Positions 1-64,000 of a DNA stretch of 64,000 bases are shown here, one piece after another. Numbering within the stretch: the stretch's first letter is position 1; every line of letters starts with the position of its first letter. The stretch covers positions 1 through 64,000 of IMG/VR virus record IMGVR_UViG_3300018429_000002; one strand, written 5' to 3'. The notes beneath the pieces were generated by a model. That model made no database searches, was not told where the DNA came from, and saw only the letters and a program-made list of their open reading frames with translations. The DNA is from a virus. Position numbers and translations under genes: made by a program.

Positions 1-79
1 CACCTAATTTTGATTCTTTGCGCGGTGATCCTAATCCTTGAACTCTCTGGTCGGTGGAGACCAAGAGGCGGGGGTTGAA

Positions 80-241
80 ATGACCGATCCAGTAAAGGTT
101 GCGATTGTGATCGGCATTTCCAACATTCTGGTTGTAATGATCAGCCGACTGTGGAGCCACTTTGAACATAAAGGAACGAATGACACGGTGAATCGAATCG
201 AGCGGAAAATGAACGGAGACGGGCGGAGGATTGATCCATGA
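80..241 (+). CDS. Small single-span membrane protein, function unknown
   Basis: A 53-residue product from an ATG preceded by a GGCGGGGG purine stretch; an in-frame TTG at 38 would add 14 residues. Residues about 6-25 (VAIVIGISNILVVMISRL) form one membrane span, followed by a short charged tail. Its stop overlaps the ATG of the next gene (ATGA), so the two are probably coupled. Given the lysis genes further right it could be a holin-class or accessory membrane peptide, but nothing in the sequence proves that. Confidence 0.6.
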   Translation: MTDPVKVAIVIGISNILVVMISRLWSHFEHKGTNDTVNRIERKMNGDGRRIDP

Positions 242-357
242 CCCTCATACTCTTAACTGTCGGACTTGTCGCGCTGGTTTCGTTTCTGCTTTGGTTAAGC
301 AGCGTAATCTGCAAGCAGTTGCACAGCGTTACTGGGAGACGGGGAAGGCAGCGGTGA
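238..357 (+). CDS. Membrane peptide of 39 residues
   Basis: Starts at the ATG overlapping the previous stop by four bases. Residues 2-22 (LILLTVGLVALVSFLLW core) are strongly hydrophobic and the tail is basic (TGRRGRQR), which suggests one span with the C-terminus in the cytoplasm. Too short for family assignment. It forms a coupled pair with the upstream small membrane protein. Confidence 0.5.
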   Translation: MTLILLTVGLVALVSFLLWLSSVICKQLHSVTGRRGRQR

Positions 358-417
358 GCACCGGATAAAGAAAGCGAGATGAAGTGTGGATACTGGATGT
401 TTTGAACGGAGGAACAG

Positions 418-496
418 ATGAAAAAGCAAAAAGACAATTGAAGTCAATGAGTGTGATTCTTGTCACCGGGACGAGTGTGCGGTCAGACGCTGGTAG
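418..496 (+). pseudogene. Possible frameshifted Cys-rich micro-gene
   Basis: A very good ribosome site (GGAGGAACAG) precedes ATG 418, but that frame stops after seven codons (MKKQKDN). A +1 shift within the A-rich codons opens a frame reading IEVNECDSCHRDECAVRRW, with a C-x2-C-x4-C pattern, ending at TAG 494. Either a one-base change broke a small zinc-knuckle gene, or a shift occurs on the A-rich tract. Nothing else supports expression. Confidence 0.25.
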
Positions 497-509
497 CTTA
501 AACAGGAGC

Positions 510-535
510 GGCGCCGCCCCCGAAAGAACGGCGCC
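510..535 (+). promoter_or_regulatory. Perfect 7-bp GC hairpin
   Basis: GGCGCCG (510-516) and CGGCGCC (529-535) are perfect inverted arms around a 12-nt loop. No T-run follows, so it is not a standard terminator. It lies in a stretch (358-642) with no convincing gene. Confidence 0.35.
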
Positions 536-642
536 AGTCTGTCGCAACCTGCACCAACATTTGAGCGGTGATGCAGGCCGCGGCGGGAAACAATAAACCG
601 GATCCCCGAAAAAGGACAGGATTTCAGCAGAGGATTGAAATA

Positions 643-687
643 ATGTTGAGGCTGAATTCTGATAAGTTCGGGACATGGGACAAGTAA
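643..687 (+). CDS. 14-residue leader peptide (possible coupling ORF)
   Basis: ATG 643 follows a clear ribosome site (AGAGGATTGAAATA) and encodes 14 residues, MLRLNSDKFGTWDK. The next gene's ATG at 675 lies inside it and lacks a site of its own. It may only deliver ribosomes to that start. Listed because its signal is stronger than that of the gene it overlaps. Confidence 0.3.
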   Translation: MLRLNSDKFGTWDK

Positions 688-1223
688 ACCTAATCGACGT
701 GGATGCAGCAACACGGCACGCAAAAGACGCACGGGGGAGAGCACGCACCGCGAGAAGATTGCAAGCGGTGGAGCATGTTGTGGAACCTCAGACCCCCCCC
801 CATGTTAGCTGGATTGACTGGTTTGGTCATCGCCTCGAATTACCAGAGTGGGGGAAGTTAAGAATGACAGAGAACGGCTCACGGTTCTCCATGTCTTACG
901 CGGTCGTTAGCATCATGGTTGCCTTACTTGGAATCGTGATCGCCGCCACCGTAACAGTTGGACTGGCAGTGGCCGGGGCCGCGATTTGGATCATCATAGG
1001 AATCACGGAGCTAAAAACAAACGTTGAGCAGGTTGCAAAGACACAGGCCGCGCAGGAAGTTAGGATGGACACCCAGCAGGCGTACATCAACAAGGCTATC
1101 GCAGAACAAAGTTTCATTCGAGGGCAGTTCCCAGAGAGACAGCGGGCTTCAGTTGAGCAGTGGAATAAAGATAATCCGGTAGAAAAATTCAGTCAGCGGC
1201 AAATGCCGTCAAAGGAGAACTAA
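675..1223 (+). CDS. Membrane protein with coiled-coil tail, holin candidate
   Basis: Product of up to 182 residues. A later ATG at 864 with purine-rich GGGGGAAG upstream gives 119 residues and is a strong alternative start. After residue 64 a long hydrophobic stretch (AVVSIMVALLGIVIAATVTV, then AVAGAAIWIIIGI) gives one or two spans, followed by a polar, probably coiled-coil region of about 50 residues. The first third is basic and contains a run of nine C (792-800), a likely slippage site. Holin or holin-modulator is possible by topology only. Confidence 0.6.
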   Translation: MGQVNLIDVDAATRHAKDARGRARTARRLQAVEHVVEPQTPPHVSWIDWFGHRLELPEWGKLRMTENGSRFSMSYAVVSIMVALLGIVIAATVTVGLAVAGAAIWIIIGITELKTNVEQVAKTQAAQEVRMDTQQAYINKAIAEQSFIRGQFPERQRASVEQWNKDNPVEKFSQRQMPSKEN

Positions 1224-1225
1224 CT

Positions 1226-1495
1226 ATGGGGGGCCCAGCGTGCATAGTTGTAATCGATGGGAACGCGGTGCAAGGCGAAGCGGCGCGGCTTTCATCTACG
1301 GCGGCGGCTTCCTGCCAGTTGGTTGACTACCTGGAGAATGATGAGGATGCCAACTTTGATCCACACGACGCGCAGCCGATTGCTGATTTTCACCTAATGG
1401 CAAAAGGCGCGATTAAGAAGCTGAATAATCAACTTGACAAGATCAATCGAGACCTTGCAGAGAAGTATGACCATCCCTACGTTCACGGGGACTAG
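1226..1495 (+). CDS. Phage hypothetical protein
   Basis: 89 residues, starting two bases after the preceding stop. An Ala-rich N-terminal part leads to an acidic middle (YLENDEDANFDPHD) and a C-terminal amphipathic helix (AIKKLNNQLDKINRDLAEKY). The last four codons and the stop lie inside 94-nt repeat R1, so the repeat boundary falls within the gene. No family recognised. Confidence 0.6.
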   Translation: MGGPACIVVIDGNAVQGEAARLSSTAAASCQLVDYLENDEDANFDPHDAQPIADFHLMAKGAIKKLNNQLDKINRDLAEKYDHPYVHGD

Positions 1496-1576
1496 CTCCC
1501 CAGGTCAACCCAATTCAGAATTAGGTTAACTACGAGCGCGTAGCCCAGACTCGGGTTCTGCGCGTATCGCACACCC
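1483..1576 (+). repeat. Repeat R1, copy 1: 94-nt structured element
   Basis: Identical over 94 nt to 6138-6231. It starts in the last codons of the upstream gene and holds three hairpins in series: GGGGA/TCCCC around the TAG stop, an AT-rich arm pair (GTCAACC.../...GGTTAAC) and a GC arm (CGCG...GCCC/GGGT...CGCG). No T-run follows. Both copies sit at the 3' end of a gene, which suggests an mRNA-end, processing or RNA-stability element, or a recombination hot spot. Confidence 0.75.
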
Positions 1577-1695
1577 TGCTTCTAATTCGCCTTGGATTGC
1601 GTGCTCGAATCGTATCGTTCGATCATTCGAGTCCGCCCGCTGCTGGTTGATTAAACGCGATAATTGCGACTCCTGGTGTAAATGGAGACGAGAAA

Positions 1696-1872
1696 ATGAA
1701 CGTTGGAGATCTCACTGTTACGGTTCGCGTCACGGAGGGCGATGCGCTTTTTGATTCGCTGCGAGAGTTGGCAGAGATGACTCGACAGCAATCCGAACTG
1801 GCTACCAAAATCAGCGACTTGTCGCGTGAAATCATGCAGTTGATAAGTGTGAATGAATCGCTACCGAGTTGA
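1696..1872 (+). CDS. Small helical protein, function unknown
   Basis: 58 residues from ATG 1696. Two short beta-like stretches (DLTVTVRVTEGD) precede a long helix (SLRELAEMTRQQSELATKIS). Its ribosome site GGAG (1684-1687) can pair with CTCC (1670-1673) across a 10-nt loop, so translation may depend on opening that hairpin. A promoter-like TAGAAT lies 12 bases after the stop. Confidence 0.6.
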   Translation: MNVGDLTVTVRVTEGDALFDSLRELAEMTRQQSELATKISDLSREIMQLISVNESLPS

Positions 1873-1884
1873 GCGTTATCGTGA

Positions 1885-1973
1885 TAGAATGCCAAGTACA
1901 GAGTAGTACCTAAGCCCGCCGTTTTGGTCCCACGATTCTCCAATCTAAACCAAACGGCGGTCTTCCCTTTTTC
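1885..1973 (+). ncRNA. RNA unit A: promoter plus terminator hairpin
   Basis: TAGAAT (1885-1890) follows GTTGAGCGTTATCGTGA, the arrangement seen before several units in this arm. About 26 nt after it a 12-13 bp stem (CCGCCGTTTTGGT 1916-1928 with ACCAAACGGCGG 1949-1960, one bulge) is followed by TCTTCCCTTTTT. The product would be a terminated RNA of roughly 75-80 nt. It could instead be an attenuator before the gene at 1994. Confidence 0.55.
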
Positions 1974-1993
1974 AAGAAACAGGAGGGTAGAAA

Positions 1994-2200
1994 GTGACCT
2001 TCACGCAGTGCAGAATGAAACGCGGCAATACTCAAACGACAGCTTGGATACCCTCTGAATTTGCTAAAGCGGGCAAGTGGTTAAGGATAGGAAAGCGCGA
2101 TGGGTGGCAGGTTGTGAGTTGCGGCGGAACGCTCCCGGCAGAGTACGTTCTGGAGCATGAGCGCAACTACCGAACGCAGCGCCAAGCGAGTGATATTTAG
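1994..2200 (+). CDS. Phage hypothetical protein (68 residues)
   Basis: GTG start with an excellent ribosome site (AGGAGGGTAGAAA). The pattern TTAWIPSEFAKAGKWLRIG followed by GWQVVSC is typical of small beta-rich phage proteins that occur as orphans. No enzymatic motif. It lies directly after the terminator of RNA unit A. Confidence 0.75.
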   Translation: MTFTQCRMKRGNTQTTAWIPSEFAKAGKWLRIGKRDGWQVVSCGGTLPAEYVLEHERNYRTQRQASDI

Positions 2201-2223
2201 CGGGGCTGTTGGTGTTTCTGGGG

Positions 2224-2430
2224 TATACTCTTCTCGCTCTGTGCGTTGAGCAGGTTGTCGCCGAACAACGTGGGTGAGCGCGGCGACCACCAAGACTTAC
2301 CTAGTTCGTACGTACGACTCAAGTCGGGCTATTTCGAACCACGGCGGCTGTAAGGTCGCCAATCCCTTTGGGTGTAAAGCATCTCGGGCCGCTTCTAGGG
2401 AAAAAAAGGCGGCTCGTGGTGTGTCTGACG
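2224..2430 (+). ncRNA. RNA unit B: promoter and structured RNA
   Basis: The -10 TATACT (2224-2229) follows GTTGGTGTTTCTGGGG, matching the arrangement before unit E. Downstream are complementary segments CGCTC/GAGCG, GTTG/CAAC and GTCGCC/GGCGAC, a perfect palindrome TCGTACGTACGA (2308-2319), and GCCGC/GGCGG arms around an A-rich loop. No ORF here has a ribosome site. The 3' end is uncertain because the next promoter follows closely. Confidence 0.4.
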
Positions 2431-2433
2431 TGC

Positions 2434-2544
2434 TAAAATAGAGACGGGCTGGATGTCTTACACTGTTAAGGTCGTAAGAGCGAATCGAATGGCGTAATTG
2501 CCACGTGTCGTCCGGAGCTGGCAGTTCGAATCTGCCCGTCCAGC
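2434..2544 (+). ncRNA. RNA unit C: tRNA-like RNA without an anticodon arm
   Basis: TAAAAT (2434-2439) is followed about 10 nt later by CTGGATG (2449-2455), which pairs with CGTCCAG (2537-2543; seven pairs, one G-U) exactly like a tRNA acceptor stem. A canonical T-arm GGCAG-TTCGAAT-CTGCC (2520-2536) abuts it. A D-like arm TCTTAC/GTAAGA with a 12-nt loop containing GG is present. The 40-nt region where the anticodon arm should be has no 5+7+5 arm, only TGGC/GCCA with a 6-nt loop. A degenerate tRNA or a tRNA mimic. Confidence 0.5.
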
Positions 2545-2597
2545 CGCTTCTGTCTGTAACCATCGACGGTAATCAAGAACTTCCGGCACGACCGAGA

Positions 2598-2650
2598 TAG
2601 AATTCAGCAAACAGATTAACCTCGCCGCTGGGGAGAAATCCTTAGCGGCG
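2598..2650 (+). promoter_or_regulatory. Promoter-like box followed by perfect hairpin (unit D)
   Basis: TAGAAT (2598-2603) is followed by a perfect 7-bp stem CGCCGCT (2623-2629) / AGCGGCG (2644-2650). The stem's 3' arm runs directly into the promoter motif of unit E. It may be a very short RNA or a processing hairpin between units C and E. Confidence 0.35.
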
Positions 2651-2946
2651 TTGGTGGTTTCTAGGGTAGAATGCTTCTGCGTCTGAGAGCGACGAGAGTC
2701 TGTGAGCGTTGATGCTACATCGGGTTTGGCTAGTCCCGACGAACATGCTCATGCGTGCTCGCTGGTTTAGCGGCCAGCAGTAAAAGCCACACGGTTTGAG
2801 GGCGCGACATGCCGCTAGTGGAGCAGATAGACGTACAGTCTGAGGTCTAACAGACCGGAACGTTTCGTGAAATCCTGCACCCGCAGTTGAATCTTGCAGG
2901 CGGCTCCAAATCACAAAGCCTCTTGGGTAACACCGAGGGGCTTTGC
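2651..2946 (+). ncRNA. RNA unit E: ~270-nt highly structured RNA
   Basis: GTTGGTGGTTTCTAGGG then TAGAAT (2667-2672) forms the promoter. The transcript carries TCGGG/CCCGA, GCTGG/CCAGC, GTCT/AGAC and CCTGCA/TGCAGG stems. It ends with a 13-bp hairpin (CAAAGCCTCTTGG 2914-2926 with CCGAGGGGCTTTG 2933-2945, every position paired with G-U allowed, loop GTAACA). No supported ORF exists in either direction. The final hairpin lacks a long T-run. Confidence 0.5.
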
Positions 2947-2991
2947 TGCATCTGGACACCCCAAATAGTAGATTGACTTCTCTAAGCGGCT

Positions 2992-2997
2992 TAGAGT
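2992..2997 (+). promoter_or_regulatory. Putative -10 for the 3012 gene
   Basis: TAGAGT lies 14 nt before ATG 3012. A partial copy of repeat R2 (TCTGGACACCCCAAATAGT, 2951-2969) lies upstream. The predicted transcript starts within about 10 nt of the ATG, so the leader is very short. Confidence 0.3.
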
Positions 2998-3011
2998 AAG
3001 GTGTCCTCACT

Positions 3012-3293
3012 ATGACGAAATCAGATGAATTCGATAACCAGCACTTTCAAACGGGCATTCCTATGGAGGACTACGAATGCGCCCATGCGGAATGCCCTAC
3101 ATGGCGCATTCTTACAGACCCCAAAGGGCGAGTTGAGATATACGGGGCAGGCGATGGCATTAGCGGCGTGGCGGTACTGTGGGATTCGTTAGACGCCAAG
3201 CCGCCGAACGGCACTGCTATCGCAGTTATGAGTCAGTTGCGCGAGCTGCGCGATGCAATCTCCTTGCTCCTCGACACAGCAACAAGGCTTTGA
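3012..3293 (+). CDS. Phage hypothetical protein (93 residues)
   Basis: 93 residues with a central beta-rich part (GRVEIYGAGDGISGVAVLW) and a C-terminal helix (MSQLRELRDAISLLLDT). Two Cys residues (CAHAEC) near the N-terminus could bind metal but no complete zinc motif is seen. First of three closely spaced genes (3012-3826). Function unknown. Confidence 0.7.
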   Translation: MTKSDEFDNQHFQTGIPMEDYECAHAECPTWRILTDPKGRVEIYGAGDGISGVAVLWDSLDAKPPNGTAIAVMSQLRELRDAISLLLDTATRL

Positions 3294-3302
3294 GGATCCG
3301 CG

Positions 3303-3527
3303 ATGAACGACGAAACAATCAAAAAGGTAATGAAGGAACTTGGGCGGCGTGGAGGCAAGTCTACCTCTAAGGCTAAAAAGCAGTCCTCTGCTGAGAACCT
3401 TGCGAAAGCGCGGGCCAACATTAAGAAGTTGAAAAAGGTTGACGGACTGGGCGACGTGGCTAACAGTTTGGAAGACTTACTTGAGAGCACCACTACACCG
3501 CGTAAGAAGAAGGCAGGAAAGAAATGA
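3303..3527 (+). CDS. Lys-rich small protein
   Basis: 74 residues, strongly basic: GRRGGKSTSKAKKQ near the N-terminus and PRKKKAGKK at the end. Likely to bind nucleic acid by charge alone. Overlaps the next start by four bases (ATGA), so the two are co-translated. Family not recognised. Confidence 0.7.
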   Translation: MNDETIKKVMKELGRRGGKSTSKAKKQSSAENLAKARANIKKLKKVDGLGDVANSLEDLLESTTTPRKKKAGKK

Positions 3528-3826
3528 GCAGCGGTAGAAATGATAACACCTGTCAGACGTGCACTCACTGGCAAGTGTTTCCCGAAAACAATCTGGCCGG
3601 GCGCTGCCCTGTGTTGGGGGCGCAATTGTGGCCTCAAATGGACACGGCAGACGAAGATGTTCTTCAAATGAACTCTGAGCACGGTATTAGGTTGCTGGCG
3701 GAAATATCGCTTACATTTATCAGTGGCCGCTATTTTGGGTTGGAAAAGCCCGTCTCAGACGTGATCGCCGTGCGCACGCTAAGAGACTTCGGCTGTATCA
3801 AGTATGAGCCTGCGCACCCCAAATAG
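3524..3826 (+). CDS. Cys-containing phage hypothetical protein
   Basis: 100 residues, coupled to the previous gene. An N-terminal TCQTCTHW segment with a later GRCPVLG gives a C-x2-C ... C set, and a late C (FGCIKYEP) could complete a metal site. Its last codons (HPK stop) lie in repeat R2, whose promoter box then drives the next gene. Confidence 0.7.
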   Translation: MSSGRNDNTCQTCTHWQVFPENNLAGRCPVLGAQLWPQMDTADEDVLQMNSEHGIRLLAEISLTFISGRYFGLEKPVSDVIAVRTLRDFGCIKYEPAHPK

Positions 3827-3859
3827 TTCATATCCAGTAGGTCAACTTCGTAGTAAAAT
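3817..3859 (+). repeat. Repeat R2, copy 1: 43-nt promoter-bearing repeat
   Basis: Identical to 7608-7650. Contains the -10 TAAAAT (3853-3858) preceded by GTAGGTCAACTTCGTAG. It starts in the 3' codons of the upstream gene. The ATG of the next gene is 8 nt after the -10, so transcription probably starts at or next to the start codon. Confidence 0.7.
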
Positions 3860-3866
3860 AAGAGGC

Positions 3867-4196
3867 ATGGACGAGCAAGAAAAACCGCCTGACAATCTTC
3901 TTCGTTTTACGATTCGGCAACCGGGGGAGAACGACGAAGCGAGACCGCCTGTTATACGAAAACGCCGCGACGATGCGGGCTGTAAGCACTTCTACGCTGA
4001 AGTGGACGAGGATTTGTGGCGACTCCATTGCCAAGATTGCAACGAGCAGTTAGACCCGATCAGTTTTCTATTAGGAGTGGTGGCTGAGTATGAGCACCGA
4101 GATTATAAGTACAAGAAAATTGAAGAGTTTGAGTCCGAACAGAGAACGAAACGCGAGCGAGATAAACTCCGCAGGGAGCGGAAGAGTACAGCGTGA
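3867..4196 (+). CDS. Zinc-ribbon-like phage protein, probably leaderless mRNA
   Basis: 109 residues. Residues about 40-60 hold CKHFYAEVDEDLWRLHCQDC, a C-x-H ... C-x2-C arrangement consistent with zinc binding. The C-terminal 35 residues are a highly charged helix (QRTKRERDKLRRERK). ATG 3867 lies only 8 nt after TAAAAT with no ribosome site, so the mRNA is likely leaderless; starts further upstream would fall inside the promoter. Confidence 0.7.
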   Translation: MDEQEKPPDNLLRFTIRQPGENDEARPPVIRKRRDDAGCKHFYAEVDEDLWRLHCQDCNEQLDPISFLLGVVAEYEHRDYKYKKIEEFESEQRTKRERDKLRRERKSTA

Positions 4197-4210
4197 TTCC
4201 CCTATCTCCC

Positions 4211-4237
4211 AACAATGTATCCCTGATACAGTTCCCC
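4211..4237 (+). repeat. Repeat R3, copy 1: 27-nt promoter/operator repeat
   Basis: Matches 7845-7871 with one difference. It contains the palindrome TGTATC-CCT-GATACA, overlapping a -10-like TACAGT (4227-4232). Both copies precede long structured non-coding stretches, suggesting a regulated RNA promoter. Confidence 0.55.
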
Positions 4238-4604
4238 ATGCGATTAATACTCGTGTCACGTTAAAGCATCGGAAAGGGGTGAGAGCCCCTTACAGTGGGA
4301 AATAAATCCGAGCGGGTATCAATCGCACCGTCTGAGCAAAGGTACTGGCTGGAGCACATCTAACAACAGCGACAATTCTAGAGTGTCGCAATTGAGACAG
4401 TTGGCAGTCACAACGAGACCTTTAACGAATGCTGCCGAGTGCTCCCTCAGACATTCTTACCCTCCGAAAAATAAAACCCAGTTCCGTGAGAGTATTCCGG
4501 GTGGCGGGATGTTCGGGCGACCACGGCATTCCGTGACAACTGAATAATTCCGCACAGTCAACGCTTTCGTGGTTTGAGGTCGCACTCATCACGAGGGCGT
4601 TTTC
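4238..4604 (+). ncRNA. RNA unit F: ~365-nt structured RNA ending in a terminator/attenuator
   Basis: Between R3 and the next gene there is no supported ORF. Stems include GGGG/CCCC, GCGACA/TGTCGC, GGCAG/CTGCC and a long-range GGAGCAC/GTGCTCC that encloses the last two. It ends with a 10-bp stem CGCTTTCGTG (4562-4571) / CACGAGGGCG (4590-4599) followed by TTTTCATTTT, an intrinsic terminator. The next gene's GGAGG lies just after, so this can be a separate RNA or an attenuating leader. Confidence 0.5.
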
Positions 4605-4609
4605 ATTTT
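4562..4609 (+). terminator. Intrinsic terminator / attenuator before 4623
   Basis: 10-bp stem with a loop of about 18 nt, then TTTTCATTTT. The downstream ribosome site GGAGG starts within two bases of the T-tract, so readthrough is needed for the gene at 4623. Confidence 0.55.
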
Positions 4610-4622
4610 GGAGGAAATCGAA

Positions 4623-4973
4623 ATGAATGACTGGGAACAAGACAATCTCGACTATCACCGGAAGTGTCTCGTAGAAATCGCCCAACACTTAGGGCTTTTG
4701 CAGGAGATAACTGACAGTGAAGATACGAGGGTGGTGCTGCGTTCGTCGCCTAATCTCAACTTAAAACTTTACGACGATCAGGGAGTGACGGAAATCTCCG
4801 CAGGGGATATTGCATGGGACGTGCTGGGTGCTATCGACGAGCAAAAATCCCTAATTCAACACGCCGTTAAAATACTTGCCGATCACGGAGTTACAGATTC
4901 GATACTTTCGAACTACGTTGAATTAATGCGCGACTTCCCGATTCGCGCCAACCCCGATCGACGAGACATATAA
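4623..4973 (+). CDS. Phage hypothetical protein (116 residues)
   Basis: ATG 4623 has a strong ribosome site (GGAGGAAATCGAA); the in-frame TTG at 4608 is less likely because it precedes the site. Acidic, helix-rich (YHRKCLVEIAQHLGLLQEI) with a beta segment (RVVLRSSPNLNLKLYDD). No family recognised. First gene of a 4623-6150 set reached through an attenuator-like structure. Confidence 0.7.
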   Translation: MNDWEQDNLDYHRKCLVEIAQHLGLLQEITDSEDTRVVLRSSPNLNLKLYDDQGVTEISAGDIAWDVLGAIDEQKSLIQHAVKILADHGVTDSILSNYVELMRDFPIRANPDRRDI

Positions 4974-4984
4974 GGAAGAGCTAC

Positions 4985-5674
4985 ATGGACGTGCCATCAA
5001 CGATTGAGATTGAGAAAAACGCCATTGAATTAGTAACGCCAGTCGATGCCCTTGATCAATACGCGAAACTGGCCGAGAGTGTCGGCTACCACTCCGAAGA
5101 CATTGTGCTTTACCAACTGCGAGCGCATATCCGATCTGCCGGGCTTAGTGAGTACTCACTAAGCGACGTGGAAAGTTACATGGACGAAAAGTTCGGTGCT
5201 CCGTTCGGAACAAGTTCGGGATCTCAGACTTACGGACCCATAAAACACACAGTTAGACACCGTTGGGGCTGGCACCCCCTGCGAGCATCCGACGCCAGCA
5301 TCGTTGCCGGTGCGGAGATTGGGCGGATATACAAATGGACAGCGAATGGCGCTAGAGACACAATCAAGTTCAAAAACGAATACGACCAGGAAAATGATTT
5401 AGCGAAATACAATCACGACGGAAGGAGTCATTCGGAATGCCGAACGGTATACCCTCGGCCATATAACCGGCTGATCCCGATGCCGGTGCTACAAACGGTG
5501 GCCGGCATCGTTGAGCGGTTTCCATCGGTAAACTTTATTGTGGCTGATTGGGCTGATTATGAAACCACGACCATTGTCCCAACATCGCGCATGCAAGATC
5601 CATTTCTCGCCGTTGTTGGCCCAGGAATTCCACTTATGATCATTGAACGTTGGGATGAGCCGAGTTTCAGATAG
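4985..5674 (+). CDS. Phage hypothetical protein (229 residues)
   Basis: Ribosome site AAGGAAGAGC precedes the ATG. N-terminal half helical (DALDQYAKLAESVGYHSED); middle basic and Trp-rich (HRWGWHPL); C-terminal 70 residues hydrophobic (MPVLQTVAGIVERFPSVNFI, then GPGIPLMIIERWDE). This resembles an alpha/beta protein of unknown role. Two further genes follow within 12 bases. Confidence 0.75.
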   Translation: MDVPSTIEIEKNAIELVTPVDALDQYAKLAESVGYHSEDIVLYQLRAHIRSAGLSEYSLSDVESYMDEKFGAPFGTSSGSQTYGPIKHTVRHRWGWHPLRASDASIVAGAEIGRIYKWTANGARDTIKFKNEYDQENDLAKYNHDGRSHSECRTVYPRPYNRLIPMPVLQTVAGIVERFPSVNFIVADWADYETTTIVPTSRMQDPFLAVVGPGIPLMIIERWDEPSFR

Positions 5675-5685
5675 GAGGCGGAATT

Positions 5686-6150
5686 GTGAACCCCATCAAA
5701 CGGATCGTCGCTCTATTCCTGCACGACATGATATGTCATCCACTTATCTTTGTGACTGGCCTTTTCATTCCGGGCGGCGCGGCATGGACGTGGAAGCTGC
5801 ACGACGATGTAGGGGAACTCGCCACGACAGGCGAGTATCGCACTAGCCTCCAAGTCAATGGGCCGGGACTAATGGTGCAACAGCTTATGGACGACTTAGC
5901 GGCAAACGGTGGATGGGATATTCAGGGGTCGCATTTGCACGGAGATGCGCGAGGGTGTTTTTCAGCAGCCCCAAACAGTACCACACGGAAAGGACGAGTC
6001 GCCAATAGCGTGATATGTACTAACGCCAACTGTGGCCACATTCGAGGAATGCACGACATTGTTAAACACACCTGCCTCGTGAAGGACTGTCTTTGTTTCG
6101 GCTTTACGCCGCCCTCACAAACGGAAGAAACGGATCATCACGGGGACTAG
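5686..6150 (+). CDS. Membrane-associated zinc-motif protein
   Basis: GTG start with a strong site (TAGGAGGCGGAATT). Residues about 14-35 (DMICHPLIFVTGLFIPGGAA) are hydrophobic. The C-terminal third carries CTNANCGHIRGMHD then CLVKDCLCFGF, i.e. C-x4-CGH-x4-H ... C-x4-C-x-C-x2-F. Nearly the same pattern occurs in the 12193 gene, so the two are probably related zinc modules. The 3' end lies in repeat R1. Confidence 0.7.
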   Translation: MNPIKRIVALFLHDMICHPLIFVTGLFIPGGAAWTWKLHDDVGELATTGEYRTSLQVNGPGLMVQQLMDDLAANGGWDIQGSHLHGDARGCFSAAPNSTTRKGRVANSVICTNANCGHIRGMHDIVKHTCLVKDCLCFGFTPPSQTEETDHHGD

Positions 6151-6231
6151 CTCCCCAGGTCAACCCAATTCAGAATTAGGTTAACTACGAGCGCGTAGCC
6201 CAGACTCGGGTTCTGCGCGTATCGCACACCC
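6138..6231 (+). repeat. Repeat R1, copy 2
   Basis: Identical 94 nt to 1483-1576, again beginning four codons before the stop of a gene. Conservation without drift implies recent duplication or selection on the RNA structure. Confidence 0.75.
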
Positions 6232-6292
6232 AGCTTTCTATGGTCGACCACTTCGCCCTCTTTCGGTCGACGCGGGGCTGATTTCATTGCTT

Positions 6293-6553
6293 TTACTGGA
6301 GTTTTGCGGGTCGACCACGGTCGACGGCCCTCACAATCTTGATCGGTCTACTCACTGGAGCAAATTCCAACTTCGGCGGCAATTTTTTCTTCCTTGATTC
6401 CCTTTTCCAATGATGCTTTTGCGCGCACTTGTAATGCGCCATCTTCCCGTTTTCCGCCCGAGCATAAATCGCCCCCGCCTTAAATCCCTTCCGGCAAAGA
6501 CAGCACCTCTGTGTTGGACAGTCCCAAGTAATCCTAGCTACGTGGTAAATCAT
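6293..6553 (-). CDS. Minus-strand Cys-rich small protein
   Basis: 86 residues. CCLCRKGFKAGAIYARAENG followed by AHYKC gives C-C-x-C ... H-x2-C, a plausible single zinc site, and the tail is very basic. It is isolated on the minus strand. Perfect GTCGAC-centred palindromes lie just beyond its stop (6241-6250) and in its last codons (6308-6325). The upstream side has only a weak ribosome site (TGAGGTT). The zinc pattern argues it is real, but the case is modest. Confidence 0.5.
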   Translation of the reverse strand: MIYHVARITWDCPTQRCCLCRKGFKAGAIYARAENGKMAHYKCAQKHHWKRESRKKKLPPKLEFAPVSRPIKIVRAVDRGRPAKLQ

Positions 6554-6971
6554 AAGAACCTCAGAAGTTCAGAGTTTAGGTGAACGGTACGGTGAACGCG
6601 GGTTGCCCTTTCCTTTCAGGTTGAGGCAGTGCCAATGCTGAAAGGTTATCGGGGCCGCGAATTATGTTGCTGCTGTGAACGTATACGGCTTATCGCGCAC
6701 TGATTAACTCTCGACGGTGCTCAAGTCCTGCATTACCACCGTGCGCCGTGTTCAGGGCGCATTTGAGCGTGTGCCAACAGGGACGGGTAGCCCGCGCAGC
6801 CAATCAGTAAGCTGCGAAGGATTTGGCCTCCAACCTTTGAGATGAACAGCAACATTTGAAACAGGAGTTGAGCGAGGATTCTGGTAGGAATCGCATCACT
6901 CCAACTCGAACAGAAAAAGAGTACCGCACTTCTGCCGTTTAAGTTTTTCCTCGCTTCAGTCTGAGTCGTGG
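6554..6971. other. Long intergenic region, no gene supported
   Basis: Some 420 nt with no ORF carrying a start and ribosome site. GC-rich complementary stretches are present (for example CACGGTGGTA-like segments near 6712-6745) but no promoter-terminator pair is clear. It ends at the TATACT box of the next unit. Confidence 0.4.
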
Positions 6972-7070
6972 TATACTTTGGCCCTGTCGCACCTAGGCAT
7001 CCGACTCGAACGCATCTACGGCCCGCCCGTCTCACGATTGGCGGGCTTAGGTGTGCATGGAGGTCGAGAC
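6972..7070 (+). promoter_or_regulatory. Promoter and structured 5' leader of the 7071 gene
   Basis: Extended -10 TGGTATACT (TATACT 6972-6977). The roughly 85-nt leader folds as CACCTA...TAGGTG enclosing a perfect 7-bp stem GCCCGCC/GGCGGGC, then releases the ribosome site GGAGG. This could be a regulatory leader; no known riboswitch class was recognised. Confidence 0.5.
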
Positions 7071-7616
7071 ATGAAACGCCGAATAAAAAACGCTTACGAC
7101 GCGTGGTGGTTTTTGCACGAACACCCAAAGTTCATCCGTAGGGAGCGCGATCCGCTTGCGCCAGAAGACCTTGAAGAGGCCGAGAAACCCGCATCCAAAC
7201 CGAAGGATGGCGATATCATTGGAAAGATGATGGGCCGACGTAAGGGCTTTCGTGTGATTAAAGATAAGGGCGGCAATTATTGGCGAGAATGGAACGTAAC
7301 AATCCCCGCAGTCTCGGAGAACCTAGACATTCACTATGCACGAGTGGACAAGCGCGGCAGAATCAACAAAGACGAAAGCCAAAATCAATTCATGGCCTGC
7401 TGGCTGGAGTTTGGTCAAGTGGTTTACGGCCATCACGGAGACGGGGAGAAGTGGCGCGGCACGGAACGGGCGTACAAGATGCACTATCACGATGTGGATC
7501 TGGATTGCGGTGCGCCGACGTTTGATGAAGCGCTAATCAAGCTGGCGAGACTTGTTCAGAAGAAGTTCGGGGACTTCCCCGTTCAGGCGTGGCAAGTCTC
7601 TGGACATCCCAAATAG
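7071..7616 (+). CDS. Phage hypothetical protein (181 residues)
   Basis: ATG with GGAGGTCGAGAC upstream; the structured leader rules out earlier starts. Basic N-terminus (MKRRIKNAYDAWWFLHEHP), central beta-rich part (GFRVIKDKGGNYWREWNVTI), C-terminal helix with EALIKLARLVQKKFG. The style is that of an orphan phage protein. It ends, like the gene at 3524, with an HPK stop inside repeat R2. Confidence 0.75.
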   Translation: MKRRIKNAYDAWWFLHEHPKFIRRERDPLAPEDLEEAEKPASKPKDGDIIGKMMGRRKGFRVIKDKGGNYWREWNVTIPAVSENLDIHYARVDKRGRINKDESQNQFMACWLEFGQVVYGHHGDGEKWRGTERAYKMHYHDVDLDCGAPTFDEALIKLARLVQKKFGDFPVQAWQVSGHPK

Positions 7617-7650
7617 TTCATATCCAGTAGGTCAACTTCGTAGTAAAATA
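7608..7650 (+). repeat. Repeat R2, copy 2
   Basis: Identical 43 nt to 3817-3859, with -10 TAAAAT at 7644-7649. No start codon follows here; it feeds non-coding unit H, showing that the repeat carries promoter function independent of the downstream gene. Confidence 0.7.
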
Positions 7651-7840
7651 CGAACCTCGATTCTTGGTGTAAATCGGTGGGGGACGCCCCAAAGCATGCT
7701 CGGTTTGGTCCGAGTGGTGAGGAAGGATAAAAGGGAGAGACGGCGCATCGAAGGCGGGCTTAGCGGTTCGGTAGAGATGCAATGCTGGAACGACGTGAAA
7801 TCCCCGTTGATCGATACCTCAGGATCGACCAATTATTACC
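7644..7840 (+). ncRNA. RNA unit H: structured RNA driven by R2
   Basis: From the R2 promoter box a ~180-nt gene-free transcript contains GATT/AATC, TGGGG/CCCCA with a 4-nt loop, CTCGG/CCGAG, GCATC/GATGC and a terminal stem TTGATCGAT (7807-7815) / ATCGACCAA (7824-7832, one mismatch) followed by TTATTA. The density of stems argues for a functional RNA. The termination signal is weak. Confidence 0.45.
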
Positions 7841-7844
7841 CCGC

Positions 7845-7871
7845 AACAATGTATCCCTGATACAATTCCCC
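7845..7871 (+). repeat. Repeat R3, copy 2, starting unit I
   Basis: 27 nt with one difference from 4211-4237; palindrome TGTATC/GATACA and -10-like TACAAT (7861-7866). About 100 nt of gene-free sequence (7872-7970, partly complementary CTGGGG and CCCCTTCAG) follows before the next promoter. Confidence 0.55.
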
Positions 7872-7971
7872 TGCGTCTGGGGTGTAAAAGCGGACAACGA
7901 TGCGAGCAAGTAATGCGTCAGGCGCCCCCTTCAGACTTCAGATTGACTGCTACGAAAGGGGTGGGAAGGTT

Positions 7972-8138
7972 TATAATATCGGCATTGAATTGCGGCAGCG
8001 TGGAAGGTCACGCTACTGAGTATCGGGATAGGGAGAAGCGGCAGGTTCCCGAGATGCTAGCTAAGAGCCGTCCAACGGCAGAACGCCACTCGACGCTTCA
8101 ATAGTCGGTATCAAGCCCGACCCGCAATTCAATATTTT
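7972..8138 (+). ncRNA. RNA unit J: 148-nt RNA closed by an 11-bp terminal stem and T-like arm
   Basis: TATAAT (7972-7977) is followed 7 nt later by TTGAATTGCGG (7985-7995), perfectly complementary to CCGCAATTCAA (8122-8132), which is followed by TATTTT. Directly inside the 3' strand is an arm GTCGG-TATCAAGC-CCGAC (8104-8121), resembling a T-arm with an 8-nt loop. Internal hairpins: AGCGTG/CACGCT, TCGGGA/TCCCGA, GCCGT/ACGGC. The layout (terminal stem, T-like arm, large insertion) recalls a miniature tmRNA-type tRNA-like domain, without a recognisable tag ORF. Confidence 0.55.
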
Positions 8139-8169
8139 AGCCACAAGACGGCAAAGGGTAATCAGAGAC

Positions 8170-8397
8170 ATGGATAACGAGATAATTGATCCTCTGAACT
8201 TAGCGTGCGGCTGCTCGTTCACGCCGGAAGGAAGTCATTTGCGCATGTGCGAAGAGGCAGGGCGATTGCGAGCGGTTAAGAATGAGGTAAATCTAAAGGC
8301 GTGGCTGGACCACAACAAAGGTTCGCAGCCTACGCTACTTGTTGCCCAAAGGTTAGCGCGACTGAGATTGAATCCAGACACCAATGGGATGGTGTAA
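8170..8397 (+). CDS. Small Cys/His protein
   Basis: 75 residues. CGCSFTPEGSHLRMCEEAGRL gives C-x-C-x8-H-x3-C, a compact potential zinc site often seen in orphan phage proteins. The rest is basic (VAQRLARLRLNPDTNG). The last codons overlap the tRNA-like element at 8382. Confidence 0.7.
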   Translation: MDNEIIDPLNLACGCSFTPEGSHLRMCEEAGRLRAVKNEVNLKAWLDHNKGSQPTLLVAQRLARLRLNPDTNGMV

Positions 8398-8441
8398 CAG
8401 GTAGCATGTCGAAAGGCGGTGTCGGTTCAAGTCCGACTCCT
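8382..8441 (+). ncRNA. Mini tRNA-like element with GAAA hairpin in place of the anticodon arm
   Basis: A perfect T-arm GTCGG-TTCAAGT-CCGAC (8421-8437) and a D-arm GTGT-AACAGGTA-GCAT (8391-8406) flank only 14 nt, which can form GTC-GAAA-GGC. Five acceptor pairs (TGGGA with TCCTA, one G-U) close it and two end pairs fail. It overlaps the 3' end of one gene and abuts the ribosome site (AAAGGTG) of the next. It may be a tRNA remnant or a cis-acting translational control. Confidence 0.5.
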
Positions 8442-8453
8442 AAAGGTGAAATC

Positions 8454-8621
8454 ATGGAAGACGAGAAACAGACCCCACTTTTTTTGGCAGAAGGCATTGC
8501 CGACTTAGAGGGCAAAGACTTGCAATGCAAAGTAGTTGATGCTGACGGCGTTCCCGTGCCGATGGTAGTTGAAACAGTGCTGGTCGTATTCAGTGAGGGG
8601 CAGCAGGCCACAGGCGAGTAA
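8454..8621 (+). CDS. Small acidic phage protein
   Basis: 55 residues from ATG 8454, with AAAGGTGAAATC upstream, which overlaps the end of the tRNA-like element. Beta-rich (LQCKVVDADGVPVPMVVETV) with an acidic N-terminus. Longer in-frame readings would run through the tRNA-like element and are rejected. Confidence 0.65.
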   Translation: MEDEKQTPLFLAEGIADLEGKDLQCKVVDADGVPVPMVVETVLVVFSEGQQATGE

Positions 8622-8625
8622 CCTT

Positions 8626-8901
8626 ATGGAAGACCAGCCAATCAAGATTCACGCAGTGGACGTTCAGGACTTCGGCACGGGCACCATAAGCACGCCTTGG
8701 GTTCCGCCATTGGACGGAGATGAGCGCGAGCGTCGGAATCCCAGTTATCTGTGCTTACTGGATCTACTGGTGTACGTCACGGGCAAGGACGCAGACTACT
8801 GGGCCGTGTACACCTACGGAGAATTGATCGCCGCTGCGCTTGAGGCGTTAACGGCGGAGCAAGCGCGGATCCGCCCCGCTTCTACTGCTACAGGTGAGTA
8901 A
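8626..8901 (+). CDS. Phage hypothetical protein (91 residues)
   Basis: ATG 8626 follows the previous stop by four bases; CAGGCGAG lies in the preceding end. The C-terminal half is helical (GELIAAALEALTAEQARI). Its last codons (ATGE) repeat those of the upstream gene, and the CAGGTGAGTAAC around the stop serves the next start. Confidence 0.7.
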   Translation: MEDQPIKIHAVDVQDFGTGTISTPWVPPLDGDERERRNPSYLCLLDLLVYVTGKDADYWAVYTYGELIAAALEALTAEQARIRPASTATGE

Positions 8902-8903
8902 CA

Positions 8904-9044
8904 ATGAAGGACAAGCCTGAACCTGACCAGGCGGTTGATCCTAAACTGGCAGAGGCTAGGCGTTTCGGTAAACGGAAGTGGAGTAATGGAGACCAGCGAA
9001 CTCAACCAGGACGGTGTGATTGGCGGCAGGCTGATCCGACTTAA
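8904..9044 (+). CDS. 46-residue basic peptide
   Basis: ATG 8904 with ribosome site GGTGAG in the preceding codons. Hydrophilic and Arg/Lys-rich (LAEARRFGKRKWSNG). It overlaps the next small ORF (8986) in another frame; both may be translated, as the spacing and overlaps are typical of this operon. Confidence 0.45.
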   Translation: MKDKPEPDQAVDPKLAEARRFGKRKWSNGDQRTQPGRCDWRQADPT

Positions 9045-9084
9045 AGGCAAACAGCATGACTGCTGCTGGCAGTTAAGAAGTTAA
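8986..9084 (+). CDS. 32-residue peptide, coupled to 9084
   Basis: ATG 8986 just after GGAGTA; reads METSELNQDGVIGGRLIRLK then KQHDCCWQLRS. Its TAA overlaps the ATG of the next gene (TAATG), an arrangement that favours reinitiation. Overlaps the 8904 ORF out of frame. Confidence 0.4.
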   Translation: METSELNQDGVIGGRLIRLKGKQHDCCWQLRS

Positions 9085-9500
9085 TGGAAATCGCGAGAGA
9101 TTGGCTTGGTAGGCGGGCAGTTGTGCAGGTCGCGCCTGGCGTTCGCGCAAAGTTCCTCCTGAAGTATCAAACTTTGGTTGTTGGAACTCTAAGCGTAGAG
9201 GATGGAATCTGGCAGTTTGATTATTCTGAGGAATTTAAACAAGACGGACAACTACGTCCGCTAGTTGAATTCCCGGAATTAGACATATCTTATCAAAGCG
9301 CAGATTTGTGGCAGTTCTTTGCGATGCGAATCCCCAGCGCCGAACAACCGGAGGTCGAGGAAATTCTTCGACGTGAGGAGATCCTAGAGGATGATGCCGT
9401 AGGGCTGCTTAGACGGTTTGGTAAACGCACGATTGCCAACCCGTTCGAGTTGACAGTAGCTGAATTTCCTCCTTCCCCTGCCTACCGAGTTGTGCTATAA
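9084..9500 (+). CDS. HipA N-terminal-like protein
   Basis: 138 residues. The order VGTLSVEDGIWQFDYSEEF, then PLVEFPEL, YQSADLWQFFAMRIPS and LLRRFGKRTIANPFE resembles the N-terminal subdomain of HipA-type proteins (G-x-L, F-x-Y, F-P, L-FF, LL-x-FG). No kinase domain follows, so this would be a stand-alone N-domain, possibly a modulator of a host HipA system. Structured RNA follows immediately. Confidence 0.4.
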   Translation: MEIARDWLGRRAVVQVAPGVRAKFLLKYQTLVVGTLSVEDGIWQFDYSEEFKQDGQLRPLVEFPELDISYQSADLWQFFAMRIPSAEQPEVEEILRREEILEDDAVGLLRRFGKRTIANPFELTVAEFPPSPAYRVVL

Positions 9501-9650
9501 ACACACCGCGAGGTGCACCATCGGAGCCGATTCATAAGATCGGCCCCGATCCGGTGTCGCGGATATGCGAATGTCCCTCTCTCGTAACGATCAAGGGGCT
9601 TCGGCGTTCAGTTGCCGCAAGTGACTAAGAACCCGGAGCCTTATTGATCT
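9501..9650 (+). ncRNA. RNA unit L: nested stems after the HipA-N-like gene
   Basis: ACACCG (9501-9506) pairs with CGGTGT near 9551; inside lie GGTGCACC, ATCGG/CCGAT and GCCGAT/ATCGGC. A second domain pairs GGCTTCGG with CCGGAGCC (8 pairs, one G-U) followed by TTATTGATC and a T/C-rich stretch (9650-9661). No ORF with a ribosome site is present in 9501-9748. No promoter box was found, so it may be a 3' UTR structure or terminator. Confidence 0.45.
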
Positions 9651-9748
9651 CCTTCCTTTTACACCCGAACCCATGGTGTGGTGAAAATCGGCAGGCTGAT
9701 TCCCTCCCTCAGAAATAAACCCGCCAAAGCGTGTAACCTATTGGTTGC

Positions 9749-9940
9749 ATGGCTCACAACCCGAAAGACAAACACGACAAAACACTAGCCCCTGGTGATT
9801 CAGTAATCATCCGGGCGAAGGTATCAGACGTGTCTCGCGTAGGGACAAAGGTGTTCCTTGAGACCGTCGAGAATCGGGAAGGGGTTCCAAAACTCCCGTC
9901 GCTGCTTGAGTTGGATGGAAGGCAGGTTGAGAAATGCTAA
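9749..9940 (+). CDS. Small beta-barrel (SH3-like) protein
   Basis: 63 residues. LAPGDSVIIRAKVSDVSRVG then TKVFLETVEN follows the pattern of small SH3/KOW-like barrels. Its stop overlaps the endolysin start in another frame, implying translation together with the lysin. Exact role unknown. Confidence 0.65.
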   Translation: MAHNPKDKHDKTLAPGDSVIIRAKVSDVSRVGTKVFLETVENREGVPKLPSLLELDGRQVEKC

Positions 9941-10953
9941 CGCTTGACCAGCTACGTCAGATCATGCCCAACGCAAAAAGGGCGTCCGAATACTTCCCCT
10001 ACTTAGCTCAGGCGATGGTCGAGTTTGAAATCAATACTCCGCTGCGTGAATCCGCTTTCCTTGCCCAGTTGGCTCATGAATCGGGCGAACTAAAACACAT
10101 GGAGGAGATTGCTTCCGGCTCAGCATACGAAGGCCGCAAAGACCTTGGCAACACTGAACCAGGAGACGGCAAGCGCTTTAAGGGGCGCGGGCCGATCCAG
10201 TTGACCGGGCGCGCAAATTACAAGAAATACGGCGAACTGCTCAAACTGAATCTAGTCGACTTCCCCCTGATTGCCGCCACTCCTGAAGTTGGATTCCGCA
10301 TCGCTGGTCTGTATTGGAAGTTAAACGGGTGCAATCGTGCGGCAGACGCTCAAGACTTCAGAGCGATCACGAAGGCGATCAACGGAGGCTATAACGGACT
10401 GGATGACCGGATTAAGTATTATGAGCGAGCAAAGAGGGTTCTCGCTGAGCCCGTAGCGGTTAAGACTACGCCTTCTGTAATTGGAGCAATAGGCGCACCC
10501 GCGCTTGGGCAAATTCCGCCCGTAGGGATTCCAGCAGAAGATGCGCCACAAGACACGGCCACGCCGGCGGCTGCAAAGCCAGACAATCCGACACCCCAAA
10601 ACATTACGCTTCAGCCGACCGTAGCGGACAATGCGACCGCAAAGAAAAGTTTATGGGCGACAGTATGGGCGGCTCCTGCGCTAATCGGCACTTGGGCGCT
10701 GACGAACATTGAAAGGGTTTTCGGCTGGCTAACAGGTATCAAGATGCCCACGATTGATCCTCAGACGCAGAGGATCGTGCTCATAGGTGTGGCTGTGATT
10801 ATCGCGCTGTTTATCATCAGGCAGATCGTTGGGAAAGTGATTGCGGAAGTGGGAGCGATTGTTATCACGCTGCGGTCAATGAAGTATCACGCGGACCCGG
10901 TGACTAACAATGTCAAGATTGCATCCCCAGCACCAGCGGAGGAAGCGAAATGA
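9934..10953 (+). CDS. GH19 endolysin with C-terminal membrane anchor
   Basis: 339 residues. Residues 1-175 are a glycoside hydrolase 19 (chitinase-fold) lysozyme: catalytic Glu49 in AQLAHESGEL, second Glu near 57-58, and FKGRGPIQLTGRANY (82-96). Such enzymes cut the glycan of peptidoglycan at the end of infection. A Pro/Thr/Ala-rich linker (180-225) leads to two hydrophobic segments (about 228-240 and 282-304, RIVLIGVAVIIALFIIRQIV). GH19 phage lysins are usually soluble; the C-terminal spans suggest a tethered enzyme or a fused holin-like module. Confidence 0.85.
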   Translation: MLTLDQLRQIMPNAKRASEYFPYLAQAMVEFEINTPLRESAFLAQLAHESGELKHMEEIASGSAYEGRKDLGNTEPGDGKRFKGRGPIQLTGRANYKKYGELLKLNLVDFPLIAATPEVGFRIAGLYWKLNGCNRAADAQDFRAITKAINGGYNGLDDRIKYYERAKRVLAEPVAVKTTPSVIGAIGAPALGQIPPVGIPAEDAPQDTATPAAAKPDNPTPQNITLQPTVADNATAKKSLWATVWAAPALIGTWALTNIERVFGWLTGIKMPTIDPQTQRIVLIGVAVIIALFIIRQIVGKVIAEVGAIVITLRSMKYHADPVTNNVKIASPAPAEEAK

Positions 10954-10957
10954 ACCG

Positions 10958-11155
10958 CTATTTTCCTTTCCTAGTTGGGCCGCGTTGGATCTTGCGCTTT
11001 TCCAGCCGCCTTACGTCAGCGTCGGAAAGGATCACTGACCGGCCAATCGTCTGGACTGGAACGATCCCCAGTTCCTTGATTAACTGTTGGACGCGCCTTG
11101 TTGACGTGCCGAGCTTGGCGGCGATTGCAGTTGTGGTAGCTATCCAGTTCGTCAC
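10958..11155 (-). CDS. Helix-turn-helix DNA-binding protein
   Basis: 65 residues. ATTTAIAAKLGTSTRRVQQL forms a clear helix-turn-helix, followed by a wing-like VQTIGRSVILSDADVRRLE typical of small MerR/excisionase-type binders. Second gene of a minus-strand pair, two bases after 11157-11525 in the direction of transcription. Probably a local regulator. Confidence 0.7.
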   Translation of the reverse strand: MTNWIATTTAIAAKLGTSTRRVQQLIKELGIVPVQTIGRSVILSDADVRRLEKRKIQRGPTRKGK

Positions 11156-11156
11156 C

Positions 11157-11525
11157 TTATACCTCCACTTCCGCGACTACCTTGCCCGAAGTCGTGATTG
11201 CGTAGATGTGGCCTTCTTGAACGTCGTCGGCATCAACTTCCGCGAAGTAAACCTCCGAACCGGCCGCGCATCCGCCTTCGTCGCAAGAGCTGTCCGAGTG
11301 GCCGTAAACTCCGCGTTCGGTAACTCGCGTTACGTGGAAGTTCTCGCCAAGCCCGGCTTCGATCATTGCGTGGAAGAGGCTCCAAGAAATTACCTTCTGA
11401 TCGTCGCCGGAAAGGTCGGCGTAGGCGGTCCCAGTCCACTCTTTATCAAGCGTAACGTCGGTTCCGAATTCCTGTTTCCAGCTCTCTGTGGCGCGTTTGA
11501 TTGTTTTTTGTATTCTCTTGTTCAC
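11157..11525 (-). CDS. Minus-strand protein of unknown function
   Basis: 122 residues from a GTG (complement 11523-11525) with a strong site GAAGGAGATAAAGACC; a longer reading from 11561 would run through that site. N-terminal basic helix (NKRIQKTIKRATESWKQEFG), Cys pair (SSCDEGGCAAG), acidic C-terminus. Expressed from its own promoter (11566-11595), independent of the rightward genes. Confidence 0.65.
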   Translation of the reverse strand: MNKRIQKTIKRATESWKQEFGTDVTLDKEWTGTAYADLSGDDQKVISWSLFHAMIEAGLGENFHVTRVTERGVYGHSDSSCDEGGCAAGSEVYFAEVDADDVQEGHIYAITTSGKVVAEVEV

Positions 11526-11563
11526 GGTCTTTATCTCCTTCAAGGCGTTTGCTTCGAACAAGA

Positions 11564-11595
11564 AGATACTACGCTACAAACGAAGTATCTGTCAA
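11564..11595 (-). promoter_or_regulatory. Minus promoter with inverted-repeat operator
   Basis: On the minus strand TTGACA (11590-11595) and TAGTAT (11566-11571) are 18 bp apart. AGATACT/AGTATCT arms (11564-11570 and 11584-11590) form an inverted repeat spanning the promoter, a typical repressor site. The flanking AAAGAATT and the -10 are shared with the promoter at 14454-14482. Confidence 0.65.
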
Positions 11596-11659
11596 CACAA
11601 TTCTTTCGGCTGAGGCGAAATATTCTTTGCACTGTCGGATCGGAGGCGGGAGCCGCGTC

Positions 11660-11896
11660 GTGAACCTATTGATTCTCTACTTCCTGATCGGCGGCTTCTG
11701 CGTGGCGGTTTACTCGATGCGCATTCTCGACAGGACATGGCTATCGGAGAAGCGCGGCGATGCGTGGGCCGTGTGGTTTCGAAAGGAAGGCTTACAGTTC
11801 ATTGGCAACAGCTTTGGACTCTTGGTCTTCTGGCTCCCCTGGCTGATTTTGTCAGGGGTGAAGATGATTTGGCAGGGGGAGAGGGCAACTCAGTGA
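11660..11896 (+). CDS. Two-span membrane protein, holin-like topology
   Basis: 78 residues from GTG 11660 (GGAGGCGGGAG upstream). Hydrophobic segments at 2-18 (LLILYFLIGGFCVAVYS) and about 48-66 (SFGLLVFWLPWLILSG) flank a charged loop. The stop overlaps the next GTG (GTGA). Topology would suit a class II holin, but its position after a minus-strand island, rather than next to the lysin, leaves this open. Confidence 0.6.
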   Translation: MNLLILYFLIGGFCVAVYSMRILDRTWLSEKRGDAWAVWFRKEGLQFIGNSFGLLVFWLPWLILSGVKMIWQGERATQ

Positions 11897-11991
11897 AGCC
11901 GATTCGGGAATTGACCGTACTGGACATAATCCCGTTTGCAGTTTTGGCGGCAATCATCGGGCTGCTGGCCTTGAATGCGGCGATTAACTGA
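11893..11991 (+). CDS. 32-residue membrane peptide
   Basis: GTG start overlapping the previous stop. IIPFAVLAAIIGLLALNAAI is one span. Part of a run of very small membrane peptides with overlapping stops and starts (11660-13409). Confidence 0.5.
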   Translation: MKPIRELTVLDIIPFAVLAAIIGLLALNAAIN

Positions 11992-12015
11992 CGTGACGGG
12001 AAGTTGGGCAAGTCA

Positions 12016-12150
12016 ATGAGGGGTACGTTTAGAACCTTACTAGTAAGCGCACTGGGTTTTGCTCTGTATTTAGCGGAGTTAGCGCTTATCGCTAATTACG
12101 TTCTTTATGATTACTGCGCCGCACATCTGTTGTCCGGTTGTTATCCTTAA
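12016..12150 (+). CDS. 44-residue membrane peptide
   Basis: ATG 12016. LLVSALGFALYLAELALIAN is hydrophobic and two Cys lie in the polar tail. Spacing and style match the neighbouring micro-peptides; no family is known. Confidence 0.45.
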   Translation: MRGTFRTLLVSALGFALYLAELALIANYVLYDYCAAHLLSGCYP

Positions 12151-12192
12151 CGAGGGGCAAGTCGAGCGTGATTTGATGCGAGAGACGCGAGC

Positions 12193-12513
12193 ATGACAGA
12201 AGCAGAAGCCACTATCGAAACAATTAAGCTTTTCGGTGAGGACTCTTTCACTGAGTTCGATGATGCGGGTGGGATGGATCGCTATTACGTCGGCGCGCTG
12301 CCATCCGAACAAGGGCCTTATGTAGGTTTCATGGGATTTTCATGGGAAGAAGCATTGGGGTTTGCAAAACTGAGTAAACGAATCGACGAATGCGCCCGCT
12401 GTTGGCATGTTCGCGGTGCTCACGGCCCCAGCAGCGACCACGGAGAGTGTACGCACTATGGTTGCGATTGCCATTCGTTTGCCAACGAGAAGCGAAATGA
12501 CACAGGGAAGTAA
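12193..12513 (+). CDS. Zinc-motif phage protein
   Basis: 106 residues. C-terminal CARCWHVRGAHG then CTHYGCDCHSF gives C-x2-C-x-H-x3-H ... C-x4-C-x-C-x2-F, matching the C-terminal module of the 5686 gene. The N-terminal 60 residues (AEATIETIKLFGEDSFTEFD) are acidic. Probably a structural zinc module; partner unknown. Confidence 0.7.
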   Translation: MTEAEATIETIKLFGEDSFTEFDDAGGMDRYYVGALPSEQGPYVGFMGFSWEEALGFAKLSKRIDECARCWHVRGAHGPSSDHGECTHYGCDCHSFANEKRNDTGK

Positions 12514-12622
12514 AGAAACGCCAAAACTTCCGTACGAGCCGGGCGCGTGGTCGGTATTGGTCCCTCTGATGGCTGTGGTGATCATGATTGGCATCATGGC
12601 GCTAGTAGTTAAATCATGCTGA
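12497..12622 (+). CDS. 41-residue membrane peptide
   Basis: ATG inside the end of the zinc-motif gene. A polar N-terminus is followed by VLVPLMAVVIMIGIMALVV, one span. Overlap indicates translational coupling. Confidence 0.5.
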   Translation: MTQGSKETPKLPYEPGAWSVLVPLMAVVIMIGIMALVVKSC

Positions 12623-12634
12623 ACGCGGACGCCT

Positions 12635-12727
12635 ATGAGCACGCACCAAAAGTCACTGTTTCAGATGTTGGGAGTCGCTGTCTTTATCATCGTGTTTTCG
12701 ATTTTCGTGATCGTGACTGGGGGTTGA
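12635..12727 (+). CDS. 30-residue membrane peptide
   Basis: ATG 12635; MLGVAVFIIVFSIFVIV is one span. A weak upstream site leaves expression uncertain. A competing longer frame from 12616 is considered a shadow of this peptide and of the gene at 12733. Confidence 0.4.
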   Translation: MSTHQKSLFQMLGVAVFIIVFSIFVIVTGG

Positions 12728-12732
12728 GCCAG

Positions 12733-12975
12733 ATGAAAGTCACAATTCTCAAAGACATAACACCGAAGGGGTGGACAAGTGTTTTTTACGCCGCAACTTC
12801 TCGGATTGATTATGACGCCAAAAGCCCAATCGCCAAGAAGGATCATCAGTTGAGCTTTCAACGTGGCCCGCATTACGGGAACGTTGGCGATATGTGCGCC
12901 GGCCTAAGCCACGATCAACTGCTTGATTTGGAGCGCCGAGGCTTTGTGAGGATTGAGAGGGTGACCGGGGGTTGA
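12733..12975 (+). CDS. Phage hypothetical protein (80 residues)
   Basis: ATG 12733 has GGGGGTTGAGCC upstream. Soluble, beta-rich start (KVTILKDITPKGWTSVFYA), then a helix (LSHDQLLDLERRGFVRI). The only clearly soluble product in this micro-peptide run. Confidence 0.65.
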   Translation: MKVTILKDITPKGWTSVFYAATSRIDYDAKSPIAKKDHQLSFQRGPHYGNVGDMCAGLSHDQLLDLERRGFVRIERVTGG

Positions 12976-12979
12976 GCAA

Positions 12980-13084
12980 ATGACCGACAACACGAGAACC
13001 TTCATCATGGTCGTGTTGGGTATCGTGGCTCTCTTTCTAATCTGCAGCAGGGACGTTTCAGAGCACATTAGGAACAGTCAATGA
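12980..13084 (+). CDS. 34-residue membrane peptide
   Basis: ATG 12980, four bases after the previous stop. FIMVVLGIVALFLIC is one span, and a polar tail follows. The stop overlaps the next ATG. Confidence 0.5.
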   Translation: MTDNTRTFIMVVLGIVALFLICSRDVSEHIRNSQ

Positions 13085-13341
13085 TGATTCGAATTCTCTT
13101 GTTGGTGGTTTGGCTGTCAGGCACAGCCGCTTGCTTTGTGGTAATCCGTCCGCAGTTAGAAAACGATTATGAGCCCGTGTTCGCGACGGTTATTGGAAGC
13201 GCGATGTTTTGGCCACTGATGCTTCCAGTGTTCTGTTGTACCTTGGCATATCGAGCGGCGAACTCTTCCTTTCAGGCGTTCAAAGCGCGCAAGAATCGCC
13301 CCGCGTTGCGTTCGGGCTTTGAAAACGGATTATACGAATGA
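13081..13341 (+). CDS. Two-span membrane protein
   Basis: 86 residues; ATGATG start (13081 or 13084). Spans at about 2-22 (IRILLLVVWLSGTAACFVVI) and 35-57 (VIGSAMFWPLMLPVFCCTLA) with a basic tail. Holin-like topology again. Coupled on both sides by ATGA overlaps. Confidence 0.6.
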   Translation: MMIRILLLVVWLSGTAACFVVIRPQLENDYEPVFATVIGSAMFWPLMLPVFCCTLAYRAANSSFQAFKARKNRPALRSGFENGLYE

Positions 13342-13409
13342 GAGCACTGCGAATCATTCAATGGCTCGGAGAATGGCTTAGCAGGTTGAGGTGGTGGCTG
13401 TTTGGGTAG
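13338..13409 (+). CDS. 23-residue amphipathic peptide
   Basis: ATG overlaps the previous stop (ATGA). The sequence is Trp/Arg/Leu-rich (IIQWLGEWLSRLRWWLFG), suggesting a membrane-surface helix. It ends one base before the convergent zinc-ribbon gene. Confidence 0.45.
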   Translation: MRALRIIQWLGEWLSRLRWWLFG

Positions 13410-13565
13410 CTAACTTTTCTTGGGCCGCCCGCGCTTTACGGTCCCGCGCTTCGTATTCCAGTAGGGAGAGTTACATTTAGCACAACCAGTCGGGACGATT
13501 TCAGAGATCCATTTATGGCCACAGCGCTCGCAAATACACTTGTTGACTTTGATCGGGGTAATCAT
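13410..13565 (-). CDS. Small zinc ribbon with AT-hook-like tail
   Basis: 51 residues on the minus strand. CICERCGHKWISE (Cys 10, 12, 15) and CAKC (28-31) form a zinc ribbon, and the tail KRGRPKK contains the GRP core of an AT-hook, suggesting DNA binding. Third gene of the minus island after 14187 and 13653; convergent with the membrane-peptide operon. Confidence 0.65.
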   Translation of the reverse strand: MITPIKVNKCICERCGHKWISEIVPTGCAKCNSPYWNTKRGTVKRGRPKKS

Positions 13566-13652
13566 GGCTTTCTCCGAAGGTTGGCCCCCGCTCCAAGCGA
13601 GCGACCTGCGCCGCTCACGCTTTCGCGTTGGAGTCTTGAAGCGGGGATGAGG

Positions 13653-14144
13653 CTATTCCGCTTCCGCAAACAGCTTTTCAGCTTCTTCGGGCGAGCAGAA
13701 CGCCCAACCGGTATTGTGAATATTCACCGCTGCGATAGTTTCGTCCACTCGCACGATATGATTCCATCCTTGGCTAAAGATCGTTCCCACTCGGAAGGGG
13801 AACATGTCGGCGGGCGCTTGCAAAAGAGAACCAAAGCCGATCACCCAGAGCGAATCATCGCGCACTTCAAAGGCTTCGTGGCCGTATTGGTCGGCTTGGC
13901 TAAAAATGTCGGCGGTATCAAAGTCGGTGATTTCGTGTTTGGAAATCTCGTGGAAGGAGCTGTCGGTGCCGTTGAGGATCAATTCCCGGTCGCCGTCCCA
14001 GCAGTCCACGACGCAAGCCGCAAAGTTATTGTCACCCGTTTCCCGTTTAACCTCAGAGTCAAGGTAGTTGGCTGCAAGGGTGAGTGCCGTTTCCCGTTCG
14101 GAGTCGCTGCTGGAGTGCCCTTGGATGAATTCTTGAACTGTCAT
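13653..14144 (-). CDS. Minus-strand protein of unknown function (163 residues)
   Basis: ATG with AAGGGAGATAAA upstream. Acidic, with helical N-terminus (TALTLAANYLDSEVKRETG) and beta-rich remainder (SLWVIGFGSLL, NHIVRVDETIAAVNIHNTG). Follows 14187-14447 by 42 bases, so it shares that promoter. The plus-strand frame across it (13515-14465) is a shadow. Confidence 0.7.
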   Translation of the reverse strand: MTVQEFIQGHSSSDSERETALTLAANYLDSEVKRETGDNNFAACVVDCWDGDRELILNGTDSSFHEISKHEITDFDTADIFSQADQYGHEAFEVRDDSLWVIGFGSLLQAPADMFPFRVGTIFSQGWNHIVRVDETIAAVNIHNTGWAFCSPEEAEKLFAEAE

Positions 14145-14186
14145 TTTATCTCCCTTTTTGCTCTTTCGAGCGCCTGTATCGCTAGA

Positions 14187-14447
14187 TTAAAAGTTGCCGC
14201 CTCTTACTTTCCAGATTTGATTCGCAATGCCCGCCGCATTGCCGCTGGCCTCAAAGCCGGCCTTGCGCATCGAGGCATCAACCTGCGCCTGCGTGGGGCG
14301 TGGGCCGGTTCGTTCTGCCGCCTTGCGAGCCTGCATTTCGTGCCACGTTTCGCAGGGATTCTTTCGCGCCCAAGGGCCGTCGGCGCTTTTGCAATGAGGG
14401 CAAGCGCCGTTGCTGAAATCGTGTTGTCGGGCTGCTGTGTTTTCCAT
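14187..14447 (-). CDS. Zinc-knuckle small protein, probably leaderless
   Basis: 86 residues. CPHCKSADGPWARKNPCETW holds C-x2-C and a third Cys, with RPTQAQVDASMRKAGFEASG downstream. Its ATG lies only 6 nt after TAGTAT of the minus promoter at 14454-14482, so the mRNA should start at or next to the ATG. First gene of the minus island. Confidence 0.65.
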   Translation of the reverse strand: MENTAARQHDFSNGACPHCKSADGPWARKNPCETWHEMQARKAAERTGPRPTQAQVDASMRKAGFEASGNAAGIANQIWKVRGGNF

Positions 14448-14453
14448 GTCCAG

Positions 14454-14482
14454 ATACTACAGTAATTGTATGGTCGTGTCAA
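14454..14482 (-). promoter_or_regulatory. Minus promoter of the 14447 island
   Basis: On the minus strand TTGACA (14477-14482), 17 bp, TAGTAT (14454-14459). The upstream AAAGAATT and -10 GTAGTATCT match the promoter at 11566-11595, so both islands may be under one control. Confidence 0.65.
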
Positions 14483-14633
14483 CATAATTCTTTAATGGCA
14501 GGCGTTATTTTTTATTCGGGAGGTTTTCAGTTGAGGCAACCAGGAGAATACGCGGATAGCTACCTTGAACCTCTCGAAACTATCTCGGAGAGGATCACGC
14601 GGGTAACGAATCATGGAGAATCGAGGACAAAGC

Positions 14634-14807
14634 ATGGCGACAAAGAAACCAAAGAAACGAAATCCGCAGGATGCAACTCGCGCCCGAGATGTGGCTCCGC
14701 TTCGTCGCAGGCTGGAAAAAGCTGAGGATAAAATTAAGCAACTGCAAGCGCTGGTTGAGCGGATTACTGAGCACATCCATGAGTATGATGGAGTGGATGT
14801 TACGTGA
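14634..14807 (+). CDS. Small coiled-coil protein
   Basis: 57 residues from ATG 14634 (GAGGACAAAGC upstream; the in-frame ATG at 14613 has no site). Basic N-terminus (ATKKPKKRNPQDATRARD) then a heptad helix (LRRRLEKAEDKIKQLQALVE). Its stop overlaps a following GTG. Role unknown. Confidence 0.6.
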   Translation: MATKKPKKRNPQDATRARDVAPLRRRLEKAEDKIKQLQALVERITEHIHEYDGVDVT

Positions 14808-14851
14808 AAGGTCAACAGGGAGAGTACAGGCGGGATGAGGTGAAAGCGTGA
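14804..14851 (+). CDS. 15-residue coupling ORF
   Basis: GTG overlaps the previous stop (GTGA) and the ORF's own TGA overlaps the next GTG. The peptide (VKGQQGEYRRDEVKA) is unremarkable; probably a relay for translating ribosomes. Confidence 0.3.
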   Translation: MKGQQGEYRRDEVKA

Positions 14852-15135
14852 GCGCATCAAATCCGGTCTATTCAGGCGATCCGAACGACGAGGCATGGGC
14901 GTCTCCGAGCGAATTCGCAGACTGTGGTTTGTGCATCGTGTGCATGGCAAAGCGATACCTTCAGGGGAACGTGACCAAGTTAGAAGAAGGCGAAAGCGTG
15001 AGCGAGACTGAGACTAGAACTGCTGAGGCGATGAGTCCCGACAGGATGGCGGCGGACATTAAGGAACTACAGGAGCAGGTCAAGGTGTTGACCGAGAGCC
15101 TGCGCGAACTGAATTGGCGGGCACAGAATGCTTAG
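14848..15135 (+). CDS. Acidic coiled-coil protein with Cys pair
   Basis: 95 residues from GTG. CGLCIVC near residue 26 could bind metal or form disulphides. The C-terminal half is coiled coil (MAADIKELQEQVKVLTESLR). Overlaps the start of the spanin-like gene by 8 bases, so it belongs to the lysis unit. Confidence 0.6.
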   Translation: MSASNPVYSGDPNDEAWASPSEFADCGLCIVCMAKRYLQGNVTKLEEGESVSETETRTAEAMSPDRMAADIKELQEQVKVLTESLRELNWRAQNA

Positions 15136-15577
15136 TTTCCTTTCAAAGCTCACGCCGTGGCGAATCATCGGGGCGGTTGCTGGCCTCGTGGTTTTGATTG
15201 GAATTATCACGCTTTCGGTGAACTGGTTTCAGGCTCGCAACTTGGACAAGGCGCGAAAGCAGTACGAGGTTGATAAGGCATCATGGGCTACGGAGCGCGC
15301 AGGGATGCTTAGCAGGGCCGAGGAAGCCGAGAAGCGGGCGGCGGCACTGGAACCCAAGGCGATAGCGTTTGACGCCCTTGCAGCGCAACACAAGGCCGCT
15401 GACCCAGCACTGGTGAAACAGATTGAGGAGGTTTCCAAAAATGAAGTGGATAGGTTGGCTAACGCGGAACAGCCTACTAACTGCCGTGATCGCGTTCAGT
15501 CTGTGTGCGACCTCCTTCGCGCAAGGAACCCAAAGTACGACTGCGGTACGATCTTCAGAGAGAACTGCGGACAGTGA
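15128..15577 (+). CDS. Inner-membrane spanin-like protein (Rz-like)
   Basis: 149 residues. One N-terminal span (IIGAVAGLVVLIGIITLSV) and a long charged coiled coil (residues 35-110), with three Cys (NCRDRVQSVCDLL, DCGTIF) near the end. This is the build of Rz-type inner spanins, which join with an outer-membrane partner to fuse the membranes after the lysin has acted. The partner gene starts inside this one at 15441 in another frame, as in Rz/Rz1. Confidence 0.7.
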   Translation: MLSFLSKLTPWRIIGAVAGLVVLIGIITLSVNWFQARNLDKARKQYEVDKASWATERAGMLSRAEEAEKRAAALEPKAIAFDALAAQHKAADPALVKQIEEVSKNEVDRLANAEQPTNCRDRVQSVCDLLRARNPKYDCGTIFRENCGQ

Positions 15578-16019
15578 AACGGCAAAGCAATTGGAGATTG
15601 CCCTCATAAAACTTGGCGCGTCTGAGGCTCGTGAGGAATTACAGAAACAAAGGCTCGCTGAGAAAGACGCCACGATTAAAGCGCTTGAGGATGCGCGGGA
15701 TGTGCGTGTTGACCAAATCGCAGACCTGAGAACGGCGAACAAAGAACGAGCAACAGTGAATACAGGGGACGCCCGAATGCTTGAGGCTGCAAACGGTGTG
15801 ATAGCGAAGCAAGACGCGGAGATTGCGAAGCTGAGGAATCCTGGATTTCTTTCCAGCGTGTTCGATATGCGGACGGCATACGGCGGCATCTTTGGATATG
15901 CTGCGTGCAAATTGACAACGGGCTCGAATCCAACGATTAGCCTCCCCGGATTCAATCAGAATTCAATATTTATTACGTCACCTGAAGAGAGAACACGAAA
16001 GGCTTTGAGGGGAAAATGA
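15441..16019 (+). CDS. Secreted coiled-coil partner of the spanin (Rz1-like position)
   Basis: 192 residues from ATG 15441, whose site GAGGAGG lies inside the upstream gene. Signal peptide LLTAVIAFSLCATSFAQG with probable cleavage after SFA; a Cys at about 20 lacks a convincing lipobox. A long coiled coil follows (residues 55-115), then a C-terminal domain. Rz1 proteins are normally short lipoproteins; this one is three times longer with no clear lipid site, so it may be a periplasmic variant. Confidence 0.6.
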   Translation: MKWIGWLTRNSLLTAVIAFSLCATSFAQGTQSTTAVRSSERTADSETAKQLEIALIKLGASEAREELQKQRLAEKDATIKALEDARDVRVDQIADLRTANKERATVNTGDARMLEAANGVIAKQDAEIAKLRNPGFLSSVFDMRTAYGGIFGYAACKLTTGSNPTISLPGFNQNSIFITSPEERTRKALRGK

Positions 16020-16240
16020 AGGAAATATCAGTTAGCTCAATGAATATACCAACTGGGTTTTGGCGAACGCGCCCTTTGCGCGAAAAGTTCTGGCTGAAGC
16101 TGGCTTACTTGCTACCGCGAAACCTCGTTTACTGGGCCTGTATTCGGCTATGCGCCAATGCGACGACTGGCAAGTACGAAAATCAAGTCGTGCCCGATCT
16201 CACAGTGATGGATGCCCTAAAGCGGTGGGAAGACGGGTAA
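16016..16240 (+). CDS. Phage hypothetical protein (74 residues)
   Basis: ATG overlaps the previous stop. Contains LREKFWLKLAYLLPRNLVYW, a moderately hydrophobic helix that may associate with membrane, then a polar end (TVMDALKRWEDG). Similar short proteins occur near phage lysis genes. Function unknown. Confidence 0.6.
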   Translation: MKEISVSSMNIPTGFWRTRPLREKFWLKLAYLLPRNLVYWACIRLCANATTGKYENQVVPDLTVMDALKRWEDG

Positions 16241-16276
16241 TTGGATACGGGTAGAAAAGCGAAAGTAGGTAAGGAA

Positions 16277-16525
16277 ATGGACGATGCTGCAAATTGGTGG
16301 AAGCAGGGAAGCGCTCTCCCTCGTTCTGTCGCCGAATCTAAAGGCATAAGGGTAAGCGATCACCTTACGATGACAGACGCAAAACACTTCCACTACGGGG
16401 TGGTCATGGATATTGATCGAATGATCGATACTCCATGCGACGTGGATATCCGGGTAACACACAACGGCCAAACCAAGGAATTCTCTTACGCTGAATTCTT
16501 TACACGTCTTGGGTTTAAGGAGTAA
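16277..16525 (+). CDS. Phage hypothetical protein (82 residues)
   Basis: ATG 16277 with GGTAAGGAA upstream; a TTG at 16241 would add 12 residues without a site. Soluble alpha/beta: KHFHYGVVMDIDRMIDTPCD then VDIRVTHNGQTKEFSYAEFF. No family recognised. Confidence 0.65.
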   Translation: MDDAANWWKQGSALPRSVAESKGIRVSDHLTMTDAKHFHYGVVMDIDRMIDTPCDVDIRVTHNGQTKEFSYAEFFTRLGFKE

Positions 16526-16529
16526 ATCT

Positions 16530-16604
16530 ATGCAATCCGTCGCTATTCCGGTTCGAGACATCACAAAACTATGGATTCGGATTATTCTTCTATCTGCTGG
16601 GTAG
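16530..16604 (+). CDS. 24-residue hydrophobic peptide
   Basis: Strong site TAAGGAGTAAATCT before ATG 16530; the peptide ends KLWIRIILLSAG. The last small ORF before the late promoter. Expression is likely from the signal; function unknown. Confidence 0.45.
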   Translation: MQSVAIPVRDITKLWIRIILLSAG

Positions 16605-16624
16605 TAGATATACGGGGTGAGGTA

Positions 16625-16654
16625 GTCGGTTTATGCAAAAACTATGCATAGAAT
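16625..16654 (+). promoter_or_regulatory. Putative late promoter for the structural operon
   Basis: TAGAAT (16649-16654) in CATAGAATGCTCC, close to GATAGAATGCC at 1885 and GGTAGAATGCTTC at 2667. GTCGGT lies upstream, with ATGCAT palindromes around it. No TTGACA -35. Lies 60 nt before the terminase small-subunit gene, the natural position for a late promoter. Confidence 0.5.
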
Positions 16655-16714
16655 GCTCCGAAACACGGGTGTAATGCATAAAACAGGCGAGTTTTAATTC
16701 CAGAGCAAAACATA

Positions 16715-17014
16715 ATGGCAGGGATACCGGGATCAGGAGGCAAGAAAGGTCGAAGCGGGCGCAAGTCCAAGGCGGTAGAGATGGGGCTTGTGGCATTGCT
16801 CGATAAGTGCTGGACAGTCGCCGACCGTGAGAACTGCATTAGAAAGCTCGCAAAGACAGCCTCTGATCCGCTGTCTAACGACCGAATGGACGCAGCTAAG
16901 TTGTTGATGTCTTATGCGTTTGGCAAGCCAAAGGAAAAGGTTGAGCATGGCGGGGATGGCGGCGGGGCGATTGAGGTAATTGTTCGACATGTCAGCAAGC
17001 CCCCGACAGATTGA
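16715..17014 (+). CDS. Terminase small subunit
   Basis: 99 residues. A basic Gly/Ser/Lys N-terminus (GSGGKKGRSGRKSKAVE) followed by helices (CIRKLAKTASDPLSNDRMDA, LLMSYAFGKPKEKVEH) is characteristic of small terminases that recognise phage DNA before packaging. Overlaps the large-subunit start by 26 bases in another frame. Assigned by position and composition. Confidence 0.75.
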   Translation: MAGIPGSGGKKGRSGRKSKAVEMGLVALLDKCWTVADRENCIRKLAKTASDPLSNDRMDAAKLLMSYAFGKPKEKVEHGGDGGGAIEVIVRHVSKPPTD

Positions 17015-18221
17015 GATCGAGGTTCCCGAACTCCACCCCGCGCAGCAGACAATTGTCAACGAGTCGAGCCGTTTCAACGTGCTCGCCTGTGGCAGGCGCT
17101 TTGGTAAATCACTTCTTGGGATCCAATTGGCTATTGAGCCCGCCTTGAATGGATACCCGGTCGGATGGTTTTCCCCTACCCATAAAATGCTGGCTGAGGT
17201 CTGGCGTGACATGCAAAACATTCTCGCACCCGTCATTAAGCGCAAGGCACATCAAGAGCATCGATTGGAACTGATAACAGGTGGTGTCATTGACATGTGG
17301 TCACTGGACGCGGCGGACAGTACCAGGGGCCGCAGGTATAAAAGGGTGGTAGTTGACGAGGCTGCGATGGTTCCAGCGTTTCAGGATGCGTGGCAAGCTG
17401 TCATTACGCCTACGCTCGCGGATTACGTGGGCGATGCCTTTTGGTTGTCCACCCCGCGAGGGATGAATTTCTTTAAGCAGGGTTTTGACAACGGGCAAGA
17501 TCCTCTCCAGCCTGAGTGGGCAAGCTGGCAGTTTCCGACCTCAGCCAACCCGCGCATCAAGCCGGAGGAGATTGAGTTTCAGCGTCAGCAACTGCCAGAG
17601 CTTACGTTTAATCAGGAGTACCTGGCTGAGTTTCTCCAATCGGAGGGCGCGGTCTTCCGAAACATCAAACCAAACCTAACCGCGCCATTGAAGCCGATTC
17701 CCGAACAGCATAAAGGCCACCGAATTGTCTCAGGGCTCGACTGGGCTCAAAAGCACGATTTCACCGCTCACTGCGTTGGATGTGCGGATTGCAAGGTTGA
17801 GGTTGAGCTAGATCGGTTTAATAAGATCGAGTGGGCGTTTCAGCGAGCGCGCATTAGGGCGAGTCGAGATCGCTGGAGCATCAGAACGATCCTTGCAGAG
17901 GAGAACTCCATCGGTTCACCTAATATCGAGGCGCTACAACATGAAGGATTGCCGGTTAGGCCTTTTACGACCACAGCGACTACTAAAGGACCGCTGATTC
18001 AATCTCTCGCCTTAGCCTTCGAGCGCAGCGAATTTAAGTGGCTAAATCTTCCGGTCGCAACTGCTGAGCTTGTTGCCTATGAGTCAAAGGTTTCTGCCGT
18101 TACAGGACGGGCGACGTATTCAGCCCCGGAAGGAATGAACGATGATACGGTGATAGCGCGGGCGTTGATGCTTCAAGCAGCGCAGATGCCGATGTTCAGG
18201 CAGACACCGCTAAACCTCTAG
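16989..18221 (+). CDS. Terminase large subunit
   Basis: 410 residues from ATG 16989. ATPase part: Walker-A-like GRRFGKS (35-41), Walker B VVVDEA (120-125), then a coupling STPRG motif. Nuclease part: RNase-H-like acidic residues in SGLDWAQKHDF, ILAEENSIG and NDDTVIARAL. It drives DNA into the procapsid through the portal and cuts at the end. Full length and intact. Confidence 0.92.
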   Translation: MSASPRQIEIEVPELHPAQQTIVNESSRFNVLACGRRFGKSLLGIQLAIEPALNGYPVGWFSPTHKMLAEVWRDMQNILAPVIKRKAHQEHRLELITGGVIDMWSLDAADSTRGRRYKRVVVDEAAMVPAFQDAWQAVITPTLADYVGDAFWLSTPRGMNFFKQGFDNGQDPLQPEWASWQFPTSANPRIKPEEIEFQRQQLPELTFNQEYLAEFLQSEGAVFRNIKPNLTAPLKPIPEQHKGHRIVSGLDWAQKHDFTAHCVGCADCKVEVELDRFNKIEWAFQRARIRASRDRWSIRTILAEENSIGSPNIEALQHEGLPVRPFTTTATTKGPLIQSLALAFERSEFKWLNLPVATAELVAYESKVSAVTGRATYSAPEGMNDDTVIARALMLQAAQMPMFRQTPLNL

Positions 18222-18245
18222 AAAAATAAATCTCTCATCAACGGT

Positions 18246-18449
18246 ATGCTTCGCCAGATGCCCAAAACCAAAAAAGACAACCCCATCTCCGCGCGCCCTC
18301 AGGTTGGCGACACTCTTGAGCTTAAATCCGGTGGACCGAAAATGACTCTTAGCTCAAAGCTCGGAGGTCGCTTTCAATGTGAGTGGTTTAAAGGTGAAGA
18401 GCTGATGCGCGGCGACTTTCACCCAGCAGAACTTAAGCCCGCTACTTGA
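18246..18449 (+). CDS. YodC-like DUF2158 protein
   Basis: 67 residues (ATG 18246; ATG 18258 possible). VGDTLELKSGGPKMTLSS, then QCEWFKGEELMRGDFHPAEL matches the DUF2158/YodC signature (G-D-x-V-x-LKSGGP-x-MT ... C-x-WF). Small barrel-like proteins of unknown function, sometimes found between terminase and portal genes. The stop overlaps the portal start region. Confidence 0.75.
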   Translation: MLRQMPKTKKDNPISARPQVGDTLELKSGGPKMTLSSKLGGRFQCEWFKGEELMRGDFHPAELKPAT

Positions 18450-18451
18450 TT

Positions 18452-19945
18452 ATGCCCATCGAACCCCAGAACAAGCCAAACTACGAATCCAACGCTTACA
18501 AGTCCATGACTTCAGCGTGGACGGTTGTAAGTGACGTATCTGGTGGCACAGCCCGGATGCGGGAGTGTAGTGCTACTTACCTCCCTCAAGAGCCGGCCGA
18601 AAGACCGGAATCTTATAACCGAAGGCTAGCCCGCTCCGTCTTTTTCAATGCTTTCAATCGAATCCTTGACGCACTGGTGGGCATGGTTCACAAGGCTGAT
18701 CCTGAACTTGGTGATGATGTTCCCGAGGAGATCAAGAAACATCTTGAGAACATTGATCTGGCCGGTTCGCATCTTGACCCGTTTCTAAAGGAATTGTTCA
18801 CGGACGCGGTTCGGGACGGGCACGCATTTATCCTTGTGGACATGCAGCCCGCTTTACCTGCTAACGCTACACGGGCCGATGAGATCGCCCAGGGACGCAG
18901 ACCGTATTGGGTGAAGTACAAAGCGAACCAAGCGAAAAACTGGCGCACTACGGTAGTAAACGGCGAGACAATCTTGAGTCAGATTACCTTTGAAGAAAAG
19001 ACAAACGAGTCGGATGGCGAGTACGGCGAAAAGGAAGTCTGCCGTTATCGAGTTTTCAAGTTGGAAAGTGGATTGGTTAAGTGGGCGCTTTATCGCAAGG
19101 TTGTACAGGTAGGGACGAAGGAAGAAACGTTTATCGAAGAAGGATCGGGCACGGTAAACAATCAAACCAGGATCCCGGTTGCCGTGGTCTATGGTAACAG
19201 ACTCGGAATGCTTGTGAGTTCTCCTCCTCTGCTTGATCTCGCCTATCTGAACATTGCTCACTGGCAAGAGTATTCTGATTACAGAAACATCCTGCACATT
19301 GCCCAGGTTCCATTGCTTGCGCGTATCGGCGCGAATCAAGACCAGCAAAAGGTAGAGATTGGGGTTGGTAGCACCTTAGACGTGGAAACAGGCGGAGATG
19401 TGAAGTGGATTGAGATTCACGGGAACGGGGTCACAGCGGCGCGCACTGAACTACAAGACATCGAACAGCGAATGGCCTTGATGGGTCTTTCAATGCTTAG
19501 CCAGAAGGCCGATTCCAACGTTACCGCAACTGAGATTAGATCGAACAACCTTCAGGAGTCTTCAGACCTCGCAACGATGGCCCGGTCTGAGCAGGACGGG
19601 GCTGAGATGGCCTTAGAGTTCCACGCAAAGTATCTAAACTTGCCTTCTGGCGGATCGCTCAAGCTGGGAGTTGCCGAGTCTGACGTAGTTCTGGACGCGG
19701 TCATGGTCACAGCGGTTAGCAATCTAGTCTCGAAGGGCCAGTTAACACTTGAGACCTTTCTAAACCTCCTTCAGCGAGGCTTGCCAGGGGTTGAACTGCA
19801 GGATGAGCTAAAGAAGCTTGAGGCGGAAGCAGTCAAGAGCGCGGCTAATGGCCCGAACGTTGCGAAGGCTGGAATTCAAGGCGCACCACCGGGAATCAAG
19901 GATTTGTTTGGAGCGCAACCAAAGGCTAATGGAGCACTCGTGTGA
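18452..19945 (+). CDS. Portal protein (DUF4055 type)
   Basis: 497 residues from ATG 18452 (TTG 18446 would add two). ATYLPQEPAERPESYNRRLA and RSVFFNAFNRILDALVGMV match DUF4055 phage portals. It forms the dodecameric channel at the capsid vertex that binds terminase and, later, the connector. Overlaps the next gene's GTG (GTGA). Confidence 0.85.
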   Translation: MPIEPQNKPNYESNAYKSMTSAWTVVSDVSGGTARMRECSATYLPQEPAERPESYNRRLARSVFFNAFNRILDALVGMVHKADPELGDDVPEEIKKHLENIDLAGSHLDPFLKELFTDAVRDGHAFILVDMQPALPANATRADEIAQGRRPYWVKYKANQAKNWRTTVVNGETILSQITFEEKTNESDGEYGEKEVCRYRVFKLESGLVKWALYRKVVQVGTKEETFIEEGSGTVNNQTRIPVAVVYGNRLGMLVSSPPLLDLAYLNIAHWQEYSDYRNILHIAQVPLLARIGANQDQQKVEIGVGSTLDVETGGDVKWIEIHGNGVTAARTELQDIEQRMALMGLSMLSQKADSNVTATEIRSNNLQESSDLATMARSEQDGAEMALEFHAKYLNLPSGGSLKLGVAESDVVLDAVMVTAVSNLVSKGQLTLETFLNLLQRGLPGVELQDELKKLEAEAVKSAANGPNVAKAGIQGAPPGIKDLFGAQPKANGALV

Positions 19946-20817
19946 TCTGGGATCCCATCGACCGACGATACGAAGACAGCCGAGGCCGTCCGATTGCTCT
20001 CGCGCAAGTCCGCAGGGTTATCAGTAATTTCATCGTTCATGAGCAGGCACTAGTTTCCCAAGCAGCACGGCGACTTGTAGCCGGAGAGATAACACCTGAA
20101 GCATTCTTTGCCTTCATGGAGTCAAAGGTCACGGCGTGGCACCAGATTACCGGACAGATAGCCTATGGCGGGGAAAGTCAGATGAATCTTATTCGTCAAG
20201 GTCGAATCAATGCTCGCATCTTTTCAGAGCTAACCTACCTCGGAGAGTTTCAATCTCAAGCCGAAGCCTCGTTTATTGCCGCTGACATAATTGCCAACAA
20301 GGTATCTATCTCAATCGCTAAAGACTTCCCCCAGGCTCAAGCAGAAATCAGACAGAGGGTAAGCCGTGCTTTGTTCACCGCCGCACCTTCTGAGGCCGCT
20401 TCAGTGGCAAGAAAGACCATTGTGGAGATTGTCGGCGCGGAGGTTCCGATAGTTGTAGGGCCGGAGGGCGGGTTTCTCATTGGCGGAACCGTAGAGAACA
20501 GGGCAACGCTCTATCCTGGCGCGATGTGGAGCACGCACGAAATGGAAATGCTTAATCGAGAGCGTGACGCAGGCGTCATGATGGGCAGGCGACGAACCGA
20601 AGCGGACGGGAAAGTTTGCGATGGCTGCATGGCGGCGGCTACCGATGAATTCATCCCCTTGGACGAGATCGAAGAAATTGGGACGCAGGAATGCGGCCCA
20701 AATGACCGCTGTGAAATTGAATTCGGAAGTGAGGAGTCATCTTTCCGCACGTCGGAAATATTCTCAGGGGTTGTTAGCGGGCAGGAACGTTATGGCGGAG
20801 ATGTGGAGATCAATTGA
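19942..20817 (+). CDS. MuF-like minor head protein
   Basis: 291 residues from GTG. Helical N-terminal half (RRVISNFIVHEQALVSQAAR) and a C-terminal Cys module: CDGCMAAATDEFIPLDEIEE then CGPNDRCEIEF, the zinc-type end seen in many SPP1 gp7/MuF family members. These bind the portal and are packaged in small numbers. Confidence 0.75.
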   Translation: MIWDPIDRRYEDSRGRPIALAQVRRVISNFIVHEQALVSQAARRLVAGEITPEAFFAFMESKVTAWHQITGQIAYGGESQMNLIRQGRINARIFSELTYLGEFQSQAEASFIAADIIANKVSISIAKDFPQAQAEIRQRVSRALFTAAPSEAASVARKTIVEIVGAEVPIVVGPEGGFLIGGTVENRATLYPGAMWSTHEMEMLNRERDAGVMMGRRRTEADGKVCDGCMAAATDEFIPLDEIEEIGTQECGPNDRCEIEFGSEESSFRTSEIFSGVVSGQERYGGDVEIN

Positions 20818-21053
20818 AGTACCCACCAATGAGAAGCGGCGACACTATGGAATTACAGCCACGGGGCAGGAAGGGCCGCGCATGGGAACTGCTGCGCATG
20901 GCGTGTTGTGATTGCGGCTTAATTCACACGATAGCATTTGCTGTTGAGGCTAACGGTAATTTGGGAATTGCGGTGCGGCGTGAGAATCGAGCGACAGCCG
21001 CAAAGCGGCGTGGCGCTAAACTGCGCGGCCTAAAATTGCCACTGAAAACTTAA
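20814..21053 (+). CDS. Basic Cys-pair phage protein
   Basis: 79 residues from a TTG overlapping the previous stop (ATG 20829 is an alternative). MACCDCGLIHTIAFAVEANG and RRENRATAAKRRG form a pattern common in orphan proteins of siphovirus head operons; metal binding through CCDC...H is likely. Function unknown. Confidence 0.65.
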   Translation: MKYPPMRSGDTMELQPRGRKGRAWELLRMACCDCGLIHTIAFAVEANGNLGIAVRRENRATAAKRRGAKLRGLKLPLKT

Positions 21054-21123
21054 ATCTCAAATCCGTGATTTACTTCCCTCGATACGAAATCTCCCGGCGG
21101 TGCCGGTGAAAAAGGAATAGGCG

Positions 21124-21858
21124 GTGCCTATGGCGTTGAAAAGAAAACTCGCTAAGGAAGACTTTGACAAGCTGGAAGAAACTCAAAAGGGTTTCTACAA
21201 GGAAAAGGAAGGTGGTTACCTTCTTGACCTTGAGGGCGACGATCTGGAAGGCAAAGTCGCATCGCTCAAGCAGTCGTTGGACAACGCCTATAAAGAACGC
21301 GACGCCGCAAAGAAAGCGGCTGAGGCCTTTAAGGACGTTGACCCGGAGAAGTATCGGCAACTATTGGCTGAAGCGGACTCCAAGGAAAACGACGATCTGA
21401 AGTCTAAAGGCAAGATTGACGAGATCATTGAAAAGCATAACGCGAAGCTGGCCGGAGTCAAAAAGGAATACGAAGACAAGCTGGCAGCGCAAAGCGCAGA
21501 ACTCGACCGCGTAGTGGTTGATAACGGCCTTCGGACAGTGCTCATTGAGGCCGGGGTTATGCCCGACAGACTTGACGATGCGGTTGATTTGACAAAGCGA
21601 CTGGCGAAGCGAGACGAGAAGGGTAAGATTCTCATGCACGACAAGGACGGAACCCCGCTTGATGTCAGTGTTGATGCTTACGCCAAGGAAATCTTGAAAG
21701 AACAAAAACCGTGGCTTTTTGCCGCATCCGGTGCGGGTGGGAGTGGTGCTTCCAACGGCACGAACGGTCAAGGTCGTGGACCTGACCTTTCCAAGCTATC
21801 GGCTACAGAACGCCTGAAGATTGCAAATGCAACTGAGGCGACTGGCCGAACTGGCTAA
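21124..21858 (+). CDS. Capsid scaffolding protein
   Basis: 244 residues (GTG 21124 after AGGAATAGGCG; ATG 21130 possible). A long charged coiled coil (residues 45-135) is followed by a hinge and a Gly-rich segment (GAGGSGASNGTNGQGRG), the usual make-up of scaffolds, and it lies directly before the major capsid gene. It guides capsid assembly and then leaves or is cleaved; no protease domain is seen. Confidence 0.75.
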   Translation: MPMALKRKLAKEDFDKLEETQKGFYKEKEGGYLLDLEGDDLEGKVASLKQSLDNAYKERDAAKKAAEAFKDVDPEKYRQLLAEADSKENDDLKSKGKIDEIIEKHNAKLAGVKKEYEDKLAAQSAELDRVVVDNGLRTVLIEAGVMPDRLDDAVDLTKRLAKRDEKGKILMHDKDGTPLDVSVDAYAKEILKEQKPWLFAASGAGGSGASNGTNGQGRGPDLSKLSATERLKIANATEATGRTG

Positions 21859-21872
21859 AATAAAGGAGCACT

Positions 21873-22799
21873 ATGGCCCTAACTCTCGTGGAAGCTGCAA
21901 AACTTCACTCAGGCGAAGTCAAGCGCAGCGCGATCATTGAATTATTTGCTCAAAGTTCGGACATCCTCCGCACTCTCCCTTTCGACACTATCGCGGGAAA
22001 CGCTCTCCGTTATAACCGCGAAGAGACCCTCCCAGGCATCGGCTTTCGTGGCGTAAACGAAGCCTACACAGAATCCACTGGCGTGATTAACCCGGTCGCT
22101 GAGCCGTTGGTTATCGCTGGCGGCGATCTGGACGTTGACGTTTTCATTCTTGAAACGATGGGAACAGATCAGCGAGCCGTTCAAGAAGCAATGAAGACCA
22201 AAGCCCTTTCGCTTCGATGGTCTCAGGCCATCATTAAGGGCGACTCGTCCGTTGATGCCCGTATCTTCGATGGTCTTCAGGTTCGTCTGACTGGCTCACA
22301 AAAGATTGCCGCTGGCTCAACCGCTAACGGAACCCCGCTCAGCCTTGCTTTGCTGGATGAGGCGATTGACGCCACCGATAACCCGACCCATCTGATCATG
22401 AATAAGACAATGAGGCGCAGACTGTCCGCTGCCGCCCGCTCGTCCACTGTGGGTGGTTATATCACCTATGCGCTTGACGCGTTCGGTCGCAGGGTGACGC
22501 AGTACAACGATCTGCCGATCCTCGTGGTTGAACAGGACAACGTTGGCAGCGACATTCTCCCGTTCACGGAAGCCGCGACCTCCGGCAACGCAACTGCGTC
22601 CTCGATTTACGTCGTGTCGTTCATGGAAGGAATGCTTCAGGGCATTCAGAGCGGCGTTATGGACGTTCGAGACCTGGGCGAACTTCAGACTCAGCCGGTC
22701 AAGCGTACTCGTGTGGAATGGTATGCGGGCATTGCGCTGTTCCATCCTCGCGCCGCAACGCGTCTCTGGTCTATCTCGAACGCTGCTGTGGTTGCGTAA
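21873..22799 (+). CDS. Major capsid protein (HK97 fold)
   Basis: 308 residues, with AAGGAGCACT before the ATG. N-arm (EVKRSAIIELFAQSSDILRT), E-loop region (YNREETLPGIGFRGVNEAYT), then P-domain helix (LALLDEAIDATDNPTHLIMN) and a C-terminal WYAGIALFHPRAATRLWSI. The order and length fit HK97-fold shells without a long delta domain, consistent with a separate scaffold gene. Confidence 0.85.
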   Translation: MALTLVEAAKLHSGEVKRSAIIELFAQSSDILRTLPFDTIAGNALRYNREETLPGIGFRGVNEAYTESTGVINPVAEPLVIAGGDLDVDVFILETMGTDQRAVQEAMKTKALSLRWSQAIIKGDSSVDARIFDGLQVRLTGSQKIAAGSTANGTPLSLALLDEAIDATDNPTHLIMNKTMRRRLSAAARSSTVGGYITYALDAFGRRVTQYNDLPILVVEQDNVGSDILPFTEAATSGNATASSIYVVSFMEGMLQGIQSGVMDVRDLGELQTQPVKRTRVEWYAGIALFHPRAATRLWSISNAAVVA

Positions 22800-22830
22800 T
22801 AGGCGGCTAAACCAAAAGGAGAAAAAGTAA

Positions 22831-23301
22831 ATGACTTACACTGCTGCAAAAAGCCGCCCGACCTACACGTTCGACGCGGATCTTGAAATGAAGGATGTGA
22901 GCGCGGTTATTGGGGCTGACGCGGCATGGCAAGTGGCCGCTGCCGCTAAGGTGCTCGATATGGGAACTGGCCGCGTTGACGCGAAGTGCATCATTGATAT
23001 CACCGCTCTGGAAATCGCCTCGGGTGACGAGCGTTATGATCTGCTGATTCAGGGCAGTAACAGCGCAACGTTCGCCTCAGACATCGTGATACTTGCCTGC
23101 CTTCCGGTAGGTGATGGTTCGACAATCGGCACGGCTTACGCCGGGTCCGGCGTGGACGTTGACGACACCGCGGGTCGATATGTTCTGCCGTTCACTAACG
23201 AGCGGAACAACATCTACTATCGATACATCCGCGGCTTCACCGTTGTAACCGGGGCAATTGCGTCCGGCATCACGTTCACTGCGTATGCGGTGAAAAACTA
23301 A
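22831..23301 (+). CDS. Capsid cement protein (Bbp16-like)
   Basis: 156 residues, strong site AAAGGAGAAAAAGTAA. VLDMGTGRVDAKCIIDITAL, then ERYDLLIQGSNSATFASDIV and YRYIRGFTVVTGAIASGITF resembles Bbp16-type capsid cement proteins, which sit on the shell surface. Position right after the major capsid gene supports this. Confidence 0.6.
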   Translation: MTYTAAKSRPTYTFDADLEMKDVSAVIGADAAWQVAAAAKVLDMGTGRVDAKCIIDITALEIASGDERYDLLIQGSNSATFASDIVILACLPVGDGSTIGTAYAGSGVDVDDTAGRYVLPFTNERNNIYYRYIRGFTVVTGAIASGITFTAYAVKN

Positions 23302-23325
23302 CCCTTTACAGTTAATGAAAACGGA

Positions 23326-23344
23326 GGCGGGAACTGCTCCCGCC
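23326..23344 (+). terminator. Perfect 7-bp hairpin between head genes
   Basis: GGCGGGA/TCCCGCC with a 5-nt loop, not followed by T. More likely a processing or partial-termination hairpin setting expression after the capsid genes than a full terminator. Confidence 0.4.
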
Positions 23345-23369
23345 CCTGGAATCATAGGAGGCAAGAATA

Positions 23370-23804
23370 ATGGCAAAGGAAGTTTTTGCAACGACTGACA
23401 AGGTAACGGTGACGAAGACGCCAATTACCAGCGCCCCGGCTCCGCAGATGGTGCGTATCTATAACAAGGAAGACGGAACATCTCAGGACGTGTTTCCGGT
23501 AGACGCGAAAGAGATCGTCTCCCAGGGTGGGTACAGTTACGATCCAGTGGATTTGGCCCACGCGACCGAGAGCCCGAATGTATATAAGCCCGTGAGGCCG
23601 GAAACGCTCTCCGCAATGCTGCCGGAAGCAAGGCAGCCGCTTGACGAGCTAACGGCCAAGAGCGCAACAGGTGCCGAGGCTCCAGACTTCGAATCGATGA
23701 CGAAGGCGGAACTTGAAGAATATGCCGACGCTCACGGTATCGAGTTAACCGCCGGGATGTTGAAAGCGGATCAGGTCAAAGCAATCCGCAAGGGAGGTAG
23801 TTAA
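23370..23804 (+). CDS. Head protein with C-terminal HeH/LEM-like domain
   Basis: 144 residues, site AGGAGGCAAGAATA. The first 95 residues are extended; residues about 107-141 (MTKAELEEYADAHGIELTAG and KADQVKAIRKG) form a helix-extended loop-helix (Rho-N/LEM-like) unit often found at the end of phage structural proteins. A second copy of this unit is in the 26259 gene. Confidence 0.6.
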   Translation: MAKEVFATTDKVTVTKTPITSAPAPQMVRIYNKEDGTSQDVFPVDAKEIVSQGGYSYDPVDLAHATESPNVYKPVRPETLSAMLPEARQPLDELTAKSATGAEAPDFESMTKAELEEYADAHGIELTAGMLKADQVKAIRKGGS

Positions 23805-24199
23805 TGTCTACAGGCGTCTACAATCCCGAATCCGACGAAGCGCAAGCTAACGCAACGCGGAAACTCGTTAACCTGACCCAGGCAGAACTTGAACTACTCG
23901 CGCAGGGCGTGGCCCCTGGCTACAAGATTGCGCGAGGCGTTCATACTCAAGTTGCCGCGTCCGACACGGTAGTTACCGGGCTCGCGACTGTGGTAGCCGT
24001 GGTTGTTGGCTTTGGCAGCGCCCCAACGGTCAAGCAGCTCTTTTGTGCGGGCGACATTGGCGATCAGTCCGCCGCTCCGGTTGCGGGCTCGGTTCTGATC
24101 ACTACCTACAAGCCCACGGCCGTCAACGACGTGACGCCAGTTGCCGCAACTGACTTTACGGATAACGTAAAGATCGCATGGGCCGCAATCGGCACGTAA
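23804..24199 (+). CDS. Virion-associated hypothetical protein
   Basis: 131 residues. Ala/Val/Thr-rich beta composition (VATVVAVVVGFGSAP-like region) similar to decoration or head-fibre-type proteins, which matches its place between capsid and connector genes. The TAATG overlap with the previous gene implies co-translation. Confidence 0.6.
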   Translation: MSTGVYNPESDEAQANATRKLVNLTQAELELLAQGVAPGYKIARGVHTQVAASDTVVTGLATVVAVVVGFGSAPTVKQLFCAGDIGDQSAAPVAGSVLITTYKPTAVNDVTPVAATDFTDNVKIAWAAIGT

Positions 24200-24205
24200 A
24201 ACCAG

Positions 24206-24406
24206 ATGACGCATTTCTTCCCTAACTATTCAATCACGCATGGGCCGGGAATTCACGCCAACTTCCGGTTCAGCAATTCTCTGTCTGCTCTCGATCGGTA
24301 CGGATTAAAACTGGCGAACGCAGGCCATACCTGGACGCTAAAAGAGCGCAAGATGTTTGAGAAACGAGTCCGGGAACTGAAAGCGAAGAAACGCAATGGC
24401 ACTTGA
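24206..24406 (+). CDS. Small basic protein in head operon
   Basis: 66 residues. Ends in a basic helix (ERKMFEKRVRELKAKKRNG). Overlaps the next start by 11 bases. Weak upstream site. Family not recognised. Confidence 0.55.
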   Translation: MTHFFPNYSITHGPGIHANFRFSNSLSALDRYGLKLANAGHTWTLKERKMFEKRVRELKAKKRNGT

Positions 24407-24887
24407 CGCAACAGTTGGCGGATCTGCCAGCAACTCATATTGCGATAGAGCCACGGCTGACACCTACTTCGCCGACCGTCTTTACGCAGCCGACTGGACA
24501 ACGGCATCCACTGGCGACAGAGACAAAGCCCTAATCATGGCGACGGCCAGACTTGAGCAGGAATACTATGAAGGTTTCAAGGCGACAGACACGCAGTTGC
24601 TCAAGTGGCCGCGCTCGTGGGTTTACGTTGACGGATCCTATCTCGCTTCAGATGCGATCCCCTCGAAGCTAATTGCAGCGACAAGCGAATATGCGCTGCA
24701 GTTCATTCAGGAGAACGTAACGGCAGAGTCAGAGTTAGCGGATTTCAAACGGATCAAGGTTGGATCGATTGAACTGGAAATGAATTCTTCAGAAGCAGTT
24801 CAATCAGGGAGCATTCCTTCTGACGTGCTGCGATTGTTACGAGACCTGAGAACCGGATCTTCGGGAGCGGCAATTGTACGGGCATGA
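24396..24887 (+). CDS. Head-tail adaptor (DnaT-like PF20557 type)
   Basis: 163 residues. SNSYCDRATADTYFADRLYA, then RDKALIMATARLEQEYYEG and LLKWPRSWVY match the pattern of the putative DnaT-like family that occupies the adaptor slot (gp6-like) in many siphoviruses. It likely forms a ring on the portal. Confidence 0.65.
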   Translation: MALDATVGGSASNSYCDRATADTYFADRLYAADWTTASTGDRDKALIMATARLEQEYYEGFKATDTQLLKWPRSWVYVDGSYLASDAIPSKLIAATSEYALQFIQENVTAESELADFKRIKVGSIELEMNSSEAVQSGSIPSDVLRLLRDLRTGSSGAAIVRA

Positions 24888-25279
24888 GCTTAGCAGACAC
24901 GATTGCTTCGGCGCTAACAGCAATAACGCCAACGATCCTGAGTACGTTTCCCGATCTGTGCGACCTTAAACAGCCGGGAACCTTATCGCCGGATGGGTTT
25001 GGTGGAACCACCGACACGCCAGCAACGGTTGAGGCGAGCTTGGAATGTTTCTATGAGCGACTAAGCGAGCGAGACAAGGTTTTAGGTGGGACGCTAATTA
25101 CAACGCAGACGCACAAGATGATGATTAAAGCAACTGCAAGCACAAGGTTGATCCAGCCGCACCAGTGGCTTGTAGTGGCCGCGAGGGAACTCCCGGCGCT
25201 TACGTTTCGCAAGCCTGTCACGTTAGACGGATCTTACGCGCCCGTCATTACGATTGCGGCGGAGCTGGTTAAATCATGA
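24884..25279 (+). CDS. Head closure / head-tail joining protein
   Basis: 131 residues overlapping the adaptor by four bases. Beta-rich C-terminal half (HKMMIKATASTRLIQPHQWL, KPVTLDGSYAPVITIAAELV). By order (adaptor, closure, gp10-like, terminator) it fills the stopper role; sequence evidence alone is weak. Confidence 0.6.
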   Translation: MSLADTIASALTAITPTILSTFPDLCDLKQPGTLSPDGFGGTTDTPATVEASLECFYERLSERDKVLGGTLITTQTHKMMIKATASTRLIQPHQWLVVAARELPALTFRKPVTLDGSYAPVITIAAELVKS

Positions 25280-25644
25280 GCGTTCAATTCAAAAAAACAG
25301 GATTCAATTTCGCGGCTCTCTCCCGGAACATGAGAGGGAACATTGCGGACGTGCTGAACGAGGGCGGCAAGTCGTTTGTCTCGCTGAGAAAGCAGCTTGC
25401 GCCGAAAGATACGCACTGGATGGCAGACCAGACGCGAGTAGAGGAAAAGGCTACGCCGGATCGACTCAAGGTCGTAATGATCTGCGATTCTTCAAACAAC
25501 CCGCACAGAGGCGGAAACAATGAAGCGTACGACGCCTTGGTTGAATATGGGACGGTAAATTCTGACGCACAGCCAAGCGCGACCCCTGCTTTTGAGAATG
25601 CGCGAAAGCGAGTCAACAACGGATTATTGAGGGTGCTGAGGTAA
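25276..25644 (+). CDS. HK97-gp10-like tail completion protein
   Basis: 122 residues. AYDALVEYGTVNSDAQPSAT followed by PAFENARKRV is the classic end of HK97-gp10 family proteins (E-x-GT ... A-x-P ... PA). These sit at the head-tail junction. Overlap on both sides (ATGA, TAATG). Confidence 0.75.
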   Translation: MSVQFKKTGFNFAALSRNMRGNIADVLNEGGKSFVSLRKQLAPKDTHWMADQTRVEEKATPDRLKVVMICDSSNNPHRGGNNEAYDALVEYGTVNSDAQPSATPAFENARKRVNNGLLRVLR

Positions 25645-25817
25645 TGGAAAACACCGGCCACTGCCCGCGTTATCTGATCTACTGTTGGAGTTGCAATGCA
25701 GTGGAAGCAATGGAAAACGGAGTCGTCAGCGAAGACTTTGGAAGTCAGCACGAAGCGCATTCCGAAGATGTGCGAACGATTGTGATAAAGCATTCGGTGA
25801 TCGAGAGGGCCGCATAG
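25644..25817 (+). CDS. 57-residue Cys protein in the connector cluster
   Basis: ATG overlaps the previous stop (TAATG). CPRYLIYCWSCNAVEAMENG carries three Cys, and an acidic, His-containing middle follows (GSQHEAHSEDVRT). Unknown; its conserved position between gp10-like and terminator genes suggests a small virion or assembly protein. Confidence 0.6.
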   Translation: MENTGHCPRYLIYCWSCNAVEAMENGVVSEDFGSQHEAHSEDVRTIVIKHSVIERAA

Positions 25818-25818
25818 T

Positions 25819-26262
25819 GTGGGCGACATTGATGAAGTCGAACAGGCAAAGAAGTGGATCTACGATTCACTGTCAGGCAATGCCGAAATCACGGCAGTGG
25901 TCTCTACCCGTATCTATTCTGATTATTGCCCTGACCCTCCCGCTTCTCGTGTTTTCCCTTATGTGCTTTATGAGTATTTGGGTGGCAATGACGTTGACGG
26001 GCTCGGCACTTCGCGCATCCTCTCGGAACCGCTCTTTCAAGTTAGGGTTGTTACTGAAGGCAGACCAACTACAGCAACACGAAGGGCTGCGAAACGAATC
26101 ACTGACGTTCTCGGAGTCGCTGTGTACCAGCTCAGTGGCGATTGGTATTTCACCGCACGAAGAGAGCAGCCAGTTAATAGACCTGAGACAGACACAGCAA
26201 CCGGGAAGAAGTACCACAATCTTGGGGGACTATTCAGACTTTACATTGGGAGAACAGCATGA
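25819..26262 (+). CDS. Tail terminator-like protein (DUF3168 type)
   Basis: 147 residues from GTG. WIYDSLSGNAEITAVVSTRI (helix then strand), FPYVLYEYL and FQVRVVTEGRPTTATRRAAK follow the DUF3168 tail-completion pattern. It caps the tail tube and joins it to the head. Overlaps the next ATG. Confidence 0.65.
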   Translation: MGDIDEVEQAKKWIYDSLSGNAEITAVVSTRIYSDYCPDPPASRVFPYVLYEYLGGNDVDGLGTSRILSEPLFQVRVVTEGRPTTATRRAAKRITDVLGVAVYQLSGDWYFTARREQPVNRPETDTATGKKYHNLGGLFRLYIGRTA

Positions 26263-26552
26263 AAATTGACAACGTAAACTTGCGAGTCATCAAGACGCAG
26301 GGAGACACAGAGGTGTTCATGACGGGCGATCATCCCGTAGTCAACACGGTCTTTCGTCTGCCGGCCAGCCTTGATTTGGAATCAGGGAACTATTCGGTGA
26401 CTTTCACGAAAGTCGAGCCTCCATCGTCCCAGTTGGATCTAAGTAAGATGTCCAAGGCTGAACTGGTTGCCGAGGCGGAGCGATTAGGCTTGACGGTCGT
26501 TCCAGACGGGATGTCTAAATTGGACATCATTGCAGTTATTGAAGGCAAGTAG
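26259..26552 (+). CDS. Small protein ending in HeH/LEM-like domain
   Basis: 97 residues. N-terminal 55 residues beta-rich (VNTVFRLPASLDLESGNYSV). Residues about 62-96 (MSKAELVAEAERLGLTVV, MSKLDIIAVIEG) repeat the helix-loop-helix unit of the 23370 protein. Perhaps a tail accessory that binds nucleic acid or a partner. Confidence 0.6.
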   Translation: MKIDNVNLRVIKTQGDTEVFMTGDHPVVNTVFRLPASLDLESGNYSVTFTKVEPPSSQLDLSKMSKAELVAEAERLGLTVVPDGMSKLDIIAVIEGK

Positions 26553-26570
26553 CCTCAAGGAGGTGTCGCC

Positions 26571-27551
26571 ATCGGCAGAGCAAATGTTAATCGCAAGGTT
26601 CAAGTTGGCCCCGAGGTAACGAAGGGCACAGCCGTCGCCGCATCTAAGGTTCTTCCGTCGATGGACCTTCAGCTATCGCGCACGCTGGACGTGGCGAGGT
26701 TCCGCGCGCAGGGGTTCAAGACTGAAACAGCTACTCAGATAACCAAAGACTTTGGGTCCATCGCGCTACAGGGGCCGGTTAACTTTACTGAGATCGTTTA
26801 CCCGCTTTCCACGATTGTTACGCCGGTGATAACAACCCCAGGCGGAGCCACGCTCGCCCGCAAATGGCTGTTTACCTTACTTGCAAGTGGTGCAGACGCT
26901 TTCACGACTCTAACCGTTCAGGAGGGCGATTCTACAGCGGCTGTGCAGATGGCCTATGCGCTTCTGACCGAACTTGGATTCGATTTCGCGGAAGGCGGAT
27001 CGACTCTCTCGGGTTCAGGGATTGGCAGATCTCCTACGACCGCATCGCTGACCGGTTCCCCGACTTCCATCGATCAGCTTCCTGGTGGCCCTCGTGGTGT
27101 AGATGTCTACATGGACGCAATCGGCGGAACCATCGGCACAACGAAAGTAGCAACGGCTAAACAGGCATCTTTCAAGATTTCCAACAAGCAGGCCATGAAC
27201 TGGGTTTTGAACACTACGTATCAATCGTTCATCGACACGGTTGAGACAGTTCCAACCCTCGACGCAATGTTTTCGATGGAGTTCGATACACAGGCGCGGG
27301 CGCTTTATGACGCGGTTCTAGCTGCCTCGAATCCGATCAAGTTGATCCGCTTTCTGAGCACTGGGCCAATAATCGAGAGCACCACAGCCTACACGCTGAA
27401 GATTGACTTTGCGGCACAGGTCGTCGGGTTGGCGCAAACGGATCTCGAGGGGGTGTGGGGTTATCAGTTCACACTGCTTCCGCTTTACAGTTCAACCTTT
27501 GGCAACAAGGCTTGTGAGATTGAACTGATAACAAACTTGACCGCGCTTTAG
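26571..27551 (+). CDS. Major tail tube protein, apparent ATC start
   Basis: 326 residues if started at ATC 26571, which lies 7 nt after a perfect AAGGAGG. NVNRKVQVGPEVTKGTAVAA before the first ATG (26661) is the conserved N-terminus of Phage_tube_2-type tail tubes, so an ATG start would remove a needed region. No ATG, GTG, TTG or CTG occurs in frame between the TAG at 26550 and 26661. Either a true non-standard start or a G-to-C change in the start codon. It forms the stacked tube of the tail. Confidence 0.8.
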   Translation: MGRANVNRKVQVGPEVTKGTAVAASKVLPSMDLQLSRTLDVARFRAQGFKTETATQITKDFGSIALQGPVNFTEIVYPLSTIVTPVITTPGGATLARKWLFTLLASGADAFTTLTVQEGDSTAAVQMAYALLTELGFDFAEGGSTLSGSGIGRSPTTASLTGSPTSIDQLPGGPRGVDVYMDAIGGTIGTTKVATAKQASFKISNKQAMNWVLNTTYQSFIDTVETVPTLDAMFSMEFDTQARALYDAVLAASNPIKLIRFLSTGPIIESTTAYTLKIDFAAQVVGLAQTDLEGVWGYQFTLLPLYSSTFGNKACEIELITNLTAL

Positions 27552-27568
27552 ACTGAAAGGCCCACTGA

Positions 27569-27955
27569 GTGCCACTGAACAAATCAAGGGTTACAGATCG
27601 AACCGTACCAGTAAAGTTCTCGCTTATCTTGCGGAACGATGAAACAGGCGAAGTAGAAACAGAGGAAGTTTGCCCCAAGGTTCGTAGTCTTTCCTATGTT
27701 CGATGGCAGCAGTTATTCCCGCCTGATACAAACGGCGCAAGTCCCGACAAAGAGGTTTTGGCCCGCCAACTTTCCGAGGTAGTAGCCGATCTAGATATAG
27801 TTGACGACGACGGCAATCCCCTTGCTCCTACCATTGAAAACCTCAAAACCATCGATATGCCGGTGCTCAGCCAGTACAGCGAGGCGATTCTCCGTTTTTT
27901 CGTGCCCAAGAGTGCGACCTCGACGAAGAACGGTTCCTCTTCCAGCGATTCTTAG
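27569..27955 (+). CDS. Tail assembly chaperone gpG-like
   Basis: 128 residues from GTG. Acidic, helical (LARQLSEVVADLDIVDDDGN) and ends in a low-complexity Ser tail (NGSSSSDS) encoded only in the 0 frame, as in many G proteins. It chaperones the tape measure. A slippery site at 27895 yields the longer GT form. Confidence 0.75.
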   Translation: MPLNKSRVTDRTVPVKFSLILRNDETGEVETEEVCPKVRSLSYVRWQQLFPPDTNGASPDKEVLARQLSEVVADLDIVDDDGNPLAPTIENLKTIDMPVLSQYSEAILRFFVPKSATSTKNGSSSSDS

Positions 27956-28167
27956 GCAGTGGGGCGAAGGCCGGGAGAGCCCCAGACGATTTGTTCTGGA
28001 TTGACATGGCGATACGGACGGGGATCCCACCCTCGGAATTACAGGAACGATGGACAAGGGAAGATTTCGAGCGAGTAACGATGGTGATCGACGTAAGGGC
28101 AAGGGACGCCATGTGGCGAGCGGGTGCGCCAGTCCCGGCTTATCACTACAGGAAGATGGAGGACTAG
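27569..28167 (+). CDS. gpGT-like chaperone made by -1 frameshift
   Basis: The 0 frame (27569-27900) continues in the -1 frame from CGT 27901 to TAG 28165, giving about 199 residues. The -1 part reads DLDEERFLFQRFLGSG, then APDDLFWIDMAIRTGIPPSE and RDAMWRAGAPVPAYHYRKME. This is coding-like sequence with no start of its own, and it ends against the tape-measure GTG. It mirrors lambda G/GT: the T part recruits tail tube, the G part coats the tape measure. Confidence 0.75.
27895..27901 (+). promoter_or_regulatory. Slippery heptamer T_TTT_TTC
   Basis: TTTTTTC in the correct phase (0-frame codons CGT TTT TTC), allowing both tRNAs to re-pair one base back. It is the only T-run that connects the two frames. 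Downstream GC-rich sequence may form the stimulating structure but was not folded. Confidence 0.7.
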
Positions 28168-30801
28168 GTGGCGACATTAGGCCGGCTAACGACGGTATTT
28201 GATGCCGACACCGTCAAGTTTAAGGCGGGCTCCGCGGAAGTTCAAAAAGGACTTGCTGGCGTCGAGAAGTCCATCAATAGCGTATCTAGTTCCGCCCGAG
28301 GCTTTGCCGGCGGCATCCTACCGGGACTCGCAAGCATTTCAGAAATCATTCAGGGAATTCCGCAGATCGGACGACTTGCAGGCGGGCTGATCCGTCCGCT
28401 AACCGATGCTGCAGAAGAAGGCATCCGTCTCAATATGGTTTTGGAGACGGCTAAAATAGGATTTGAGGGCGTTGCGGGAAGCGCGGAGAAGTCAGGAAAG
28501 CATATTGCTGCTTTGATGGCATTTGGGCAGTCTTCCCCCTTCAGATTTGAAGGACTATTAGAAGCCTCACGGTTCATGACTGCCTTTGGTTTTGAACTTG
28601 ACGAGCAGATTCCAAAATTAACAGTCTGGGGCAACGCGCTTGCCGCATCTGGTGAACTGTCAGCCTCCAAGGTTCAGGATGTGGTGCGAGCGTTTGGGCA
28701 AATGCGGATGGCGGGCAGAGTCAACGCTCAAGATATGAACCAGTTGACGAATGCAAATATTCCCGGCTGGGAATTGCTTGCAAAAGCCATTGGAAAGACC
28801 GTCGCACAAACGCGAAAACTTTCCGAGGCTGGAAAACTGGAAGGCAAGTCGGCGGTCGAAGCTATTACGGCGATGATGGCCCAAGAGCCGCGCTTCAAGG
28901 ACATGATGAAGCGCATGGAGGGAACGGGCGCAGGACGGCTAAGCGCCGCTCAGGACGTTATTCAGTTCGCCCAGGCTAAAGCAACGACATCGCTGACTCA
29001 GGATATTTCCACAACCTTGGGCGCGGCGCTTCAGAGACAGAACGTAGTTAGTGAATTGGCTGGCTCGATTAACAACGCTATCACGCCCGTTTCCGCATTG
29101 ATAAGAACGGCGGCGGTTGGCGTTCTGGGAGGCGGATTAACGTCAGGATTTATCGAGGGAATTCAGGCCGGGAAGGATGCGGTCAAGGCTGCGGTGGGTG
29201 ACTTCGCGTTAGACGGCATCATTGGAACGGCAAAGGGCTGGCTGGGCATTCAATCCCCCTCCACAGTGTTCTATGACATGGGGCTAATGTCTGCGCAGGG
29301 CTTTGCTTTAGGACTACAAGAAGGATTCAGAGATAACCCAATAGTCAGAGAACTGGAAAAGCTGCTTGAAGATCCGCGAATGCGAGCATTTTTTGAAGCT
29401 ATCAAAAAAGCTGAGGGCGGTTCATTAAATGTTATGGCCGGGGGCCGCAGAGTGGATTCCGGCGCTCAACATCCCGGCGAGGTGGTGCCTAAGTCTCAAT
29501 GGTTTCGCGGCGACAAAGGCCGCAGTTCAGCCGCCGGGAACTACCAGATCACGCGGACAAACTGGCGTGTGATCGCCGCAGAGCTAGGCCTCGATAACTT
29601 CTCAGATCCGCATCAACAATTGCTGGCCGCTGTGAAGTTGTTTAGAGATCGCCGGGAAGGGGCGGGCGTCCAGGCATTGCAAAGTGGTGACATCGTAGGA
29701 GCCCGTAATGTGGCGGCGCTAGATTGGACTTCGACTCCTGGTTCAAAGATTGGCGGTGGCGGTCAAGTTGGCGCAAACAAGTGGATGGGTCATTACAATC
29801 AAGCACTGTCGTCGATGTCAGTTGGTGGTCGTGAAGTTTCGTCTAGTAATCCGTTCCCCGTTTACCTCGTTACCGGAGGCGTTGGGGGTAATGGTAGTCC
29901 CTTGATGTCGTTCGGCGCTCCTCAAAACGCAGAACGCTCGGGCGCAATGCGACCGGCTGGATTTACTGACCTGACTGACGCGCAGGCCGGAATGGTCGTT
30001 GATCGATTCAAAGCCGCACGAGGCGAGGTCTTAGCCACAACTACCGCCGCCAATAACCTAACGATCTCATTCAAGGCAGTGGCAGAGGTCGCGGGAATAG
30101 CGGCAGAGCAAAGTCAGGGGCAGGCCTTAGCCGCAGGCGAATGGGCCAAGGTAGTTATTCAACAGACCGACGATCTGGGCACACGTCTGCGTGACATTTC
30201 AGACTCGTTACCAACATTTAGAGAGAACTTTAATGACATCGTTTCCGGCTTACCCGAAGGTCTGGGAAATATTTTTGGTGATGCCGTGCATGAGTGGGAT
30301 CTAACCATGAAGGGATTTCTGACATCGCTCGGGCAAGGCGTGCAGCGGACACTATCGGACATTGCATCGATGGTGGCTTCAAGTGCTATTAAGAACGCCT
30401 TTGCCGAACTACTTGCGGGGTTATCATCGGGCGCGGGTAAAGGCGGATTCTGGGGCGGATTGCTTAAGACTATCTTTGGCGCTGCCGTTGGCGGGGCGGC
30501 GGGTGGCGCTGGGGGTGGCGGCGGGAGTGGATATGCGGGAATGGGTAACGTTTATGTTGGCGGGTACGCTTCTGGCGGTATCGTTCCAGGCGTAGATCGC
30601 GGATACGATTCCGTTCCGGCTATGCTTACACCCGGCGAGCTGGTTTTAACAAAGGAACAGCAGCGGGGAATGGGCCAGCAGGTCGTGAATAAGTATTACA
30701 CGATTAATTTACCGCCCGCGCCTAACTCAAGCTATAACCCGCGACGTTCGGCAAGGCAGCACGCGGACATGGTTCTCGCCGCATTGCAGGGGGCGCAATA
30801 A
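28168..30801 (+). CDS. Tape measure protein with embedded GH104 lysozyme domain
   Basis: 877 residues from GTG, directly after the GT stop. The N-terminal 270 residues are the usual tape-measure domain (SPFRFEGLLEASRFMTAFGF, IPGWELLAKAIGK at 198-210). Residues about 405-520 match lambda-R-type GH104 transglycosylases: Glu416 in IKKAEGG, then GRSSAAGNYQITRTNW (451-466) and SDPHQQLLAAVKLFRDR. The Gly-rich C-terminus has hydrophobic stretches. It sets tail length and opens peptidoglycan during DNA entry. Confidence 0.88.
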   Translation: MATLGRLTTVFDADTVKFKAGSAEVQKGLAGVEKSINSVSSSARGFAGGILPGLASISEIIQGIPQIGRLAGGLIRPLTDAAEEGIRLNMVLETAKIGFEGVAGSAEKSGKHIAALMAFGQSSPFRFEGLLEASRFMTAFGFELDEQIPKLTVWGNALAASGELSASKVQDVVRAFGQMRMAGRVNAQDMNQLTNANIPGWELLAKAIGKTVAQTRKLSEAGKLEGKSAVEAITAMMAQEPRFKDMMKRMEGTGAGRLSAAQDVIQFAQAKATTSLTQDISTTLGAALQRQNVVSELAGSINNAITPVSALIRTAAVGVLGGGLTSGFIEGIQAGKDAVKAAVGDFALDGIIGTAKGWLGIQSPSTVFYDMGLMSAQGFALGLQEGFRDNPIVRELEKLLEDPRMRAFFEAIKKAEGGSLNVMAGGRRVDSGAQHPGEVVPKSQWFRGDKGRSSAAGNYQITRTNWRVIAAELGLDNFSDPHQQLLAAVKLFRDRREGAGVQALQSGDIVGARNVAALDWTSTPGSKIGGGGQVGANKWMGHYNQALSSMSVGGREVSSSNPFPVYLVTGGVGGNGSPLMSFGAPQNAERSGAMRPAGFTDLTDAQAGMVVDRFKAARGEVLATTTAANNLTISFKAVAEVAGIAAEQSQGQALAAGEWAKVVIQQTDDLGTRLRDISDSLPTFRENFNDIVSGLPEGLGNIFGDAVHEWDLTMKGFLTSLGQGVQRTLSDIASMVASSAIKNAFAELLAGLSSGAGKGGFWGGLLKTIFGAAVGGAAGGAGGGGGSGYAGMGNVYVGGYASGGIVPGVDRGYDSVPAMLTPGELVLTKEQQRGMGQQVVNKYYTINLPPAPNSSYNPRRSARQHADMVLAALQGAQ

Positions 30802-31532
30802 TGGCCGTTGTATACCTCTTTGATGAGATTCTTTTGGATCCTGATATCTTCGTTGCGGGTGGGGCGTTGGGTGGCCCAACCTACAGCAACACAATGGCGC
30901 GCAATGCTCAGACAGGCATCCGCAAGGTGAATATTGGAAGGCTAGACTTTCAGCAGGAGTGGAATGTCCAAACTGAACTAATGACACCCGCTCGCCTTGC
31001 CTACTTCATGAATTTCTGGGGTGGTGGCTACGGCTCGGGCTATGGCTTTCGAGCCGTGATCGTCTCTGACTTCTACATGATCGACGAGGTGATCGGAATA
31101 GGCGACGGAGCACAGACGATCTTTCCGATAGTTAAAAAGTACATGCGCCCAGGCGCGAGCCACTCATACTCTCGACGCATTATCAAGCCGGTCGTGAATT
31201 CGCTTTTAGCGGTGGGTGGAGTTTCGCTATTTGAGCCAAACGGATCTACATCCCGAGTGATTCCAAGCGTGAGAGGGCAAGGGCAAAACGTCCCAGCATT
31301 CACCGTCAAACTTAACGATACGCCCACGGCTGCTTACACTGTAAACAACGTCACGGGCAACCTGATCATGACTTCCGCGCCGGGAGTAGGCGTGCTAGTC
31401 AAGGTGTCTTGTGAGTTCGACACTCCCGTCAGATTCTTGAATAACGCGGTTCAGATGAAACCCGACACGGCGAGCGAAATGAGCGGATTACAACTGGGAG
31501 AAATCTTGCCCGCCGAACTTGGGATAGCCTAA
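30801..31532 (+). CDS. Distal tail protein (DUF2460)
   Basis: 243 residues, TAATG overlap with the tape measure. RKVNIGRLDFQQEWNVQTEL and ARLAYFMNFWGGGYGSGYGF with FRAVIVSDFYM match DUF2460 (gp12-type of gene transfer agents). First of the GTA-like tail-tip set. Its stop overlaps the convergent stop of the minus-strand gene. Confidence 0.8.
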   Translation: MAVVYLFDEILLDPDIFVAGGALGGPTYSNTMARNAQTGIRKVNIGRLDFQQEWNVQTELMTPARLAYFMNFWGGGYGSGYGFRAVIVSDFYMIDEVIGIGDGAQTIFPIVKKYMRPGASHSYSRRIIKPVVNSLLAVGGVSLFEPNGSTSRVIPSVRGQGQNVPAFTVKLNDTPTAAYTVNNVTGNLIMTSAPGVGVLVKVSCEFDTPVRFLNNAVQMKPDTASEMSGLQLGEILPAELGIA

Positions 31533-32095
31533 TTCCGTCGATCTATTATTTTCCGAGCCTCTAGAGCGGCCCCCTTGTATTTTTGAGCATACATTGCCAG
31601 GAGAGCATCGCAAGCGGCGGAACTTCTGAGCCTGCGACGCTGGGCAAGAATCTCAGTTTCTCTAGCACTCTTACCTATAGCCTCCCCCAATATTTCAAAA
31701 GCGGGAACCCCAATATCAGACAACGCAATGAGATTTAGATATACCGCATCGTCTCTGCCGTTTTTTAGCGAAGCCATTCGCCCTACCAATTCTGAGTAGC
31801 CCTGATCGTTAAAGTCTAACGCTGCCGCCATGTCGCCACATGGGGTGAGGATTAACATAATCTGCTTCGGCTTAAATCCCGCAACGATTAGCCGCTGCGA
31901 AATGCCAATCAACCCGGACTGATACGGAGTCTCGCTGGAGTAGGCAGCGAGTTGCGCCGCAAGGTACTCAGCTTCGGGCTTAGATTTTAGTAGTCGAGTA
32001 AAGAGTGGTATCGCGTCCTGAGCAGATGTCTGACCATTTGCGAGAGTTGGAAACGAGAGCAGCAGAATCGCCAACGTCAATATGAAGGCTTTCAT
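31529..32095 (-). CDS. Secreted tape-measure-like protein, superinfection-exclusion candidate
   Basis: 188 residues from an ATG (complement 32093-32095). Signal peptide MKAFILTLAILLLSFPTLAN, cleavage near 20-23. The mature part aligns by eye with tape-measure residues ~112-250 of this phage: QLAAYSSETPYQSGLIGISQ with ALMAFGQSSPFRFEGLLEAS, and IGVPAFEILGEAIGKS with ANIPGWELLAKAIGKT. Own promoter; antiparallel in the middle of the tail operon, the place of a lysogenic-conversion gene. It likely acts in the periplasm against an incoming phage's tail tip or tape measure (inference). Confidence 0.7.
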   Translation of the reverse strand: MKAFILTLAILLLSFPTLANGQTSAQDAIPLFTRLLKSKPEAEYLAAQLAAYSSETPYQSGLIGISQRLIVAGFKPKQIMLILTPCGDMAAALDFNDQGYSELVGRMASLKNGRDDAVYLNLIALSDIGVPAFEILGEAIGKSARETEILAQRRRLRSSAACDALLAMYAQKYKGAALEARKIIDRRN

Positions 32096-32110
32096 AGTTA
32101 GCGGAGATGC

Positions 32111-32140
32111 TACGCCTCCAGGTATCCGCCTGTCAAAAAA
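32111..32140 (-). promoter_or_regulatory. Promoter of the secreted minus-strand gene
   Basis: On the minus strand TTGACA, 18 bp, TAGCAT, about 15 bases before the ATG. It is the house-keeping type, unlike the late promoter, so the gene can be expressed in the lysogen. Confidence 0.6.
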
Positions 32141-32175
32141 CTTAAACCCTCGTTTCCCTCTACACTTGGCATCCG

Positions 32176-33003
32176 ATGCCAGTATCCGCAGAGTTAATTG
32201 ACCATCTCGCTTCAAATTGCACCTTCCTTTGTGCTATCTGGAAAATGACAGCGGCGGATGGGACGGTTGCCGCCTACGCTGCTCACACGCGGAGCCTGAC
32301 CTTTGACTCCCAACTCTACACCGCCGCCCCGGTTGAGCCTACCCGCTTCTCCCGAACCCTCGGCGTCTCGAAAGCCGATCACGTTGAACTATTCGGAATC
32401 TTTGACGACATCGTGACAGAGGAAGACGTTCAGGGTGGAAGATGGAAAAACGCCAAGATAGTTTTCGAGTATGTGAACTATTTGGATCTGACAATGGGTT
32501 CAGTGGGTCGCATGAAAGGTCAAGCCGGAAAATTCACGATCAACAACGGGACATTCAACGTTGAACTTCGCTCGCTTTCCGATCTGCTCAGTCAAGAGAT
32601 AGGCCAACTCACGAGCCCGCTCGATCGTCGCCGCCGTCTGGAAGATTTAGGCATCGACACCGCCCCGTTTATCTTCGCCCGAACAGTCACAGCAGTTGCG
32701 GATCGGATGAATTTCACGGTAGGCGGAACGGCTAAAGATGACAATTACTTCCAGTATGGACGGGTAGTTTGGAGCGGTGGAGACAACGAAGATTTAGAGA
32801 TGGAGATCAAGGCGAATGTTGGTAACGCAATTGAACTTCAGTTGCCAATGCTGAACGCGATCGAAGTGGGCGACACCGTTGATCTCTATGCCGGATATGA
32901 CGGCACAAGGGAAATGTGCAGAGATAAATTTAACGCAATGGAAGGCTTTGACGGCGAATGCGATCTTCCCGGAATTAAAGGGGTCATAACGTTTCCAGAA
33001 TGA
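32176..33003 (+). CDS. Tail-tip hub component (DUF2163 / BR0599 type)
   Basis: 275 residues. LCAIWKMTAADGTVAAYAAH (W-x2-T-x2-DG) and KIVFEYVNYLDLTMGSVGRM, with C-terminal YDGTREMCRDKFNAMEGFDG (C-x2-KF-N), are the hallmarks of DUF2163 hub proteins that follow DUF2460. Overlaps the NlpC gene by four bases. Confidence 0.82.
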   Translation: MPVSAELIDHLASNCTFLCAIWKMTAADGTVAAYAAHTRSLTFDSQLYTAAPVEPTRFSRTLGVSKADHVELFGIFDDIVTEEDVQGGRWKNAKIVFEYVNYLDLTMGSVGRMKGQAGKFTINNGTFNVELRSLSDLLSQEIGQLTSPLDRRRRLEDLGIDTAPFIFARTVTAVADRMNFTVGGTAKDDNYFQYGRVVWSGGDNEDLEMEIKANVGNAIELQLPMLNAIEVGDTVDLYAGYDGTREMCRDKFNAMEGFDGECDLPGIKGVITFPE

Positions 33004-33440
33004 GCACGCTAGCTGAAAGAATTGTTACCGAGGCTGAGGGCTATGTCGGCACTCCCTTTTTGCATCAGGGGAGACTGAAAGGCCTTGGGATCGACTGCGC
33101 CCACTTTGTTGCGAACGTGATCAACGCGGCCCGTGCTAATACGCCAGACATCAAAATTCCTCACGACTACAGACGGCGAGAAGATGGCACAATCATGATG
33201 GGGCTACTTGGGGCTAACGCAGACTTTGTGCCTACCGAAGAAAGGCAACCGGGCGACGTGCTGGCCTTGTGTGATGAAGCGTTGCGATTTCCTGGCATTC
33301 CCCGACACTTAGCCTTCGTTAAAGAAGTCACGCCGAAAACCACGTTTATCATTCACGCATCCGAGCACGGAGTTAGATCGCACCGCATGGACGCGAGATG
33401 GATGCGGCGGATTCATTCTGTGTGGAGGGCGCACGAATGA
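33000..33440 (+). CDS. NlpC/P60 tail peptidase
   Basis: 146 residues. Catalytic Cys33 in GLGIDCAHFV and His103 in PRHLAFVKE, with PGDVLAL between them, match the phage NlpC/P60 family. It cuts peptidoglycan cross-links or acts as a tail-tip plug. Overlaps the next ATG (ATGATG). Confidence 0.85.
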   Translation: MSTLAERIVTEAEGYVGTPFLHQGRLKGLGIDCAHFVANVINAARANTPDIKIPHDYRRREDGTIMMGLLGANADFVPTEERQPGDVLALCDEALRFPGIPRHLAFVKEVTPKTTFIIHASEHGVRSHRMDARWMRRIHSVWRAHE

Positions 33441-36400
33441 TGATTCGAGAGGCGATAGAAAGATACAAAGAGATCGCCGCTAAGAAACGAGCGGAACTTG
33501 ACGCCGCTTTAGAAGCGGGCCAAGTAGCCGATCCTGTCTCTATCGGAATTTCAATAGCGATCTCCGTGGCACTCTCTGCCGCGTCATACTTAGTTGCAAC
33601 TGCTCTTGCTCCAAAGCCTCCACGTCAACAGCAAGGGAAGTTAGCCGGATCGCTTCAGTTGATGAACTCCGAACAGGGATTGTTCATTCCTGAAATCTAC
33701 GGAGCAGGCCCAGAAGTAACTTTAGTCACTGGGGCGAATCCAACATGGCAGAATCTTACAAACACTACAGGGGGCGCTGACGGCTCGATAACGAAGACAG
33801 GCGGCTCGCCCACCGCTTACGATGCGGGAGCAAGCCACAACGTCTCTGTGACTGCAGGAGATGCCTTTATCGAGGTGATTGCGGGCACGGGGCCAGCCTC
33901 TGTGGGGTTTGTTACGACCGCATCACCTACGATTGACGATGATTTACTTTTCGGCGTGCAGTGGCATTCTGAGGGTACTTGTCATGTAAACATCGGCGGG
34001 GCAAATTATCCCGTTGGACACTGGACAACCGGCGACACGTTCCGGGTCGAGATCCGTAAAGGGCGCTTTCGTCTGTTCAAGAATTCTGCTGAGTTGTCTC
34101 GCTTCTCTGCTCCGGTTCCCACTGTGGTTTATCCCCTTCACCTTGGGATCATCATGTATGCCTCGGGCGCGGGAGTATCGAACACAAAGGTCAAGATTGC
34201 GGATATTGGAGAACCACCGAATGCCGGGCGGGGCGGGGTGAAGGTTCCAGCGATGATCGTCTGGACTTCCCGTATAAGAAAAAACGTTTCAGTCACTCAG
34301 CAACCAGTACAGGGAGGCAAAGGCGGAGGATCGCGAAGTCAAACGATTGAGAACATAACCTACGACATTGATGTCCGCCTGAACTATGCCAATTACGGTC
34401 CACACAGACTCATTCGAGAGTATGGCAACGCAGACATTCTGATCGATCAATACACACAATCAGCGAATCCCACCGGAGTCCATGATCCGACTATTGATCC
34501 CGACGCTCCTTACGATCCAACCGCCCCGCCGGATCCACAGCCGGATTATCCGACACCTATTGCGCGGGTCAACGCTGATATTGACTTCGATGGTGACGAC
34601 GTAGGAACTGGAGCAATTCAAGCGGGCGGGTCTTCGTTCGCGGTCTACCCTGGTAATGACACTCAAGACCCTGATCCCACCGAAGAAGGGGACGTTGATG
34701 CGCGGTATGGTGCTGGATCAACGCCTGCACATAGAAACCGCTCGGGAATCGTCCACAAGCAGTTTGACTTGTCTCGATGGTCGGGAATGGTTCCAAACTT
34801 CACAGCCGCATGGGAGCACACCGTACTGAAGACGATTGACGCGATCTTTGCATCGTTCTGCGAGCGCGTAAACGTCTTAGCGGCGGATGATGATTATGAC
34901 TTCACTGGACTCTCGGAAATTGCTTCTCGGGGAATGTTGATTTCGGGCCGGCTGTTCAAACCGTCAGAGGTGATCGACTCGCCGGAAATTCAACTTGCCT
35001 ATAACTACTTTGTGACCGAAGCGGAAGGCCAGATTATTGGCTACGAGGAAGGTGACGAGCCAACACTTGAGATTGATGACACAGAAGTGGGCTGGTTGGA
35101 CGGTGAGGCAGATGTCCCTGACATCATTCCCGAACTGGAGTCTTTGTTAGTTTCAGAGATTTCCTTGCCTCGCCAGATAGACGTTAAATCCATTGATCCC
35201 GACGATGACTGGGACGCGACGACGGCTAGTGCGCAGAGGCAAGTTACCGAAGGCGTCAGCACGGAATTACTTGAGATCGCGATCACGCAACTGGCAGAAG
35301 AACGGAGGGCAACGGCTCAGAGAGCTTTGTATCGAAGGCACGCATCCAACGCGGGGCACAAATTCACTCTACCCTGGACCTATCTCTATATTTACCCAGG
35401 CTACAGATTGATAATTAATCGGGCGGAAGGCTTTACCCACACTTTGCGACTAACCTCAGTCTCTGGTGGTATTGGCGTGCTGGATTGTGAGGGGGTCGCA
35501 TTACAGCCTGCCGTATTCAATCAACCTGCTACCGGACCAAACGGCCCAGGTAATCCGCCGCCTCAACAGATTCCCGCCATGACCGTGATGTCTTTGCTTG
35601 ATACTCCGTTATTGAGAGAAGAAGACGCTGGCAAGGTTGGACAGTATGTTGTCGGGACTCCTCGGACTGGATTCAATCAGGCTTGGCGAGGATTTGGCCT
35701 CGTGATGTTCAAGAACAACGAGTGGATCCCGAAAGCTAGCTCAGAATTACCGGGCACGATTGGAACAGTGGTCAGCGTGACGGGACTCTCTGACGATCCT
35801 GAAACCATCGATCTCGTTGGTGAAATCGTTGTTGACCTGTACGGAACAACTCAAACCCTTTCGAGCGTGACTGAACCGGACATTGAGGGCGGCGCGAATC
35901 TTGGATTGTTCGGAAACATGCTGGGCAACTTTGCCGACGCAACGCAGGAAGCAGGATTCCCAAATCGCTGGACGCTAACCACGTTATTGAATGGGCAGAA
36001 AGACACGGTGGCTTATATCAACGAGGTGGCAGCGGGCGATCGCTTTGTCCTGATCAATGAAGCGGTCAAGTTCTTTTCGATGGAACTGGAAGACCTCAAC
36101 ACCGAGTTTGATTATCGGGCCATCACTGTCGGGCAGTCATTAGATGACGCGGCAACGATTCCGTTTACATGGACTGGTGGAACGGTTCGAGATCGCACGG
36201 TCTCAGGCGTGGTTATCGTTACGGATGAAAGCGATGACACCTTGGTTTGGTTTACGGGACGCCCACGACCCGGCGACTTAAACGCGAGATATGTTGTAGA
36301 GGTATGGGCTGATACTGGCCGAAGCGATCCGGCTGAACTTTTAGGGACTCTCCCGGTAGAAGAAGTCTCTACGCATCCGGCTTTGATCGTTGCCAGCACA

Positions 36401-36454
36401 ACTGGGAGCGGCACATGGGGAGGCGGGTCAGATATGCCCGACGAAGAATCATGA
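33437..36454 (+). CDS. Central tail-tip / host-specificity protein
   Basis: 1005 residues. An N-terminal helix with hydrophobic part (SIGISIAISVALSAASYLVA) and LAPKPPRQQQGKLAGSLQLM, then hub-like beta domains and a long central region with DYDFTGLSEIASRGML, then C-terminal fibre-like domains. By order (after NlpC) and size it equals the GTA gp15/lambda J slot. An internal lectin-like insertion (residues about 105-260) may bind receptor sugars. Confidence 0.75.
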   Translation: MMIREAIERYKEIAAKKRAELDAALEAGQVADPVSIGISIAISVALSAASYLVATALAPKPPRQQQGKLAGSLQLMNSEQGLFIPEIYGAGPEVTLVTGANPTWQNLTNTTGGADGSITKTGGSPTAYDAGASHNVSVTAGDAFIEVIAGTGPASVGFVTTASPTIDDDLLFGVQWHSEGTCHVNIGGANYPVGHWTTGDTFRVEIRKGRFRLFKNSAELSRFSAPVPTVVYPLHLGIIMYASGAGVSNTKVKIADIGEPPNAGRGGVKVPAMIVWTSRIRKNVSVTQQPVQGGKGGGSRSQTIENITYDIDVRLNYANYGPHRLIREYGNADILIDQYTQSANPTGVHDPTIDPDAPYDPTAPPDPQPDYPTPIARVNADIDFDGDDVGTGAIQAGGSSFAVYPGNDTQDPDPTEEGDVDARYGAGSTPAHRNRSGIVHKQFDLSRWSGMVPNFTAAWEHTVLKTIDAIFASFCERVNVLAADDDYDFTGLSEIASRGMLISGRLFKPSEVIDSPEIQLAYNYFVTEAEGQIIGYEEGDEPTLEIDDTEVGWLDGEADVPDIIPELESLLVSEISLPRQIDVKSIDPDDDWDATTASAQRQVTEGVSTELLEIAITQLAEERRATAQRALYRRHASNAGHKFTLPWTYLYIYPGYRLIINRAEGFTHTLRLTSVSGGIGVLDCEGVALQPAVFNQPATGPNGPGNPPPQQIPAMTVMSLLDTPLLREEDAGKVGQYVVGTPRTGFNQAWRGFGLVMFKNNEWIPKASSELPGTIGTVVSVTGLSDDPETIDLVGEIVVDLYGTTQTLSSVTEPDIEGGANLGLFGNMLGNFADATQEAGFPNRWTLTTLLNGQKDTVAYINEVAAGDRFVLINEAVKFFSMELEDLNTEFDYRAITVGQSLDDAATIPFTWTGGTVRDRTVSGVVIVTDESDDTLVWFTGRPRPGDLNARYVVEVWADTGRSDPAELLGTLPVEEVSTHPALIVASTTGSGTWGGGSDMPDEES

Positions 36455-37185
36455 TCTTAGGAAGTCTACCGAATACAGATCAGAACAACCTCATCCCGAT
36501 TGGTGACGAGACGGCGGGAGTAACGACCGAAGCGCTCACCGAGACTGATACCGCATTTAGTTTTAACATTCATGGTGGTACAGGTCTGACAGAAGGTGGA
36601 ACTGACTTGCCGGACACGTTGGTGGTAACGGTCGGACTTATGGAGCGCTCGGGTACAGATGGCCCGTGGAGCTTTACTCAGAATGATTGCGCTCTCTGGG
36701 TAAAGTGGACTCGTCCGTTTCCACCTCCCGATTTTCAATATTTAGGACTGCCGGGAACGGTTACTGAATCGTGGGGAAGTTTCGGAACTACCTTCACGCC
36801 CACCGCTAGAAAGAACGGGCGATCAGATGTAGACGTTGGCTACGTGCGACAGGGGCCGCGCTACACATTAGGCTTGGAAGGGGCGAATTACGTTGGTTAC
36901 GTTGACTATCACAGACGGGGCGGCGCGGTTCCTCGTGCCATTGTCTCTGCCCCTGCGGGTGGTTTCCCTTTTCCTCTTCGGCTGGTCATGAGCATCACAA
37001 CATCAGGCGGCGGCGTTGCGTCCCCTGCGGAGATACGCGACATCGTTCTTGAGGGGAAGCTAGGAGAAAAGGCAACTCTGACGGCAGATAATAAGACCGA
37101 GTGGGGGGTTGATTCGGCCCACCCTCATTTAAGAATTTATCAACTCGGAATTGTTCCCGGTTTCCCGGTGGACATTGATTTATAG
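36451..37185 (+). CDS. Tail-tip accessory protein
   Basis: 244 residues from an ATG that overlaps the hub stop. Beta-rich throughout (GLTEGGTDLPDTLVVTVGLM, NYVGYVDYHRRGGAVPRAIV). No enzymatic motif. Probably a virion decoration or fibre connector between hub and spike. Confidence 0.65.
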   Translation: MILGSLPNTDQNNLIPIGDETAGVTTEALTETDTAFSFNIHGGTGLTEGGTDLPDTLVVTVGLMERSGTDGPWSFTQNDCALWVKWTRPFPPPDFQYLGLPGTVTESWGSFGTTFTPTARKNGRSDVDVGYVRQGPRYTLGLEGANYVGYVDYHRRGGAVPRAIVSAPAGGFPFPLRLVMSITTSGGGVASPAEIRDIVLEGKLGEKATLTADNKTEWGVDSAHPHLRIYQLGIVPGFPVDIDL

Positions 37186-37195
37186 GAAGGCTTGT

Positions 37196-37324
37196 ATGTT
37201 TTACATATTGCTAATCTTGACCTTACTGATTGCTTCCGTTCCTGAGAAGCGAGCTAAGTCAAAGTCTTGCAGAGCACCAAAAGGTCAGGAAGTTGTTTGT
37301 TACGTTTCGCCGGAATTGAAGTAA
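37196..37324 (+). CDS. 42-residue membrane-anchored peptide
   Basis: ATG 37196 after ATAGGAAGGC. FYILLILTLLIASVP is a membrane or signal segment, and the polar remainder has two Cys (SKSCRAP, VVCYV). The TAA overlaps the spike's ATG (TAATG). A small secreted or membrane peptide, or a translational relay. Confidence 0.5.
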   Translation: MFYILLILTLLIASVPEKRAKSKSCRAPKGQEVVCYVSPELK

Positions 37325-40300
37325 TGGCTATTACAATCCCAACAGCAGATCCACGCGAGAGTGGCAGCGCGTTCATGCCTCAACTGCGAGCAGCGTTTGA
37401 TGCCGCCTACGTCGCCTCGGGCGCTATTTACAACGTCACCGTGTATGGCGCTCTTGGTGATGCAATCGAGATCGTTGACGCCTCAATAACTTCCGGCACT
37501 CCCGATCTGGAATCTCTAAGCAGCACATTCACCGATGCAGAGATCGGTAAATCAATCAGCGTGCGCGGAGCGGGAACGGCAGGAGCCACGTTACGCGAAA
37601 CTATTATTGCCGTTCCTTCGCCTACTGAGTTAACGCTTTCCGGGAATGCTGTGACTACCGTTTCCGCTGAACAGGCAGTTTACGGAACAGACGATCTAGC
37701 TGCGTTCATTGCTGCGAAGAGTGCTGCCGTTGCGGAAGGCGGGGGAACTGTGATCGTCCCTGCTGGGTTCTATTACCTCTCTGGACAAATTCCGTGTGAT
37801 GGAACAGTCGCTTTCAAGGGGACGGGCTACAGTGAGATGTCAACCGTAGGCGTCGCCGCCTTATGGGGCTCCCGACTCTACATCGGTTTTGAGGTTGCAA
37901 CTGCTGATTCGCTTTTTTACGTCACCGCTCAAGGTGTCGAGATTGAGGGTCTGGAGTTCTACTGCACGCAAAATCAGACAACTGCCCTGACAACTCCCTG
38001 GTCTATCTTTGCCTACCGCGTTCCCTTTGCAGACGTTGGTGGAGACGGTCTCAAGGCTCGCAATCTCATGATCCGAAACTTGAGTCATGGAATCAAAGTC
38101 TCAGCGGACAGATGCGTTCTGGATCTCATCTATGGACAGCCAATGGTACTGGGAATTTATCTGGACGGTGTTTACGATTCCGCGAAAGTCACAAGAGTGC
38201 ATTGGTGGACCTACTGGGCAGGCTTGGCAGTGAGCTACACGTTAGCCAACTGTACTGGCTTACTGCTGGGTCGCGTTGATCATCCTTCAGTATCAGATTA
38301 TTTCGCGTTCGGCTGTTTCAAGGGGATAGATTTTGAAGATAGCGCGGTAGGCGTTAATCCGTCTGGTTACACCACCAAAGGCCAGTTCTCAAACATCCGT
38401 TTGGATAATGTGCATTACGGCATTTACGCGGGCGGCAATGGTGAGGCGAGCTTTTCAAATCTTGTTATCTACTGCATCTCAGGTGTTGGAGATGCAACGA
38501 CCGGTTCAAGGGGAATCTGGATAAGGTCTACGTCGTTGGCAGTTTTCCAGATTACAGGCGGCGACTTCTTTAACTCTGACCTTGAGGCAATTCGGGCGGA
38601 CGCTGGATTCGTTGGATGGTCCACCGTTCTGATTCGAACATGGAACGAACTAAACAACGGTAGTACCGCATTCTACGGCGCATCGGGAGCAACGTTTAAT
38701 CCAGGTCCTACTAGTGCCGATCCTACGCTTGCAAATGGTGGCGCGGTCTATGGTGGCACTCCTTCACTAGCAGGGTTCAGAGCGCCAACCACACCAACAG
38801 CCACCGGCGGTCTCGGAACCATAACCCCCTTTTCACACATCAGCAGTCTGGCTGCAAATCTTGATGTGACCGCAGTGGGCACGTCTCGATTTGTGTTGCA
38901 CGATACGACCGACCCGCACGAGGTAAAAATCTCGCTTCAGAATGCCGGAGGTGTGTTTTTTGACATTGCCGGATCGTCAACGGTGGCAAATAATTTTACT
39001 GCCTTTCGTGTCGGGCTTACTCCATCAGCCTACAGTGGCATGACCGAGATGGCCCGCATTAACTCTACAGGGATGGGGATCGGAACTTCGATTCCTGCGT
39101 TTAACGCCAATCCCTCTACCTTTCTCGCTGTAGCCCGGTCTACCGCTGGTCAGTTTGGCGAGATTGGATTAGGAGGCAATGCCACGGGGACAACCGACAC
39201 GCTAGGCGCGTTGGGCTTTTACAATTCATCGCTGGCGACCGCAGACAAACGCAACGCGGCCATGGTTGGAATCAACGATGGTGCGGTTAACTCCGGCAAG
39301 TTGCAATTCTATACATGGGATGCAGGCTCTCCCGGCCTAGCGCTGACGATAGACAAAACGCTTCTGGTGAGCGTGGCCAGCGCTTTGGTTACTCCAATAT
39401 TCGCAGTCTCTGGATTGACCCCTGGGAGACTGCCGATCATCTCGACTGCGGGTCTCTTTGTTACCGACTCTGATTTGAGCTGGTCCGTTGATACTCTCAC
39501 GTCTACAAAGATTGTTGGCTCTACAAGTATTTCAACCCCATCACTGATAGCCGCTGCAAACCTTACCGCTGCACCCGTTGGTGATTGGATCTTCAATCCG
39601 GGCGGCAAGGATGTTAACCCGGCAGTTAACTATGACCTGAACCTTGGGGCGCTGGACAAGAAGTATCTAACCTTGCACGCTGCTGAATTGTGGGTTGAAA
39701 CTCTTGTTGCCCAGAACACTATCGCAACCATTGGGGGTAGGATTCTTGTTGGCCCAACGACGGTATTGACTTCCGATCTTGCAGCGGCTGGAACCTCGAT
39801 CATTGTCAAACACAATCAAATGGTTAGTGGCGATCGTGTCTACATGGAGGCTAACGGCAAAGTTGAATTCATGGCGATCACGTCTGGACCTTCAGGCGGC
39901 GGACCATACACTTACACCGTCACTCGCAACCTTGACGGCTCGGGCGCGAATGATTGGTTTGCTGGTGATGCCGTTTTCAACACAGGAACGACTGGAAATG
40001 GATTCATGGATTTGTACTCTGCGCGAGGAGTGAAGGCAGGGACGGAACTTGGCCCAACCATCGTAGGCAATGTCCGAAATTCGACAACCTATAACGACTG
40101 GTCAAGTCACTGGGCCATCGGCAACCTTGACGGACTTTATGGTTATTCAGGTACGGCTTTCGGTGCTGCGTTTGGAAAGTTCTCAACGACATCTTCATAC
40201 ATCACGATTGACTCGACAAATGGGTATCGAGCAATAAGTCAAAATGCGGTGCGTCTGCAAATCTCAGCAGCAGGTGTGATGACCCTGCGCGATTCTGCCG

Positions 40301-42258
40301 GGGTTGCAAAGATTACTTTAGACGCGGCTGCAGGGATGACCCTTGACGGCAAGATGCAGATGCTCGGATCAAGTTCTGCAATTGCTATCGGCGTTTTGCC
40401 TCCACTCAGTGCAGCAATCGGTACAGGGCTTTGGCAAGACCGCACGGGGCTCTATGGAATCCTCGGAGTTAAGCAAGTCGAGACTACAACCGTACTGGGA
40501 ACGGTGACGCTAAACGGTAACGCAGCGGTGACAGTCACCGCGGCAAGCATGGTCGGGTCGCCCTACGTGCTCAACGTGGCCGTGCTCAATGGTGATACCG
40601 CGACCGTCGTGGCGGGTAAGGTTCGTACAGCCTTGGGTCTCGACGCTACGGTGACCGCTTTCTTCACCGTGAGTGGCGCTGGCGCGGACGTGATACTTAC
40701 CGATCTTCATGGTCGTGCAAACGACGCGACGATGAACCTTCGGATCACTAACGGCACTTGTACGGGCTTGACTCTGGCGGATTCTGCAAACACCACAGCA
40801 GGATCGAATACGACGCAGGCGAAGCTAGACGCGGCGACGGGGGCAATTACAGCAGGGGGTGGAAACGTCGTCATGGACGCACTGGGGCTGTCAATCGTGT
40901 CTGGTTCTGGCGTGTCGAATGGAATTACATGGAGATCGTCAAACCTACCCATTGGCTCGATATATTCGTTTTATGCAAGCGGTACAGCGAGTTTTACTGT
41001 CGTGAGTTCTGCTCTGAAGGCCTCGGATACTACTGGAGCAGCAGAGGGTCGGTTTGAGATAACCAACGATGTAGGCAGCGGCGCTGTGTTTGGCGTCAGG
41101 GCATATGGCAGCGTCAGAGGAGCAGATCCGAATGTGGCGTTCGCCTATCTTGATCAATTCGGAAGCCCTACTTTCAAAGGATTCATCGTCGGGGCTACTA
41201 CAACCCCCATCTCCATGCTTGATGTGAGAGGGACAATCAGTGTTGGCCCTGCATTCACTGGGGTAACTCCCGGAATCTTGTGCAGAGACATAGCCGCGAA
41301 TTACTCAATTCTCGGGTTCTACCCGCAGTCTGGAACGAACGTAAACATGAGCTTCCAGATATTCCCTAAAGGGACGGGGCAGTCTGGGAATAGGGCACAG
41401 TTTACGGTATTCAATACGGATGGCGTGGCAGATTCAGCCAACATTGAATATTTGACCTTCCGCGCAACTGGAACGAGCTTTCTGGCCGCATCCGGGCAGG
41501 AAGGAACGGGTACACTTCGCCATGTAATCATTTCCGCTGGGGCTGCGTCGAGCGGTTCCCCAACGAATTCAAATCAACTTTATTTAGCGACAACCGGGAA
41601 TGTGAAGCTGTCAGGCTCAGCAGTCAGAGGCACAACGGAAGGAACCAACCACCTCGACATATTTGACGGGACAGCGCCAGTCGGAACGTTAACCAACGGT
41701 GTTTCACTCTACTCTGCCTCGGGTGAATTACGGTCGATGGATTCTGGAGGCACGTCAACCTTGCTGTCTCAACATGCCTCAGACGCACCCGAATGGATGC
41801 ACGACGATGACCCTACGCCGCCGAATATTAGTCGCGAGACAAACTGTTTTTCAGGCATTGTTCGGTTCATCAACTTTACTCGCCAAGCCCGATTGCAGCA
41901 ACTCGTGTTCGACGCGGAGCCGCTGCCTGCCGACCCTCAAAAACGGAAGATTATCCACGAGGAAAAATTCGCGGAATACAATGCGCGTCTCAATTTGCCA
42001 TCAAGTGATCCGCGATTTTTGGTAGTGGCTGATTGGGACGCGGATCAGGAGACGCATCGGATTAATCGCATAGCAGAACGCGCTGAATGGAGCGAATACA
42101 AAGCGGCATGGGAGCAATACGGCAGAGAGAATCCAGAGAAGGCACGGCCATTCCCGCATCCAGAACCGCAAGAACACGTCAAACGAGAAAAGCCTGACTG
42201 GCTAAAGAGAGGGAAAAATGACGAAACAGGAGAAGAAGAAAATGTCAGCACTCGGTGA
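37324..42258 (+). CDS. Tail spike with pectate-lyase-type beta-helix
   Basis: 1644 residues. Residues about 35-470 are a beta-helix of the pectate-lyase-3 type (YNVTVYGALGDAIEIVDASI, GGTVIVPAGFYYLSGQI), which in phages degrades capsule or binds glycans. The middle is built of repeated Gly/Thr/Ala-rich strands like long fibres. The last ~130 residues differ: charged helices (RKIIHEEKFAEYNARLN). The 3' end overlaps the next gene by 41 bases. Confidence 0.8.
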   Translation: MAITIPTADPRESGSAFMPQLRAAFDAAYVASGAIYNVTVYGALGDAIEIVDASITSGTPDLESLSSTFTDAEIGKSISVRGAGTAGATLRETIIAVPSPTELTLSGNAVTTVSAEQAVYGTDDLAAFIAAKSAAVAEGGGTVIVPAGFYYLSGQIPCDGTVAFKGTGYSEMSTVGVAALWGSRLYIGFEVATADSLFYVTAQGVEIEGLEFYCTQNQTTALTTPWSIFAYRVPFADVGGDGLKARNLMIRNLSHGIKVSADRCVLDLIYGQPMVLGIYLDGVYDSAKVTRVHWWTYWAGLAVSYTLANCTGLLLGRVDHPSVSDYFAFGCFKGIDFEDSAVGVNPSGYTTKGQFSNIRLDNVHYGIYAGGNGEASFSNLVIYCISGVGDATTGSRGIWIRSTSLAVFQITGGDFFNSDLEAIRADAGFVGWSTVLIRTWNELNNGSTAFYGASGATFNPGPTSADPTLANGGAVYGGTPSLAGFRAPTTPTATGGLGTITPFSHISSLAANLDVTAVGTSRFVLHDTTDPHEVKISLQNAGGVFFDIAGSSTVANNFTAFRVGLTPSAYSGMTEMARINSTGMGIGTSIPAFNANPSTFLAVARSTAGQFGEIGLGGNATGTTDTLGALGFYNSSLATADKRNAAMVGINDGAVNSGKLQFYTWDAGSPGLALTIDKTLLVSVASALVTPIFAVSGLTPGRLPIISTAGLFVTDSDLSWSVDTLTSTKIVGSTSISTPSLIAAANLTAAPVGDWIFNPGGKDVNPAVNYDLNLGALDKKYLTLHAAELWVETLVAQNTIATIGGRILVGPTTVLTSDLAAAGTSIIVKHNQMVSGDRVYMEANGKVEFMAITSGPSGGGPYTYTVTRNLDGSGANDWFAGDAVFNTGTTGNGFMDLYSARGVKAGTELGPTIVGNVRNSTTYNDWSSHWAIGNLDGLYGYSGTAFGAAFGKFSTTSSYITIDSTNGYRAISQNAVRLQISAAGVMTLRDSAGVAKITLDAAAGMTLDGKMQMLGSSSAIAIGVLPPLSAAIGTGLWQDRTGLYGILGVKQVETTTVLGTVTLNGNAAVTVTAASMVGSPYVLNVAVLNGDTATVVAGKVRTALGLDATVTAFFTVSGAGADVILTDLHGRANDATMNLRITNGTCTGLTLADSANTTAGSNTTQAKLDAATGAITAGGGNVVMDALGLSIVSGSGVSNGITWRSSNLPIGSIYSFYASGTASFTVVSSALKASDTTGAAEGRFEITNDVGSGAVFGVRAYGSVRGADPNVAFAYLDQFGSPTFKGFIVGATTTPISMLDVRGTISVGPAFTGVTPGILCRDIAANYSILGFYPQSGTNVNMSFQIFPKGTGQSGNRAQFTVFNTDGVADSANIEYLTFRATGTSFLAASGQEGTGTLRHVIISAGAASSGSPTNSNQLYLATTGNVKLSGSAVRGTTEGTNHLDIFDGTAPVGTLTNGVSLYSASGELRSMDSGGTSTLLSQHASDAPEWMHDDDPTPPNISRETNCFSGIVRFINFTRQARLQQLVFDAEPLPADPQKRKIIHEEKFAEYNARLNLPSSDPRFLVVADWDADQETHRINRIAERAEWSEYKAAWEQYGRENPEKARPFPHPEPQEHVKREKPDWLKRGKNDETGEEENVSTR

Positions 42259-42694
42259 TGAACTTCGAGCAATCGCGGCAAGGGTGGACAAGATGGCAGA
42301 ATCGCCCGTGACACCCTCGCCAGACCAAACCCCGGTCTCAGTACCCCCAGGACCGGAAACGCCAGCCACGCCTAATCCAGCGCCAAGGGACAATGCTCCT
42401 GCGTTGCCTGCTCAAGTATCGCTGTTGATAATCTCGGCATTGAGTGAGGCAAGGAAACTCCGAGGTGCGAGCCCGGTAATATCGAGACTCGAGGAACTCA
42501 AAGCCGCAACAAGCGATGAAAAGAGACGCGAGGCGATCCAAATAGCCTTGGGTGAGTCACAGTTGCTAAAAGAAGATCACCTCATTGACTCACGTGCACT
42601 CACGGCGATCCTTATGCAAATCTCTGCGTTGGTTGGGGGAAGTGACAGCGTGATTGTCGGTGATACGAATGTAGGTGGGGATATGGAAGCGTAA
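42218..42694 (+). CDS. Pro-rich linker protein after the spike
   Basis: 158 residues beginning inside the spike gene in another frame. Charged start (TKQEKKKMSALGDELRAIAA), Pro/Thr linker (PSPDQTPVSVPPGPETPATP), helical C-terminal half with SVIVGDTNVGGDMEA at the end. Could be a spike chaperone or fibre-associated protein. Translationally coupled. Confidence 0.6.
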   Translation: MTKQEKKKMSALGDELRAIAARVDKMAESPVTPSPDQTPVSVPPGPETPATPNPAPRDNAPALPAQVSLLIISALSEARKLRGASPVISRLEELKAATSDEKRREAIQIALGESQLLKEDHLIDSRALTAILMQISALVGGSDSVIVGDTNVGGDMEA

Positions 42695-43224
42695 TGGGGC
42701 GTGAATCTCGAAGGAATCAGAAAGGTAAAAAGATAATGGGAAAGATTTGTTTGACGCAAGTTGTGAAAGATCTAGACGGCCAACCAATGACGGTTGAACA
42801 GACGGGACTGCCTGCGGTGGTTCTGGAGAAAGACCTACAGACGTTAGAGCCGGATAATATTCCCAAATACGTAACCAGGGGCGGTCTGTGTTTTCTGAAA
42901 AAAGAGTTCGAGAAGTCTCTGCTTTTCCGGCACGTTCTCACCGGAGCACTTTTGCACCGGGTAGAAGAAGAGGATAAGACTCTTTCCAACGAGGCTTTGA
43001 TGGAGCGCGTGATGCTCGCTCAGAAAGTCCATGAAGCGGAGTCGTTTTCATTTACCGCTGAACAGATCGTCCTGCTCAAGAAGTTGGTAAACCGAAGGTG
43101 GGCACCGGCCAATTTGCTGATCGTTGGTCGAGCATTTGAAATGCTTGAGCCAAAGGAAGAAGAGGAGGCTATCCCAAGGAACGGACACTTACCAGAGAGA
43201 GAGCGAGAGCAAGTGACGGTTTAG
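42694..43224 (+). CDS. Phage hypothetical protein at end of late operon
   Basis: 176 residues from ATG 42694 (TAATG overlap; ATG 42736 is an alternative start giving MGKICLTQVVKDLDGQPM). It resembles small regulatory or structural proteins with a helical C-terminus (AEQIVLLKKLVNRRWAPANL). Last late gene; converges on the leftward operon with 11 bases between stops and no clear terminator. Confidence 0.65.
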   Translation: MGRESRRNQKGKKIMGKICLTQVVKDLDGQPMTVEQTGLPAVVLEKDLQTLEPDNIPKYVTRGGLCFLKKEFEKSLLFRHVLTGALLHRVEEEDKTLSNEALMERVMLAQKVHEAESFSFTAEQIVLLKKLVNRRWAPANLLIVGRAFEMLEPKEEEEAIPRNGHLPEREREQVTV

Positions 43225-43235
43225 AGGTTCAGGAT

Positions 43236-43463
43236 TCATGGAAGACGCCTGACCTGCAGCGGTTTAACTTCGCACCATCCGTCCTTCTTCGCTTTAGCAT
43301 AGGTGTCGTAACCGTAGTTTTTAGCAGCTCGCTGCTTGGCTTCTTTGATTGACGTAAACGCTAAGATCGCAATACCGCCATCGTCTACATTTGACAGAAG
43401 TTCGCGTAGCCAATCGCCCCTATTGTTGTTCTCGTCTTTGCACCAAATGCCGTAGAGATTCAT
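43236..43463 (-). CDS. Early-left protein, 75 residues
   Basis: ATG at 43463 with AAGGTTGAGGAT upstream; an earlier in-frame ATG at 43499 would include that site. NLYGIWCKDENNNRGDWLRE and AILAFTSIKEAKQRAAKNYG resemble small single-domain phage proteins with an alpha/beta fold. Distal gene of the leftward operon. Confidence 0.65.
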   Translation of the reverse strand: MNLYGIWCKDENNNRGDWLRELLSNVDDGGIAILAFTSIKEAKQRAAKNYGYDTYAKAKKDGWCEVKPLQVRRLP

Positions 43464-43537
43464 ATCCTCAACCTTTCCCAGACGGCGTTTCGCCGTCACG
43501 ACCTAGCAGATTAGTATCCTTGGTTCTACTGCTTTGG

Positions 43538-44152
43538 TTAACTTAAATCCTGATTCTCTTCTTCTACTCCACCGGGGCGAGTAAGTAGAGCGCCGATTGC
43601 TTCCAACGCGTCTGAGTACGCAGAGTTGTCGTCACTGAACCGCACGCTGTTAGCTGCATTCAGAGCGGCTTGCACTCCTGCTATATAGTCAGCCGACAAA
43701 GATTCGGAGTCAGTGAGATGCGGAACAGAACCATCCGGCGTAGATGCTCGGTCGTTGCCGCCAAGGGCGGTCTGGGTATGTAGTCTGTGAATCTCAGGAA
43801 GTCCGCAGTTACCGCACAGTTTCTTATCGTTTATCATCCATTCCGGAGGTTCAGGGGTGAACCCATGCGGAGCTATTTGGTTCACCGCTTCGCGGGTGTT
43901 GGTACGGGGATCGGAGGCGATCGCCCTCAGCGCTCCGTCATACCCATTGACAGATGCGCACACCCAGTCAGCCAATGACGCGCCTTCCATGAACCACAGT
44001 CGTCTGCCGTTGGCCGACATAATGTCGTACTCGCCGGGTGCGGTTCGAACGGCGGTAAGCGGTAAGTAGTCATCAAAGGATTCGCCGTTTCGGTTAACCT
44101 CATTGTCTTGACGATCCGTGCTCGTGGGCTTACTGGGTTCTACATTCTTCAT
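43538..44152 (-). CDS. Early-left zinc-motif protein (204 residues)
   Basis: A disordered polar N-terminus (NVEPSKPTSTDRQDNEVNRN) leads to a domain with GASLADWVCASVNGYDGALR and KKLCGNCGLPEIHRLHTQT (C-x2-CG-x6-H). The C-terminal helix is acidic. No family assigned. Follows 44165-45250 in the operon. Confidence 0.65.
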   Translation of the reverse strand: MKNVEPSKPTSTDRQDNEVNRNGESFDDYLPLTAVRTAPGEYDIMSANGRRLWFMEGASLADWVCASVNGYDGALRAIASDPRTNTREAVNQIAPHGFTPEPPEWMINDKKLCGNCGLPEIHRLHTQTALGGNDRASTPDGSVPHLTDSESLSADYIAGVQAALNAANSVRFSDDNSAYSDALEAIGALLTRPGGVEEENQDLS

Positions 44153-44164
44153 TTCCCCTAACTC

Positions 44165-45250
44165 CTAATCTCGATCTACTGTTTTGGGGGACGGAGGCGC
44201 GGGTAGTGGCAGCCCCAAGGCGATTAGCAGAAATCTGAGATGATCACACGCGCTCTTATATCTAGCGTTTACTATCGACGCTGACGTGGTAGGAGATCGG
44301 CTCCATAGGTCGAGGTCGAACTTAATACCTTCAAGTGACGCTTGCCACGCATCGGGCGGGGAGGAGTCTGCAAATGCTTCCATTGCCCATTCCAACCCCT
44401 TTAGTACGACTTCGCGCTGCTCTGGCGGTCGAAGGTCGGGAGCGCAGGCAATGAAATTAGCAGCGGCCCATAACACCGTTTCGAGGGTAAGATTCTCCGC
44501 ATCCACAGCTAGATTGTCTTTGGAACCCTCAACCGCGTCCTTCCCCGGTACGGCGTCTTTACCTGAATTCTTCTGCTCCTGCTCTCCTCCTTCTTGACTG
44601 GGAGGGACTTGAGGGAATTCACATTTGCAACTGCAGTAGACGAGGCTTCCTCCTGGATCTCGACGTACCGTCGTGCACTTGCCGAGAGAGTCACGACTAT
44701 CCTTATCGCCACACTTTACACAGACAGGGGCTTGCTGCTCTTTAGCGTGATGGTGGCAACCACACCCATCGTGTGAATCTCCGTTCCCTGCCCTGGCCCA
44801 GCATTCAGACGTGCAGGGAGTGACTTGCTGCTCTTGCTTGTCCTGAAGGGCGTCACGTAATTCATGGATCTCATCCTCAAGACCCTTTCGCGCCTCAAGG
44901 TATCCTCCGGTTAACAGTGTCCGGTATTCCCGACAGCCCACGTGGGGACAATCAGCGAACCTGTAGGTCTCCGGTGAGTGATACTGCCCGTGAAGCAGCA
45001 CCGCAGCGGAATACAGTGCGTCTCGCATTTGAGACACGTTAGCGGCAATTTTCCGTCTGGGTTCCCACGGATGTTCCTGAGAACGCGGAGTTGGGGCTTG
45101 CTGCTCTGGAGGAAAACAGTGCGAGAGAATGATCACCTGAATCTCCGCTGCTGTTGCTTGCCAAGCCTCCCTATCGTCGGACGGAAAGGGCCGGGCAATA
45201 ATCGCCTCAGCCGCCGCTCGTGCTAGTTCAATCTGTTGTGGTGTAGGCAT
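44165..45250 (-). CDS. Cys/His-rich early-left protein (361 residues)
   Basis: N-terminal helix (PTPQQIELARAAAEAIIA). The middle is dense in Cys and His: CTSECWARAGNGDSHDGCGC, CVKCGDKDSRDSLGKC and YCSCKCEF, likely several zinc sites. C-terminal 120 residues helical (VLWAAANFIACAPDLRPPEQ). Starts with the same five codons' meaning (MPTPQQ) as the micro-ORF at 45420. Function unknown. Confidence 0.65.
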   Translation of the reverse strand: MPTPQQIELARAAAEAIIARPFPSDDREAWQATAAEIQVIILSHCFPPEQQAPTPRSQEHPWEPRRKIAANVSQMRDALYSAAVLLHGQYHSPETYRFADCPHVGCREYRTLLTGGYLEARKGLEDEIHELRDALQDKQEQQVTPCTSECWARAGNGDSHDGCGCHHHAKEQQAPVCVKCGDKDSRDSLGKCTTVRRDPGGSLVYCSCKCEFPQVPPSQEGGEQEQKNSGKDAVPGKDAVEGSKDNLAVDAENLTLETVLWAAANFIACAPDLRPPEQREVVLKGLEWAMEAFADSSPPDAWQASLEGIKFDLDLWSRSPTTSASIVNARYKSACDHLRFLLIALGLPLPAPPSPKTVDRD

Positions 45251-45423
45251 TACAATTCGCCCTTCGTATCAAGAAAGTCTTCAATGGTGGCCTGGATCTC
45301 GTTTGCTAGTCGCTCTGCTACATCGCGCTGGTCTTCCGTTATTAAGCCGAGAAACCACTTCTCATTGGTTAGAAACTCGTCCGCCAGAGCGCGGCATTTT
45401 ACGTCATGTGTTTTCACAGTCAC
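45250..45423 (-). CDS. 57-residue early-left protein
   Basis: GTG start (complement 45421-45423) with GGAGGTAAGAAA. Helical: AERLANEIQATIEDFLDTKG. TAATG overlap with the next gene. Preceded by an 11-codon ORF whose TGA overlaps the GTG. Confidence 0.6.
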   Translation of the reverse strand: MTVKTHDVKCRALADEFLTNEKWFLGLITEDQRDVAERLANEIQATIEDFLDTKGEL

Positions 45424-45455
45424 TTTCTTACCTCCGCTTGTTGTGGTGTTGGCAT
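45420..45455 (-). CDS. 11-codon relay ORF
   Basis: MPTPQQAEVRK, starting in TAATG with the stop of the zinc-finger gene and ending in GTGA with the next start. Its own codons carry the GGAGGT ribosome site of the next gene. Its first six residues equal those of the 44165-45250 protein, suggesting a decayed duplicate reused as a relay. Confidence 0.4.
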   Translation of the reverse strand: MPTPQQAEVRK

Positions 45456-45604
45456 TACTTTTTCTTCTTTCGCTGAATCTGACGATTGCCGATCTGATTC
45501 CAGCAAGTTCCGTGATAGTCGCCTTTCGGGCCCGAAACGTACTCGTCTCGAATCGTCTTACCGCAGACCTCGCATACTAACCGGCTCTCTTGTGGCGTAT
45601 TCAT
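45455..45604 (-). CDS. Small zinc-finger protein (49 residues)
   Basis: CEVCGKTIRDEYVSGPKGDY, then HGTCW gives C-x2-C ... H-x2-C, with a Lys-rich end (QIQRKKKK). Probably binds nucleic acid. Overlaps the 45558-45743 ORF by 47 bases. Confidence 0.6.
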   Translation of the reverse strand: MNTPQESRLVCEVCGKTIRDEYVSGPKGDYHGTCWNQIGNRQIQRKKKK

Positions 45605-45743
45605 TACTTTTCCTTTGTTCCGAGATGGACCAGCCAGCGGTATTCGTCAGACGGCTGTTGTAATACCAGCGAAAAGTAATTCGATAGCGCCACTCTTCCG
45701 GTACCTCCCAGAGAAAATCAAAAATCTCAGATTCAATGCTCAC
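45558..45743 (-). CDS. 61-residue early-left protein
   Basis: GTG overlapping the HNH stop (GTGA). IFDFLWEVPEEWRYRITFRW then YYNSRLTNTAGWSISEQRK is a plausible small beta domain. The last 15 residues overlap the zinc-finger gene in another frame, so the end may be non-essential or frame-altered. Confidence 0.5.
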   Translation of the reverse strand: MSIESEIFDFLWEVPEEWRYRITFRWYYNSRLTNTAGWSISEQRKSNEYATREPVSMRGLR

Positions 45744-46270
45744 GACTTCCCATCCTTTGCTGCCTCAATGTCAGGAAAATTTAGCCATGCAAATTCCCCA
45801 AAGAATTCCCTAGCTTTTACGTCGTATGCTCGGGCGGCCTCTTCTGCGGTTTTGAAATACCCTATGCAACTATATTTGTAGTTGTGGCGGATTTGCGCTG
45901 CCCAGCAGTATTTACGGCCAGCAAATGCAGGATTGTGCTTTCGGTAAACCCCTTTAAAACCCGAAGTGTTATCACTACGCAAAGACCTATTTGCGGCGTT
46001 CCCACACCGAGTAGCCAACCGAAGATTGCTCCTACGGCAATCTAGTCCGTTTCTGTTTTTGTGGTCTACATGGAAGCCTGAAGGCGCGGAAAGTATAACT
46101 TGATGTAGTCTAATCATAGTCCGCTTGCCACTCATGGTCACAGTGCGAGATGCGTACCAAGTGCGGCCAGTACACGAAAGAGAAGCCTGCCACTTGTATT
46201 TAGCGACGCTCTCGTAATCCTCATCATCAACCAGCGCCACTTGACCTTTAGTTAGTTTAATTTCTTTCAC
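45740..46270 (-). CDS. HNH homing endonuclease with AP2 domain
   Basis: 176 residues from GTG. HVDHKNRNGLDCRRSNLRLA (residues ~67-86) is the HNH core; NTSGFKGVYRKHN and WAAQIRHNYKYSCIGYFKTA form an AP2-type DNA-binding domain. Free-standing mobile endonucleases of this type spread between phages. The start overlaps the stop of an 11-codon ORF. Confidence 0.85.
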   Translation of the reverse strand: MKEIKLTKGQVALVDDEDYESVAKYKWQASLSCTGRTWYASRTVTMSGKRTMIRLHQVILSAPSGFHVDHKNRNGLDCRRSNLRLATRCGNAANRSLRSDNTSGFKGVYRKHNPAFAGRKYCWAAQIRHNYKYSCIGYFKTAEEAARAYDVKAREFFGEFAWLNFPDIEAAKDGKS

Positions 46271-46302
46271 CTTGTTATTACCTTGCTGGCTATATTGCTC
46301 AT
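46267..46302 (-). CDS. 11-codon leader ORF of the HNH gene
   Basis: MSNIASKVITR with a strong site (GAGGAGCTAATC); its TGA overlaps the HNH GTG. It appears to deliver ribosomes to a start lacking its own site. Confidence 0.4.
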   Translation of the reverse strand: MSNIASKVITR

Positions 46303-46304
46303 GA

Positions 46305-46667
46305 TTAGCTCCTCAAGTTGGCTAGTGCGGCCAGCGCAGCCCGTAACGCCTTCCGTTCTGTCCAGCCTTCGGGGAAGTCGCCCTTATGCCTATCGCAGGC
46401 TTCCCAGCGGGTTTCAGGGTCGTCCCATCTATCCCAGAGCGCAACGTTTTCACAGTCGTCACAGCCACCGGATTCATCAACTACCAACGCTGCCAGCGTT
46501 ACCGTCGACTTCCGCTCCTCTGCCCTCACCGATGCTTCCCTGGCATCCAGTGCGGCGACTATCGCGTCTCCAAGTTGCTTAACGTGTGACGTTGGGCCTA
46601 TGTACCCTGCGGCTTTCGCAAAGTCGGCCAATAACCTGTTCACCGTTTTCTTGTTCTGGTCACTCAT
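46305..46667 (-). CDS. Early-left protein with Cys cluster (120 residues)
   Basis: Helical N-terminal half (VKQLGDAIVAALDAREASVR). CDDCENVALWDRWDDPETRW followed by CDRHKGDFPEGW gives C-x2-C ... C-x2-H, a zinc-ribbon-like part. C-terminal helix RKALRAALAALANLR. Orphan. Confidence 0.65.
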   Translation of the reverse strand: MSDQNKKTVNRLLADFAKAAGYIGPTSHVKQLGDAIVAALDAREASVRAEERKSTVTLAALVVDESGGCDDCENVALWDRWDDPETRWEACDRHKGDFPEGWTERKALRAALAALANLRS

Positions 46668-46672
46668 TTCAT

Positions 46673-47068
46673 TTACACCCTTCCACTTCTCTCGTAATCC
46701 AATATCCTTGCCTCTAGTCGCTCCACCTCTGCCCTCGCCTCAGTAAGTTTGATAGACAGCGCCTCTGCCTTCGTTTCTAGTCGGACCGTGTGGGCGTGTT
46801 GATTCTTTCGTTCCGCAAGTATCTGGGCTTGGCTTTCTTCCAGTGCGGTTAATAAAAAGTCTATGTCCGCGGGAGCGTGAGCAATGAACTCCGAGTTGTC
46901 CCTGTCGAACGTATCTGCGTAGCCTGTGGCCGCAACCATCATTGAGCCTCGTCTTTGTACGGCCCACACGGTATGCCCTCTACCGCTCACGTGCTGGTAT
47001 TCCCATGCACCTTCCGTAATCTTCGCCAGCCGTGCCTCTATCTCTGCTATCTGGTCTGATTTAGTCAT
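46673..47068 (-). CDS. Ead/Ea22-like early protein
   Basis: 131 residues. IEARLAKITEGAWEYQHVSG, then NSEFIAHAPADIDFLLTALE matches a frequent early phage protein pattern (lead helix, W, then F-I-A-x-A-x-x-D-x-x-x-L-L). The C-terminal coiled coil follows. Function unknown even in relatives. Confidence 0.65.
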   Translation of the reverse strand: MTKSDQIAEIEARLAKITEGAWEYQHVSGRGHTVWAVQRRGSMMVAATGYADTFDRDNSEFIAHAPADIDFLLTALEESQAQILAERKNQHAHTVRLETKAEALSIKLTEARAEVERLEARILDYERSGRV

Positions 47069-47100
47069 TTCAAATCTTTCTTTTTAACTGGGTTTTGCAA

Positions 47101-47328
47101 TCATTCCACCTTCGTGCTATCTCTGCGCTTCTCTTGAGCTACCTCAATTGCCTGCCCTAGCGCTATATGCACTTCCAGCGCGACGGGTAGTGTAAACATC
47201 GCATGCCCTTCATAGTCGTCGGTTATTACGTTAAAGAAATAGCCGTCAGTGGAAACCTCACAACGCGAGGCAATAAACTCGGGCGACTGGTCTTTAACGA
47301 TGATCTGATGAAACAGTATTCCTGCCAT
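47101..47328 (-). CDS. 75-residue early-left protein
   Basis: ATG overlaps the HNH gene's stop. Beta-rich (CEVSTDGYFFNVITDDYEGH) with a C-terminal helix (ALGQAIEVAQEKRRDS). No family recognised. Confidence 0.6.
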   Translation of the reverse strand: MAGILFHQIIVKDQSPEFIASRCEVSTDGYFFNVITDDYEGHAMFTLPVALEVHIALGQAIEVAQEKRRDSTKVE

Positions 47329-47780
47329 TACGCTGCCTTCCTCGCTTCTTTCATTGCCAGTTCTCTGGATTTTGTTCCCAAAAGTTCCAACTCTCGGGCC
47401 ATCTTTCTCCCTGCTACCGTGTGGTGAGCGTAGTCATGATGGTAAGGACATAAGCATGCACCGTTCGACTCGTCCCACTTCAAATCCGGCCTTTGTGCTC
47501 TCGTGTGAATGTGATGAGCATGAATGTGTTTTGAGTAGTAGCCACACTTGGGCCATCGGCATGTAAAGTTGTCGTTCTCTCTTACCTTGGCGATCCAGTT
47601 GATCTCTACCTGGCTTCGGTGCCTTCGCTTTAGTGTTCCGCCTGATTGCGACTTACCAACACGCCGAAGGCGGAACGACCGGGCAGATCGGGTGCAGGAG
47701 TTCTTTGCAGCATCAAGCCGAATTCTGAATCCAGTCCTCTTCATTGGCTTAGAGGATTGGGGCATGTAAGATCGTTTCAT
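47328..47780 (-). CDS. HNH endonuclease
   Basis: 150 residues. A very basic N-terminal third leads to CRWPKCGYYSKHIHAHHIHT and NGACLCPYHHDYAHH, the zinc-bound HNH fold. Could be a homing enzyme or a packaging-type nuclease; position in the early operon favours the former. Confidence 0.8.
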   Translation of the reverse strand: MKRSYMPQSSKPMKRTGFRIRLDAAKNSCTRSARSFRLRRVGKSQSGGTLKRRHRSQVEINWIAKVRENDNFTCRWPKCGYYSKHIHAHHIHTRAQRPDLKWDESNGACLCPYHHDYAHHTVAGRKMARELELLGTKSRELAMKEARKAA

Positions 47781-47824
47781 TCAGTTCCTTTTGTGCAGAC
47801 GCCGGACATCTCAGGCGTGGCGGG

Positions 47825-48565
47825 TTAGTTGGTGCCGCTCGCAACGAGCGTGTCGGTATCGACCTTCTCGCCTATCGTTACCATCTCTCCCGCGACCCGG
47901 TCGCCCTCTTGCGGGATTCTAAAGATGTAAACGGTGTCTCTAGGGCTGAATTCTGATTTCTCGCCCAGGCTAACCGGGAAGACGCACGTCACGGCTCGCC
48001 GTGGAGACAGCTTGCGATAGAGCTGAGCGGAATGCTCGGCGATAAGGTAGAAGATTTCCTCTACTTTCAAATCAACGAATTCTTTGACTACAAAGCGCTT
48101 CTGGCTTTCCTCGATATCACGCGCAACCGAGCGCTCAATCTCCGCAAAGAATCCCCAGACATCAAATACGTCGGCGGTAGCCTCCAGCGTGGCTCGGCTG
48201 ACGACGTTCGTCATCGACGACGAACAGTTCTCGCCCTGATGTGCCCAGCCAATGACGTACTGCCGATAGCGAGCGCCAAACGCCTCAAGGTTTCCAGGGA
48301 CCAGCGCTATCGACTCAGAGTTGTTTATTACCATTCGAATCTCGGTGATCATCGAAAGGGATGATTGATTCACAACTACGGAGTGCCCAAACCATTGCAG
48401 GGCATCTGCGGGGTCGGCGGAGAATCGTTCGATAGCTGTGGCGATGTATTCGCGCAGTTCAGATTCACGTCCATCGAGGCTGCGGTACGTATCTTTCAGA
48501 ACGTCCTCGAATTCACGGGCGACTACGACTGAATTGCTAAGAGAATATGGCGAATTGTGTATCAT
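47825..48565 (-). CDS. Early-left protein of 246 residues, unknown
   Basis: ATG with AAAGGTAAAACA. Acidic, helix-rich: FEDVLKDTYRSLDGRESELR, FFAEIERSVARDIEESQKRF. C-terminal 60 residues beta-like (TCVFPVSLGEKSEFSPRDTV). No motif recognised. One of the larger orphans, so a good candidate for a host-takeover or anti-defence role (inference from position only). Confidence 0.65.
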   Translation of the reverse strand: MIHNSPYSLSNSVVVAREFEDVLKDTYRSLDGRESELREYIATAIERFSADPADALQWFGHSVVVNQSSLSMITEIRMVINNSESIALVPGNLEAFGARYRQYVIGWAHQGENCSSSMTNVVSRATLEATADVFDVWGFFAEIERSVARDIEESQKRFVVKEFVDLKVEEIFYLIAEHSAQLYRKLSPRRAVTCVFPVSLGEKSEFSPRDTVYIFRIPQEGDRVAGEMVTIGEKVDTDTLVASGTN

Positions 48566-48639
48566 TGTTTTACCTTTCCAAGTCCCGCGTTGCGCGGGCT
48601 ACGACCGTTTACGTTCTCCGTTGGGTTCTTTGTATTCAT
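48562..48639 (-). CDS. 25-codon peptide coupled to 48565
   Basis: ATG (complement 48637-48639) after CAGGGGA; reads MNTKNPTENVNGRSPRNAG then LGKVKQ. Its TGA overlaps the next ATG. Its codons include a perfect hairpin CCCGCG/CGCGGG (48584-48598). Confidence 0.4.
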   Translation of the reverse strand: MNTKNPTENVNGRSPRNAGLGKVKQ

Positions 48640-48675
48640 TCCCCTGAAGTCTTTGGATTCTGTTCCCCTACTAGA

Positions 48676-48822
48676 CTAAGAGCGTCTGAGACCATCTGGC
48701 CCCGGCGCATCGCTGTAGATATGCCAATGCGTAACGTCCCGTCGCCCTGACATTGGCTCGCGTTCGATTTCGCATTGAACCCGCCACGGTCGCGGAGTAG
48801 CCTTATCTTCTGTTTCGCTCAT
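48676..48822 (-). CDS. 48-residue early-left protein
   Basis: ATG (complement 48820-48822) after AAAGGGAAGTG. KATPRPWRVQCEIEREPMSG, then RDVTHWHIYSDAPGPDG. Small soluble protein; family unknown. Confidence 0.55.
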   Translation of the reverse strand: MSETEDKATPRPWRVQCEIEREPMSGRRDVTHWHIYSDAPGPDGLRRS

Positions 48823-48887
48823 CACTTCCCTTTCGCTCTCAAATAAAATCTTTCAACTTAGACGCCTGCCATTTGAGGCGCGGCGGG

Positions 48888-49349
48888 CTAGGTCGTGCCG
48901 CCTTCGGCGCGTTGGCGAGCGATCTCAAGCGCTGCCCTGCATATCGCCTCTGGCGCAGACGGGCAAAACTCCGACTCAACGTACTTGCCAGTCAGCGGGT
49001 AAATCACGGCCCACCACGATTTTCTGTCTGAGCTTGCGTTAGCGCTAACCGTGCATCCCTGCTTCTGAAGGCACTCCACCACCTGCCAAGCGGCGGAGAT
49101 GTCGGACGAGAAATAAGGAACAACGTTCTGCTGGTTTCTATCCCAAGGCGTGTTCGGCAAATAATAGAGCACTCCGCTGATCGCTCGATTATCCGTGGGG
49201 TGCGGCGCGACGGGGGCGCGAGTAAACCCCATGACGCGCTCTGCAATGGCCGCGTCTAACTCTCGACCTACCAAGCCCGACTGTGCGACCGCTTCGGCGC
49301 CACTCTCAGACGATCCGCTGGTAGGTTCTACTTTCTCATTATTTGACAT
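48888..49349 (-). CDS. Phage ABA-sandwich protein (BC1872 type)
   Basis: 153 residues. ELDAAIAERVMGFTRAPVAP, then SSDISAAWQVVECLQKQGCT and APEAICRAALEIARQRAEGG is the phage ABA-sandwich signature. The N-terminal tag (TSGSSESGAEAVAQSGL) is shared with the 50670-51029 protein. Function of the fold is unknown. Confidence 0.75.
   Translation of the reverse strand: MSNNEKVEPTSGSSESGAEAVAQSGLVGRELDAAIAERVMGFTRAPVAPHPTDNRAISGVLYYLPNTPWDRNQQNVVPYFSSDISAAWQVVECLQKQGCTVSANASSDRKSWWAVIYPLTGKYVESEFCPSAPEAICRAALEIARQRAEGGTT
49272..49319 (-). repeat. 48-bp repeat encoding a shared N-terminal tag, copy 1
   Basis: Matches 50934-50981 with about three differences. In both genes it encodes the S-G-S-S-E-x-G-A-E-A-x-A-Q-S-G-L segment. 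Confidence 0.7.
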
Positions 49350-49788
49350 CTGTGGCCTCTTTCTCTCGACGCCGGTAGAGACGAGGAGAGAGCACCGCTT
49401 TCTCTCCTTCTACCCCTCTAGCTATTCGCTGAAGGATAAGCCTATGACTGACTTGCGACACATCGGCCCACTCAACGGCTAAGCGGGTAACGCCCTTAAT
49501 GGTAATCGACACATTGCTCCGCATGTTTCGTGTTTGCTGTGTTCTAGTGGCCCAGCGGCAGTTGCCGGGCTCGTAATTCCCCTCGTTGTCAACGCGATCA
49601 AGAGAGTGGGAACGAGTTGGTCGCGGCCCCATATCGCCAAGGAATGCCGGGAAAGAAGCAGTCCACCGTGCACAAACGGTAATCCCTCTGGCTCCGTACC
49701 TTTGATAGCTACTATGGTTCGGGTTATCACACCGACCGCGCATGGCTAGCCAGATTTTGTATTCAGGCAAACCCGATAAATTATTCAT
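49339..49788 (-). CDS. HNH-type mobile endonuclease
   Basis: 149 residues. YKIWLAMRGRCDNPNHSSYQ, RYGARGITVCARW, then HSLDRVDNEGNYEPGNCRWA and TRTQQTRN is a widespread free-standing phage endonuclease pattern of HNH type. The C-terminal part has a helix-turn-helix-like unit (LAVEWADVSQVSHRLILQRI). Confidence 0.75.
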   Translation of the reverse strand: MNNLSGLPEYKIWLAMRGRCDNPNHSSYQRYGARGITVCARWTASFPAFLGDMGPRPTRSHSLDRVDNEGNYEPGNCRWATRTQQTRNMRSNVSITIKGVTRLAVEWADVSQVSHRLILQRIARGVEGEKAVLSPRLYRRREKEATDVK

Positions 49789-49803
49789 TTGATCTATCCC
49801 TCT

Positions 49804-50181
49804 CTATCGAATTGCTTGCGCCAGAATTGCCTGAGTTCGTTGCGCTTCTCTCAACTCTTCCATTCGTTCAAGGTACTGAGTGCGATATTGTGAGCCTGCT
49901 ACTTCCGAGTCTCTATCGTCTCGCACCCGCATCTCGCGTTGATAGAATTTTTCCTCTTCCCGGATGCAGGCTGTGCAGATGTCGTCCCCTGGTTCCGGCT
50001 CGTCGCCTTGGCTGATAGCGTTGGCGTTTACACAGCCTTGGCTTAGATAGCCGGGGCAAATCCGCTCTGTGTGCGATTCGGTTAGCGATTGAAGCCTCGG
50101 GGCAACTAAGGCAAAGGCCTTTTCTTCTTGGTGTGCGGTCCATGCTTCGTCTGCCGTACTTCGATTGTTTATATTTCTCAT
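49804..50181 (-). CDS. Early-left zinc-motif protein (125 residues)
   Basis: ATG 50181 with AAGGGAAACT; earlier in-frame ATGs lie inside the upstream gene. ERICPGYLSQGC, then GDDICTACIREEEKFYQ provide four Cys. The C-terminal helix is charged (LERMEELREAQRTQAI). Function unknown. Confidence 0.65.
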   Translation of the reverse strand: MRNINNRSTADEAWTAHQEEKAFALVAPRLQSLTESHTERICPGYLSQGCVNANAISQGDEPEPGDDICTACIREEEKFYQREMRVRDDRDSEVAGSQYRTQYLERMEELREAQRTQAILAQAIR

Positions 50182-50399
50182 AGTTTCCCTTCGTTCCATT
50201 CGCTGCTCATGATGTCTAGCGTTTCCCTGGCGAGCGTTCCGCCAAGTTCCTGCCACCGAGAGAATTCTTTTTGCCATCTCCAAGGCCTCTCCAAATAGGC
50301 AAGTACTTCGTCTATGTCGGATACCTGCCCGCACTCGTGGAGCACGTGGGCGAATGCAATGATTTCATCGTATCGGCCCATGTCTGCGATCTTGCTCAT
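50178..50399 (-). CDS. 73-residue early-left protein
   Basis: ATG 50399 with CACGGAGTAAAGAA; its stop overlaps the next ATG. DEIIAFAHVLHECGQVSDID, then WRWQKEFSRWQELGGTLARE. All-helical orphan. Confidence 0.6.
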   Translation of the reverse strand: MSKIADMGRYDEIIAFAHVLHECGQVSDIDEVLAYLERPWRWQKEFSRWQELGGTLARETLDIMSSEWNEGKL

Positions 50400-50578
50400 T
50401 TCTTTACTCCGTGCTTTTCTGGATTCGTACATTTGGCCCAGTTGGGCAACTCTTCTGCTAGATACTGATTGCAGGCTGGACATCGCTCCCAGCGTTTGGC
50501 CCACAGCAGCCTGTTTCTGTGAGCCACAATTAGTTGACTGGGCGACAAGTCATTTACGGTGATAAGGCGGTAGTCCAT
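50396..50578 (-). CDS. Zinc-ribbon early-left protein (60 residues)
   Basis: ATG 50578. CPACNQYLAEELPNWAKC with Lys-rich end; ATGA overlap with the next gene. N-terminal LITVNDLSPSQLIVAHRNRL. Confidence 0.6.
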   Translation of the reverse strand: MDYRLITVNDLSPSQLIVAHRNRLLWAKRWERCPACNQYLAEELPNWAKCTNPEKHGVKK

Positions 50579-50602
50579 TTCTATTCCCTCTCTCGTCCTC
50601 AA

Positions 50603-50672
50603 AATCTCAATCAGTCTGTTCAGACGTCTGACCGGGGAGGCGCAGGGTCGAAGCGCTCGCGCTTTAGTGTTA
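50603..50672 (-). repeat. Intergenic repeat, copy 1
   Basis: A 24-nt unit at 50603-50626 recurs at 51046-51069 and 51690-51713 (two to three differences). After copies 1 and 3 a second block containing AAGCGCTCGCGCTT follows. All lie just downstream of genes, so they may be 3' UTR or processing elements. Confidence 0.5.
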
Positions 50673-51029
50673 TGGCCCCACCTCGCCCGCCTGAACTATT
50701 CGACGCGCAAACTCAAGCGCTCGATTCCATACGGCATCGGTAGGGAATTTATTGCCGACGCGCTCCGCGTCTAGCGCTTCCAGAATGCGGGCCTTTTCCG
50801 CCAGCATTCCTTCAGTCACCGCATCGTATGCATTGCGCGAAACGTCATCAGCGATGGATTTATCCACCTCAAGACGCAGCGCCATTAACGAGCGGTTTAA
50901 CTTCAGTAGCGCGGGGCGGGGGGCTTCGGCTATCAAGCCCGACTGTGCGCCCGCTTCGGCGCCCTTCTCAGACGATCCGCTAGAAGGGTTCTGGTTTTCA
51001 TTACTTAAATTCTGATCGTTCGTTTCCAT
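50670..51029 (-). CDS. Early-left protein with shared N-terminal tag (119 residues)
   Basis: Polar N-terminus with SSGSSEKGAEAGAQSGL, then helices KLNRSLMALRLEVDKSIADD and MLAEKARILEALDAERVGN. Orphan. It shares its tag with the ABA-sandwich gene but not the domain, which points to shuffling of a leader segment. Confidence 0.65.
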   Translation of the reverse strand: METNDQNLSNENQNPSSGSSEKGAEAGAQSGLIAEAPRPALLKLNRSLMALRLEVDKSIADDVSRNAYDAVTEGMLAEKARILEALDAERVGNKFPTDAVWNRALEFARRIVQAGEVGP

Positions 51030-51061
51030 AACTAATCTCCTTCAAATCTCAATCTGTTTGT

Positions 51062-51376
51062 TCAGACGCCTTCTAGGGCAGCGCGGATTAAGTCCAGGAC
51101 TCTATTGTTTGGGCTGTCGATGCGCTTCCCGCCGCGTCCGGGGATGCCGTTAAACTCTTCGGAGATCACAGACTGAGCGGCAATCAATGCTCCCACTAGC
51201 CTCTCGTGTTTATTGACCGCCAACTTCAGCGCGTAGGCTCTTTCCTCCGTCACGCAAGTCGCTACAGGTTCAGCGTTCCAGTCGAAGATGGCCCATGAAG
51301 CGCCTGGCACGGTTTGCTGGACGTTGAGCGGAGTAGCAAGCGCGTGCATGACAATATTTTCTATTTTCGTTCCCAT
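51062..51376 (-). CDS. Early-left protein (104 residues)
   Basis: ATG 51376. ASWAIFDWNAEPVATCVTEE, then AYALKLAVNKHERLVGALIA; C-terminal ending NRVLDLIRAALEGV. Common composition for small phage early proteins; no family recognised. Confidence 0.65.
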   Translation of the reverse strand: MGTKIENIVMHALATPLNVQQTVPGASWAIFDWNAEPVATCVTEERAYALKLAVNKHERLVGALIAAQSVISEEFNGIPGRGGKRIDSPNNRVLDLIRAALEGV

Positions 51377-51403
51377 AACTAAATCTCCTTATGCTGTCGT
51401 GAG

Positions 51404-51631
51404 CTAGTCCAAATACTTATTGGCGATGGGCTGTGCGATCTTGGCAAACTGCCGCGCCGCCCCGATAAGAGCGTTGCGCTCTCGCTGCGAATATTCATTC
51501 TCTAGAACGTAGCCAAGCCAGCCTGCTAGCCGCTCCATCTCTTCGAGCGCTCCGGTGACAGAATCAAAGCGATCGTCTTCAGGTCTAGCGCGTCCGGCAT
51601 GTTCTCGAATTAACGCTTTTTTCTTATCCAA
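51404..51631 (-). CDS. 75-residue early-left protein, TTG start
   Basis: TTG at complement 51629-51631. A 6-codon ORF (51624-51644, MPYTIG) with GGAGCAAGGTA upstream overlaps this start, so reinitiation is likely. Helical: VTGALEEMERLAGWLGYVLE. Function unknown. Confidence 0.55.
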   Translation of the reverse strand: MDKKKALIREHAGRARPEDDRFDSVTGALEEMERLAGWLGYVLENEYSQRERNALIGAARQFAKIAQPIANKYLD

Positions 51632-51735
51632 TTGTGTATGGCATTACCTTGCTCCTTATGTTTATGCTGCCATCTGGTCTACCAAATTAAATCTCAATCA
51701 GCTTGTTCAGACGCTCGCCCGTTAAGGCGTAGGGC

Positions 51736-51984
51736 CTAAGCGCTCGCGCTTGTTTCGGGCTCGCACTGTTCTGGGAAAAGCAGTACGTGATTCTGTCGCG
51801 GGTCGCCATCGTCGGATCCAAACGGAAAGTGCGAAGCCGCGCTCTCCGGTCGTCCGTCCATTTGCACCCACGCGCCGTCGTCGCTGAAGCGTAGTCGCTT
51901 AACCTCGCCCGCTACACCGACAATCGGACTGTCGGCGTCAATTACTCGAACTCTTTGACCGTCTCTAAATCCATGCCATCTGGT
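51736..51984 (-). pseudogene. KOW/SH3-like ORF without a start codon
   Basis: Open frame encoding FRDGQRVRVIDADSPIVGVA, GEVKRLRFSDDGAWVQMDG and HVLLFPEQCEPE, clearly coding-like and similar in style to phage KOW-type barrels. No ATG, GTG or TTG precedes it in frame. The upstream gene ends (MAWI stop) exactly where this frame begins, so a one-base shift there or a recombination has removed the start. Confidence 0.45.
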
Positions 51985-52192
51985 CTAACAGCGCTTCGTA
52001 TGCCTTCTCACCTTTGCGCACCATGAATTCTTCAAGTAGGTAATTCCGGGTTATGTTCTCAGCCCTGCTTATCTCGCCCCCGCCGATTGTCACAACCGCG
52101 TCAGCTATCTGTTCTGTGCTCAGAGCTGCGACTGCTGCCGTCATTGCGTTGTGCGTGCTGCGTGATGCGGCGATTGTTGTATTGGTGTTCAT
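51965..52192 (-). CDS. 75-residue early-left protein
   Basis: ATG 52192. Ala/Thr-rich N-terminus (TTIAASRSTHNAMTAAVAAL), then helices to LLEEFMVRKGEKAYEALLDQ. Downstream of the HNH gene by ten bases. Unknown. Confidence 0.6.
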   Translation of the reverse strand: MNTNTTIAASRSTHNAMTAAVAALSTEQIADAVVTIGGGEISRAENITRNYLLEEFMVRKGEKAYEALLDQMAWI

Positions 52193-52202
52193 GGTTGATT
52201 CC

Positions 52203-52751
52203 TTATGCTGCTCTCAGTTTTACGTGTTCTTTGCTGTGGCATTTCTTGCATAGCCATTCGACTTCTAATGGTTTGCTGTAGTCGTGATGGTGCGCGTGTA
52301 GGGACTCACGTCTTTCCGGTGACGTTCCGCACAGTTGACATCGCGCTGGCTTGTCCAACTTGCCCGCCTTAACCGCACGGCGTACCGCTTGCCTTGCCCG
52401 ATACTTATCCCTATTCATAAGTTGATCGACCCGCTGATGCGAGACGCCCATGATGGACGCTATCTCTTTGCGCGTACCGCTCGGCAGTCTCATGTCGCTT
52501 CGCATTGGGGTTCCCGTAAGAACCGTTAAGGGGTCTCCATGTGTCCTCATTCGGGCGCGGTGCTTCGCGCAATAGCCCCGACAGTTCCCGTTACGATCAC
52601 ACCCGTCAACGGAGCACTTCTCTGGGACTATGGGGGTCAGTGCCCCGGCCCGCGCCACGCGCCGATAGTGTGTAGCGCAAAGACCTCTAGCGGTGTACGG
52701 CTTCTCGCATGCGGGCTTACTACATTTGCGATTTGGTATTTGTCTTCCCAC
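52203..52751 (-). CDS. HNH endonuclease with zinc repeats and helix-turn-helix
   Basis: 182 residues. Two related N-terminal Cys modules (CSKPACEKPYTARGLCATHY and CSVDGCDRNGNCRGYCAKH), a helix-turn-helix (RKEIASIMGVSHQRVDQLM), then HNH: CQLCG ... LHAHHHDYSKPLEVEWLCKK. First gene of the leftward operon, directly under the repressor-controlled promoter. A mobile endonuclease with an unusual domain combination. Confidence 0.8.
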   Translation of the reverse strand: MGRQIPNRKCSKPACEKPYTARGLCATHYRRVARAGALTPIVPEKCSVDGCDRNGNCRGYCAKHRARMRTHGDPLTVLTGTPMRSDMRLPSGTRKEIASIMGVSHQRVDQLMNRDKYRARQAVRRAVKAGKLDKPARCQLCGTSPERRESLHAHHHDYSKPLEVEWLCKKCHSKEHVKLRAA

Positions 52752-52758
52752 GTCCAGC

Positions 52759-52797
52759 AGTATACCGAGGGGAAACCATTAAGTCAACCCTTGGGAT
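52759..52797 (-). promoter_or_regulatory. Leftward early promoter PL with operator motifs
   Basis: On the minus strand TTGACT (52782-52787), 17 bp, TATACT (52759-52764). TCCCAAGGGTTGAC covers the -35 and GTTTCCCCT lies in the spacer. Both motifs recur at the rightward promoter (53322-53360), so the same repressor should control both. An AT-rich hairpin (CTTTTAT/ATAAAAG, 52799-52815) lies between repressor stop and this promoter. Confidence 0.75.
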
Positions 52798-52844
52798 ACT
52801 TTTATTTCATAAAAGATTTCAGGGCCGGAGCGGGTGAGACGGAA

Positions 52845-53303
52845 TTAGGCTACTTTGGTTTTCTTGGGCTTGGGCTTTTCTGCGTCCGGTTCGGGTTTAA
52901 TACGTCGCTGTGTCCATAGCGCCTTAACCATCTCTTCGGCCAATAAGCGATCTTCTGGGGAAAGCTCATTGTAATACCGAAGAATTCGAACCGGGTGGGA
53001 GTTTTCAGTCATTGCGGCCCCTGGTTTGAGGTATCCGAGCGCGGCCAAGGGCTCCGCGATGCTCACCCCAAACGAACGTGCCAGTTTATGAAGGAAGTCC
53101 AGCGTGGGCGATGGCGGGCTTCCTCCGGGGGAATGGGGAGTCGCTTTTTCTACCTTGCTAATGAACGCCTTACCCCGCTTGACCTGATCGCCAAGTGTCT
53201 CTTGGCTCATTCCGGCTTGCTCTCTCTTCATTTTAACCCAAGCGCCTAGCGCTTTTGAGTCAGGAATCACCGCCGCGTTCCTCCATGTCTTTAGGTTGCC
53301 CAT
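52845..53303 (-). CDS. CI-like repressor (HTH XRE, no peptidase domain)
   Basis: 152 residues. The helix-turn-helix (MKREQAGMSQETLGDQVKRG, KAFISKVEKATP) lies at about 24-58. The C-terminal half is helical with an oligomerising-type stretch (VRILRYYNELSPEDRLLAEE) and a Lys/Pro tail; no LexA-type Ser-Lys protease is present, so induction may need an antirepressor or another signal. Divergent from the Cro-like gene. Confidence 0.8.
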   Translation of the reverse strand: MGNLKTWRNAAVIPDSKALGAWVKMKREQAGMSQETLGDQVKRGKAFISKVEKATPHSPGGSPPSPTLDFLHKLARSFGVSIAEPLAALGYLKPGAAMTENSHPVRILRYYNELSPEDRLLAEEMVKALWTQRRIKPEPDAEKPKPKKTKVA

Positions 53304-53321
53304 TAGGATACTCCAATAAAG

Positions 53322-53383
53322 TTTCCCCTTAGGAAATTAAATGTTTCCCAAGGGTTGACAAACGCGAGAAGGGAGCGTATAAA
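53322..53383 (+). promoter_or_regulatory. Rightward early promoter PR and operators
   Basis: TTGACA (53355-53360), 17 bp, TATAAA (53378-53383). Operator candidates are TTTCCCCTTAGGAAA (53322-53336, inverted repeat) and TTTCCCAAGGG (53344-53354), adjacent to the -35. The minus-strand repressor gene starts at 53303, so one operator also overlaps its own control region. Confidence 0.75.
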
Positions 53384-53395
53384 GCATTCTCAGTT

Positions 53396-53632
53396 ATGAC
53401 CGACCTAACAAACATTGGAATCGACGGCGCAAAACTTCGAAAGGCCAGAGACAAGTCTGGTCTTAGTCAATCACAGGCTGGGCAGGCTGTAGGCGTAGGC
53501 AAGGCAGCAATCTCAAAAATTGAGCGCGGGGGGACTTCGCCTTCGTCGGACGTACTTGCTCGCCTATGCAAACTCTACGGTGTCGGCATCGCAGAGATAA
53601 CGCGGCGAAACGCAAGAGTCGAAGCGGTGTAG
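53396..53632 (+). CDS. Cro-like HTH regulator
   Basis: 78 residues. LRKARDKSGLSQSQAGQAVG, then KAAISKIERGGTSPSSDVLA forms an XRE helix-turn-helix (residues 14-60). First gene under PR, opposite the repressor; expected to oppose it. Confidence 0.8.
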   Translation: MTDLTNIGIDGAKLRKARDKSGLSQSQAGQAVGVGKAAISKIERGGTSPSSDVLARLCKLYGVGIAEITRRNARVEAV

Positions 53633-53715
53633 GAGGTAAGGGGAACCGCTTCAGGCGACACCTTACACGGATTTCCCACACCGCGGGAAGTGCTACTTCG
53701 ATTCAAATTGAACCA

Positions 53716-54168
53716 ATGAAACAGCAACCCCCGAATCAGCACGACACAGACCGCCTCCTAGGTGATTCATTGAGCCACGGAGACAAAACCAAACTGGCGA
53801 ACCTGCTTGGCGTCTCTGGTTCTGAAATCTGCCGTCAGTGCAACCCGGAAGACCCGAAACAGAGTTTTTACTACCGATTCAAGCGCAGCATGTTCTGGTT
53901 GAAAACCCAAGTCAACGAACGAGCGGCCCGGATTATTGTTGCCGACTTTCGGGCCGACTTTGAATCGTGGGATACGCCTGTAGTTAAGCCGGAATCGCTG
54001 GCCGCTTTGGTTGTGGCGGCTGATCGTGAAGGCGATGACGTGATCCAGTCATGGGCAGAAGGAAAGCCGCTACACGAGCAAATCATGCACGCAACCGAGG
54101 CTATAGCGGCCCTTGAGAAGTTCCGAGAGGCGGCAAGGAAAGCGGCAAGGATACGTGAAGCAGTTTGA
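53716..54168 (+). CDS. CII-like regulator
   Basis: 150 residues from ATG 53716. LSHGDKTKLANLLGVSGSEI, then CRQCNPEDPKQSFYYRFK resembles CII/CP76-type activators with a helix-turn-helix followed by N-P and a helical tail (MHATEAIAALEKFREAARKA). Position right after Cro supports this. It may set the lysis-lysogeny balance. Confidence 0.6.
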   Translation: MKQQPPNQHDTDRLLGDSLSHGDKTKLANLLGVSGSEICRQCNPEDPKQSFYYRFKRSMFWLKTQVNERAARIIVADFRADFESWDTPVVKPESLAALVVAADREGDDVIQSWAEGKPLHEQIMHATEAIAALEKFREAARKAARIREAV

Positions 54169-54181
54169 GGGAGGTCGGAAG

Positions 54182-54274
54182 GTGACTCTTTTTAGAACCG
54201 TGATCGTTCTGATCGTCTCTGTCGCTGGCGTAGTCAAGTTGATTCAGTCGTATCTCAGTGAGGACTTAGCCTGA
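54182..54274 (+). CDS. 30-residue membrane peptide
   Basis: GTG with GGGAGGTCGGAAG. FRTVIVLIVSVAGVVKLI is one span. Early-expressed membrane micro-peptides may act on host membrane or defence; no family. Confidence 0.5.
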   Translation: MTLFRTVIVLIVSVAGVVKLIQSYLSEDLA

Positions 54275-54390
54275 TAGCCATCATTTTCAATTTGGCCGGA
54301 TTCTGGTTTTACCAAGACACGCTTCGAATAAAAGCGGAAATACAGCGACTGGAAAAAAAGACGCAAGCGCGGATGACTAAAGCAGTTTGA
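54271..54390 (+). CDS. Possible 39-residue membrane peptide, CTG start
   Basis: CTG overlapping the previous TGA; IAIIFNLAGFWFYQDTLRI, then a charged helix. No ATG or GTG start; TTG 54292 is an alternative. Tentative. Confidence 0.3.
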   Translation: MIAIIFNLAGFWFYQDTLRIKAEIQRLEKKTQARMTKAV

Positions 54391-54415
54391 GCGCTCCGCA
54401 AGAAAGGGGAGAGAG

Positions 54416-54598
54416 ATGAGCATAGCTTCAGTGACAGCAAAGATACGCGGAGTGGCGCTCCATCTCGGGCGAGCGGACACGGGCGGGTATTACTGCCGAA
54501 CGCGGCGCACCCAGAACACATTGCATACGTGGCAACAGGAGCAGGCTACTTGCAAGAAGTGCCTGAAGGCTTATAGCCGCAAAGTTAAGGTCGCATGA
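54416..54598 (+). CDS. Small Cys-pair protein (60 residues)
   Basis: GGGGAGAGAG before the ATG. CRTRRTQNTLHTWQQEQATC, KKC form C ... H ... C-x2-C, a zinc-type arrangement, with a basic end. ATGA overlap to the next gene. Confidence 0.65.
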   Translation: MSIASVTAKIRGVALHLGRADTGGYYCRTRRTQNTLHTWQQEQATCKKCLKAYSRKVKVA

Positions 54599-54837
54599 AC
54601 AGAGAGACAGCCATGCAATTCAAAATCAGACTCGAAAACAGCAGATGGGAATTGATTGATCCTTCGACTGAAAAGATGGTGGCCCACTCCGCAACCTACG
54701 AAGGGCTCCTGAAAGCGCAAAAGGAAATTCAAAGTCCCTTCGATGATCCGATCAATAAGATGCGAGAAGGGCTAAGGACTGAACATTTAGGCCGAGTCCT
54801 TGCGGAACGATATAGAGAAATTTGGGGCGGTCAGTGA
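54595..54837 (+). CDS. 80-residue early-right protein
   Basis: ATG overlaps the previous stop (an internal ATG follows at 54613). QFKIRLENSRWELIDPSTEK reads as a beta-hairpin, and the C-terminus is helical. Overlaps the nuclease start (GTGA). Function unknown. Confidence 0.6.
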   Translation: MNRETAMQFKIRLENSRWELIDPSTEKMVAHSATYEGLLKAQKEIQSPFDDPINKMREGLRTEHLGRVLAERYREIWGGQ

Positions 54838-55916
54838 GTGTAAGTGAGAAAATTATGAGTTACGCAAAGCAAGCAATGGAATCGGGTTTTGAATACGGCG
54901 CTCCGTGTGTTGAGGGTGATTATCCCGATGCGTGGGCTCCTCAGTCATCCGAGATCGTGGCCGAGGTTCCGCAAGACAAGGATCTAAAAGCCTCGCCACC
55001 GATGCGAATCACCAACCTGCTAAACCTGCCCATGCCTCTGGTTGCCGCCGTAAAGAACGATAAATACTCCCCTGGCAAGTCCGATTACACAACAAGCCAA
55101 CTGGCCGGCACTCCTGCGCGTCAATTCGCCCTCAAACGCATTCATTGGAAAGAACTGACTGAAGACGTAGCCGACCGGATCTATTCGCTCTCAGGGCAAT
55201 CCAAGCACGTCATCCTCGAACGAGCGGCAGAGTTCTGCGAAGACTATGAGTACCTGGCTGAGAAGCGGTTTTACATAGAACGCTGCGGGAAAACTATCGG
55301 CGGACAGATTGACCTTTATGACATTAAGACCCGGACTTTGTACGACTGGAAAGAGGTCTCTGTGTGGGTGGCTACCGACGCCCTAAAGAATCCCGACGAT
55401 CTAAAGCCTGAATGGATCACTCAAGGGAACATCAACAAGCTTCTGTGCGAAGAGAACGGTTATCCAGTTGAGCGGCTAGTCAATATCGCTTTGTACCGAG
55501 ACTGGAAAAAGTCAATCGCTCTTACCAAGCCTGAGACTGAATATCCAAAGCATCAAGTCGGTCAATTCCCTCTCCCTATCTGGCCCGTGGAGCAAACAGA
55601 ACGATTCCTTGAATCCCGAATCACTGAGTTTGAAAGGTCAAAGGCAATTCTCCCTGAATGCTCAGACGAGGAGAGATGGTACAGAGGCGAGACCTTTGCC
55701 CTGATTAAAAAGGGCAACAAGAAAGCTACGAAACTATTCGATACAGAAGCCGAGGCTAAAAACCATATCGAGGTTTTTAAGCTAAGCGGATACGAGATCA
55801 AGTTCAGACCGGGAACGAGCACGAGATGCGAGTCTTACTGCGTCGTGTCAGAGCACTGCGCTCAGTATGCAGAGATCAAACGACTTGCCGAGGAAGATAA
55901 ACCCCAGGCCGCGTAA
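54834..55916 (+). CDS. PD-(D/E)XK exonuclease, Cas4/RecB type
   Basis: 360 residues from GTG 54834 (ATG 54855 possible). The nuclease core KTIGGQIDLYDIKTRTLYDW with DWKE gives the D ... D-x-K residues, and Cys near the end (RCESYCVVSEHC) could hold an iron-sulphur cluster as in Cas4/AddB. Next to the ssDNA-binding protein, it probably forms the phage's recombination or end-processing pair. Confidence 0.75.
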   Translation: MSVSEKIMSYAKQAMESGFEYGAPCVEGDYPDAWAPQSSEIVAEVPQDKDLKASPPMRITNLLNLPMPLVAAVKNDKYSPGKSDYTTSQLAGTPARQFALKRIHWKELTEDVADRIYSLSGQSKHVILERAAEFCEDYEYLAEKRFYIERCGKTIGGQIDLYDIKTRTLYDWKEVSVWVATDALKNPDDLKPEWITQGNINKLLCEENGYPVERLVNIALYRDWKKSIALTKPETEYPKHQVGQFPLPIWPVEQTERFLESRITEFERSKAILPECSDEERWYRGETFALIKKGNKKATKLFDTEAEAKNHIEVFKLSGYEIKFRPGTSTRCESYCVVSEHCAQYAEIKRLAEEDKPQAA

Positions 55917-55943
55917 AGCGGTTCATCACCAAAGGAGAACGTT

Positions 55944-56639
55944 ATGGAGTTGAATGAAATTCTAAAAATGCCGGATGGGTTCACACCGCCGGAGGTCACT
56001 GTAAAGATCGACAAAGTTTACGACTACAAGTCAGGAAAGAACGATAACGGTGAATGGAGCTTTCAGGATGTCGCGGTTGTCGGTGGTGGACGATTAAAGC
56101 TGAAAGGAATCAATCACGCATTTCCGAAAGAGCGCGAAGGGATGACGGTCACGATCAGGGCCAACCAGTCAAAGCAGCACGGCCTGACCGGAATGAAGGT
56201 CTTACACGAGGAGTACCAGGGCAACATCTACGACAAGCTGGTAATTACATCATCGGCAAAGTGGGAGTTTGCAAATCCAGCCACGGTTAATCAGGCCGCC
56301 CCGTCTCAGCCTACGCCCGCAAACGGGAACAAGAAGCCGGATCTTACCTACGCGCCAGCGATGGACAATGTGGCACCCTACGCTGCGCACCTGTTGGGCT
56401 GTGCGGCGTTAGCTGGAGAGGTTGCGGGCTTTCTGAAGGTGTCAGACGGCGCGGCACTACAGGCTTGTTTTGCCACCATCTGCATAGACACAAAGAACCG
56501 GGGAATTCTGCTACCCAAGCCAGCGGCAAACGGACACGCTCAGCCACCTGTAGCGCCGGAGCAGCCATGGGCACAAGAGGCTTCGCCCTTCGGAGATTTA
56601 CCAGACGAGTTAGACGATAACCCCGAGGCTCGGTTTTAA
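55944..56639 (+). CDS. ssDNA-binding protein (OB-fold type)
   Basis: 231 residues, site AAAGGAGAACGTT. Residues about 15-105 read as an OB-like barrel (VTVKIDKVYDYKSGKNDNGE, RLKLKGINHAFPKEREGMTV). A Pro/Asn linker, a helical part and an acidic end PFGDLPDELDDNPEARF follow, resembling the partner-binding tail of SSBs. Follows the nuclease in the same operon. Confidence 0.65.
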   Translation: MELNEILKMPDGFTPPEVTVKIDKVYDYKSGKNDNGEWSFQDVAVVGGGRLKLKGINHAFPKEREGMTVTIRANQSKQHGLTGMKVLHEEYQGNIYDKLVITSSAKWEFANPATVNQAAPSQPTPANGNKKPDLTYAPAMDNVAPYAAHLLGCAALAGEVAGFLKVSDGAALQACFATICIDTKNRGILLPKPAANGHAQPPVAPEQPWAQEASPFGDLPDELDDNPEARF

Positions 56640-56824
56640 GTTTGTGATCGCTGGGGGCACCAGACACGGTGATGGCGATCACAGTGGAAGGCGGGCTTGT
56701 CGCATTGCAGGCCCGCACTTCAAAAATAAAAAGAGAAAGCATGGTATGGATTTATGGGAGTTAGAACATCCCGCGACGCGGGCCGGTTGGCAGCCGAGTA
56801 TGTTACGGGGGAGCGAGAGCCTTG

Positions 56825-56901
56825 AACTTTCAAGGCGCTTTGGTCGCTACTCCGCACCCCGTACGGAGTCCCAGCCAAACGCGCCAAGCGTCTTGAAAGT
56901 T
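56825..56901 (+). promoter_or_regulatory. Large inverted repeat before the initiator gene
   Basis: AACTTTCAAGGCGCTTTGG (56825-56843) and its near-complement CCAAGCGTCTTGAAAGTT (56884-56901) enclose ACTCCG/CGGAGT. About 280 nt (56640-56919) here have no supported gene. Part of the origin region or an mRNA leader structure that controls initiator synthesis. Confidence 0.5.
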
Positions 56902-56919
56902 GAGGGCTTTTTCTTACAT

Positions 56920-57792
56920 ATGAGCGTGAAAATTATGTCTCTAGTTTGGGAACATGCGCCGTATTCGGAGGGCTCGCTTTTAGTTCTCCTGGCACTGGCT
57001 GACTGGGCTGACGATAACGGCATCGCTTGGCCGAGCGTGCCTGCGTTAGCCAAGAAAGCCCGTCTCAAACCTAGGCGCACTCAGTATGTAATTCGGAAGC
57101 TCCAATCCGACGGGTTTGTAGACATTGAAGACGGTGGCGGGCGCAACAAACAGCACCGATATTCCCTCAATCTGGATAAATTAAAGGGCGCAATAAATGC
57201 ACCCTATATCGAAAAACCTTCGGAAATAAACAGCGCAATAAATGCACCGTTTACGGGAAAGGGTGCACTCAGCGACATAAAAAGGGTGCATTTTGGAGCA
57301 CAAAGGGTGCACTCAGCGACACAAACCCTGCACTCCAGTGCACCCGATCCATTAGAAGATCCATTAGAAGATCCACCAATAGAACCGTCAGAGCCAGTCC
57401 TTCCTTTTTCCAGCAAGGAATTCACCCAGGCGATTGGGGACTTTTTGCAGAACCGCAAGGAGAACAAAGTCAAACCCTACACACGGACAGGGCTACGGAC
57501 TTTGTACCGCAACCTAGGCGAATGGGGGGAATCTGCAGCTATCGAGGCGCTAGAGGATTCCGTTCGCGGAAACTGGAAGGGAGTCTTCCGCCCCAAGGCC
57601 GCAGAGTCCCGCCAACGCGCTGCTGACAATCACAAGCCCGAGGTTGAGCTTGATCCGTTTGGCGAGCCATTCATCCGAAAACCTTTCACAGCCGAGGACG
57701 CGATTTTCTATTGCCCCGACAAGGATCCTGACGACATCCGGGCGCACTTCGCCGGTCAGTTGGAATGGACGGAGGTGAGATCATCCCGTTAG
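56920..57792 (+). CDS. Replication initiator with winged-helix N-terminus
   Basis: 290 residues from ATG 56920 (TTGAGGGC upstream; longer readings pass through the hairpin). GSLLVLLALADWADDNGIAW, PSVPALAKKARLKPRRTQYV and IRKLQSDGFVDIEDGGG form the winged helix typical of lambda-O/DnaD-like initiators. The middle is encoded by the iteron array, and the C-terminal domain (TGLRTLYRNLGEWGESAAIE) would recruit the helicase. Overlaps the primase gene. Confidence 0.8.
   Translation: MSVKIMSLVWEHAPYSEGSLLVLLALADWADDNGIAWPSVPALAKKARLKPRRTQYVIRKLQSDGFVDIEDGGGRNKQHRYSLNLDKLKGAINAPYIEKPSEINSAINAPFTGKGALSDIKRVHFGAQRVHSATQTLHSSAPDPLEDPLEDPPIEPSEPVLPFSSKEFTQAIGDFLQNRKENKVKPYTRTGLRTLYRNLGEWGESAAIEALEDSVRGNWKGVFRPKAAESRQRAADNHKPEVELDPFGEPFIRKPFTAEDAIFYCPDKDPDDIRAHFAGQLEWTEVRSSR
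57188..57345 (+). other. Iteron array, probable replication origin inside the initiator gene
   Basis: GGGTGCA occurs at 57261, 57284 and 57305; TGCACC on the same strand at 57198, 57243 and near 57339. Longer units: GCGCAATAAATGCACC twice (57188-57203, 57233-57248) and GGGTGCACTCAGCGACA twice (57261-57277, 57305-57321). A 12-nt tandem repeat (DPLE codons) follows. An origin inside its own initiator gene is the lambda O arrangement. Confidence 0.65.
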
Positions 57793-59549
57793 CACCCGAA
57801 CAAGAAGCCCTGCGACAGAGTAAGTCTGATCTGGTTTCAGCCTTGGGCGTGAGCCTTCGCGGAACTGCTTGCAAGTGTCCGTTCCATGACGACTCGCACG
57901 CATCGGCAAGCGTCCACTACGACAAAGACGGATGCTGGCGTTTCCATTGCTTTGTCTGTCAATGGAAGGGCGACGTGTTCGACGTGCGGGCACGAATGGA
58001 GGGGCGAACCGTGGGAGATGTTTTGAAGGACTCAAGACCAGAACCGGAAAGCAAGCCGAGGGTATTTTCCACCCTGAAAGAACTGGCCGCGACCTATCCA
58101 AACGTGGAAGAGGTTTACAAGTACAGGAACCCCGAAACGACAGTGATTGAGATGGCAGTGGTTCGCTATTACCCCGTCGTCGGAGGAAAGAAACAATTTG
58201 CTCAGTGCTCGCCTGTGCAGGGTGGGTGGGCCAAGATTCGTCCGCCAGCAAAACTTCCGCTCTATAACCGCAAACGGGTCATTGCCTCAGACACGGTGAT
58301 CGTTGTTGAGGGGGAAAAGAAGGTGCACGCACTACACGACATCGGACTGACCGCCACCACTTCGCCAATGGGGGCAGGAAAAGCCAAAGAAGCTGACTGG
58401 GCAATCATGGACGGGAAGTCGATTTACCTCTGGCCGGACAACGATGCGCCGGACGCAAAGACTGGGAAAGTTTCAGGCATCGCGCACATGCAGGACGTTC
58501 AACAGATTCTCGAAAAGATGAACACGCAACTGTTCTGGATTGATCCAGCGGGTTTAGACCTCCCGGTCAAAGGCGACGTGGTTGACTTCCTGGAGCGCAA
58601 CCAGGGCGATCTTGCGGATAAGAAAATCGCCGTCGAGCTTGTTATGCAAGAAGCTCAGCCTCTCGGGGCCGCGAAGGAGTTAGAGGATCGCCTGCAGTCA
58701 ATCATGTCGGGCGACTGGGTAAACATCGAATGGCCTTGGCCCATGCTCACGGCGGAAGCGCAAGCATTACTCCCAGACACCGTGACAGCTTTTTGCGGCG
58801 ACCCTGGCGCGGGTAAGAGCTTCGCGCTATTGCAGGCATGGTGGCAGTGGAACTTGATGGGCGAGAAGGCCGCGATCTTTGAACTGGAAGATGATCGCGT
58901 GTACCACTTGCAACGAGTCTTGGCCCAACTCGAACAGAACGCATTTTTGACCGACACGCAATGGGTGCAGCAAAACCCCGAACGGGCTAGGGAGTCTTTA
59001 GCGAACCAGCGAGACATTATCGACTCGCTTGGGAAAGTGATGTGGGACGCCCCGGATAAGCAGGTGAGCACGTCGGATCTTGCCAACTGGTTTGAAGCTC
59101 GATGTCAAGAGGGTTTCAAGATTTGCATTATCGATCCGGTTACTGCCGCGACCACATCCGAGAAGCCCTGGATAGACGATCAAAATTTCATTTTTAAAGT
59201 TAAGACCACCGCGAAGCGCTATCACGCAAGGTTGATCTACGCGATACACCCGCGAATCTCAAACGGCAAAGTTGGCGCGAGCTTGAGCAGATTGGCCGGC
59301 GGCGCTGCATATCCCCGGTTTTCTCATTCCGTGTTTTGGTTGAGCAAGTACGACAAAGAAAAGATGGGGCAAGTGTGGCGAGCGGAGACCGGAACACGTC
59401 CGGTTAGTTTCGAGCGTGGGTTGAAGATCAGCAAAGCAAGGAACGGTCGAGGAGCAGGAACCGAACTGGCATTCCACCTGAACACGGGAACGCTTTGCTT
59501 TGACGAATACGGATCGATTTCCGTGGCCGCGGACAGGGTGGCGAAATGA
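57765..59549 (+). CDS. Primase-helicase
   Basis: 594 residues. CHC2 zinc finger (C36, C38, H41 ... HCFVC 61-65), TOPRIM primase core (VIVVEGEKKVHAL, then YLWPDND) and a RecA-type helicase with Walker A CGDPGAGKS (344-352), FELEDDRVYHL and IIDPVTAATTS. Combines primer synthesis and unwinding at the phage fork. Confidence 0.9.
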   Translation: MDGGEIIPLAPEQEALRQSKSDLVSALGVSLRGTACKCPFHDDSHASASVHYDKDGCWRFHCFVCQWKGDVFDVRARMEGRTVGDVLKDSRPEPESKPRVFSTLKELAATYPNVEEVYKYRNPETTVIEMAVVRYYPVVGGKKQFAQCSPVQGGWAKIRPPAKLPLYNRKRVIASDTVIVVEGEKKVHALHDIGLTATTSPMGAGKAKEADWAIMDGKSIYLWPDNDAPDAKTGKVSGIAHMQDVQQILEKMNTQLFWIDPAGLDLPVKGDVVDFLERNQGDLADKKIAVELVMQEAQPLGAAKELEDRLQSIMSGDWVNIEWPWPMLTAEAQALLPDTVTAFCGDPGAGKSFALLQAWWQWNLMGEKAAIFELEDDRVYHLQRVLAQLEQNAFLTDTQWVQQNPERARESLANQRDIIDSLGKVMWDAPDKQVSTSDLANWFEARCQEGFKICIIDPVTAATTSEKPWIDDQNFIFKVKTTAKRYHARLIYAIHPRISNGKVGASLSRLAGGAAYPRFSHSVFWLSKYDKEKMGQVWRAETGTRPVSFERGLKISKARNGRGAGTELAFHLNTGTLCFDEYGSISVAADRVAK

Positions 59550-59827
59550 ACCAACGCAGGAAAATGTTTTATCAGTCTTTGGGCCGTTGGTGGCAGATGG
59601 CCGCGATGGAGGGCTATGACTGGAAGTTACCCGACTCGGAGGAAACAATCCAGGCAGAAGAAACCTTATGGGAGAGTAAGGAACTTTATGAGCACGGCGA
59701 CATAAAGCTATCAGAGGTTCGCCCAGTGTTTGAGGCATGGGTTAAGACCCATCGCAAGCTGAAAGCGTCTCAGGGCGAGATTGTGGACGCTATGCGAACC
59801 AATCGCAGACAGAAGGCGGCAGCATGA
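59546..59827 (+). CDS. 93-residue protein after the primase
   Basis: ATGA overlap. RKMFYQSLGRWWQMAAMEGY, then ELYEHGDIKLSEVRPVFEAW; helical. Likely a replication accessory by position; family unknown. Confidence 0.6.
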   Translation: MNQRRKMFYQSLGRWWQMAAMEGYDWKLPDSEETIQAEETLWESKELYEHGDIKLSEVRPVFEAWVKTHRKLKASQGEIVDAMRTNRRQKAAA

Positions 59828-59976
59828 GAGCAAAACTAACCGATAAGCAAGTCTGCCCCGCTTGCAATGGAACTGGAACCCGAATCATCAAGGGTCGGAA
59901 CTATTCGTACTCACTCCCCTGCTTACGTCCAGTACAGAAGATCAGGAGTTGGTGGTTGATAAAGAACAAAACCTAG
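59824..59976 (+). CDS. 50-residue zinc-knuckle protein
   Basis: ATG overlaps the previous stop (ATGA). CPACNGTGTRIIKGRNYSYS resembles a single DnaJ-type CxxCxGxG unit; a later Cys (LPCLRP) is present. Basic C-terminus (IRSWWLIKNKT). Confidence 0.55.
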   Translation: MRAKLTDKQVCPACNGTGTRIIKGRNYSYSLPCLRPVQKIRSWWLIKNKT

Positions 59977-60031
59977 TCCACCAGCGGGGCTAGATCGTAC
60001 CCGCCAAGGGCGGTGTTGGTAAGTAAATTCT

Positions 60032-61054
60032 ATGGTAGCCACGGCAGCTAAAGCAAAAACAGAACACCCGATACTTTTCAGCGGGCCAATGGTGCGCGCA
60101 ATTCTGGAAGGCCGGAAGACTCAGACGCGGCGCGTCGTGAAGATTCCGCTACACGGCGAAGAGGATGCGTCATGGGTGAAATCGATCCATCAAGACGGTG
60201 GCGGTAACTGGATCGCGTGGTCTACCGACGCGCCCGCAACAGCGGAATTCACAAAGAAGGCATATCCCAATGGCGAAGGGTTTAAGTGTCCTTACGGGCA
60301 AGTCGGTGACCGTCTTTGGGTACGTGAGACTTTTGTACTCAACCGTGACGCCGACAAGAAGGGACAGCCACCATGCTTTTACCGCGCCGACTGGAACGCT
60401 GTGGGATACGAGAATAGTAGCCCATCAAAACCGTCGATCTTCATGCCGCGCAATTTCTCTCGCATCACGTTGGAAATCACGAACGTTCGAGTTGGGCGAT
60501 TGCAGGAGATAAGCCAAGCCGACGCGATTGCGGAAGGACTTGATCAGGGTTTATGCGCCCATGTGTTCAAGCAATCCGCTGGCAAGGTGGAACGGTCTAA
60601 TGCCTACTGGCTTGAGCACTCAGAAACAAGCGAGGAAGAGAGCGGAGACAACGGGAATTATTGCCGAGCGTGCGCCCTAAAGCAGCAGAAGCGCAAAGGT
60701 AAAAAGTGGTTGCTTATGGGAGACGGAGGTTCTGCGATGGAATCTGACGGCCCCGCCTTCTGTGGTTGCGGAACCCCGTTGCTGCTATCGCTTACTGAGT
60801 ATGGAATCGAGCGAGAACTAAGAATTGAGGACGATCCCAACGGGAAGGAGCCTGAGCATTTCCCGGTGAGCGGTATGGATGCCCGAATTGTCGAGATGAT
60901 CGCGGACGGGATCGGAGATTTGCGTGATGAGCACCTCGGGCGTTTGGCGCAAATCGGATTCGCGACTGGTTGGAATTCACTGAACGCCAAGCGCGGCTAC
61001 TCATGGGAATCAAATCCGTGGGTGTGGGCCATCACGTTCAAGCGGCTGGGATAG
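60032..61054 (+). CDS. ASCH-domain protein with zinc insertion
   Basis: 340 residues. PILFSGPMVRAILEGRKTQT, RRVVKIP, then YGQVGDRLWVRETFVL and MPRNFSRITLEITNVRVGRL are the phage ASCH (PUA-like) signature, suggesting RNA binding. A Cys/His insertion (YCRACALKQQKRKG, FCGCGTPLLLS) splits the domain. C-terminal FATGWNSLNAKRGYSWESNP is conserved in such proteins. Confidence 0.8.
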   Translation: MVATAAKAKTEHPILFSGPMVRAILEGRKTQTRRVVKIPLHGEEDASWVKSIHQDGGGNWIAWSTDAPATAEFTKKAYPNGEGFKCPYGQVGDRLWVRETFVLNRDADKKGQPPCFYRADWNAVGYENSSPSKPSIFMPRNFSRITLEITNVRVGRLQEISQADAIAEGLDQGLCAHVFKQSAGKVERSNAYWLEHSETSEEESGDNGNYCRACALKQQKRKGKKWLLMGDGGSAMESDGPAFCGCGTPLLLSLTEYGIERELRIEDDPNGKEPEHFPVSGMDARIVEMIADGIGDLRDEHLGRLAQIGFATGWNSLNAKRGYSWESNPWVWAITFKRLG

Positions 61055-61059
61055 AAACC

Positions 61060-61251
61060 ATGAACCACTGGTCCACACCAGGGCTACCGCCCGCGCCAGT
61101 GTCGGCAAAGACGCACGGCGATCCGAGTACGTGGACAATGTTTGAGTGGATACGTTTCAACGAGTGGGCCAAGTCGCTTGAGCGGTACGGGCCAACGAAG
61201 AAACGCATCCGCAACCGTACCAACACCGCGAAGCGGGTACGACCTAGATGA
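61060..61251 (+). CDS. 63-residue basic protein
   Basis: ATG 61060 just after the ASCH stop. WSTPGLPPAPVSAKTHGDPS, then WTMFEWIRFNEWAKSLERYG and a basic end. Unknown. Confidence 0.55.
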   Translation: MNHWSTPGLPPAPVSAKTHGDPSTWTMFEWIRFNEWAKSLERYGPTKKRIRNRTNTAKRVRPR

Positions 61252-61283
61252 TGGGCCAGACGGGCGAGCGTCTAAATTAAATC

Positions 61284-61736
61284 ATGGAAACCTACACTGA
61301 GAGACGAGTAATAAGAGAATCAGAAGTGGAGAGCAGAAAACCACTTGTATATCTCGCGTGCCCTTATTCGCATCCAGATCGCTCGGTGCGAGTAGCTCGC
61401 TTCCAAGCGGTGAACAAGGTAGCCGCAAGGCTTATGGGTGAAGGTCAGTTTATTTTTAGCCCAATCTCGCATACGCACCCAATAGCAGAAGCAGGGGATC
61501 TTCCTTTGAGTTGGGAGTATTGGGCCACGTATGACCGGGCAATTCTTTCTGAGTGTCACAAACTGATCGTGTTGAAACTGGAAGGGTGGAAAGAATCGGC
61601 GGGCATTAAAGGCGAAGTTCAGATCGCAACGGAACTGGGACTTCAGATTGAGTATTTAGATGGACAAATCTTGAGCACGAGAACACCCCGCGATGATGAT
61701 TTTCCTGAGCAAAAGACGGAGACGGAAAGCAAGTGA
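61284..61736 (+). CDS. DUF1937 nucleoside-deoxyribosyltransferase-like protein
   Basis: 150 residues. PLVYLACPYSHPDRSVRVAR, then FIFSPISHTHPIA and WATYDRAILSECHKLIVLKL, GWKESAGIKGEVQIATELGL match DUF1937, a relative of nucleoside 2-deoxyribosyltransferases. Possible role in nucleotide metabolism or NAD-type signals; activity unproven. Confidence 0.75.
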   Translation: METYTERRVIRESEVESRKPLVYLACPYSHPDRSVRVARFQAVNKVAARLMGEGQFIFSPISHTHPIAEAGDLPLSWEYWATYDRAILSECHKLIVLKLEGWKESAGIKGEVQIATELGLQIEYLDGQILSTRTPRDDDFPEQKTETESK

Positions 61737-61924
61737 TCACAAAGAAAGCCGTAAAGATTGGGCAGACAGAATTGAAGACTTGGAAAATCGTAAGGTGGGA
61801 CACGATCTATGATCTTGAGCGGGCACTGGCTTCGGCCAAGCGAGGATACTGGGGCCAATGTGTGGAAAGAGTGGAAGTGGCCCGCACGTCCGCTTACGAA
61901 TGGGCCAAGCTGGCCAAGAAGTAA
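61733..61924 (+). CDS. 63-residue helical protein
   Basis: GTG start overlapping the previous stop. IYDLERALASAKRGYWGQCV, ERVEVARTSAYEWAKLAKK. Could form a small coiled-coil accessory of the next DNA-binding protein. Confidence 0.6.
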   Translation: MITKKAVKIGQTELKTWKIVRWDTIYDLERALASAKRGYWGQCVERVEVARTSAYEWAKLAKK

Positions 61925-62221
61925 ATGAGACAGCCACACCTACACGGAACGGTACAGTCTTACAAGCGTGGATGCCGGTGTTTCCCTTGTCGAGTTGCTA
62001 TCTCAGAGTATCAACGATTTCGTTACATGGAGCGGGCAAAGGGACGAAGGAAAGATTGCCGGGGAGTATGGAAATCCAGAGCAGCGATCAAGGGGATTGG
62101 AACGCAACGGGAGATCGCGGAATTGCTGGGAGTCCATCAGTCAACGGTGTCTCGAATCCTTGCAGGTAAGAGGAAGATCAGGCCGGAGACAGAGCGCAAG
62201 ATTTTGCGGGAGGCGGCATAG
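61925..62221 (+). CDS. HTH regulator with Cys N-terminus
   Basis: 98 residues. An N-terminal GCRCFPCRVAI cluster and a C-terminal LacI/XRE-type helix-turn-helix (TQREIAELLGVHQSTVSRIL, AGKRKIRPETERKIL). Likely a DNA-binding regulator in the early-right operon. Confidence 0.7.
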   Translation: MRQPHLHGTVQSYKRGCRCFPCRVAISEYQRFRYMERAKGRRKDCRGVWKSRAAIKGIGTQREIAELLGVHQSTVSRILAGKRKIRPETERKILREAA

Positions 62222-62749
62222 ATGGGCCACAAGAAACTAAAAGAGCATTACCGAATCGGCCACACGGTCTGCGTGACTGACAAGGGAATCTGCATTGGCT
62301 CCCCGTACATTCATGATCTGATAGTCATCAGCCCTGATGGGAAAATAATCAAAGCGGACGACGGGCACAACAAAGACCTGAAGCGCTACACGGACGAAAT
62401 GAAGGCAGACCCAGAGAAGTTGCGCGAGATAGTGGAAGCGCAGGACGTGTTCGAGGCTGACATCCCGGTCTATACCTACGACGGCGGCGAAATCATAGAA
62501 AAACTTTGTGAGAAGCCCGGTTGGCCGAACGTCACGCACGACGGCGACATGATGTACGAAAACACTTACTCAACCGACAAGTGCTTGGTGGTGAAGTGGG
62601 CAAAGACAAACGCAGCGCTCGGTGTCCAGCGGAAACAGGAGCGAGTAGAAGAGAGCAAAGCGGAACTCGTTAAGTTTGAGGTGCTTGTAAAAGAGTCTCA
62701 ATCTGATCTCGCAAAACTGGAGGCGGACTATCCCGAACAGGTAGCGTAA
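62222..62749 (+). CDS. Phage hypothetical protein (175 residues)
   Basis: ATG one base after the previous stop. YRIGHTVCVTDKGICIGSPY, IHDLIVISPDGKI and a long C-terminal coiled coil (VEESKAELVKFEVLVKESQS). TAATG overlap to the next gene. Unknown. Confidence 0.65.
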   Translation: MGHKKLKEHYRIGHTVCVTDKGICIGSPYIHDLIVISPDGKIIKADDGHNKDLKRYTDEMKADPEKLREIVEAQDVFEADIPVYTYDGGEIIEKLCEKPGWPNVTHDGDMMYENTYSTDKCLVVKWAKTNAALGVQRKQERVEESKAELVKFEVLVKESQSDLAKLEADYPEQVA

Positions 62750-62994
62750 TGGGCCACACATGGCGAGAGCGAGCCCGACCAATTATTGCCGAGGTGCTTT
62801 CGGAGACTCAGGGGCAATCAGAAAGCAGTATTCGCAAAGCGTTGTGTGATGCTTTTCCGTTTGGGCCAAAGCAATACCATCCGTACAAGATTTGGTTGGA
62901 CGAGATCAAAGCACAACGAGGACTGAAGAAGACGAAGGCGGCAAAGGTTAAAGAATCGCAGCCACCAGATCCAAGACAGCCAGAGATGTTTTAG
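62749..62994 (+). CDS. Small replication-associated protein with clamp-motif-like end
   Basis: 81 residues. ERARPIIAEVLSETQGQSES, SIRKALCDAFPFGPKQYHPY, KIWLDEIK is a frequent small phage protein. It ends RQPEMF, which resembles the Q-x-x-L/M-F sliding-clamp binding motif at an extreme C-terminus. The clamp link is inference. Confidence 0.65.
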   Translation: MGHTWRERARPIIAEVLSETQGQSESSIRKALCDAFPFGPKQYHPYKIWLDEIKAQRGLKKTKAAKVKESQPPDPRQPEMF

Positions 62995-63019
62995 CCGTTC
63001 GCGGATTGAAGAGGGAATT

Positions 63020-63265
63020 ATGAGCGCTCGATTTCAAATCGTTGACTCTGATATGGACGACCTGATCCCGCTTCACGTCGGGGCCGCAAAACTTGGTTTG
63101 GATGCGTCCACGATTCGCAAGCGGAAGGCAGGCACGGAGAAGCTAACCCTTATTCGGCAGGGTCGAAATCTCTACATGGTGCTTGGGGAAGTGATTGCGC
63201 ACCGGCAGAAAATGACAGAAGATGCGCGGCGTAAGAACAGCCCTATCCGGTTGGTGACTGAATGA
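63020..63265 (+). CDS. Excisionase-like HTH protein
   Basis: 81 residues, ribosome site GAGGGAATT. LIPLHVGAAKLGLDASTIRK, RKAGTEKLTLIRQGRNLYMV is a MerR/Xis-type winged helix. It overlaps the integrase start (ATGA), the usual place for xis. Confidence 0.7.
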   Translation: MSARFQIVDSDMDDLIPLHVGAAKLGLDASTIRKRKAGTEKLTLIRQGRNLYMVLGEVIAHRQKMTEDARRKNSPIRLVTE

Positions 63266-64000
63266 TTAAGAAATTCTTCTCAAATCGAAATCGCCCTGGC
63301 TGGAAGTACGACTCTCGTCTGAAGAAATACTATTCGTGGGGCTTTGAAATGTATCTGGCCTCTGGCCGGCGGAAACGTGAGACTGGGTTTCTAAATCGGG
63401 CCGATGTTGAGTCGGTTGTTGTTCGGATTCGTCAACTGGAAAAGGAGATGCGATATGGAGTCACAATGTCCGTGGAAGCGCCCACTTTGGAAGAGGTGTC
63501 CGCGAAGAAGCTCACGCTCACGGCAAGCCGCAGGGAGCAGGTGCGAGCGAAGAGAGTTCTAGCCGTGTTCCGCAGGGTTGCCCAGGTCAAACGAGTGACA
63601 GAACTGAAAACCGAGCACCTTCAAAGATTCGTAGACTTCCGTCGCAAGGAAGTACAACCGCAAAGCGTTGACCGGGAGTTGAATATTATTTCTGGGATGC
63701 TCCGTGCTGCCGTAGTTCACTTCCCTGCTTTGTCTGACTGGATCGTTCCTCGCATTCCTCGCCCTAAGCACTCAAAGCGCCGCAGAGAGCGAGTAATAAG
63801 CATTCAGGAAGTCGCCAAGGTCTTGACCTGGCTCTACGCGCCGCAGGAAGGCGAGACGGTAAGGCAATCCGCGAAGCGCCGGAATGTGGGCCATGTATTC
63901 CGAGTCGCATTACTGACGGGGGCACGCAAGGGCGAACTGTGCAAGTTACGGTGGAGTCAAGTCGATTGGGATGCGGGGGTCGTCCAGATCATTGGAACCA
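63262..64000 (+). CDS. Tyrosine integrase, truncated by the window end
   Basis: First 246 residues are visible. N-terminal DNA-binding part with SWGFEMYLASGRRKRETGFL, core-binding helices (RREQVRAKRVLAVFRRVAQV, LNIISGMLRAAVVHFPALSD), and the first catalytic Arg222 in LLTGARKGELCKLRWSQVDW. The HxxR and Tyr motifs lie beyond the window. It would integrate the phage at a site that cannot be located here. Confidence 0.88.
   Translation, partial: MIKKFFSNRNRPGWKYDSRLKKYYSWGFEMYLASGRRKRETGFLNRADVESVVVRIRQLEKEMRYGVTMSVEAPTLEEVSAKKLTLTASRREQVRAKRVLAVFRRVAQVKRVTELKTEHLQRFVDFRRKEVQPQSVDRELNIISGMLRAAVVHFPALSDWIVPRIPRPKHSKRRRERVISIQEVAKVLTWLYAPQEGETVRQSAKRRNVGHVFRVALLTGARKGELCKLRWSQVDWDAGVVQIIGT

What the first reader, a model, noticed from the sequence alone, without database searches (positions are those of the whole stretch)
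31529..32095. Secreted protein that resembles a segment of the phage's own tape measure
Seen: a minus-strand gene with a signal peptide and TTGACA/TAGCAT promoter lies inside the late tail operon. Its mature part aligns by eye with residues ~112-250 of the tape measure (28168-30801): QLAAYSSETPYQSGLIGISQ versus ALMAFGQSSPFRFEGLLEAS, and IGVPAFEILGEAIGKS versus ANIPGWELLAKAIGKT. Known: some prophages express envelope proteins that block DNA entry by incoming phages, and such exclusion can target the tape measure. Inference: this is a decoy of the tape-measure entry domain, giving the lysogen immunity to related siphoviruses.
Basis: partly seen in the sequence, partly recalled or inferred. Interest (0 to 1): 0.85.

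Follow-up and report, generated by a model that had tools for sequence, protein, structure and literature searches.

The report
Secreted tape-measure-domain gene in temperate phage
This bacterial virus carries, inverted inside its tail genes and with its own promoter, a small gene for an exported protein that is a stand-alone relative of one domain of the tail's tape measure protein; it probably helps a dormant virus keep related viruses from injecting their DNA, though that function is untested.

Summary
31529-32095(-) encodes a 188-aa protein with a Sec-type signal peptide. Its mature part is homologous to the N-terminal (TMP_3) domain of the phage's tape measure protein (TMP): BLASTP 2e-10; 9.7e-13 with a profile built only from TMPs; its AlphaFold model (pLDDT 96) retrieves the same tape measures as the TMP-domain model, TM 0.83. 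A second phage, L003, has a 30%-identical homologue in the same inverted place.

The place is a moron slot: relatives L014 and L109 carry an unrelated signal-peptide protein there, L008 a third. Four of these five genes share an exact leaderless-promoter pattern found nowhere else in the fetched loci. The phage has an integrase and a repressor-like gene. The gene occurs only with TMP_3-type tape measures (2/2 versus 0/4).

Corrections: it is not a recent copy of the phage's own TMP (p=0.008), and it has lost over half of the most conserved TMP residues.

Best reading: a prophage-expressed superinfection-exclusion protein interfering with incoming tape measures in the envelope. Function is inferred. 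No TMP-derived exclusion protein was found in the papers searched.

The parts
31529..32095 (-). Secreted TMP_3-domain protein ('TMPX'), 188 aa
32036..32095 (-). Signal peptide MKAFILTLAILLLSFPTLAN (approximate cleavage), no lipobox
   Evidence: read from sequence; rule-based scan; counterpart MKQCFITLIAILMLAGIAHAQQ in L003
31547..32017 (-). Domain homologous to the tape measure N-terminal domain (TMP_3 / tape_meas_nterm)
32107..32136 (-). Promoter TTGACA-N18-TAGCAT, -10 ends 11 nt before ATG (leaderless mRNA expected)
28168..30801 (+). Tape measure protein, 877 aa
28423..28956 (+). TMP_3 domain of the tape measure (aa 86-263), the counterpart of the secreted protein
   Evidence: PF20155 2.6e-17
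29347..29748 (+). Lysozyme-like segment of the tape measure (aa 394-527)
   Evidence: phrog_17230 7.3e-15; phrog_90 endolysin 1e-10
30801..31532 (+). DUF2460 tail protein, left border of the moron slot
32176..33003 (+). Gp84-like baseplate hub protein, right border of the moron slot
33000..33440 (+). NlpC/P60-like tail protein
   Evidence: weak Pfam; phrog_329
52845..53303 (-). Repressor-like HTH protein
63262..64000 (+). Tyrosine integrase (continues past the window to contig position 64488)
   Evidence: PF00589 3.1e-22

Best explanation
It is a moron: a gene with its own promoter, inserted inverted between two tail genes of a temperate long-tailed phage. It makes an exported, soluble, all-helical protein that is a stand-alone version of the N-terminal TMP_3 domain of tape measure proteins. 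Most likely it is made from the prophage by host RNA polymerase while the late genes are silent; in the lytic cycle the late + strand transcript runs antisense through it. In the envelope it would act as a superinfection-exclusion factor: when a phage with a TMP_3-type tape measure ejects that protein, the secreted domain would either occupy the same host partner or join and block the oligomeric tape-measure conduit, so DNA does not enter. Shown here: homology, predicted fold, signal peptide (by sequence), promoter-like site, slot, and occurrence with TMP_3-type tape measures. Inferred: lysogenic expression, envelope location, exclusion, and the blocking step.
For: Homology and fold. Same arrangement in a second phage at 30% identity: frame, signal peptide and promoter are kept while the sequence changes. 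Dedicated leaderless promoter with perfect TTGACA in window, L003, L109, L014 and L008. The slot holds exported proteins of different families in relatives, or nothing. Temperate genes. Occurs only with TMP_3-type tape measures in this tail family. Much faster divergence than the tape measure domain (30% versus 93% identity between the same two phages). Precedent for the tape measure as the target of prophage exclusion or defence: Ltp (PMC3952083), HK97 gp15 (via PMC10883804), Tab (PMC10884400), SNIPE with escape mutations in the TMP N-terminal region (PMC13190303).
Against: No functional data. The protein is not closest to its own tape measure and keeps only 15-16 of 35 near-invariant TMP positions, losing most of the GR..D.NQL motif, which weakens a strict-decoy reading. 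The other cargo of the slot does not resemble any tail protein, so the slot need not be for exclusion. Only two examples are known. A 15.5-kb fragment with an 84%-identical TMP domain (L028) has no such gene. The host is unknown, so periplasmic location is assumed.
Confidence: 0.5

Rival explanations
1. Exapted domain: the tape-measure fold was recruited as an envelope protein with another role in the lysogen (host fitness, surface change), like the other unrelated exported proteins in the same slot.
For: The slot carries at least two other exported protein families of unknown function. The protein has lost many conserved TMP residues and has a cysteine shared by both secreted copies but absent from the two phages' TMPs.
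Against: Found only in phages whose tape measure has the same domain type, not in relatives with other tape measures. Stand-alone TMP_3 ORFs are otherwise almost absent, which fits a link to the tape measure.
Confidence: 0.27
2. Counter-defence decoy: the exported domain soaks up envelope proteins of the host or of rival prophages that bind tape measures, protecting this phage's own entry or kin.
For: Tape-measure-binding defences exist (PMC13190303; PMC3952083). A surface mimic under rapid change would look like this.
Against: A factor present before infection is made by the resident prophage, which gains little from helping incoming phages. No such defence is known in the host, which is unidentified.
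Confidence: 0.1
3. Lytic-cycle helper: an exported accessory for the phage's own tail assembly or DNA ejection.
For: It lies inside the tail operon and resembles a tail component.
Against: Opposite strand with its own promoter, exported away from the site of tail assembly, absent from relatives with intact tail operons.
Confidence: 0.06
4. Decaying duplicate or chance ORF with no function.
For: It is short and diverged.
Against: Frame, signal peptide, promoter and domain are conserved across a homologue only 30% identical.
Confidence: 0.02

Closest known systems
Tape measure protein N-terminal domain (Pfam PF20155 TMP_3; NCBIfam TIGR02675 tape_meas_nterm)
   Same: Homologous sequence over nearly the whole domain and same predicted fold
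   Different: Stand-alone, exported, own promoter, opposite strand; below curated cut-offs; many conserved residues lost
HK97 gp15 superinfection exclusion moron
   Same: Moron within tail genes of a temperate siphovirus; hybrids point to tail tube/tape measure as the target (PMC10883804; position from own knowledge)
   Different: gp15 is predicted membrane-anchored and not tape-measure-derived (own knowledge); here a cleavable signal peptide and a tape-measure fold
Ltp of Streptococcus phage TP-J34
   Same: Exported prophage protein in superinfection exclusion whose target is the tape measure (PMC3952083)
   Different: [quoted passage not shown] here no lipobox and homology to the N-terminal domain
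Tab (Pseudomonas phage JBD26)
   Same: Prophage-expressed, works through the tape measure (PMC10884400)
   Different: Blocks tail assembly inside the cell, linked to the TMP C-terminus; here exported
SNIPE
   Same: Acts at DNA entry by meeting the tape measure; escape mutations lie in the TMP N-terminal region (PMC13190303)
   Different: Membrane nuclease with DUF4041; no nuclease here
P22 SieA
   Same: Prophage protein that blocks the DNA-delivery conduit (PMC10883804)
   Different: Integral inner-membrane protein against podovirus ejection proteins

Membership tests
TMP_3 / tape measure N-terminal domain | Significant profile similarity over the domain | tested here: met
   Profile from TMPs only: 9.7e-13 (window) and 2.3e-15 (L003), profile positions 9-147 and 9-156 of 171; PF20155 1.5e-5 for the L003 copy
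TMP_3 / tape measure N-terminal domain | Score over Pfam's curated cut-off (41 bits) | tested here: not met
   L003 copy 25.3 bits; window copy no PF20155 hit
TMP_3 / tape measure N-terminal domain | Same fold | tested here: met
   TM 0.83, rmsd 2.0-2.3 to TMP N-terminal domains; same top four BFVD targets as the TMP domain model. The alignment given to AlphaFold contained TMPs, so this is not fully independent
Tape measure protein (whole) | Long tail-spanning protein in the late operon | tested here: not met
   188 aa, signal peptide, opposite strand
Phage moron | Extra gene between genes that are adjacent in relatives, with its own promoter | tested here: met
   Slot empty in L006, L009-L013, L018; other cargo in L014, L109; promoter-like site, activity not tested
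Superinfection exclusion protein | Made from the prophage | not testable with these tools
   Only indirect: own promoter, antisense to late genes, temperate genes present
Superinfection exclusion protein | Blocks infection or DNA entry of related phages | not testable with these tools
   Needs an infection assay
Ltp-type lipoprotein | Lipobox cysteine at the signal peptide end | tested here: not met
   No Cys near the cleavage site in either copy
HK97 gp15 | Single N-terminal membrane anchor with YebO-like N terminus | tested here: inconclusive
   N terminus looks like a cleavable signal peptide; no significant Pfam hit; YebO not compared specifically
SNIPE | GIY-YIG nuclease and DUF4041 | tested here: not met
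   No such Pfam or PADLOC hit
Tab / Tai tail-assembly inhibitors | Action on tail assembly inside the infected cell | not testable with these tools
   The signal peptide predicts export, which argues against it; function not tested

The most novel reading that the evidence does not exclude
A prophage immunity protein made by exporting a stand-alone tape-measure domain, which blocks DNA entry by phages whose tape measures carry that same domain: exclusion built from a piece of the injection machine itself, carried in a tail-operon slot whose exported cargo is exchanged between phages under one conserved leaderless promoter.
Probability: 0.42. Interest if true: 0.86.

Novelty: new variant of a known kind. 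Interest (0 to 1): 0.72.

Why it matters
How siphovirus tape measures carry DNA through the envelope is still poorly understood, and the role of their conserved N-terminal domain is unclear. An exported single-domain relative gives a small, soluble, probably well-folded protein with which to test what that domain binds during entry. If it excludes phages, it would be an exclusion mechanism based on mimicry of the injected protein, and its slot and promoter give a way to find other exclusion genes in uncultured phages.

Tried and rejected
A scan of viral contigs with the secreted protein alone found nothing; the tape measure, DUF2460 and Gp84 neighbours were needed to find L003 and the slot. 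The genome-contig scan with Gp84 found only two distant tail modules, so the host was not identified; no tRNA in the window. The plasmid search gave one weak hit under a 'peptidoglycan DD-metalloendopeptidase' gene. The PDB fold search gave only poor matches, TM about 0.2, although solved tape measures match by sequence profile (9ki1, 9ndy, 9m8o). Considered and rejected: lipoprotein (no lipobox); recent duplicate of the phage's own tape measure (AU p=0.008; grouping with the wider own-type TMP clade is not rejected, p=0.375); chance ORF; the other slot cargo as a second tail mimic (no similarity to any other ORF in the fetched loci).

Full report
1. What is there. The record is a 71,577-base virus contig from IMG/VR. 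In the tail region the + strand order is tape measure (28168-30801), DUF2460 protein (30801-31532), Gp84-like hub protein (32176-33003), NlpC/P60-like protein (33000-33440) and a large Phage-tail_3 protein. Between DUF2460 and Gp84, on the minus strand, lies an ORF of 188 codons from ATG 32095 to a stop at 31529 that overlaps the DUF2460 stop. It begins with a textbook Sec signal peptide and has no lipobox. I call it TMPX here.

2. Is the resemblance real? Yes. BLASTP of TMPX against the tape measure gives 2e-10 over residues 114-240; the local score of 121 compares with a maximum of 63 in 1000 shuffles. Searched in six frames against 50,697 phage records, every annotated function under the hits of TMPX and of its L003 homologue is a tape measure; the rest are hypothetical or unannotated. 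PHROG tape measure families are hit by both, and the L003 copy hits Pfam TMP_3 at 1.5e-5 over positions 11-168 of 192, below the curated cut-off. A profile built from 67 tape measure domains only, without either TMPX, finds them at 2.3e-15 and 9.7e-13 among 9103 ORFs. AlphaFold models of TMPX (pLDDT 96.2) and of the tape measure domain (86.9) have matching helix order and retrieve the same top four viral tape measures, TM 0.77-0.83 and 0.85-0.89. Caution: the alignment given for TMPX was mostly tape measures, so the fold result is not fully independent of the sequence result.

3. A second case. Contig L003 (IMGVR_UViG_3300010397_000157) has a tape measure 53% identical overall and 93% in the TMP_3 domain, the DUF2460 gene, and then, inverted, a 199-aa signal-peptide protein 30% identical to TMPX, E=6e-22. 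The two TMPX proteins form one clade (98/98) on long branches (1.7 and 2.1 changes per site, against 0.02-0.07 for the two tape measures). Placing them with only the two phages' own tape measures is rejected (p-AU 0.008); placing them with the wider set of that tape-measure type (L028, L032) is not (p 0.375). So TMPX is an old relative that changes fast, or has been exchanged, and is not a fresh copy. Some other phages' tape measures (L037, L035, L033) score higher than the phage's own.

4. The slot. In relatives with 56-72% identical Gp84, the same gap between DUF2460 and Gp84 is empty (L006, L009-L013, L018) or holds inverted genes. L014 and L109 carry there a different exported protein of 149-159 aa, homologous to each other and to nothing else found. 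L008, cut by the contig end, begins a third signal-peptide protein. All these genes have a perfect TTGACA with a 16-18 spacer and a -10 ending within about 11 nt of the ATG, too close for an ordinary ribosome-binding site, so the mRNA should be leaderless. The pattern TTGACA-N16-18-TAGNNT-N4-12-ATG occurs in the fetched loci only in front of these slot genes: window, L003 (with its duplicate loci), L109 and L008; L014 has a weaker -10. The same promoter type occurs at two other minus-strand places in the window, so it is probably the host's ordinary promoter. This makes the slot a moron site whose exported cargo differs between phages under a similar promoter.

5. Life style. A tyrosine integrase at 63262-64488 (PF00589, 3e-22) and a repressor-like HTH protein at 52845-53303(-) point to a temperate phage. 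A minus-strand gene with a host-type promoter inside the late + strand operon should be on in the lysogen and run over by antisense transcription in the lytic cycle. This is inference; no expression data were available.

6. Link to the tape measure type. Of relatives where the tape measure N-terminus can be read, those with TMP_3 (window, L003) have TMPX; those without it (L006, L010 group, L014, L018) do not. This is 2/2 against 0/4, suggestive only. L028, with an 84%-identical TMP_3 domain but another tail module, has no TMPX in its 15.5-kb fragment. As background, the 40 over-cut-off TMP_3 matches in 299 bacterial genomes all sit in frames of 442 aa or more, and among the viral tape measure loci the only intact short frames with the domain are the two TMPX genes.

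7. What it probably does. Prophages are known to act through the tape measure: Ltp (PMC3952083), HK97 gp15 (as summarised in PMC10883804), and in another way Tab (PMC10884400). SNIPE meets the tape measure at the inner membrane, and escape mutations of phage Bas14 lie in tape measure residues 100-150 (PMC13190303). Against this background, an exported relative of the tape measure N-terminal domain, carried by a temperate phage and found with tape measures of the same type, is best read as an exclusion protein. Two ways of acting are open: competing for the envelope partner of the incoming domain (decoy), or joining and jamming the oligomeric conduit. TMPX keeps only 16 and 15 of 35 near-invariant tape measure positions, with much of the GR..D.NQL motif lost, and both copies share a cysteine that the tape measures lack; this argues against a faithful decoy and is compatible with a binder or blocker. 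The main rival is that the fold was recruited for some other envelope role, as the neighbouring cargo families might be.

8. Novelty. Exclusion through the tape measure is known; exclusion by an exported piece of tape-measure fold was not found in eight literature searches of the open-access library, which does not cover most subscription journals. I therefore rate it a new variant of a known kind, with the function unproven.

Noticed in passing
L109:1209-1658(-), L014:9431-9910(-): A second exported protein family of unknown function, two homologous members in the same moron slot, with no Pfam, PHROG or PADLOC hit.
   Followed up: partly
L008:1-201(-): A third exported protein, truncated by the contig end, behind the same leaderless promoter pattern just upstream of Gp84.
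   Followed up: partly
window 11566-11595(-) and 14454-14482(-): Two more copies of the TTGACA-N17/18-TAGNNT promoter in front of minus-strand ORFs (14187-14447 starts 6 nt after it); the + strand ORFs opposite look spurious.
   Followed up: partly
window 45740-52751(-): Four HNH endonuclease-like genes on the minus strand between the tail and repressor regions.
   Followed up: no
window 37267-42258(+): 1663-aa tail-region protein matching a pectin-lyase-like PHROG (phrog_32881), possibly a depolymerase tail spike.
   Followed up: no
window 31529-32095(-) and L003:7471-8070(-): A cysteine (C86 in the window copy) is shared by both secreted proteins but absent from the two phages' tape measure domains.
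   Followed up: no
BFVD A0A8S5REI6 (179 aa) and A0A8S0IA04 (218 aa): Two short viral proteins in the structure library fit the same domain; they may be fragments or further stand-alone cases.
   Followed up: no
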